This document shows, one piece after another, positions 1 through 28,674 of a stretch of 28,674 nt of DNA. The DNA is taken from NCBI GenBank assembly GCA_022563275.1, contig JADFNR010000032.1, forward strand, positions 1 through 28,674. Reading direction: 5' to 3'. The stretch comes from Chloroflexota bacterium. Lineage in GTDB: Bacteria > Chloroflexota > Dehalococcoidia > UBA3495. A program made the translations under genes and the position numbers. The notes beneath the pieces are model-generated. The model saw only the letters and a list, made by a program, of their open reading frames with translations, made no database searches and was not told where the DNA came from. Positions within the stretch are counted from its first letter, which is position 1, and each line of letters begins with the position of its first letter.

Positions 1-246
1 TCGACCGCCGGCTTCACGGTGACCGGGATCGGTTCCGCCGATTCATCAACAAGACATTCACCCTGGAGGTGATACCGGTCAAGGGAGCGGTGCTGCACAT
101 AGAGCGGCCCTGGCGACGACAAGCTGACTAACAGTTTGGGCGTCAGTAAGACCTTCACTCTGGAAGTGATACCGGTCAAGGGAGCGGTGCTGCACATAGA
201 GCGGACCACGCCCATCTACATGGATGTGATCAACTTCTTGAACTAG
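1..246 (+). pseudogene. Scrambled 3' fragment of an archaellin gene at the window edge
   Basis: Positions 1-45 match 729-773 of the next archaellin gene and 108-246 match 836-974, both at an offset of 728. The 62 bases between (46-107) are different. They encode an archaellin C-terminal motif (NKTFTLEVIPVKGAVLHIER) in a shifted frame and run the first frame into a TGA at 70-72. The last part, from about 106, is again in the normal archaellin frame and ends in the usual IYMDVINFLN tail and TAG stop. The 5' end lies outside the window. This is either a recombination product among tandem archaellin genes or, more likely, a contig-end assembly error in a repeat. It should not be counted as a working gene. 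Confidence 0.75.
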
Positions 247-295
247 AGCCTTGTTCCGGCAGCAGGCCCAAGTTCAAGCACCTTTCAGCTGCGTG

Positions 296-326
296 GTATC
301 GCCTGGAAGGAAAACCCAGGCGGTAC
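296..326 (+). promoter_or_regulatory. Strong 5'-UTR hairpin upstream of archaellin copy 1
   Basis: The 11-base arm GTATCGCCTGG (296-306) pairs with CCAGGCGGTAC (316-326), with one G-U pair and a 9-base loop. No T-run follows, so it is not a simple rho-independent terminator. It ends 24 bases before the ATG at 351, just upstream of the ribosome binding site AGAGGAG (337-343). It could act as an mRNA stability or processing element for an abundant structural protein, or as a leaky attenuator. The same element recurs before copy 2. Confidence 0.6.
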
Positions 327-350
327 AAGTGAAAACAGAGGAGCTAAAAC

Positions 351-974
351 ATGAAATTCGGCAAGAATGTTCTGAGAGCAATATTTAGCGGTTGGAACAA
401 CCAAAGGGGCATCACGGGTCTGGAAACGGCCATCGTGTTGATCGCGTTCGTGGTGGTGTCCTCGGTATTCGCCTTCGCGGCCCTGTCCACCGGCATGTTC
501 TCCAGCGACAAAGCCAGAGAGACGGTGCACGCGGGCCTGGCCCAGACGCGGGCCACCATGGAACTGAAGGGATCGGTCATCGGCACATCCGACGTCGCCG
601 CCGTCACCGGGGTGCTCACGACCATCACGTTCCACGTGACCCAGTCGGCGGGTGGAGCGGACATCGACCTGAGTCCGGGCACCACGATCATCAAGTACAC
701 CGACGAAACCCAGGCCAAGCTGTTCGGATCGACCGCCGGCTTCACGGTGACCGGGATCGGTTCCGCCGATTCAGACAACCTGCTGGAGCGGAACGAGGTC
801 TACAAGATCGAGTTGATCAACCTGGACGTCACCGGCCCTGGCGACGACAAGCTGACTAACAGTTTGGGCGTCAGTAAGACCTTCACTCTGGAAGTGATAC
901 CGGTCAAGGGAGCGGTGCTGCACATAGAGCGGACCACGCCCATCTACATGGATGTGATCAACTTCTTGAACTAG
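351..974 (+). CDS. arlB: Archaellin (archaeal-type flagellin), copy 1
   Basis: This 207-residue protein is a structural subunit of the archaellum filament. A 20-residue basic leader ends in QRG, followed directly by ITGLETAIVLIAFVVVSSVF. This is a class III (type IV pilin-like) signal peptide cut after Gly by a PibD/FlaK-type peptidase, with the conserved hydrophobic helix that forms the filament core. The rest is rich in Thr, Val, Ser and Gly, as expected of the outer beta-sandwich, and ends in PIYMDVINFLN. The ATG start is supported by AGAGGAG seven bases upstream. It heads a run of archaellin genes followed by the motor genes arlG-F-H-I-J. The family assignment is secure from the leader motif and the context. 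The predicted protein is identical to that of copy 2. Confidence 0.93.
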   Translation: MKFGKNVLRAIFSGWNNQRGITGLETAIVLIAFVVVSSVFAFAALSTGMFSSDKARETVHAGLAQTRATMELKGSVIGTSDVAAVTGVLTTITFHVTQSAGGADIDLSPGTTIIKYTDETQAKLFGSTAGFTVTGIGSADSDNLLERNEVYKIELINLDVTGPGDDKLTNSLGVSKTFTLEVIPVKGAVLHIERTTPIYMDVINFLN

Positions 975-1023
975 AGCCTTGTTCCGGCAGCAGGCCCAAG
1001 TTCAAGCACCTTTCAGCTGCGTG

Positions 1024-1054
1024 GTATCGCCTGGAAGGAAAACCCAGGCGGTAC
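1024..1054 (+). promoter_or_regulatory. Second copy of the archaellin 5'-UTR hairpin
   Basis: This is identical to the element at 296-326 and lies in the 104-base space between archaellin copies 1 and 2, followed by AGAGGAG at 1065-1071 and the ATG at 1079. It has no counterpart in front of the third archaellin, where the gap is only 19 bases. Confidence 0.6.
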
Positions 1055-1078
1055 AAGTGAAAACAGAGGAGCTAAAAC

Positions 1079-1702
1079 ATGAAATTCGGCAAGAATGTTC
1101 TGAGAGCAATATTTAGCGGTTGGAACAACCAAAGGGGCATCACGGGTCTGGAAACGGCCATCGTGTTGATCGCGTTCGTGGTGGTGTCCTCGGTATTCGC
1201 CTTCGCGGCCCTGTCCACCGGCATGTTCTCCAGCGACAAAGCCAGAGAGACGGTGCACGCGGGCCTGGCCCAGACGCGGGCCACCATGGAACTGAAGGGA
1301 TCGGTCATCGGCACATCCGACGTCGCCGCCGTCACCGGGGTGCTCACGACCATCACGTTCCACGTGACCCAGTCGGCGGGTGGAGCGGACATCGACCTGA
1401 GTCCGGGCACCACGATCATCAAGTACACCGACGAAACCCAGGCCAAGCTGTTCGGGTCGACCGCCGGCTTCACGGTGACCGGGATCGGTTCCGCCGATTC
1501 AGACAACCTGCTGGAGCGGAACGAGGTCTACAAGATCGAGTTGATCAACCTGGACGTCACCGGCCCTGGCGACGACAAGCTGACTAACAGTTTGGGCGTC
1601 AGTAAGACCTTCACTCTGGAAGTGATACCGGTCAAGGGAGCGGTGCTGCACATAGAGCGGACCACGCCCATCTACATGGATGTGATCAACTTCCTGAACT
1701 AG
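1079..1702 (+). CDS. arlB: Archaellin, copy 2 (identical protein)
   Basis: The 207-residue protein is identical to copy 1, with the same class III signal peptide (cleavage after QRG, mature start ITGLETAIVL) and the same ribosome binding site and hairpin leader. The gene differs from copy 1 by two synonymous bases. In archaea, multiple archaellins usually differ in sequence and have distinct roles in the filament. Identical copies instead suggest a dosage effect or a recent duplication. Only 19 bases separate its stop from the start used here for the third archaellin. An artefactual duplication by the assembler cannot be excluded from the sequence alone. Confidence 0.9.
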   Translation: MKFGKNVLRAIFSGWNNQRGITGLETAIVLIAFVVVSSVFAFAALSTGMFSSDKARETVHAGLAQTRATMELKGSVIGTSDVAAVTGVLTTITFHVTQSAGGADIDLSPGTTIIKYTDETQAKLFGSTAGFTVTGIGSADSDNLLERNEVYKIELINLDVTGPGDDKLTNSLGVSKTFTLEVIPVKGAVLHIERTTPIYMDVINFLN

Positions 1703-1721
1703 ACGTTTTGCCCGCCCCAAA

Positions 1722-2372
1722 ATGGGCCGGTCAGAGGTGGCGAACAATTTAGTTATGGTTTCCCGGATCTTAACGGCGATGCGCTGCCCGTGCAGCGGGC
1801 AGCGCGGAATAACTGGCCTGGAAACGGCCATCGTGTTGATAGCGTTCGTGGTGGTGTCTTCAGTGTTTGCGTTCGCGGCTTTGTCCTCTGGGATGTTTGC
1901 CAGCGACGCATCTAGGGAAGTCCACATGATCGGCCTGGAGAATACAAGGACCAGCCTAGAGCTCAAAGGTTCGGTCATCGGCTTTGCGAATTCTACAGGC
2001 GCCACCGGGGTTATCACAGAACTGACGTTCAGCGTGGGCCAGGCAGCCGGTGGCGGGCAAGTGGATCTAACGCCCGGAACGATGGTCATCAAGTACTCAG
2101 ATGAAACCCAGAGCAAGTTGTTTGGATCGGCCGCCGGCTTCACGGTCACCGGAATCGGCGGCGCCGACTCGGACAATCTGCTGGAGCGAAACGAAATCTA
2201 CGAGATCAGGATGATAAATCTGAATGTCACCGGCAACGGTGACGACTCATTGAAGTATCCCTTAGGCGTGGATCGGACATTCACTCTAGAGGTCATACCC
2301 ATCGAAGGGACAGTACTCCAGATCGAGCGCACAACGCCCATCTACATGGACCTGATCAACTTTCTCAAATAG
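1722..2372 (+). CDS. arlB: Archaellin, diverged third copy
   Basis: The 216-residue protein is colinear with copies 1 and 2: the QRG/ITGLETAIVLIAF cleavage region is identical, the middle is diverged, and the tail is PIYMDLINFLK. The leader is longer and unrelated in sequence, and contains CPC just before the cleavage site. The start is uncertain. ATG 1722 has no ribosome binding site. ATG 1755 (MVSRILTAMRCPCSGQRG) gives an 18-residue leader close to the 20 of the other copies, with only a distant GAGGTGG. It could be a minor filament component, such as a base or hook-proximal subunit, because it differs from the two identical copies. The DNA for the hydrophobic helix is much closer to copies 1 and 2 than the rest, consistent with constraint or local gene conversion. 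Confidence 0.88.
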   Translation: MGRSEVANNLVMVSRILTAMRCPCSGQRGITGLETAIVLIAFVVVSSVFAFAALSSGMFASDASREVHMIGLENTRTSLELKGSVIGFANSTGATGVITELTFSVGQAAGGGQVDLTPGTMVIKYSDETQSKLFGSAAGFTVTGIGGADSDNLLERNEIYEIRMINLNVTGNGDDSLKYPLGVDRTFTLEVIPIEGTVLQIERTTPIYMDLINFLK

Positions 2373-2568
2373 GGGGCCGGCCATTCGCCGAACTGATGGG
2401 GTTGAGCAAATCTCCAACGGGTTGCCTCGACGTTCGGGCACGCTTAGGTCTTTTTCCGGGACCTCCGCAGCGCCATCCATGATCAACTAGCCCTGGCGGC
2501 GGATTGTTCCCCCTCGATCCGCGCCGGGGTCTGCTGGCCTTTAGGCCGATTATCAAAGCGAGCATCCA

Positions 2569-5172
2569 ATGGCAGATGGCGACCAGAGAATAGAAGTCTT
2601 AGAAGATGAAATGAAGGTACTGAAGGGAGAGGTCTCCCGTACCTTGGTTGACCTACGTGCTCTGTTGATGCGTGAAGAATCGCCGCTGATGTCCGGGGGG
2701 CTCGTCAACCGCATCGTGGCGCCAAGTGACCGCGGTGTTGGCGCCACGACCCAAATAACCCTGGCTCCGGTGGTCGAAGCGCCCGCTACCGTCGCCGTGG
2801 TTGCCGCACCGGGTGTTCCGGATGTAGAACCAGCGGCTTTGGCGGGCTTGCCGGACTTGGGGACCACGGCGACGCCGGAACCGCCTGGGTCGCCCAGCGG
2901 AGGTATTATTCCATCTTTGGAGGGTCAGGGTGTCTCTCCATTATCGAATGCGGCGCCGCCAGCCAGCGCACCATCTGCCGGTGATTTCAATCTTCCCGGC
3001 GCGCCATCTACCGGTGATTCCACGCTCCCGAATGCGAACGCTTTACCTGGACCCGGGCCTGATGCTGATCTAGCAGACGAAGAACGGATCCGCAAACGGA
3101 GAGAGCGTCTTCTGGAGGAAGAGTCTCTAGAGGAAGGAGAGCGCGCCCTCCGTTCCCGAAAGAGAGAAAGCGATCAAGCGGAGGAAGCGACTGAACAGGA
3201 AGCTCGCGACCGCCGGAAGAAACGAGCACAGGAAGATGCTGAAGAATCAAAGCCCGGAGTTGGACCTGCTTCAGATCCAGCGAAAGATGCTGAAGATGTT
3301 GAACGGCTCCGCCAACGAAAGGCTCATCTCGAGGAAGAGGAGTCTGTAGAAGATGCGGAGCGTGCACTGCGTAAACGCAAGAGAGAAGGTGATCAAGAAG
3401 AAGAAGCGGCTGAACAGGAAGCCCGTGGCCGCCGGAAGAAACGAGCCCGGGAAGATGCTCTAGAACTGGAGATCGGGACTGCACCCGGAGCTGATTCAGA
3501 TCCAGTAGCCGAGCTGAAAAAAGCTCAACTGAAAGACGCTGAAGATGATAAACGGCGCCGCGAACGCAAGGAGCGTCTCAGGGAAGAACAGGCTTCAGAT
3601 GATGCGGAGCGCGCCCGGCGTGACCGAAGGAAAGAAGATGAGCGATCGGAGGAACAGGCCGAGGACGATGCTCATAAACGCCGGCGGAAGCGATCTCAGG
3701 AAGAAGACGAAGAGCTAGAGAATCGCAGCCGCAAGAGAAAACAGGAGCAGTTGGAGGAAGAGGCCGACCAAGAGCGCCGGGACCGCAGAATGAAACAGGA
3801 GCGTGCGGAAGAAGAGGCCGATCAAGAGCGCCGGGACCGCAGGAAGGATCAGGAGCCGGAATACGGCGAAACACCGGAGCATCGGGATCCAAACACACTA
3901 GCTTGGCAGGAAACAAACGATCAACTGGAGAGCCAATACGGGTCCGAGTCGCAAGACGAGATTGATCATTTCCGCCGCGTTGGCCGCCGAGGTAGAGGTC
4001 TGGAGCAGGAAATGGAAAACTTTTCAGAATCACATATGTCAGAAAGTGATTGGGATTCCGGCATGAGTTCCAATCACGAATCAGGTCCTTTGGACGAGGT
4101 TCCCGAAGACCAAAGGAGTCCCATGGGGCCGGATGCCGCGAGAACTGGATTGGATGTTGGGGAAGATGAGGAATACGGTTCCGAGGATGACCAGGCCGAT
4201 CTAGTGACCGGAGCCGGCCAAGTCCAAGACGATCTGGTGACTGGAGCCGGCCAAGACCAAGACGATCTGGTGACTGGAGCCGGCCAAGACCAAGACGAAG
4301 AAGGGGACCAAGCCCAGAACCAGGACTATGAACTCGAATTTAGTCCAGAATCCGCCAGAGTTGATGGATTAGGCGATGGCCCCGCTGACAGCGGCGGCGA
4401 TGACTACTCCGATGATTGGGACGATTCAGAAGAACCAAGTCCGCCACAACTAGACCCGCTCGACGATCACGATCCCTACGAAAACCAGGAGGAACCCAAA
4501 ATTAACGGAAACAACGGCCCTCGTAGGCCCAAGGGACCGGAAGCGGGACGGCGGACGTACGAGGACGACAACTACCAAGAAAGCGACTACCAAGACAACT
4601 ACGACGATGGCCGGAACCAAGAACACAGGTCCCGGCCCCAGAACCCGACCCGTGCCCAGCGGATGCCTAGACCGTCTCCTGGTGGGCCCATGGGCCGTCG
4701 GCCGCCCACGGGCAACTATGGCTATGCCCCTCAAAAAGGCAACGGCCGCTGGGAACAACCTCCGTCCGGACCCGATCGGTGGCCGGGCCCCCAGGAATGG
4801 GCGCCGGAACCGCCGCCCATGGACCTTAATCTGGTGTCCAATCTGGTCCGTTGGGCCTCCATGGCCAAACACCGGGTGGGCGAGAAGCGGCTTTCGGACA
4901 TCATTGAACTTTATGTTGCGTCAAGAAACGCTCCTCCCGGACTGAGCAAAGTGCTTGCCAACATCGCGTCCATCGTCGACGACCAAGCGCCTGAATCGGG
5001 ACAAACGGCCCAGGAAACGATGGACCTGATCGCTCATCTCCACGGCATCCTGACGGCTAGCCTCCCCGTGCCCGCGGTGCCCTTGTTCGATGGCCCGATC
5101 AACTTCGGGGCCGGGAATAGGGCCTACGGCGGCAACGGACCAACCAGAGACGACGGCAAGGGTGACTGGTAG
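2569..5172 (+). CDS. Giant ArlC/D/E-like archaellum switch protein candidate
   Basis: This 867-residue protein sits where arlC/D/E lie in euryarchaeal loci, between the archaellins and arlG. Residues 1-40 form a short coiled coil (RIEVLEDEMKVLKGEVSRTL), as in ArlC-type proteins. Residues ~40-165 are Pro/Ala-rich. Residues ~170-435 hold at least three degenerate repeats of about 70 residues, extremely rich in Glu, Arg and Lys. Acidic and Pro/Asn-rich linkers follow. The end, from about residue 745 (LVSNLVRWASMAKHRVGEKR, LSDIIELYVASRNAPPGLSK), resembles the FlaD/E domain, whose family members read roughly WLEFLVEKVG...LDYYV. ArlCDE proteins form the cytoplasmic motor collar that receives chemotaxis signals. 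Usual family proteins have 150-400 residues, so this one is greatly enlarged. Its stop overlaps the next start by one base. The function is inferred mainly from position and the C-terminal domain. Confidence 0.65.
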   Translation: MADGDQRIEVLEDEMKVLKGEVSRTLVDLRALLMREESPLMSGGLVNRIVAPSDRGVGATTQITLAPVVEAPATVAVVAAPGVPDVEPAALAGLPDLGTTATPEPPGSPSGGIIPSLEGQGVSPLSNAAPPASAPSAGDFNLPGAPSTGDSTLPNANALPGPGPDADLADEERIRKRRERLLEEESLEEGERALRSRKRESDQAEEATEQEARDRRKKRAQEDAEESKPGVGPASDPAKDAEDVERLRQRKAHLEEEESVEDAERALRKRKREGDQEEEAAEQEARGRRKKRAREDALELEIGTAPGADSDPVAELKKAQLKDAEDDKRRRERKERLREEQASDDAERARRDRRKEDERSEEQAEDDAHKRRRKRSQEEDEELENRSRKRKQEQLEEEADQERRDRRMKQERAEEEADQERRDRRKDQEPEYGETPEHRDPNTLAWQETNDQLESQYGSESQDEIDHFRRVGRRGRGLEQEMENFSESHMSESDWDSGMSSNHESGPLDEVPEDQRSPMGPDAARTGLDVGEDEEYGSEDDQADLVTGAGQVQDDLVTGAGQDQDDLVTGAGQDQDEEGDQAQNQDYELEFSPESARVDGLGDGPADSGGDDYSDDWDDSEEPSPPQLDPLDDHDPYENQEEPKINGNNGPRRPKGPEAGRRTYEDDNYQESDYQDNYDDGRNQEHRSRPQNPTRAQRMPRPSPGGPMGRRPPTGNYGYAPQKGNGRWEQPPSGPDRWPGPQEWAPEPPPMDLNLVSNLVRWASMAKHRVGEKRLSDIIELYVASRNAPPGLSKVLANIASIVDDQAPESGQTAQETMDLIAHLHGILTASLPVPAVPLFDGPINFGAGNRAYGGNGPTRDDGKGDW
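4198..4296 (+). repeat. Three in-frame 33-bp tandem repeats
   Basis: A 33-base unit encoding DDLVTGAGQ(V/D)Q occurs three times, at 4198-4230, 4231-4263 and 4264-4296. The last two copies are identical and the first has three substitutions. The repeat keeps the reading frame, so copy number can vary without breaking the gene. It lies in the acidic linker of the large switch-protein candidate. Confidence 0.9.
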
Positions 5173-5642
5173 TGGAGAAGGCTATCGCATCATCTCTGTT
5201 CATCATAGCCAGCGTGGTGGCGACCATCGCGCTCATCAACGCCGTGTTACCGGCGTTGGGCAAGAGTTCCGGCGCATTGGTTTCGGCCAATGCGGCCGCG
5301 TCTGACCGGATAAGGACCGATATTGAGATACTTCATGCAACGGGCGACACATCGGCCAAAACGGTGACATTCTGGGTGAAGAACATCGGGACCACCACCA
5401 TAAAAGATATCACGGTGTCTGATATTTTTCTTGATACCCCTTCCTCGGTCAATCGACTCTCCTACACCTCCGGATGCAGCTCAGATTGCTGGGATTACGC
5501 ATTGGAGGGAGGAGCCACGGTTTGGAAGCAATCGAAAACAGTAAAATTCACGCTCACTCTGTCGACGCTGGACAGCGGGGTTTATTCGGTTCGGTTGAGC
5601 GTCTTCAACGGAGTGAGCGCCGACAAGGACTTTAGCGTCTAG
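5172..5642 (+). CDS. arlG: ArlG-like archaellum stator/anchor protein
   Basis: The 156-residue protein has one N-terminal membrane helix (SLFIIASVVATIALINAVL, residues ~8-26) and an extracytoplasmic beta-sandwich. The run RTDIEILHATG...VTFWVKNIGTTTI matches the ArlG family pattern TDIEII...V-KNTG. In archaea ArlG assembles with ArlF outside the membrane as the static part of the motor. The start is a GTG at 5172 that shares its first base with the last base of the upstream TAG, so translation is probably coupled. CSSDC near residue 100 could form a disulfide. Assignment to ArlG rather than ArlF rests on remembered family patterns and on the next gene fitting ArlF better. Confidence 0.75.
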   Translation: MEKAIASSLFIIASVVATIALINAVLPALGKSSGALVSANAAASDRIRTDIEILHATGDTSAKTVTFWVKNIGTTTIKDITVSDIFLDTPSSVNRLSYTSGCSSDCWDYALEGGATVWKQSKTVKFTLTLSTLDSGVYSVRLSVFNGVSADKDFSV

Positions 5643-5679
5643 GTTTCGGGGGTCTGAGAAATAGGGAGCAGCCAGTCTC

Positions 5680-6198
5680 GTGGGAATCCTAGTAGCTGGA
5701 ATATTGGTAATCACGACATTCTTAGTTGCCTCTTCACTGATGTTCGGGACAATCTTGAGCGGCTCGGTGGAGCAGACCCAAGCATTAAAAGAACTGGCGG
5801 TAATTAACAAACGGTTGGCCGGATCGGCCTTAAACATCACCAGCGCGGTGGTCGATACCCCTGGAGGGGGCGACGTGACCGTGGTGGTGGACAACACAGG
5901 TTCAGAGTCGGTTTTCGATTTCGCCGATATGGACGTGATAATTCAATACACGGATGTGTCCGGCAATAAGACACTCACATACCTGGATTTCAATTCAGTA
6001 GCGGCAGGAGTAAATGAATGGACGGTGCCCGTCACCGGAGTGCAACCAGATTCGTTCAATCCGAACGTCTGGGACTCCGATGAGGTCCTGACCATAGACA
6101 TCAAAGTAGACCCATCGATAAAAACAGGGACATCAGCCCACGTGGTGGTGGGAACCCCGCAGGGAGTCGCCGACCAGTCTGACCTCACCAACCCTTAA
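5680..6198 (+). CDS. arlF: ArlF-like archaellum stator protein
   Basis: The 172-residue protein starts at GTG 5680 with AGGGAG about 11 bases upstream. It has an N-terminal membrane helix (residues ~2-25), then a beta-sandwich with SALNITSA and VTVVVDNTGS, the ArlF pattern of INIT... followed by V-NTGS. Archaeal ArlF binds the S-layer or cell surface and partners with ArlG. The order G-F-H-I-J is the one known from Sulfolobus. A clear paralogue of the whole protein forms the first ~165 residues of the 671-residue protein encoded on the - strand at 13034-11019, sharing for example EYTD/QYTD, SYLEY/TYLDF and the W-T-V segments. This is the most direct link between the two gene clusters. Confidence 0.75.
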   Translation: MGILVAGILVITTFLVASSLMFGTILSGSVEQTQALKELAVINKRLAGSALNITSAVVDTPGGGDVTVVVDNTGSESVFDFADMDVIIQYTDVSGNKTLTYLDFNSVAAGVNEWTVPVTGVQPDSFNPNVWDSDEVLTIDIKVDPSIKTGTSAHVVVGTPQGVADQSDLTNP

Positions 6199-6251
6199 CC
6201 CTCTACGCAATCATAATTTTTTTAAACAATTGCACCAGAGGAGAGGACCGG

Positions 6252-6968
6252 ATGGCACGCCCCGTAATAGAAAAAGGGAAAACGATCACCACTGGCAGTA
6301 CTGAGATAGACAAAAAGCTGGGCGGAGGCATCCCGGTGGGTTCGCTGGTCTTGCTGGAAGGCCAGTCAGACGCTGGGAAAAGCGTGCTCAGCCAGCATTT
6401 CTCCCATTCAACACTGAACGACAAGATCTCAGTGGCGTGCTACACCACTGAGAATACGGTAAAAAGTCTGCTGTCCCAGATGAACTCGCTGAATCTGGAC
6501 GTCACAGACTATTTCCTCTGCGACCGCCTGCGCATCTACCCCGTGGAGATGACCGCTGAAGACGCGGATGTCGGGGAATCGTTCAACGCTCTCAAGAATC
6601 ATTTCGAATCACTGCCGCCCAGGTTCGAGCTGATCATATTCGATTCGCTGACGGGTATGGTGGCCCACGCCGACGACCGCGGCATAATCGACTTCTTCGC
6701 CGGTTGCAAGAAGCTCTGCGACCAGGGCCGCACCATCGTGACCATCGTCCACTCCTACGCCTTTGCCGACCAGATGCTGATCCGCGTCCGCTCTCTGTGC
6801 GACGCTCACCTGGTGATGAAGATCGACCAGTTGGGGGAGCGGTTGGTCAAGACCATGGAGGTGGCCAAGGTCCGGAATGCCGACCAGTCCACTGGGAATG
6901 TCATCAGCTTTGACGTGGAGCCAGGCATTGGGATGAAGATAATCCCAATCTCCAAGGCCAAGGCCTAA
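6252..6968 (+). CDS. arlH: Archaellum ATP-binding protein ArlH (KaiC-like)
   Basis: The 238-residue RecA/KaiC-fold protein has Walker A GQSDAGKS at residues 37-44 and Walker B LIIFD at 127-131, followed by SLTG. Its length is typical of ArlH. ArlH binds ATP, forms a ring under the membrane, and contacts ArlI and the switch complex as part of the motor core. The start is well supported by the run GAGGAGAGG ending about five bases before ATG 6252. The stop lies three bases before the arlI start, indicating co-transcription and probable translational coupling. The conserved motifs are intact. Confidence 0.92.
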   Translation: MARPVIEKGKTITTGSTEIDKKLGGGIPVGSLVLLEGQSDAGKSVLSQHFSHSTLNDKISVACYTTENTVKSLLSQMNSLNLDVTDYFLCDRLRIYPVEMTAEDADVGESFNALKNHFESLPPRFELIIFDSLTGMVAHADDRGIIDFFAGCKKLCDQGRTIVTIVHSYAFADQMLIRVRSLCDAHLVMKIDQLGERLVKTMEVAKVRNADQSTGNVISFDVEPGIGMKIIPISKAKA

Positions 6969-6971
6969 CCG

Positions 6972-8702
6972 ATGGCGCCAGTGAAAGAACGCCGCCGGTC
7001 AAAGGAGACGCCGCACAGCCATAAGAACGGAGTGGCAAGTTGCCCAATCATAAAGCTGTTGGGTAAGGAGCTACAGGAAGAGGTGGCGTCTGCGGGTCAT
7101 CTCATGGATTATATCCACGGCCTGGAGATCGACATAATCGGCATCCCGGAGTATCACAAAGAGTTGGGCCGAAGAGTGGGTGACATGAAGAACCCCAACG
7201 TCATCTATCCGATACGTGGCGGCCTCTATGTCCACGTTTACCCCGACCCCAAAGACGCCAGAAATTTTTACTATGCCATCGAGCCCGGCATGAACGTCGA
7301 CAGTAATGGTCTGATGGAACTGCTGGAAAACAATCTGGTTGATTATGTTGACGACCTAGATGACCTTGGCGGCAGAGACCAGATCGACCGGAAAAAAAAG
7401 CTTCTGGCGATCTTGAAGAAGATCTGCGTCATCACTAAACCCAGGGACCTCGAGAAGGCCCGCGAGAAATCCGAAAAGAAGGATGAAGGGAAATTACCGG
7501 TTACCCGTGAACAGTACGAGACCCTCAAATACGAGTTGATCCGCGACAAAGAAGGCCTGGGTCAACTGGAGCCGTTGATCCTTGATCCTTACATCGAAGA
7601 TATTTCGTGCAGCGGCGTTGGACCGATCTTTCTGGAGCACAAGATATTCAAGGGCCTGAAGTCCAATATCGTATTCGACGATTTCCAGACCCTGGACGAT
7701 TTCGTGATTAAATTGTCGGAGCGGATCGGGAAACCGGCGACCTTCCGGCAACCGATCATCGACGCCACATTGCCCGACGGCTCGCGTATCAACATGGTTT
7801 TCGGACAGGACGTCTCCCGCCGGGGCAGCAACTTTACCATACGCAAGTTCTCTGAAACTCCGCTCAGTATCGTAGAACTGGTGGAGTTTGGCGGCCTCTC
7901 CTATGAGATGGCGGCGTATCTGTCGCTGGCCATGCACCACGGTCAGAACATCTTTGTCTCCGGAGAAACGGCGTCCGGGAAGACGACCTTGATGAACGCG
8001 TTGACGACGTTCATTCCCGCCGCCAGCAAGATCGTAAGCATCGAAGACACTCCGGAGCTCCAGGTCCCCCACCCCAACTGGATCAGGGGAGTGATCCGGG
8101 CCTCCACCGGGGATTCCGGCTCGTCGGTGGACATGTTCGACCTGCTTAGGGCGGCTCTCCGTCAGCGTCCCGATGAAATCATCATCGGTGAGATACGCGG
8201 CGCTGAGGGCGCCGTTGCGTTTCAGGCCATGCAGACGGGGCACGCTTGCATGGCCACCTTCCACGCCGACTCGGTGGAGAAACTGATCCAGCGCTTAACG
8301 GGCAACCCGATCCTCATCCCCAAGACCTATATAGATAACCTGAACCTGGTGGCCATCCAGAGCATGGTCCGCCTTCCCAACGGAAAGCCGGGCCGGCGCC
8401 TGATCAGCCTGAATGAGATCGTGGGTTACGATTCAGCCTCGGATTCCTTCTCCTATGTTGAGGTCTTCAAGTGGGATGCCGCGAAAGACATCTTTGAGTT
8501 CCCCGGATATATGAACAGCTACATGCTGGAGGAAGTGATCGCCATGAAGCGGGGTCTTCCGCCCAGCCGGAAACGCGAGATATATGACGAATTGACCCGG
8601 CGGACAAATCTACTCCGCCGGCTGAAAGAGCAGGGAATAACCGGTTTCTATGAGATATACCAAGTTTTGGCCCAGGCCAACAAAGAAGGGATATTTAAAT
8701 AA
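6972..8702 (+). CDS. arlI: Archaellum assembly and rotation ATPase ArlI
   Basis: The 576-residue type II/IV secretion-type ATPase has an N-terminal domain to about residue 230. The core then carries Walker A GETASGKT at 331-338, an EDTPEL Asp-box segment near 358, Walker B DEIIIGEIRG from 401, and the His-box TGHACMATFHADS. In archaea ArlI powers both filament assembly and rotation through ArlJ. It sits between arlH and arlJ as in all archaeal loci. The DPYIEDISCSG stretch is typical of this ATPase superfamily. All catalytic motifs are present, so it is likely functional. The context and the ArlH neighbour separate it from type IV pilus ATPases. Confidence 0.94.
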   Translation: MAPVKERRRSKETPHSHKNGVASCPIIKLLGKELQEEVASAGHLMDYIHGLEIDIIGIPEYHKELGRRVGDMKNPNVIYPIRGGLYVHVYPDPKDARNFYYAIEPGMNVDSNGLMELLENNLVDYVDDLDDLGGRDQIDRKKKLLAILKKICVITKPRDLEKAREKSEKKDEGKLPVTREQYETLKYELIRDKEGLGQLEPLILDPYIEDISCSGVGPIFLEHKIFKGLKSNIVFDDFQTLDDFVIKLSERIGKPATFRQPIIDATLPDGSRINMVFGQDVSRRGSNFTIRKFSETPLSIVELVEFGGLSYEMAAYLSLAMHHGQNIFVSGETASGKTTLMNALTTFIPAASKIVSIEDTPELQVPHPNWIRGVIRASTGDSGSSVDMFDLLRAALRQRPDEIIIGEIRGAEGAVAFQAMQTGHACMATFHADSVEKLIQRLTGNPILIPKTYIDNLNLVAIQSMVRLPNGKPGRRLISLNEIVGYDSASDSFSYVEVFKWDAAKDIFEFPGYMNSYMLEEVIAMKRGLPPSRKREIYDELTRRTNLLRRLKEQGITGFYEIYQVLAQANKEGIFK

Positions 8703-8726
8703 CGTGCCAACCACAGCTAAGAATCA

Positions 8727-10232
8727 ATGATCTTCTCCAAGAAATCATCAAGCAAGCGAGTGGCTGAGAAGGTATCTTCCGACAACTCCGCGATAAGCTT
8801 CGACCTCTACTCCAATCTCACGTACATGGCGGCTCTTTCCGTGGGGGAGCCGTCTCGAGACCTGATAATGGCCAAGTCATTGGAGCAAGAATTCGAGACG
8901 GGCATCTTCTTCCGCCAGGTCTATGTGATGACCAAGCGGATGGGCTTTGATTATTCCAGGGCCTTCCGTTTGGTCTCCAGAAAGGCGGGTGCGGTTAGCA
9001 TCAAGAACCTGCTTCTCCGTTTCGCCGGCGCCATAAATTCCGGCGTTTCCGAGGTGGATTTCCTACTGGAAGAAGCCAAGGTGGAAGCCGAAGAGTACAA
9101 CAGCACTTACCTTCGCGCAGTGGAGACTTTGACTAAATGGGCAGACGCCTATGCGGCGTTGCTGGTGTCGGTCACGCTGGTAGTGGTGGTGGCGATGATC
9201 TCTACTATGCTCAGCCAACTGGGAGATGCCTTCTTGTCGATGCTCACCCTCGCCACGATCTTTGTGACGGCGTTCGGTGTGTACATCATCTTCCGGACGG
9301 CCCCTACCGAGGACATCATTTACCAGAACCGTCGCGGCCCTAAATATAGACGGCGTTCGAAGCTAATGTTTTTTATCTTTGCGCCCATCGGTTTGTTCGG
9401 GGGGCTGTTTTTAAGTCTGAGTTACGGCCTGCCAATCTTATTCGTAACGATTGGACTGGGGCTCCTGCCATCCGGGGTGTACGCCTACCTTGATAACGGG
9501 TCCATTGGAAAGATCGACAAGGAGGTCTCGTCGTTCATCAGGTCTCTGGGGAATGTGACCGAGTCTTTGGGCTCAACGGTCTCTGTTGCCCTGGAAAAGA
9601 TCGACCGCCGGGCGTTGGGAACTTTAGACCCCTATATCAAGCGTCTCCAGATCCGGCTGAAACGGTCGATCAACACCGATAAATCTTGGAATGCGTTTCG
9701 AGATGAAGCGGGAAGCGCGCTCTTGAACTCCTCAACCCGGATGTTTGTTGACGGCGTCACCCTGGGAGGCGCGCCGGACAAGGTTGGGGGCATAGCGTCG
9801 AAATACGCGCTTGAGGTCGCCCTGTTGAGAGACCGCCGGGCCGTTGCCGCGCTTCCCTTTGCGATCTTGACCATTCCGTTGCATTTTGCGATGACCGCGC
9901 TGATGGTATTCATCTTGGAGATCATGCGGACCTTTAATAGCCAGATAGCGGGCGCCATCGCTGAACTGAACGAGTCGTCCGCCGGGAAGGGGCTGGCGCT
10001 GCTTCCTCCGCTTCCCGTCTTCCAGAGTCAGGACATGGGTTCTCTGGGCGTGATCACCACGGTCGCGTTGGTCTCCATGACCATCGCCAACGCCCTATCG
10101 CCAAAATTCGCCATGGGTGGCAGCCCGTTTTTGATGTCGTTATTCGGCTCAATCACCTGCCTAATGACCGGATTTAACATGCTGTTCATTCCGAAGATTG
10201 CCCGAAGCGTCCTTCTGCCAGACGCCATCTGA
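8727..10232 (+). CDS. arlJ: Archaellum membrane platform protein ArlJ
   Basis: The 501-residue polytopic protein has two soluble T2SSF/GspF-like helical domains. The first lies at ~40-130 (FETGIFFRQVYVMTKRMGFD), followed by membrane helices near 142-163, 169-192, 213-232 and 233-255. The second soluble domain lies at ~260-370, followed by helices near 378-400, 438-460 and 470-492. This is the TadC/PilC-like layout of ArlJ, the only polytopic membrane protein of the archaellum, on which ArlI acts. The start at ATG 8727 lacks a clear ribosome binding site, and 24 bases separate it from arlI. Confidence 0.9.
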   Translation: MIFSKKSSSKRVAEKVSSDNSAISFDLYSNLTYMAALSVGEPSRDLIMAKSLEQEFETGIFFRQVYVMTKRMGFDYSRAFRLVSRKAGAVSIKNLLLRFAGAINSGVSEVDFLLEEAKVEAEEYNSTYLRAVETLTKWADAYAALLVSVTLVVVVAMISTMLSQLGDAFLSMLTLATIFVTAFGVYIIFRTAPTEDIIYQNRRGPKYRRRSKLMFFIFAPIGLFGGLFLSLSYGLPILFVTIGLGLLPSGVYAYLDNGSIGKIDKEVSSFIRSLGNVTESLGSTVSVALEKIDRRALGTLDPYIKRLQIRLKRSINTDKSWNAFRDEAGSALLNSSTRMFVDGVTLGGAPDKVGGIASKYALEVALLRDRRAVAALPFAILTIPLHFAMTALMVFILEIMRTFNSQIAGAIAELNESSAGKGLALLPPLPVFQSQDMGSLGVITTVALVSMTIANALSPKFAMGGSPFLMSLFGSITCLMTGFNMLFIPKIARSVLLPDAI

Positions 10233-10245
10233 AGGGAGATGAATC

Positions 10246-10899
10246 ATGGGCCTCTTGGATAAACTCAAAAGAAACCGGAAACAAGCCGATGAAGACTTGG
10301 ACGACTTGGATCTGGACCTGGACTTGGATGAAGACGGTGGTGACACGCCGTCTGCTTCCTCCGGAGGCGGCGTTCTCGGACGGGCGATGGGGCTCTTGCA
10401 AAGGGGCAAGAAACGGTCCTCAGGCGAGGAGGATGACGAAGATGGTGAATTGGATGTAGACAGCTTCGATGAGGACGACGATGAGGATACCCCAAAGAAA
10501 GGGGGCGGGGGTCTCCGAGGCATCCTTGGCAAAGTGAAGAGAAAAGGGGGGAGAAGGAACCGCTCCGGAAACTCAGACCCGGATGATGATTCCGAATCGG
10601 ATGAATTGGTCTCTCTGGAGGCGGATGAGGATCCTGATGGCGATGAACAGCCCATAAGGCGGTCTGGCATCGCGGCCGCGCTGGACGGAAATTCTGAAGA
10701 GGATGAGCCAAGCGCCAACGGGGAGGAGGAATCTGGCCGTGAGGGCGCCCTGGCGGGCCTTGGGCTGGACCTGGAGTCATTGTTCGAAGACGAGTTCGTG
10801 TTTGATCCAACCTTGAAAGACCTGGCGGAGTCCCTGGATAATGTTTCAGCCGTGGAACTAGCTGCTGATCTAAGGTCGTTCTTGGAGGAACTTCAATAG
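10246..10899 (+). CDS. Acidic low-complexity protein, last gene of the archaellum locus
   Basis: I do not recognise this 217-residue protein. It begins with a basic amphipathic stretch (MGLLDKLKRNRK) and continues with highly acidic runs (DLDLDLDLDEDGG and others) broken by basic, Gly-rich patches containing GLLQRGKKR and GILGKVKRK. It ends in a predicted helical segment (DPTLKDLAESLDNVSAVELA, ADLRSFLEELQ). AGGGAG about eight bases before ATG 10246 supports the start, and only 13 bases separate it from arlJ. A terminator follows, so it belongs to the archaellum transcript. The charge pattern and small C-terminal domain recall the large switch candidate. It may be a cytoplasmic adaptor or regulator, but this is a guess from position only. 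Confidence 0.75.
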   Translation: MGLLDKLKRNRKQADEDLDDLDLDLDLDEDGGDTPSASSGGGVLGRAMGLLQRGKKRSSGEEDDEDGELDVDSFDEDDDEDTPKKGGGGLRGILGKVKRKGGRRNRSGNSDPDDDSESDELVSLEADEDPDGDEQPIRRSGIAAALDGNSEEDEPSANGEEESGREGALAGLGLDLESLFEDEFVFDPTLKDLAESLDNVSAVELAADLRSFLEELQ

Positions 10900-10940
10900 C
10901 CGGGGCGGCACCGTTATTGGAACGAACAAAAACGTGAGGC

Positions 10941-10971
10941 AAAACGGCGGCCGTTCGGCCGCCGTTTTTTT
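10941..10971 (+). terminator. Rho-independent terminator of the archaellum operon
   Basis: The stem ACGGCGGCC/GGCCGCCGT (loop GTTC) is followed by seven T residues and lies 41 bases after the acidic protein gene. The four A residues on the other side make it a possible weak bidirectional terminator that also serves the convergent - strand operon ending at 11019. Confidence 0.93.
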
Positions 10972-11018
10972 GACCAAGCCGAACCGCTGCCTGCCTCAGC
11001 CTCTACCTAAGTGAGTTT

Positions 11019-13034
11019 TTATCTGATGGAGATACGCGTCTGGTCCGCTGCGGGGAGCGTATTGTCGTCGATTCGGAAGTCAACCGAGACGCTTTCACCC
11101 GATGTATTGGCAGTGGAGTCCGCGAACAGGTCAATCTCCAGGTAGTCGGTGCCGTCCACCACTGTGTATTCGCTGAACGAATAGGCTGCCGTTAAGGTCT
11201 GCCACGCGCTGCCCGCTATGTTGGAGCTGTTGGCCACGTCCGTAGCCAATGTCGCGCGCACGGCGCCAGAGGAATCTCTGATCACTATATCGATGTCGGC
11301 GTGGATGTCCAACCGCACCAATCTGGTGTAGCCGGCCACCGATATGTTGATTGCCCCATTCTCCAGCAGCTCGTCCCATGTGTTGGCGTTGCTGATGCCC
11401 ACGGCGGCCTGCAGGTGGGTATTCCGCTGGATATCGCCGTTCCAGTCATCGGATGAGCCGCCCTGCCTGAAACTTGCCCTGTAATCGGCTCCATTGTCGG
11501 TGTTTTCCGCCCAAAAGATCAGCCCCACAGCATCGGATGACACCGCGGGAGAAACGTCTGTGTCAGCATCCAGTTGCTGCCAGGAACCCAGTGTTGGGTC
11601 GGCCACAGCCACATCATCGGTGTAAAAGACGACAGACCCCTTGGTCTGGCCCACCAGATAGACTTTGATGTTGCTATTTTCGATGTAGATGTCGAATTGG
11701 TCCGATCCGTCGATGCCCACCAGGTACATGGTGTTCTCATAAGGGCCCAGCTTTCTGTCGATGGTGGAGAAGGAACTTCCGGTTTCCCGCACACCGTAGT
11801 TTCGCGCCGCGTTTTCCACGTTGTCGATCAGCAATATAACGCCGTCCGAATCTGAGTCCACAACGCCGGACACATCGATGGCCGTCCAGGTCCCCGTGGC
11901 GCCTGGCGTAACGTCCAGCGGCACACTGAAAAAAGCCGGATCGGACCCGATGGTGTAACCCAACAGCTTGAAGTCTATATCCACGTTCTCGATATAGCCT
12001 TGGACCAGGCGGCCGCTGTCGATCTTAATCATCTGCCAGCGGTGGGAAGCGGGGTACAGCAACCCGTTCTCGATGTCCGACATGTAGTCTCGGGTGTCAT
12101 CTTTCCCCCGCACCATTCCACTGTAGGTGCCAACGGTCCCGGTGTTCACGACTTCGATGATCGCTCCGGACGCCTCCGGAGGGACAGCGGCGGAAAGGTC
12201 GATATCCTGCCAACTGCCGGTGACGCTCAGGCTGATGTCCGTGGCATTGACCGGCCAGACGAATCCCAGGTCTTCCTTGTCGCGTTTGACCCGGTAGGTC
12301 GCCGTCCAGGTGGACGCCGGTATGTTAGCTGTCTCGGTGAGCAGGAAGGTTGATCTTCCGTTGTTGGCGGTGGGACTGATGCGCCCGGTGGTGGCCGACG
12401 GTATCGCCGATGAGATGGTGGTGGCGGTGGCGGTAACCTCGGCAGTCACATCGCTGACCAGTTTGTAGTATTCCACGCCGTCGATGTTGTTCGTCTCGGA
12501 ATGGAGATACAGATGCTCCGGGCATTGAAAATACTCCAGGTCTCTTGCGCCCAGGGGAGAATTTACCAGCAGCGGCCCGTAGCCGTCGGCCTTCATGGAT
12601 GAGGCGATCGAGAACTTGATGACCGCCGTTTCCTGGATGTCCCACTGGCTGGCGTTACGGGTGTCGGGGGAGAGGGAGGTTACGGTCCAACGATTTCCGG
12701 TGACGGCCGTTGTGGCGTATTCGAGATAGCTGACAACCTTGGAGCCGCCGGTGTCGGTGTATTCAACGAGCACGTCTCCGTCTTGGACAGGGATGATGTT
12801 GATCGACCCGGTGTTCACCACCGAGGCAGTGAAATTCGTGCAGTCCAGGTCCGTGCTAGTGGGCCCCGCGGAGGAGATTTCAATAGAAGAATTTATACGT
12901 TCTACCTGTAGGCTCTGTAGCGCGGAGAAATCTCGGCCGTGGATATCCCAATAGTTCAGGAGAGAACTGAATGTGGCAATCGCCATCAGAAAGAATAAGG
13001 AGATGATTACGCTGCTGGGAATCAGAGTGGTCAT
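11019..13034 (-). CDS. ArlF-domain surface protein with three tandem beta repeats
   Basis: The 671-residue protein starts with one membrane helix (SSVIISLFFLMAIATFSSLL). Residues 1-~165 align along their length with the ArlF at 5680-6198: INSSIEISSA, VVNTGS, VLVEYTD, VSYLEY, then RWTV, then a short tail LLVNSPLGARD against VVVGTPQGVAD. Residues ~165-270 are a Thr/Ser-rich spacer. Three repeats of about 105 residues follow, starting at GSW/GTW near W275, W383 and W485, each with a VVNT/LIDN/WAEN-like strand and an ENxxI...G(Y/Q)T ending. A final beta domain follows. It is probably anchored in the membrane and exposed outside. The gene lies 98 bases after the transglutaminase-like gene, so it may be the last gene of that operon. 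No strong ribosome binding site is visible. Confidence 0.8.
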   Translation of the reverse strand: MTTLIPSSVIISLFFLMAIATFSSLLNYWDIHGRDFSALQSLQVERINSSIEISSAGPTSTDLDCTNFTASVVNTGSINIIPVQDGDVLVEYTDTGGSKVVSYLEYATTAVTGNRWTVTSLSPDTRNASQWDIQETAVIKFSIASSMKADGYGPLLVNSPLGARDLEYFQCPEHLYLHSETNNIDGVEYYKLVSDVTAEVTATATTISSAIPSATTGRISPTANNGRSTFLLTETANIPASTWTATYRVKRDKEDLGFVWPVNATDISLSVTGSWQDIDLSAAVPPEASGAIIEVVNTGTVGTYSGMVRGKDDTRDYMSDIENGLLYPASHRWQMIKIDSGRLVQGYIENVDIDFKLLGYTIGSDPAFFSVPLDVTPGATGTWTAIDVSGVVDSDSDGVILLIDNVENAARNYGVRETGSSFSTIDRKLGPYENTMYLVGIDGSDQFDIYIENSNIKVYLVGQTKGSVVFYTDDVAVADPTLGSWQQLDADTDVSPAVSSDAVGLIFWAENTDNGADYRASFRQGGSSDDWNGDIQRNTHLQAAVGISNANTWDELLENGAINISVAGYTRLVRLDIHADIDIVIRDSSGAVRATLATDVANSSNIAGSAWQTLTAAYSFSEYTVVDGTDYLEIDLFADSTANTSGESVSVDFRIDDNTLPAADQTRISIR
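11289..12218 (-). repeat. Three ~105-residue protein repeats in the ArlF-domain protein
   Basis: The repeat starts are marked by Trp codons at residues 275, 383 and 485 (spacing 108 and 102). Each unit has the pattern G-(S/T)-W-x-x-(I/L)-D, then a hydrophobic strand ending in Asn, and closes with a strand such as IDFKLLGYT, IKVYLVGQT or INISVAGYT. The repeats are diverged at DNA level, so they are old. They look like carbohydrate-binding or S-layer-like beta sandwiches, though no known domain is certain. Confidence 0.65.
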
Positions 13035-13132
13035 GGATCAGGTAAAGCTTTGAGCGGCAGACGCCCCTTAGGTGGTTGAATCCGTAGCGGCTGAAGCTCT
13101 TCCGCCGCCCAAAGCTCCGGTGGGCCGCTTGA

Positions 13133-15685
13133 TCAGCTCTGGAGGCCCGGTTTTTGTTTTCCGAGCGCCCTAAACGCCTTCTCCAACAGCGCCAACCGGC
13201 TACGCCCTTCGGTGACGATTCCCGCGTTCAGGTCGACGCTGCGGTAGTTGGCAAGCCAGATGGCCTGGGTGAACCACGAAAGGTGGTCGTCGATCTCTTG
13301 GCTGCGGTCGGCGGCGAAGGAAGCGTAATGGCCCGCTGTCTGCCAATCGGCCCTGGGAGCGCCCGCATCGCGCCGGATCAAACGCTCAACCTCGGTATAG
13401 AGTTTCTTTATCTCCCGTCTCCGGTCTCCCGGGATCACCGCGTAGGCCAGCAGGCGCCGGCCCGCTTTACTCAACCGCCGGCGAGAACCGGTTTGGAACC
13501 ATACCCCTATCAGAAGCACAACGGCCAAGGACGGCGCCAGAGCCCACAAAACGGGGCCTGAAACGGAGCTGGTCAGGGTCTCAAAGGCTTTCTGCGGCCC
13601 CCCCTTCAGCGTCTCGAATACTTCCTCTCCGACTCCGGCGCTCAACCAGCTCGTGAGGCCGGCCATCGGCCGTTGTCCCAGGGATTGGTTATTCCTGGGC
13701 GCGCCGTCAAAGGGCACCCACCCGGACTGGCTGAACCGCACCTCTGCCCAGGCATGGCGGTCGCTTTCGCGCACCCGGTAGGTCCCGGTTAGCGGGTCTC
13801 TAACGCCGGGAAGATAGCCCACCGCCAACCGGGCTGGCATTCCGGCAGCCCGGGCCAGCATCACAGTCGCGGTCGCGTAATCCAAGATGCTGCCGGTCAC
13901 CCGCTGGAATAAGAACTCGTCCAGTGTCGCCATGGAGGCTAGGCCGGTGGGTCCGGGAGGAACATGGTCGGTCTCAGTGTTCAAGTACGAGATGATTCGG
14001 CCAAGTTTCTCAAAATCGCTGGCCGCCGAACCGACGATCTTCGTGGCCAGCTCCGAAAGTTCCTCTTCCATGTAAAAGGGGATGAAGGTCAATTCCGGGG
14101 ACAATCCCCGCGAAGTTTCATTCAGCAGCTGTGCCGGGGAGTGGTTAGGCACCGCGGAAATGACGCTGTAGGATGATCCTGAGGCGAGCAAAGCGTCGTC
14201 GGACTGCTCGTCGTTCACCACCACCTGCAGAGCCCGGTAGCCCGTTATCATGGGCAATTCGTCATCCCCCCTCACGAAGAAAGTCTGGCGGTAGTTGACG
14301 TCTTCAGAGGAAAATTGGTTCTCAAGGCTGTACCAAGTCCCCTTGGTGTCGAAACTTTCGATCATCTTATTGTTCAGGTCTTTAATGGTCCAACGTACCC
14401 CGTCGAAATCCTCAAACACCAGCCCTCTCCAATAGGATGCGACTTTGCTACGCACGTGGAACACCACAGGGTCATCGCCATTGTCGGTCTGGTCGTCACG
14501 GAACGCCACCTGAGTTTGGCCGGCGGCTCCCTGGCCACCGGCGCCGGGTAAGGTCTGTGAAGCCGTCTCTTGGGCGCCAACGCCGCCGCCGGTAGTGTGC
14601 AACGGGCCTGGGATTCCTCCCTCATCCTGAGGAGACTGGGGTGGCCCATCTGGGAATTGTTCCGTCCGGACGCCTGTATCACGGGCAGGCGCAGGTATTG
14701 GATCAGATACCGGGCCACCGGCCTGGTCACCCATCAGGGTGGTGACTTGAGCGGGAGGCCCTGTTTCTGGGCCCATCTTTTGGAGACCTCTCTCCTCACC
14801 CGTTTCGTTGAACGTATCCCCGATCGAGATATCGATGGGAGATTCGTTTCCCCGCGAAAGATCGCCCGCCTTGACTGTTGGATTGGAGGGTTTCGCCGCG
14901 GACGGACCGGCGCTTTCCGCGACCGTTATTTCCACAGGAGAATCGTCTTCTAGGTCTGTAGGACTTATGGATGGCTGGATATCGATATCGCTCCCAGAAT
15001 ATGGGAGAATCACCAATTCAGGCGGCCCGAACAGGTTGCTGTCGCCACGTGGAATGGTCGAGAACGCAAGTCCGGCCAAGAGGAACATGGCGCAGATAGC
15101 GCCGACCCAATAGACCAATATCGCAGCCGAATTCTTGGTCCAATAGACGTGGGCGGCCCGTATCATGTCTTCCAGGTAGGTCAACAACATGAAGGCCAAC
15201 AACACCACCACGAACCCAACCGCGAAAATGCCGAAGCTAACATCAAAGGCCTGCTGACTGGCGAAGAACAAGACCATTCCACTCAGCAACAGGCCCGTGT
15301 AAAGCCCGCCGCGAGTGCGCGCGTCGAAGGTTGCCAGACCGGACACCAATATCAGGTACTGGCCAACCGGAATCCAGTCACCGGTGAACGTTTTAACCAT
15401 GTCGTCGCGCAGGATGATAGAGAGGGCAATGACCAATGCCGCGATGATCAACGGCCGCATGCGGGATGGCTTGCTTCGCATACGGTAGCTGAGCCAGTGG
15501 CCGGCGGTGCCTAAGAACCCTCCAGCCAAACAAAATCTAAGGTCGCCTCCGACCCAGGCGAGCCCCAAGGCCGCGACCCAGAGTCCGGCCAACGCCAGCG
15601 TGCGCAGCCGGGAGGAGTCTTCGGTCTGGGAGGAGAAGAATGAACTTAGCCGGAAGCGGGCCCATCGGACCAGAGCTACATTCAT
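13133..15685 (-). CDS. Membrane transglutaminase-like protein lacking the catalytic Cys
   Basis: The 850-residue protein has a TgpA-like layout: about six membrane helices in residues ~25-215, a Pro/Gly/Asp-rich extracytoplasmic linker (~220-400), a transglutaminase-like domain (~560-670), one more helix near 715, and a C-terminal cytoplasmic part of DUF4129 type. The fold motifs are clear: LARAAGMPARLAVGYLPG, then DRHAWAEV (His644) and GWVPFDGAP (Asp660). At the position of the nucleophile, family members read C-x-D-(Y/F)-A. Here it is ILDYA, with Ile600 encoded by ATC. The protein is therefore probably not a Cys protease or transglutaminase, but a binding or structural version. The start overlaps the stop of the DUF58 gene (ATGA), as usual in MoxR-DUF58-transglutaminase operons. 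Confidence 0.88.
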   Translation of the reverse strand: MNVALVRWARFRLSSFFSSQTEDSSRLRTLALAGLWVAALGLAWVGGDLRFCLAGGFLGTAGHWLSYRMRSKPSRMRPLIIAALVIALSIILRDDMVKTFTGDWIPVGQYLILVSGLATFDARTRGGLYTGLLLSGMVLFFASQQAFDVSFGIFAVGFVVVLLAFMLLTYLEDMIRAAHVYWTKNSAAILVYWVGAICAMFLLAGLAFSTIPRGDSNLFGPPELVILPYSGSDIDIQPSISPTDLEDDSPVEITVAESAGPSAAKPSNPTVKAGDLSRGNESPIDISIGDTFNETGEERGLQKMGPETGPPAQVTTLMGDQAGGPVSDPIPAPARDTGVRTEQFPDGPPQSPQDEGGIPGPLHTTGGGVGAQETASQTLPGAGGQGAAGQTQVAFRDDQTDNGDDPVVFHVRSKVASYWRGLVFEDFDGVRWTIKDLNNKMIESFDTKGTWYSLENQFSSEDVNYRQTFFVRGDDELPMITGYRALQVVVNDEQSDDALLASGSSYSVISAVPNHSPAQLLNETSRGLSPELTFIPFYMEEELSELATKIVGSAASDFEKLGRIISYLNTETDHVPPGPTGLASMATLDEFLFQRVTGSILDYATATVMLARAAGMPARLAVGYLPGVRDPLTGTYRVRESDRHAWAEVRFSQSGWVPFDGAPRNNQSLGQRPMAGLTSWLSAGVGEEVFETLKGGPQKAFETLTSSVSGPVLWALAPSLAVVLLIGVWFQTGSRRRLSKAGRRLLAYAVIPGDRRREIKKLYTEVERLIRRDAGAPRADWQTAGHYASFAADRSQEIDDHLSWFTQAIWLANYRSVDLNAGIVTEGRSRLALLEKAFRALGKQKPGLQS

Positions 15686-16974
15686 CTTTGGCCGGCGCCT
15701 GCCGCGGACATGCCAGCGAGTGCCTCGTACGATCTAAGTTCGTTGGACCGCCCCAAGTTTTCAATATCGGTCAGTGTTTGTTCCAGACCACCGGGGTTGC
15801 AGGTCAGGACCGAGGCCCCAGCCTGCTCCAAAGACCTGGCGGAATCTTCACTGCTCTGCGGCTCGCCAAACCCCTCCAGCCGTACCACCACGGTTTCACC
15901 AGAACGGGCAAGCGCGCGGTTTAGGCTCTGGTGGCTCGGCCCGTCGTCGGCGGACACTATCACGAATAGGTTGGCGCCTGTTGGAAGGTTGGCCAGCCCT
16001 TGTCCCATGGCATCTCGTCCTGCTGGTTGCGCCACAGCCAGCAACTCAAGAAGGTCGGGCCAGGCGAGCGTGACGCCCTTCAGGTCGGCAAAGGAACCCG
16101 GTGCGGCGAAATTCGACCCAAGAAGGCGGCTTCCCCACACACACACGGGGACTTTGTTTTTCAGGGCATAGTCCGCCACTGAGACTACCAGTTTGATTGC
16201 GTATTCAAAATTGGTTTCCCGGCCATTTCCCCAGAGATCGCCGGAATCGAACATTATGTGGAGTGTCCGGTTGGTCTGGTCCTCGGTCTCTTTAACCATC
16301 AGCCGTCCGGCTCTGGCCGTATTTCGCCAATGCACCATCCGGCGAGAGTCGCCGTGAACGTAGGGTCTTGAACCAGCTAGCTCCATGGCGTTGCGGGATG
16401 CCCGGGCCGTGGCGGACCAACCATCCAGGCCATCAACCAGTATCAGCCGTTTCAACGGATAGACTCTCGGCAGGACCAAAAGCGGTTCTGGACCCGAAAG
16501 CGACCTCCGTTTGCGGAAAAACCCGAAGGGGACAGACGATTCTAATTTTACAGGCCCTAAGTGATGAAGCCCTCTCTGGTAGGCCTCCACGGTTGACTCC
16601 ACCGGCAGGGCCCCGGATCCAGGGAGGTGGGCAATAAAAAACCTTTGCTCAGCGCCGTTAGGCCCGGCTATGGGGGAATCGTACAAAACGGAGTGAAAGA
16701 ACCTGGGGTAGAACAATCGGTTCTTTAACGAGATGGTTATCTTTACCAAGTCCCCTTCGAAGAGCGGGCCGCCGGTCTTCTGGCTATTATTGGTGGTTGC
16801 GCTTCGACGCGCGCTGATAAATGCCACGCCTACCCAAGGCATGATCAAGGCCAATATCAGAGCGCCCCAGAAAATGGCGTCCACCAGATACAGCCAACCC
16901 ACCTGGGTCAACCGGGCGAGGAAATATATGGCGAAAGCGGCCAATAGGGCGCCAACCCCTTTACCTGTAATCAA
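15682..16974 (-). CDS. DUF58 membrane protein with vWA-like region
   Basis: The 430-residue protein has two N-terminal membrane helices (~8-25 and ~30-50). The DUF58 signature GSRPYVHGDSRRMVHWRNTA lies around residues 195-215, followed by TLHIMFDSGD, a von Willebrand A-like strand with a partly kept metal site. Such proteins are partners of MoxR ATPases and are thought to be remodelled by them in envelope processes. The start is a TTG at 16974, chosen because AAGGAG (complement of 16986-16991) lies 11 bases upstream and overlaps the stop of the small gene before it. The stop overlaps the next gene by four bases, so expression is coupled. Confidence 0.9.
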   Translation of the reverse strand: MITGKGVGALLAAFAIYFLARLTQVGWLYLVDAIFWGALILALIMPWVGVAFISARRSATTNNSQKTGGPLFEGDLVKITISLKNRLFYPRFFHSVLYDSPIAGPNGAEQRFFIAHLPGSGALPVESTVEAYQRGLHHLGPVKLESSVPFGFFRKRRSLSGPEPLLVLPRVYPLKRLILVDGLDGWSATARASRNAMELAGSRPYVHGDSRRMVHWRNTARAGRLMVKETEDQTNRTLHIMFDSGDLWGNGRETNFEYAIKLVVSVADYALKNKVPVCVWGSRLLGSNFAAPGSFADLKGVTLAWPDLLELLAVAQPAGRDAMGQGLANLPTGANLFVIVSADDGPSHQSLNRALARSGETVVVRLEGFGEPQSSEDSARSLEQAGASVLTCNPGGLEQTLTDIENLGRSNELRSYEALAGMSAAGAGQR

Positions 16975-16989
16975 TTCGCAGCCGGCTCC

Positions 16990-17145
16990 TTAGAAGCTGA
17001 TTAGGGGAAGAGAATTGAGGAGCGCCGAAACCGTGTTCGGCCCAGAAAGCAAGCCCTCGTTGGGCCTGGTTAAGATGTACACGGCAATGGCAAAGGCAAG
17101 AAAACCCCCGACTGAAATCGATCTGAAAGCCGTTGAGTTCAACAA
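16990..17145 (-). CDS. 51-residue single-helix membrane peptide between moxR and DUF58
   Basis: This TTG-started ORF encodes MLNSTAFRSISVGGFLAFAI and continues through AVYILTRPNEG to a TAA at 16990-16992. It has one membrane helix (residues ~12-25) and a short polar tail. AAGGAG (complement of 17153-17158) lies seven bases before the TTG and overlaps the moxR stop codon. Its own stop overlaps the ribosome binding site of DUF58. The tight packing in the same direction supports a real gene, and it fills what would otherwise be a 183-base gap. I recognise no family. It may be a small subunit of the MoxR-DUF58 complex. Confidence 0.6.
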   Translation of the reverse strand: MLNSTAFRSISVGGFLAFAIAVYILTRPNEGLLSGPNTVSALLNSLPLISF

Positions 17146-17157
17146 GTTTAATCTCCT

Positions 17158-18135
17158 TTAAAGGGGTACCGGCACGGATTGGAGCACCTCGAATATGGCC
17201 ATGGTCCCGCTGGAAAACTCAGCTTCGGGCCGGGTGATAATGCGATGCCCCCAGACGTAGGGGGCCAGTTCCTGAACGTCTTCCGGAATGGTGAAATCCC
17301 GCCCGGAGATGGCGGCCCAAGTCTGACAAGCCCGGATCAATGCAGCCGAACCCCGGGGACTGACACCCGCGATAATGTCGTCTTTGTCTCTGGTGGCTGA
17401 CGCCAGGTTAACAACGTATTCCTTGACGGGCCGTGACACTTCCACGCTAAGAGAGGTCTTTTGCATCTCGACAATCTCATCTGCCGTTGCCACCGGACCT
17501 GCCTTAGTGATACCGCGCTGAGATCTGTCGAGAATCTCGACCTCCTGCTCCAGGTTCGGGAGGCCCAAGCTCATTGAGATCATGAACCGGTCAAGCTGGG
17601 AATTGGGCAGCGGATAGGTGCCGTGGGCCTCTACCAGATTCTGAGTGGCCACGATCAGAAACGGCTGGGGCAGCGGCCATTGTTTGCCATCAGCCGTTAC
17701 CTGGCCCTCCCCCATGGCTTCTAGGAGGGCTCCTTGGGTGCGGGGCCCGGCCCGGTTCAGCTCATCGGCGACAACCACGTTGGCAAACACGGGACCCGGG
17801 ATAAACTCGAAGGTCTGGCTCTGCATGTCGAATACCGAAGTGCCGGTGATGTCGGTTGGCAGCAGGTCCGATGTGAACTGGATGCGGGAGAACTTGCCAT
17901 CGATTGAATCAGCGATGGTTTTGGCTAAGAGAGTCTTGCCCACGCCGGGAAGGTCCTCGAGAAGGACGTGTCCTTGGGCGAACAGCCCTAGGATCGCCAG
18001 GTGTATATTTTTCTGCGATGTAACCACCACGCTGGCCACGTTGTCGGCGATATCGTTGAAACGGCGTTGAAAACCTTCAATATCGTGGTATCCATTGGAC
18101 TGTGCTTGGGCTCGCTCTTTTAATTTCATATTCAT
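17158..18135 (-). CDS. MoxR-family AAA+ ATPase
   Basis: The 325-residue protein has Walker A EDLPGVGKT ending near residue 68, Walker B VVVADELNRAGPRTQGALLE at ~122, and sensor 1 VATQN, followed by the C-terminal lid. MoxR ATPases act as chaperones that mature or insert metals and cofactors into partner complexes, typically with DUF58/vWA proteins, as here. AAGGA about ten bases upstream supports the ATG at 18135; an ATG two codons later is also possible. It is the first enzyme of the compact set MoxR, small membrane peptide, DUF58, transglutaminase-like protein. Confidence 0.93.
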   Translation of the reverse strand: MNMKLKERAQAQSNGYHDIEGFQRRFNDIADNVASVVVTSQKNIHLAILGLFAQGHVLLEDLPGVGKTLLAKTIADSIDGKFSRIQFTSDLLPTDITGTSVFDMQSQTFEFIPGPVFANVVVADELNRAGPRTQGALLEAMGEGQVTADGKQWPLPQPFLIVATQNLVEAHGTYPLPNSQLDRFMISMSLGLPNLEQEVEILDRSQRGITKAGPVATADEIVEMQKTSLSVEVSRPVKEYVVNLASATRDKDDIIAGVSPRGSAALIRACQTWAAISGRDFTIPEDVQELAPYVWGHRIITRPEAEFSSGTMAIFEVLQSVPVPL

Positions 18136-18227
18136 ATTGGTGTTCCTTGCCGCTTGGTGCGGGCCGTGGCCGCGCTGGGCGCTCTTTAATTAAATTGGAA
18201 TGTTAGCGACTGGGCCGATCGGCCCGT

Positions 18228-18464
18228 TTAGGCGCCCGAGTAACTGTGTCTGCCCCCGTGGGACATGCGCCTCCGGACCCCGGACTCGGACTGGGCCACC
18301 GTCGGGACGGGGACTGGCTCCAGGCTGATTTGTGAAGGGTCTACCTTGGCGCCTGTAATGTCTTTGCACATCCCGCACTGCATACAGGTAATAAAAGCGC
18401 CGTATTGGTCTCGCTCCGCTATCAGGTCTCCATTACAGCGAGGGCATCGCTTGAACCAGAACAT
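18228..18464 (-). CDS. Small zinc-ribbon protein
   Basis: The 78-residue protein has two Cys pairs, CPRC (7, 10) and CMQC (27, 30), with Cys33 nearby. This is a rubredoxin-like zinc ribbon of the kind that opens with a knuckle and a hydrophobic MFWFK start. The second half is disordered and rich in Ser, Pro and His. A perfect ribosome binding site AGGAGG lies about six bases before the ATG at 18464. It is 93 bases ahead of moxR on the same strand. The function is unknown; such ribbons bind protein or nucleic acid. The palindrome GGGCCGATCGGCCC (18212-18225) follows the stop, without a T-run. Confidence 0.8.
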   Translation of the reverse strand: MFWFKRCPRCNGDLIAERDQYGAFITCMQCGMCKDITGAKVDPSQISLEPVPVPTVAQSESGVRRRMSHGGRHSYSGA

Positions 18465-18800
18465 CCTAGCCTCCTAATCACTTACGGGCCTCCTACTCGC
18501 AGCCTCCGCCAGGTTGAAACCTTGCCGGGTAAACCTGACATTGACCCTTGGTGGGCAGTGGCCCACGACCGCCTTTTTGACGCCTGGGATTTGGTCTAGC
18601 CGGCCTTGCCCGTTGGGCTCGGCCTAAAAAAAGATGATTGCTTTGGGCTATTCAGCTTGGCAGTACCGGTTGGCCCGGACTACGCAATCTCCAACCGCCT
18701 CACCCGCGTTTGGGCGGGCCGCTGTCGATGGCTCAAACTGATGGCTGTTCGACCAAATTTGGCCCCAAATTGGGAATCGGGACGCTAAGAGTCGTGACTA
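18465..18800. other. 336-bp intergenic region, no gene found
   Basis: No ORF here has a convincing start or composition on either strand. There is a small hairpin (GTGGGC/GCCCAC, 18551-18566). An interrupted GC-rich inverted repeat lies near 18602-18624, next to an A-run that sits on the wrong side for a terminator of the gene ending at 18801. The promoter of the zinc-ribbon gene should lie here, but I cannot place it with confidence. Confidence 0.5.
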
Positions 18801-19742
18801 TTAAGATTTGTTTGTGGTGATCTTTTTGCGCTTGGTAGTCCTCTTTAGATTGGCCGGCCTTCTCTCTTCGGCTACGGCCGCGTCAACCGCTTTTGAGGCG
18901 GCTTCCTGCATATTCCGGAGTTCCATCAAAGAGACCGTGGCGCTGGTTAATCCATCGGCGGCCTCGGTTAATGGCTCAACAGTATTTGCTTCCCGGGCGA
19001 CCGCCGCCGCCCGGTCGATCTGGTCCTGATGCCCCGTTGGGTCCTGCTCAGGGTTCGTAACGTTGTCCTTGACCGCCGGCGTGGGTGCCGGCGTGGGTGG
19101 TTGTGTCTGATTCGCCGGTCCGGACTTCAACAAGGCCGAGGTCCGGGCGAAACTCAGCCGGTTCCTGGCCTGGTTCAGGGTCTCTTGAGACGCCGCTTGG
19201 AACTTGGCTGCTTCGGCATAGATCTTCTGGGCTTCCAGCTCTTCCAGAGCTGCAGCCCGCATCACCTGGGCTTGCGCCAGCATCTTTTCCGATTCGATGG
19301 ACGCCCGGTTCTTCATCTCCGAACACTCCCGTTCAGCGGAGGCGCGGGCGCGCTCGATCTGTTCCGAGGACTGGCGCTTGGCGTCCTCAATCAATGATTC
19401 CCGGTACTCCTCGGCTTCCAGGCGGATCGCGGCGGCGCGTTCCCGCTCTTCGTGGGCTTCCACGTGCTTTCGGTCGGCTTCTCCTTCCAGATACCGGGCC
19501 TTCTCCAAGGTGCGCTCGGTGTCGGCGATCAACTCTCCGCACACCGTTTTTGCCGCTTCGAGTATCTCGTTGGCGATGTTCTGGCGCGAGGATTCGGCTG
19601 CGCTCTTCGTATGCTTCGATGCCGTCAATGGCTCATCGCGGTTTGTCCGCTCAGGCCCCGATTGTTCCCAAGGATCTATAGCCGCGGCTTGAGGGCCGGA
19701 CCCATTGGTCGATTTACCTTTTTTCACGCTCGCAGACGTCAA
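18801..19742 (-). CDS. Coiled-coil protein (DivIVA-like helix composition)
   Basis: The reading frame is open from a GTG at 19844. I prefer TTG 19742 because AGGGAGG lies about five bases upstream, while the GTG has no ribosome binding site and its extra 34 residues are Cys-rich and unlike the rest. This gives about 313 residues. Roughly residues 60-215 form a long Ala/Glu/Arg-rich coiled coil (ETERTLEKARY-like heptads, EAEEYRESLIEDAKR, ASAERECSEMKNRASIESEK). A Pro/Gln linker follows, then a second helix and a very basic tail (RTTKRKKITTNKS). This resembles DivIVA/SepIVA-type or ATP-synthase-b-type stalk helices by composition only. It is cytoplasmic, with no membrane segment. It could head the - strand operon, though the 336-base gap leaves that open. 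Confidence 0.7.
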   Translation of the reverse strand: MTSASVKKGKSTNGSGPQAAAIDPWEQSGPERTNRDEPLTASKHTKSAAESSRQNIANEILEAAKTVCGELIADTERTLEKARYLEGEADRKHVEAHEERERAAAIRLEAEEYRESLIEDAKRQSSEQIERARASAERECSEMKNRASIESEKMLAQAQVMRAAALEELEAQKIYAEAAKFQAASQETLNQARNRLSFARTSALLKSGPANQTQPPTPAPTPAVKDNVTNPEQDPTGHQDQIDRAAAVAREANTVEPLTEAADGLTSATVSLMELRNMQEAASKAVDAAVAEERRPANLKRTTKRKKITTNKS

Positions 19743-20261
19743 TGCTCCCTCCCTTTGGGCTAACCTCAACGTGGTCTGGCACAGCAAGTTCAATAATCCA
19801 TTTTGCCGATGACAGGCGTAAAACTGAAGTTCTATGCGGTCCACATCAGCCGGAGCGGCGGGGTCTTATTTGGGTACCGGACAGAGCTTTACGTGGACCT
19901 ATGAGTCCGAAGCGATGGACCCGCTGGGCCAAACGATCAGACCGTCCGAAGGACCGCCCGGAAGACTGATACGGGGATAGCCGGGAAATTCAGGAAGATT
20001 AATGAAGAGATTGCTTGATAAGATCCCAGAGATACGGCCCTGGAACTAACAACGGATCGCCGGGGGTGGCTGCGCTCCCAAGAATCGTTGAGAACTAACT
20101 TGGGGCCATCGATTAAATGCAGGAGCCGAGGAGCACCGCAAGTATCAGGCGAGGCGGTTGACGGTTAATTACAACCACGGCACGAGAAACTTTACATTGC
20201 TTTTAAACCGCATATATGGTTAAAAATAATAGGGAAGTGTCGTTCATTCTAAAGCGAAGAT
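19743..20261. other. Divergent intergenic region with a possible + strand promoter
   Basis: No convincing gene apart from the unlikely N-terminal extension of the coiled-coil frame (19743-19844). Close to its right end, TTGCTT at about 20197 and a TTAAAAATAAT block at about 20220 are spaced like a sigma-70 promoter for the small gene at 20262. This is weak evidence. No RNA gene is recognised. Confidence 0.35.
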
Positions 20262-20450
20262 ATGAAAACTCGAGTACTTTCGATAATTTCCATCGGGATA
20301 ACGATCGGCTTTCTGCTGGGGTTGGGAGTTGTGGCCCTCTTGCGTTCGGTGTTAGACGGTGAATCCCCTGAACTGGAAGTGGCTTTCACATCGATGGTCG
20401 TCATGATGGGGGGAGGGCTGATCTTCTACGTCGTCAAGACTTTCCGCTAG
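20262..20450 (+). CDS. Small two-helix membrane protein
   Basis: The 62-residue protein begins MKTRVLSIISIGITIGFLLG. The first membrane helix is at ~6-28, an acidic loop (DGESPELE) follows, and the second helix is at ~42-59 (MVVMMGGGLIFYVV). The ribosome binding site is poor (GCGAAG). Hydrophobic composition and an AT-rich upstream region support a real gene, but I recognise no family. It stands alone between divergent and convergent - strand genes. Confidence 0.5.
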   Translation: MKTRVLSIISIGITIGFLLGLGVVALLRSVLDGESPELEVAFTSMVVMMGGGLIFYVVKTFR

Positions 20451-20684
20451 GTTCAATTCTTCAGAGTTGCCCAGACCCGCAGATCCGTACTCCCCTTTTT
20501 CCTGCCGAGCCGGTATCTTCCCCTGGGCCAATATGGTAAGTACTAAGTGATGACCGTTCCACCGGCATGTTCGTTGCATGCAAATGGGACCGGAGACGGG
20601 CACATTAGCCTGGAATATCTCTGCCTGGCCGCAACCGGAAATTGGGGGTGGGAGGATCTAAATTAGGAGAGATATACGGGGAAC

Positions 20685-20720
20685 AAAAAAATTGCCGGCG
20701 ATTAATACGCCGGCAATTTT
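20685..20720 (-). terminator. Rho-independent terminator of the HTH regulator gene
   Basis: The perfect 10-base stem ATTGCCGGCG/CGCCGGCAAT (20691-20700 with 20708-20717) is followed, on the - strand, by seven or more T residues (the A-run at 20685-20691). It lies 30 bases after the stop of the XRE-type gene. Four T residues on the + side could make it weakly bidirectional. Confidence 0.9.
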
Positions 20721-20749
20721 GGCCAAAGGGTGGTTGGGCTGGGAGCCGT

Positions 20750-21160
20750 TTAACTCTTGGTGGCCTTGAGCCCATCCAAAATATCCTCCACAACTTTTTC
20801 GATTAGCGGCAGATAGCTGGCGGGGGCGTCGGCGATCTTACGGTACACCCGCCTGGCGGCGGCAGATCCGCCCCTCCGGCCATAGGTGCCGGCAGTCTCC
20901 GATACCCGCCCAGAAGCCTCTCCACCGTTCTCCTGTTCCAAGTCCCCTTCCTCTAAGGTGAGGAACCAGCGGATGGGTTTGTCGTAGAGTTCGCAGAGCT
21001 TATCTAGTAAGTGGTCCGGAACGGCGCGTTGGGACCGTTCCCACCTGTGGACCGTCATCCAAGACACGCCGATGCGCTCGGCTACTGCCTCCTGGCTCAG
21101 TCCTGTTCCATTGCGGGCCCGGCGAAGGCGGCCACCGAGTCCCGGGATACTAATTCTCAT
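20750..21160 (-). CDS. XRE-family helix-turn-helix transcriptional regulator
   Basis: The 136-residue protein has an N-terminal Cro/C1-type HTH at residues ~8-62 (GRLRRARNGTGLSQEAVAER, IGVSWMTVHRWERSQRAVP), with the family pattern of a Gln in the second helix and WER in the recognition region. The C-terminal half has a Gly/Arg-rich linker and a helix (LPLIEKVVEDILDGL) likely used for dimerisation. The ATG at 21160 has no strong ribosome binding site. It is monocistronic, with its own terminator. The target is unknown; it could act on its own 480-base upstream region, which it shares with the isomerase gene. Confidence 0.88.
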   Translation of the reverse strand: MRISIPGLGGRLRRARNGTGLSQEAVAERIGVSWMTVHRWERSQRAVPDHLLDKLCELYDKPIRWFLTLEEGDLEQENGGEASGRVSETAGTYGRRGGSAAARRVYRKIADAPASYLPLIEKVVEDILDGLKATKS

Positions 21161-21641
21161 ATTAAGCCCCGTTTTCCTTTCCCTGCTTACTCAATTTCGA
21201 TTGTCGCAAAGCTTTGATTTTGCTCCCATGCCCACACTGGTAAGCAGCAAGAGTCGATGATGTAAATAGATTGGTTTTCGCCGCGACACGGGAAGCATTG
21301 TATGAATATCGTAAGAATCCAATCCATACCTGAAACGGTAATCTAAAGAGGCTTATGGTTCAGGCTGGCCTGATTCCCTTTGATCAATATGGAGCCAGTG
21401 ACCCGTTTCCAAGCTTTATTTTTATGGGGTAATTGTATCCTCGTTCCCGGAAACTGAGCGGGTAATTGGCGTATAGTTCCGTATCAATCCCGTATGTATA
21501 TGAAGGTTCCGCTGATTGAGGTTTGCAAATGCCGAGATTACACTCAGGCCACTGGAAGTATGTTGTTGGGTGGCGGAATGTGTAATGCGGATTTGGTTAG
21601 TGCTCCAAATTTGACGGGGTGACGGGGATGGCGGTGACGCG
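21161..21641. other. 481-bp divergent intergenic region
   Basis: This separates the - strand XRE regulator from the + strand isomerase and is visibly more AT-rich than its neighbours. CAAAGCTTTG (21207-21216) is a perfect palindrome about 50 bases upstream of the regulator start and could be an operator, though this is speculative. I find no credible ORF, RNA gene or clear sigma-70 promoter. Confidence 0.4.
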
Positions 21642-22727
21642 ATGATTGACTTGGATAATCGATCTACTTACGAGAGATTGGATCCTTCTGGTCTGCGCCA
21701 GCGGCTTCAGGGACTGCCCACCCAGTGCGACCGGGCATGGCACGAAGCGAAGCGGACCAAGTTCCCGGAAGATTGGCGGCAATGCACAGAAGTGATAATT
21801 GCCGGAATGGGTGGCTCGGCGATCGCGGGGAATTTGGCTGCTGATCTGGCTGGCCCTTCCTCAGGCACACCCATCAGGGTGGTCCGGGATTTTCATATTC
21901 CAGGAATCGCCACGAATCGAGTAACCAAGCGCGGGCCACTGGTAGTTGTATGCAGTTTCTCTGGGGAGACCGAAGAAACCCTTTCCATGTTCGATCACGC
22001 CCGGTCAGCCGGCGCCGCCGTGGCCGCCATCGCCGGAGGCGGCACGTTGGGCCGGAGGGCAGCCGAAGCAGGTATCCCACTGATGACGGTTGATGCTCCG
22101 GGCGAGCCGCGGAGCGCGGTGGGATATAATTTGATGCTGCTGGCATCCTTGTTGGACCGCATTGGAGTGTTAAGTATCTCGGACCGGGAGGTGGCGGAAG
22201 CAGTGGAAACCGCCGAATCCCTGGTGTCCCAGGTCGGGATTGAAGTGCCGGCGGAAGACAACCCGGCGAAGTTACTGGCGAGAGACCTGGTTGGCCGCCT
22301 GACCCTGGTTTACGGCGGCGGCAATCTCTCCGGGATGGGCCTTCGCTGGAAGTCGCAGATCAATGAGAATGGCAAGTCTTGGGCCTTCACCGAGTCGCTT
22401 CCGGAGATATTCCACAATTCAGTGGAAAGTTTCTCCAGCGCCCCGGAGATAAGACAGCGCACGACAGCGCTTCTATTAAAACCGTACCAAATAACCGCCG
22501 AGCTTGAACGCAGATATACCGTGCTCGGCGAGATTTTGGACCGCTCTGGCATTGAGAACCGTGTGTTCACGGGAGTTTCTGGGGGGCCCCTGGCCCAATC
22601 GTTGTCGATGATTGTTCTGGGCGATCACGTCAGTTATTACATGGGGTTGTTGAACGGCATAAACCCGTCTGGGACCCCCGGCATCGATCTTTCCAAAGCG
22701 CGGTTGTCCATTTCAGACTCCAGCTGA
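21642..22727 (+). CDS. Bifunctional phosphoglucose/phosphomannose isomerase
   Basis: The 361-residue SIS-fold enzyme interconverts glucose-6-phosphate or mannose-6-phosphate with fructose-6-phosphate in the cytosol. The first SIS domain shows GMGGSAIAGNLAADL near residue 54 and CSFSGETEETLSM near 105. The second domain shows LVYGGGNLSGMGLRWKSQIN, then SLPEIFHNSVESF with the conserved Glu and His of this family, and ends in a QSLSMIVLGDHVSYYMGLLN segment. The length fits the archaeal and Chloroflexota type of PGI/PMI rather than the larger classical PGI. The ATG start has no good ribosome binding site. It is likely monocistronic. Confidence 0.92.
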   Translation: MIDLDNRSTYERLDPSGLRQRLQGLPTQCDRAWHEAKRTKFPEDWRQCTEVIIAGMGGSAIAGNLAADLAGPSSGTPIRVVRDFHIPGIATNRVTKRGPLVVVCSFSGETEETLSMFDHARSAGAAVAAIAGGGTLGRRAAEAGIPLMTVDAPGEPRSAVGYNLMLLASLLDRIGVLSISDREVAEAVETAESLVSQVGIEVPAEDNPAKLLARDLVGRLTLVYGGGNLSGMGLRWKSQINENGKSWAFTESLPEIFHNSVESFSSAPEIRQRTTALLLKPYQITAELERRYTVLGEILDRSGIENRVFTGVSGGPLAQSLSMIVLGDHVSYYMGLLNGINPSGTPGIDLSKARLSISDSS

Positions 22728-22833
22728 TTGGCCGTTGCGGGCGTTACACGCAACCAGGCGTGTTGACATCGTGTACGCGGTGGGCCAGAATCCCGGTTAA
22801 GCAACTAGCCCAGGTCCAAAAGGAGTTAGACCA

Positions 22834-24114
22834 ATGTTGAAAGTCGGTCATGTCGTGGTCCGCCCCGGAAGAAAGGCCGGGATGGATACCGTGGAGATAC
22901 CGGTCCCCGAGGAACTGGAAACGGTTCCGGGTATTCCAATGGTGAGTAAAGACATTGATTTCTACAGCAGGGAGTACCCCCTGATTCGGCAGCAAGTTGA
23001 GCACGCCGCCGATACAGAATGGGCCCCCAGCGTCGGCACCCCGGCCATGCAAACCTATCACCATCAGCATCAAGCGGTGATGGAGGAGTTCTATCCCAGC
23101 ATGAACCGCACCGGCGACTTGAATCCCACCGGCGCTCCCTCCGGGGCGGACGTCACCCAACTGATCCGCGACAAAGCCGTGGAGATGGGGTACTTGGACG
23201 TCGGTTTCACCGACCACGATCTGCGGTTCGTCTACCAGGACCGGAAAGACCACGTCAAGTATCCCAACGCGGTCTGCCTGGCGTTGGAGCAAGACTTTGA
23301 AGAGACTCAGACCGCGCCCAGCATGGCGGCGGAGCACGGCCACTACGGGACCTACGAGGTCCAAGCGCCCATGGGCCTGCGCATGGTTGATTTCATCCTG
23401 TCTTTGGGTTACCACGCACAACTGCACGGCCCCAGCAATCACAGCGCGGCGACCATACCCATGTTTGTCGCCGCGGGTTTGGGCCAATTGGGAGCCAACG
23501 GGCAACTGCTCACCCCCCACGCCGGCGCAAGGTGCCGCCTTCAGATCATCACCACCGATGCCCCGGTGACTTTCGACCAGCCCGTCGACTACGGGTTTCA
23601 CGCCTTCTGTCAGGTCTGCCAGGTCTGCGTCAACCGCTGCCCCGGCCGCGCCCTGATGCGCGAGAAGATCTGGTGGCGGGGGGTTGAAAAGAACAAGCTC
23701 ATTTACAAGCGTTGCCGGCCGGTCATGTCCCGGTACGAAGGCTGCGCCATCTGCATGAAGGTTTGCCCCATCAACAAGTACGGGGCCAAGGCCGTCATGG
23801 AGCACTACATCGAGACCGGCCAAGTGCTGGGCAAGGGCACCCACGACCTGGAAGGCTACACCCTGCACGAGGAGAGCACGGGCAAATACGCCACCGGCTA
23901 CTTCGGTCCCGGCGAACTGCCGACTTTCGACGCCGATTTCTTCAAGATTCCCTCGGGAACCAGGGAAGCCGCCGCGCTCGACGATCTCATCGAGTACATC
24001 GAGAGCAAGAATGACGGTCTGGACAAGGACAAGGACGACGAAGCGTTGTTCAACTTCCGTGACCGGCTGCGCAAGATTCGCCACGGCGAGGTCAGCGACA
24101 GCACCATGTTCTAG
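22834..24114 (+). CDS. Reductive-dehalogenase-like double 4Fe-4S protein (soluble)
   Basis: The 426-residue protein has two ferredoxin-type cluster motifs near its C-terminal third. The first is FCQVCQVCVNRCP (Cys259, 262, 265, 269), the second Cys294 with CAICMKVCP (304, 307, 311). This C-x2-C-x2-C-x3-CP plus C-x9-C-x2-C-x3-CP layout is that of RdhA corrinoid enzymes and of the related epoxyqueuosine reductase QueG. The region before it (AAGLGQLGANGQLLTPHAGA) fits the corrinoid-binding domain. No twin-arginine signal and no rdhB partner are seen, so it is probably cytoplasmic and not a respiratory dehalogenase. Its substrate cannot be read from sequence. AGGAG eight bases before ATG 22834 supports the start, and a strong terminator follows. 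Confidence 0.82.
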   Translation: MLKVGHVVVRPGRKAGMDTVEIPVPEELETVPGIPMVSKDIDFYSREYPLIRQQVEHAADTEWAPSVGTPAMQTYHHQHQAVMEEFYPSMNRTGDLNPTGAPSGADVTQLIRDKAVEMGYLDVGFTDHDLRFVYQDRKDHVKYPNAVCLALEQDFEETQTAPSMAAEHGHYGTYEVQAPMGLRMVDFILSLGYHAQLHGPSNHSAATIPMFVAAGLGQLGANGQLLTPHAGARCRLQIITTDAPVTFDQPVDYGFHAFCQVCQVCVNRCPGRALMREKIWWRGVEKNKLIYKRCRPVMSRYEGCAICMKVCPINKYGAKAVMEHYIETGQVLGKGTHDLEGYTLHEESTGKYATGYFGPGELPTFDADFFKIPSGTREAAALDDLIEYIESKNDGLDKDKDDEALFNFRDRLRKIRHGEVSDSTMF

Positions 24115-24141
24115 GCCGTACGGCCGATACTCGTTCGACCG

Positions 24142-24180
24142 AAAAGGGGGAACAAGATTCATTCTTGCTCCCCCTTTTTT
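24142..24180 (+). terminator. Rho-independent terminator after the dehalogenase-like gene
   Basis: The arms AAAAGGGGGAACAAG and CTTGCTCCCCCTTTTTT pair with one mismatch around a 7-base loop and end in six T residues, 28 bases after the stop. The A-run on the left side would also allow termination on the other strand. Confidence 0.92.
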
Positions 24181-24284
24181 GAAAGGACGGGACGATACGG
24201 AAAATCTCCGGCCCTGGACATACTTGGGGATCGAAATGTATCTTTGCATCGCGAGATTTATTCGCGCAGTGCATGGAGATGATT

Positions 24285-24902
24285 ATGGCTGAAGAGTGGA
24301 CCGCCGAGGGAGACCTGTTCGAGGGCTGTAATTGCAACCTGCTCTGCCCCTGTCACGTGTCCTTCCGTCAGTCGCCTACCAACGGCCATTGCGACACCAT
24401 CTGGGCCGTGTCCATCAAACGGGGCCGCTACGGCGAGGTGGATTTGACTGGTTTGAACGCGGCCATCTTTTTGCATTGTCCCGGGAATATGGCGGACGGT
24501 GACTGGACGGCCGTGTTGTACGTGGATGACCGGACCTCGCCGGAGCAAGACGAGGCGCTACGGGCGATCTTTTCCGGAGAGGCCGGCGGCCCCTGGCAGA
24601 TAATGTCCCAGTTCTACCGGGATGGAAAATACCAGGCGGTGACGAGGATGCCTTTGGAGATCACCATCGATGGGCGCACCAGGACGATCAACGCTCCGGA
24701 CCGGCTGTTTTTGGAGATGGAGACGCTCCGCGGCGGCGCGGACCGGGAAGGCGTGGTCACCATCAACAACCTGCGAAACGTCATTCATGGGGACGAGCAC
24801 GTTATGGGTCTTTCCAACTTCAAGATTGACGATGAAGGCATGACCTGGGACTACCAGGGCAAACACGGCCTCTACAGCCAGTTCAAATGGTCGGGGTCTT
24901 AG
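24285..24902 (+). CDS. DUF1326 family protein
   Basis: The protein has 205 residues from ATG 24285, chosen because GGAG lies six bases upstream. ATG codons at 24273 and 24279 in the same frame are less well placed. The N-terminus has the DUF1326 signature GCNCNLLCPC (Cys15, 17, 21, 23), a likely metal or cofactor site, and the family's usual length of about 200. The biochemical function of the family is not established. The 3' end overlaps the convergent amidohydrolase gene by 20 bases. A terminator stands upstream, so it has its own promoter. Confidence 0.88.
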   Translation: MAEEWTAEGDLFEGCNCNLLCPCHVSFRQSPTNGHCDTIWAVSIKRGRYGEVDLTGLNAAIFLHCPGNMADGDWTAVLYVDDRTSPEQDEALRAIFSGEAGGPWQIMSQFYRDGKYQAVTRMPLEITIDGRTRTINAPDRLFLEMETLRGGADREGVVTINNLRNVIHGDEHVMGLSNFKIDDEGMTWDYQGKHGLYSQFKWSGS

Positions 24903-26139
24903 ACGGCGGGACGCCGGAAAGCCGGTCAAGATAGACCTGCCCCTCTTTCATCACCAGCCGGATCCGCTGTTTGTCCTGCAACAGGACGACATCGGCCGAA
25001 GGGTCACCATCGACCACGATCAGATCGGCGAACTTTCCGGGTTCTATGGTCCCGATGCTGTCGGCCAGGCCCAGACACCCGGCAGCCCAGCCCGTGGCCG
25101 CCACCAGGGCCTGCATCGGGGTCATACCTGCTTCAACCAATAGCTCCAATTCCTTGGCGTTATTGCCGTGCTCCCAGGCTCCAGCGTCGGTGCCGGCCAC
25201 AACTTTCACGCCGGCCGATAGCGCTTTTTGAACCGTTTCCATGTGCTGCCGCCGGAACCCCTTGGCCTCGGCCTGGGCATGGGGATTGCCCTGGGTTGCG
25301 TGAAATGTGAATACCGTGAAGGTGGGCACCAGGTAGATGCCTTTGCCGGCCATCATCTTTAAAAGATCGGGCTCCAGTCCCAGCAGGCAGCCATGTTCGA
25401 TGGAATCCACCCCGGCTTCGATGGCGGTGCGAAGCCCGGGACCTCCCAGGGCGTGGCAGGCCACCGTCTTGCCATGGATGTGGGCCTCGTCGACCAACGC
25501 TTGGGTCTCTTCCTGGGTGTAGGAGCGGGTCGTGCCGCTCTGGGTTTCCCGGCCGAATCCGGTGTTGAAGAATTTGATGACATCCGCGCCCGCCCGCACG
25601 ACTTCCCGCACCATGGCCCGCACGTCGTCGGGCCCGTCGGCGATGCCTCTGGGCAGATTGGGGTCGAGCGGCGGCGGTTGGTGATGCCCCGAAGGGCTGG
25701 AGCGGTCCTGGGTGCCCTGGGTGGGCGAAAGGGGGCTGGTGGCCAATTGCAAACGAGGCCCCGGCATGAGACCCTGTTCCACCGCCTGCTTGTAGCCGAT
25801 ATCCAGCCAACCACAGTCGCGTATGGCCGTGTAACCCGTGAGCAGGGTTTCTTCCATGACTTTGGCCACGCGCATGATTCGGGTGCTGCGGGGCTCGGCC
25901 CGGCCCCAACGGCCCATCAGGTCATAGCCGAAAGACGTGAGGTGGTCGTGGCAGTCGATCAGACCGGGAAGCAGCGTGAGGCCGGTTATGTCAAGAACTT
26001 GGCAGTCCGGTGGCAATGCTACCGCGCGGCGCGGGCCCACGGCCTCGATCCGGCCTTGCCCGTTGACCAACACCGTGGCGTCAGAGAAAGGCTGCCCGCC
26101 GACGCCGTCGATCAGGTTACCTCCGGTAAGAGCTAACAT
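24883..26139 (-). CDS. Metal-dependent amidohydrolase (imidazolonepropionase-like)
   Basis: This 418-residue TIM-barrel amidohydrolase has the metal site HDH (His64, His66) after LLPGLID. A Lys in ADVIKFFNTG probably serves as the carboxylated bridge. Further ligands lie in KTVACHALGG and IEHGC, and GTDAGAWEHG carries the catalytic Asp. It ends with the usual IEPGKFADLIVVDGDP segment of the small beta domain. Such proteins cleave cyclic amides, dipeptides or related C-N bonds; the substrate here is unknown. GGAGG a few bases before the ATG at 26139 supports the start. The MBL-fold gene lies 33 bases upstream on the same strand, so the two are probably co-transcribed. Confidence 0.92.
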   Translation of the reverse strand: MLALTGGNLIDGVGGQPFSDATVLVNGQGRIEAVGPRRAVALPPDCQVLDITGLTLLPGLIDCHDHLTSFGYDLMGRWGRAEPRSTRIMRVAKVMEETLLTGYTAIRDCGWLDIGYKQAVEQGLMPGPRLQLATSPLSPTQGTQDRSSPSGHHQPPPLDPNLPRGIADGPDDVRAMVREVVRAGADVIKFFNTGFGRETQSGTTRSYTQEETQALVDEAHIHGKTVACHALGGPGLRTAIEAGVDSIEHGCLLGLEPDLLKMMAGKGIYLVPTFTVFTFHATQGNPHAQAEAKGFRRQHMETVQKALSAGVKVVAGTDAGAWEHGNNAKELELLVEAGMTPMQALVAATGWAAGCLGLADSIGTIEPGKFADLIVVDGDPSADVVLLQDKQRIRLVMKEGQVYLDRLSGVPPSKTPTI

Positions 26140-26172
26140 GGTCCTCCGGCCTTGGGCCGACGGATTCGGACG

Positions 26173-27006
26173 CTAAAGGGCCTGCCAGAAACGGCGGCCT
26201 TGTTTCTCGACGATCTTGCCGAAGCCCGGCCGGGCCAGGTGGACCGCCGCCACCGGGATACCCTCCCGCTCCAGACGGTCCATCATCTGGCGGCGGGTGA
26301 TCCGTGTCTGCACCGGGTCGATATCGGCCCGGGATACCCAATCGGTGTTCTCGATCTGGACCGTGTTATGCAGGATGTCGCCCAGGACCAGACCGTTCTC
26401 ACCCTGGGATGAGATCATCAGGCTCATGTGGCCGGGGGTGTGGCCCGGCGTGGCTAAGGCGGTGATCTCGCTGGTTATCTGGTGACCGTCCTCCATCAGG
26501 TTCAGCACACCCAGGTCCTCCAGCGGCCAGACACACTCCGGGGCGTTGGGGAACCGGTCCTCGATCAAGGCTGGGTCGTGGCAGGCCTCCCAGTCCTTGG
26601 CGCTCACGTAGTATTGGGCGTTCGGAAACGTGGGCGTGTACTTGCCGTCCTTGGTTGTCAGGTTCCAGCCCACGTGGTCCCGGTGGGCGTGGGTCAAGAC
26701 CACCATGTCCACGTCCTCAGGACGCATGCCGTGGGACTTGAAGTCGTCCAGCAGCTCTCCCCACGGGGTTTCTGGAGTAACTTTGGGCCCCAGGCCGGTG
26801 TCTACGACGATAGTGTGGCCATCCGACTTGATCAAGAAGCAGGCCAGGTTGAAGCTGACGCCGTTGGAGGCAGATAGGTGTGATTCCTGCCCTTTCCAGT
26901 CATCCGCGGGGATGTCTGGGAAGAAGTTGCAGAGGTCGAACTCCAAGACTCCGTCCGATAGTGAAGTAATCTCCACGTTGCCGATGGTCAGCTTATCGTT
27001 TGGCAA
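26173..27006 (-). CDS. Metallo-beta-lactamase fold hydrolase
   Basis: The 277-residue protein has the binuclear zinc motif THAHRDH (His106, His108, Asp110, His111). A second His lies in ATPGHTPGHMSL, followed by an Asp in LVLGDILHN and a His near the C-terminus (AAVHLARPG). The layout matches AHL-lactonase-like and related hydrolases that cleave esters or lactones; the substrate is not predictable. The start is a TTG at 27006 with GGGAG seven bases upstream. It precedes the amidohydrolase on the same strand. Confidence 0.9.
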   Translation of the reverse strand: MPNDKLTIGNVEITSLSDGVLEFDLCNFFPDIPADDWKGQESHLSASNGVSFNLACFLIKSDGHTIVVDTGLGPKVTPETPWGELLDDFKSHGMRPEDVDMVVLTHAHRDHVGWNLTTKDGKYTPTFPNAQYYVSAKDWEACHDPALIEDRFPNAPECVWPLEDLGVLNLMEDGHQITSEITALATPGHTPGHMSLMISSQGENGLVLGDILHNTVQIENTDWVSRADIDPVQTRITRRQMMDRLEREGIPVAAVHLARPGFGKIVEKQGRRFWQAL

Positions 27007-27139
27007 TTCAGCACTCCCAGTGGCTCGTTGTTTCAGCGTGACCGGCAGATTATAAGCGGGCTCACCAAGAGTGGCAATCGGGTGGAGCAGGACGGGCCGC
27101 CCAAGGTCACCCTGGTCCCGGCCGGAGTCGGGAGAAAGG

Positions 27140-27206
27140 TCTCGTTGCTATCGGCGAGACTTGTAGGCGAGCAACGAGATTCTTCGTCGGCTGCGGCCTC
27201 CTCAGA
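27140..27206. repeat. Dispersed-repeat-like element with a perfect inverted repeat
   Basis: TCTCGTTGCT (27140-27149) is the exact reverse complement of AGCAACGAGA (27170-27179). It is followed by TTCTTCGTC...TCAGAATGAC, a string resembling intergenic repeat families common in environmental bacterial genomes. It carries no gene. It marks the place where the window changes from compact, intact genes to broken ones. Confidence 0.55.
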
Positions 27207-27280
27207 ATGACAAAACTAAGCTGGGACGGTTCCCTGCTTACCTGAAGTAATGGCTAGCCGGAAATCCCCCTAAAAGAATT

Positions 27281-27544
27281 GAATGCGCCGTTGAAACCAC
27301 GCGGGTGTTTTTTCGTCAACTGGACAATGATATAATTGAAAGTTACGTGGCCACCGGTGAGCCGCTCGATAAAGCCGGAGCCTATGGCATTCAGGGTTTC
27401 GGTTCAGCGCTGGTGGAACGGATCGAGGGTTGCTATTTTAACGTAATGGGCCTGCCGGTGGCTCGGCTGATCGACCTGCTGGCCCGTTGCGGTTATAAAT
27501 ACAATTTCGGCTCTTTTTGCCAGGTAAGACTTTTTGCTAGATAA
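27281..27544 (+). pseudogene. maf: C-terminal fragment of Maf nucleotide pyrophosphatase
   Basis: The frame reads ECAVETTRVFF and continues IIESYVATGEPLDKAGAYGI, then QGFGSALVERIEGCYFNV and MGLPVARLIDLL. These are the conserved C-terminal motifs of Maf/YhdE house-cleaning pyrophosphatases. The N-terminal ~110 residues, with the family's ASxSPRR start, are missing. The sequence upstream does not encode them in any frame. A GTG at 27305 would only start a fragment. It is a remnant or an assembly fragment. Confidence 0.75.
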
Positions 27545-27714
27545 AACCTCGGATCAGTAGGCTGATAGAATAACAGAGCAATCTTAATTTTTGGCTTTCG
27601 TTATGATCGAACATTTTAAAAATTACCATATCAACTACGGATAATCTCAGGATTAACTCTCAGGCGGCCTGCCGGAGAATTAAATAAAAGTTTCGTGGAA
27701 TAAAGGGAAAAAAT

Positions 27715-28438
27715 ATGAATCTAAAAATCTTGCTGGCTCAGCTTCGATCCAGGGACGCGGCTGTATCCAAGCGCCTGGAACAGGCTTATAACATCGATGT
27801 CAACCAGCGATTTATCGCACTGCTGCAACATTTTGCCGACAGATTTCCTCATGAGGAAAACATTTCCATCCTCCGCGCTCCGGGCCGGGTAAACCTGATC
27901 GGCGAGCATACCGACTACAACGGCCTGCCCGTGCTGCCAATGGCTATCGACTACGATACGCTGGTGGCATTTTCTCCCCGCGAAGACCAAATGATAAAGG
28001 CCGTCAATCCCTTTTATCCAGACCGGTCATTTAAGATCGAGCGCGCTATTCCACATTTTGAGACCGGCGACTCTGCCTGCCGGACATACTTTTATCGTTG
28101 CCAACTCGATGATAGTGGCCTCCAAGTCCCAGGGGGCCAGGATGAAGTACAATACCCGGCACCACGTCTGCCTGATGGCCGCCGCCCTGCTGGCTAAACG
28201 TCTGAGATTAGATAAAGATGGAAAAAGCATAAAAAATTTGGGGTACATTTATTTTAAAATTGGCCGGGATAAGATGATGCAAGCTCTTAAAAGTAACCTG
28301 AAATGGCATGGCTACCATAAAATTGAACTGGCCCATGAGTTGGAAATAAGCCTGGAGGAGCTTAACGAAAAATTCTGCACTACCACCGGCAACGAACATT
28401 CCGAAGGTCTGTATAATTTTCCCTGCGTTGCACTGTAA
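27715..28438 (+). pseudogene. galK: Galactokinase-like gene, internally deleted and frameshifted
   Basis: From ATG 27715 (AGGG about nine bases upstream) the frame encodes a galactokinase N-terminus with [20 protein letters not shown], the substrate-binding signature. At about 28055-28085 the similarity jumps to another frame, with [20 protein letters not shown] and [19 protein letters not shown]. These normally lie more than 100 residues further on. The ATP-binding GHMP motif (GLSSSSA type) in between is absent. The first frame stops at 28197 and the second at 28438. Similarity to galactokinase fades near 28370 ([12 protein letters not shown]). It cannot make an active kinase as written. It may be a decayed gene or a chimera. 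Confidence 0.75.
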
Positions 28439-28674
28439 GAGTATCAATCTTGTTGAAGCCACATTAATAGAAAGTCGATACAGTGTTACGAAAAGAAGCA
28501 GCGAAGGAAAAGTGGATAATTCGAGCGCTTCTTTTGACGTGAGTGTAATTATTAAAACAGCCACCGATAATGAGATACTGCCTGCTAAAAGTATATCCAA
28601 CAATGCTGTTGGCAGAGGAATAAGAAGTGTTGCAAGAACGGTTACCAGACCAATAGCTAAAATAATATTGCTGT
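28208..28674 (-). pseudogene. flhA: N-terminal fragment of flagellar export protein FlhA, cut by the window edge
   Basis: On the - strand the frame is open to the window end and reads [20 protein letters not shown] followed by [18 protein letters not shown]. Next come [27 protein letters not shown] and [14 protein letters not shown]. These are the membrane-domain hallmarks of FlhA, the bacterial flagellar type III export gate. Similarity ends near 28382. The rest of the frame, down to the stop at 28208, is the antisense of the galactokinase remnant. It is therefore a fragment joined to unrelated DNA. Closely related InvA/SctV export proteins share these motifs, so FlhA is the likeliest but not the only reading. 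Confidence 0.7.

Follow-up and report, generated by a model that had tools for sequence, protein, structure and literature searches.

An enlarged ArlF beside the archaellum genes of a Chloroflexota bacterium as a candidate anchor of the motor in the bacterial envelope

The DNA analysed here is contig JADFNR010000032.1 of assembly GCA_022563275.1, which is assigned to Chloroflexota/Dehalococcoidia/UBA3495 in GTDB, and its whole length of 28,674 nt is referred to as the window. The original prediction had placed archaellum genes in a bacterial genome at this locus, and all of the components that it named (archaellins, a CDE-like protein, ArlG, ArlF, ArlH, ArlI, and ArlJ) were recovered there by profile searches or hhalign (Table 1).

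Table 1. Genes and other features of the window, with their positions and the evidence behind each assignment (L001 is a related locus described in the text)
Feature	Positions	Strand	Evidence or remark
Archaellin ArlB, copy 1	351-974	+	PF01917, 1.6e-26
Archaellin ArlB, copy 2	1079-1702	+	tandem, 728-bp period; 2 of 624 bases differ from copy 1
Archaellin ArlB, third gene	1722-2372	+	PF01917, 9.4e-22
ArlCDE-like protein, 867 aa	2569-5172	+	hhalign to archaeal ArlD/E, 91.8%; alignment of 14 relatives
ArlG, stator	5172-5642	+	PF01917, 1.7e-9; NF052591, 8.6e-11, below cut-off
ArlF, ordinary length, 172 aa	5680-6198	+	PF22201, 5.4e-8; 89% to L001
ArlH	6252-6968	+	NF004723, 8.3e-79, over cut-off
ArlI, motor ATPase	6972-8702	+	NF058587, 653 bits, cut-off 550; tree
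ArlJ, membrane platform	8727-10232	+	NF004703, 7.5e-104, below cut-off
Acidic 217-aa protein	10246-10899	+	conserved after ArlJ; 27 relatives; alignment of 17
Terminator-like hairpin	10941-10971		between two converging gene blocks; read from sequence
Long ArlF, 671 aa	11019-13034	-	profile and structure comparison
Long ArlF residues 1-172: membrane helix and ArlF Ig domain	12519-13034	-	profile and structure
Long ArlF residues 173-255 (m0): first part of jelly roll	12270-12518	-	predicted
Long ArlF residues about 256-570, repeats R1-R3: one-chain C1q/TNF-type trimer	11325-12269	-	predicted
Long ArlF residues 571-671 (tail): rest of the jelly roll begun by m0	11022-11324	-	predicted
TgpA-type transglutaminase, DUF58, and MoxR in a row	13133-18135	-	Pfam; upstream of long ArlF, order as in L001

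The archaellins score over the cut-offs of both PF01917 and TIGR02537, and their leader contains QRG/ITGLE, which we take to be a class III-type site. ArlI clearly exceeds its curated cut-off, and ArlH exceeds that of NF004723 (264 vs 194) while falling just under that of the ArlH equivalog (203 vs 215). ArlJ stays below its cut-off (348 vs 570), though it is clear by E-value. ArlF passes PF22201 and PF01917 and ArlG passes PF01917, but the two, at 26 and 42 bits, lie far under the 110 bits required by the NCBIfam equivalogs. The stator genes are arranged as ArlG followed by ArlF, which is the arl2 order as defined in PMC12488501. With ArlI, ArlJ, and ArlH, class III archaellins, this gene order, and an ArlCDE-like protein, the locus has the composition of an arl2-type archaellum. 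As judged from sequence, the genes at 351-10899 almost certainly encode an archaellum system that is complete but for the prepilin peptidase, neither PibD nor PilD being found within the 28,674-nt window. The same set (arlB copies, an arlCDE homologue, arlG-arlF, arlH, arlI, and arlJ in one locus) has been described for Litorilinea aerophila and other Chloroflexota, in which the peptidase gene also lies outside the locus (PMC12488501).

The proposal that these genes form a single transcription unit closed by a bacterial-type terminator was sustained in part. A hairpin with a 12-bp stem, a GTTC loop, and a T run can be recognized by eye behind the block, but it is missing from the output of the consensus terminator scan, and the number of promoter-like matches was at chance level (6 found vs 5.3 expected); one transcription unit is a likely arrangement of the arl block rather than an established one.

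Two proteins of the block needed closer comparison. The ArlCDE-like protein consists of a short N-terminal coil, a long charged repetitive middle, which is shorter in the remoter relatives among the 14 aligned, and a C-terminal ArlD/E domain (approximately residues 750-840). In single-sequence searches, PF04659 gave a best E-value of 0.06, in one of the 14 members only. When the C-terminal domains of the 14 Chloroflexota proteins were compared by hhalign with 26 archaeal PF04659 domains (from 26 of 30 fetched loci, four with incomplete matches being left out), the probability was 91.8% and the score 37.5, against a maximum of 16.3 in 60 column shuffles and 9.5 for the reversed control, which backs the CDE-like label given in the original prediction. 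ArlCDE fusions are also known in archaea (PMC8978795). The acidic 217-aa protein has an invariant PIRRSGIA-type motif, and a segment at its C-terminus is conserved as well (27 relatives listed, 17 aligned); its relatives also follow ArlJ in L001, L003, L004, L006, L013, and L034. It matched no known family in the Pfam search, and a relationship to ArlD/E was rejected after hhalign gave no match.

To place the locus among its relatives, a genome collection was scanned with the window's ArlI as query, which yielded 40 loci (L001 to L040). Thirty-eight have titles that name Chloroflexota or a group within them (Chloroflexi, SAR202, Dehalococcoidia, or Dehalococcoidales), and the other two belong to Euryarchaeota (L036) and Alphaproteobacteria (L040, with a partial ATPase match). 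Two metagenome-assembled genomes (MAGs) contributed at least two separate archaellum loci each, B28T3L11 (L003 and L007) and bin.363 (L002, L031, and L039). In the MAG "Chloroflexi bacterium isolate B71T1B5" (L001), the gene order from the archaellins to MoxR is the same as in the window, with protein identities of 59-91% (ArlCDE-like protein 59%, acidic protein 63%, most others 77-89%, and ArlH 91%). Colinearity with the L001 genome extends over the DNA from 18200 to approximately 27082, which is spread there over two contigs and carries an insertion; a single L002 contig is colinear with this DNA as well, but the amidohydrolase gene of the row is absent from it. For the phosphosugar isomerase, identity is 82% and 71% to the counterparts in the L001 and L002 genomes, respectively, 30-50% in eight other matching Chloroflexota genomes, and 27-35% in the six of seven archaeal genomes that matched. 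In the ArlI tree (58 rows), 35 Chloroflexota rows form one group (support 100/98) with the window as sister to L001, 21 archaeal archaellum rows form a second group, and two archaeal pilus-type ATPases fall outside both; the tree program warned of a meeting of long branches between the archaeal and the two pilus-type rows. In a class sample, ArlI was over its cut-off in 29 of 148 genomes.

These comparisons support the assignment of the archaellum locus to a bacterium of the SAR202/Dehalococcoidia type, and they bear out the earlier view that the flanking genes look like Chloroflexota, since neither the isomerase nor the ArlI comparison grouped with Archaea. Both extreme ends of the window are patchworks, as might be expected if the arl block were an archaeal fragment misassembled onto bacterial DNA; this explanation is extremely improbable, given that the order from the arl genes to MoxR recurs in L001, that the GC content is even (56-59%) across the block and its flank, and that ArlI groups with Chloroflexota, and contamination or a chimeric origin of the block was rejected on the basis of the synteny. 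The patchwork leaves positions 351-27082 unaffected. Bases 1-350 are shuffled pieces of the archaellin repeat, likely reflecting repeat trouble at the contig end, and the archaellin copy number is therefore uncertain. At the other end, positions 27108-27220 are an interspersed repeat whose 43-base core recurs unchanged at two sites in the L001 genome and with 92-97% similarity at several further sites in the L001, L002, and L003 genomes. Behind it (27221-28674), the GC content falls from 58% to 46% and no match is present in the syntenic genomes, which marks a foreign, chimeric contig end whose successive pieces we take by eye to resemble Maf, galactokinase (in two frames), and the start of FlhA in antisense orientation.

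The original prediction also spoke of unusual extra parts, and rightly so, although the most unusual of them starts just past the interval that it covered (351-10971). This is the 671-aa protein that faces the arl block from the opposite strand as the last gene of a row consisting of MoxR, DUF58, and the TgpA-type transglutaminase. Its residues 1-172 comprise an N-terminal helix and an ArlF Ig domain, with full-length homology to ArlF in both profile and structure comparisons, so that on these grounds the protein is a second, long ArlF beside the archaellum block, in addition to the ordinary ArlF within it. A class III site is not visible at the N-terminal helix. A single-sequence family search with the long protein gave no match at E-values up to 1 (Pfam) or 0.1 (NCBIfam); considering that the ordinary ArlF also misses the NCBIfam cut-off, the 671-aa protein is best described as ArlF-like in sequence class and as ArlF in fold and profile. 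The repeats R1-R3, which span residues 252-576 (256-570 in the narrower delimitation of Table 1), are homologous to each other and form a trimer of beta sandwiches in the predicted model. Since they had no match to C1q/TNF family models in Pfam at E-values up to 1, we call them fold-like rather than members of that superfamily. In the model, m0 and the tail, which flank the repeats, appear to form a jelly roll jointly. A BFVD search with the model of the long ArlF returned no match of good TM-score. In the neighbouring transglutaminase (13133-15685, minus strand), what we presume from the motif to be the catalytic Cys position is occupied by Ile in the window and by Val in L001, and the protein is possibly a pseudoenzyme; crosslinking of the long ArlF by this enzyme was rejected on the same replacement.

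Enlargement of ArlF was surveyed in a set of 31 loci, consisting of the window and those 30 of the 40 fetched loci in which arlG and arlH were both matched (L010, L012, L018, L027, L029, L035, L036, L038, L039, and L040 were dropped). Measured from stop to stop, ArlF-type open frames reach 300 aa or more in 17 of the 31 loci, and none of this size was found in the other 14 within the DNA examined, where the L002 contig, for example, ends just after ArlJ. The enlarged forms are of several kinds. The repeat triad occurs in the window, L001, and L007, the last of which has two copies inside the operon, both genes at the ArlF position carrying repeats and the sole short ArlF-type frame lying on the opposite strand. 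The jelly roll alone, the same as in the window, is found in operon genes of L021-L024 and L026. In L008, L009, L011, L015, L032, and L037, approximately 145-165 residues are inserted between the helix and the Ig domain; these six proteins of about 330 aa had been considered as "head-head" forms, which was rejected because each is one ArlF split by an insertion. PD40 beta-propellers are present in L030, where the proteins have 548, 1287, and 498 aa and the Ig domain lies close to the C-terminus, and in a 931-aa protein of L014, which has a 360-aa ArlF next to it; L031 has another C-terminal extension. The L030 region (1455-8452), whose DNA has ambiguous bases, contains three successive ArlF-type genes between arlG and arlH, two or three of them with PD40 blades and with the Ig domain after the propeller. 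A protein search with the first 180 residues of the largest ArlF in L030 gave 40 matches, one of them close (92%) and the others 22-44% identical to propeller proteins.

Because many of the loci are close relatives, the 17 loci do not represent 17 separate events. In the ArlF/ArlG tree (84 rows), the long label needs six changes, at least four of which are forced by well-supported branches; four archaellin rows (L007_2237, L016_3157, L005_5633, and L015_6243) and an archaeal row lying with ArlG (L036_6902) carry the short-ArlF label in this tree, and all five are outside the long group. ArlF has thus been enlarged repeatedly, and in different ways, in Chloroflexota. Within the 31 loci, ArlG frames measure 134-182 aa (one being cut by a contig end), and archaellin frames above 300 aa occur in L013, L031, and L033. 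Archaeal ArlF-type frames, for which NF052590 served as the length yardstick (PF22201 matched one of 26 archaeal genomes, weakly), are mostly 138-195 aa long; frames of 355-437 aa in three of the 26 genomes (G164, G188, and G209) indicate that enlargement is not confined to bacteria. Three further archaeal frames of 1022-3241 aa were weak (E-values of 3e-4 to 6e-4) and were left out of the ArlF count.

The gene position and strand in both the window and L001 would suit a protein of the cell surface that belongs to the MoxR-DUF58-transglutaminase operon, has co-opted a membrane anchor of the ArlF type, and is unrelated to the archaellum. We regard this as improbable, considering that the head has full-length ArlF homology, that in-operon versions with the same repeats (L007) or the same jelly roll (L021-L024 and L026) exist, and that in a wider sample the ArlF profile matched 28 of 29 ArlI-positive genomes, mostly via the ordinary ArlF, and none of the 29 ArlI-negative genomes. 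A frame of at least 300 aa was present in four of the 28 matching genomes (G001, G096, G137, and G153) in a search that would miss split forms.

Archaella in some Chloroflexota have been reported previously, as the original prediction noted, and hence the locus itself is not new. An archaellum cluster is present in SAR202 isolates, including Ca. Lucifugimonas marina of the same class, which has six tandem flaB genes followed by flaGFHIJ and for which the account of the cluster in PMC10444878 mentions no long ArlF. Archaella were found in 243 of 3,780 Chloroflexota genomes, and a cryo-EM structure and swimming were reported for L. aerophila; arlF is duplicated in some members, whereas an enlarged ArlF with added modules is not described in the first part of the Results or in the Discussion of that paper, its supplementary files being beyond the scope of our search (PMC12488501). 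The literature search returned no paper linking archaellum, beta-propeller, and stator, and most terms for a C1q pseudo-trimer had no match. The new part is the long ArlF with its added domains. Compared to the ArlF/ArlG stator of S. acidocaldarius (4p94, 4zbh, and 5tug), it has approximately 500 extra domain residues. The R1-R3 model arranges three beta-sandwich units in the manner of C1q/TNF-type trimeric heads (5hkj, 5hzf, 4dou, 4zch, and 5kca) at 6-9% identity and without a Pfam match, and four of these five entries are titled single-chain constructs, whereas R1-R3 belong to one natural gene.

How an archaellum with an S-layer-gripping stator sits in a peptidoglycan-bearing envelope is a question raised in the literature. 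For L. aerophila, PilO-LysM/PilN have been proposed as the anchor, with anchoring in others unknown (PMC13319060). They address the same problem but are separate pilus proteins, and they would answer it for a minority of species, pilO and pilN being present in 34 of 235 and PilO-LysM lying near archaellum genes in three. In archaea, ArlG bridges the space beyond the membrane, and ArlF sits on it as a cap and grips the envelope or S-layer (PMC13319060 and PMC8978795). By homology, ArlI would hydrolyse ATP and, with ArlJ, assemble and turn the archaellin filament as in Litorilinea. The long ArlF may join or cap the ArlG stator, while its predicted jelly roll and one-chain C1q/TNF-type trimeric head may bind a component of the bacterial envelope, and the stator would thereby be held while ArlI and ArlJ turn the filament. 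We give a probability of roughly 0.5 to the reading that the long ArlF anchors the archaellum motor in the bacterial envelope in this manner. It fits the N-terminal helix, at which no class III site is visible, the versions inside the L007 operon, and the observation that ArlF is the stator part that has grown, and the predicted binding head may explain the motor's grip on the cell envelope. Several observations count against it: in the window the gene lies outside the arl block, on the opposite strand and in another transcription unit; an ordinary ArlF is also present; no ligand or binding motif was identified, and Pfam gave no match to the long protein up to an E-value of 1; 14 of the 31 loci show no large frame in the DNA examined, and in the wider sample only four of the 28 matching genomes had one; enlarged frames occur in archaea and among archaellins as well; and the likeness to trimeric heads is that of a model to solved structures at very low identity.

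The distribution of the added domains bears on a further alternative. A protein search with the long ArlF scored 7996 candidates and listed 101 relatives, of which 42 have the same architecture and 24 are of the head-R1-R2-R3 type. R repeats without the ArlF head occur in 23 of the 101, some of them perhaps fragments and several fused to other domains, such as PD40/DPPIV_N domains in P0048, P0053, and P0054, and on this distribution the triad resembles a mobile surface module that has been fused to ArlF. Heads of the C1q/TNF type function in binding. Taken together, the binding nature of such heads and the headless fusions would agree with a long ArlF that belongs to the archaellum but bears an adhesin or glycan-binding head at the motor base instead of a torque anchor. 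This appears rather unlikely, although less so than an origin in the MoxR operon, as it is ArlF that grips the envelope in archaea (PMC13319060 and PMC8978795) and as the L007 operon has repeats in both of its genes at the ArlF position. The best reading at present is that ArlF was re-tooled several times to anchor a transplanted motor in bacterial envelopes, and ArlF proteins that repeatedly gain extracellular modules offer a concrete, expressible candidate for the anchor.

The archaellated genomes also differ in their chemotaxis genes. CheF was matched in none of 34 archaellated genomes, while the same search finds it in three of 14 control genomes, and CheW was matched in seven of the 34 vs seven of the 14; these absences are provisional because the completeness of the genomes is not given. 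CheF is likewise reported absent in PMC12488501, in which the link to chemotaxis was left open. Many of these swimmers may have no classical chemotaxis array. A broader and more tentative proposal, to which we give somewhat less credence than to the anchor itself, is that ArlF is the adaptor that lets an archaeal rotary motor work in bacteria, separate Chloroflexota lineages having added, once the motor had been transferred to them, their own modules for binding the envelope (one-chain C1q/TNF-type trimers, jelly rolls, beta-propellers, and helix-Ig insertions), each fitted to its own envelope, in a phylum without CheF and mostly without CheW among the archaellated genomes examined. If true, it would show clearly how a transplanted molecular machine can be re-fitted where it touches its new host cell. 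The acidic 217-aa protein is a candidate link between signalling and the motor. In a Dehalococcoidales-type locus, the archaellum genes are followed immediately downstream by those of histidine kinases and a response regulator (L022:12557-17150).
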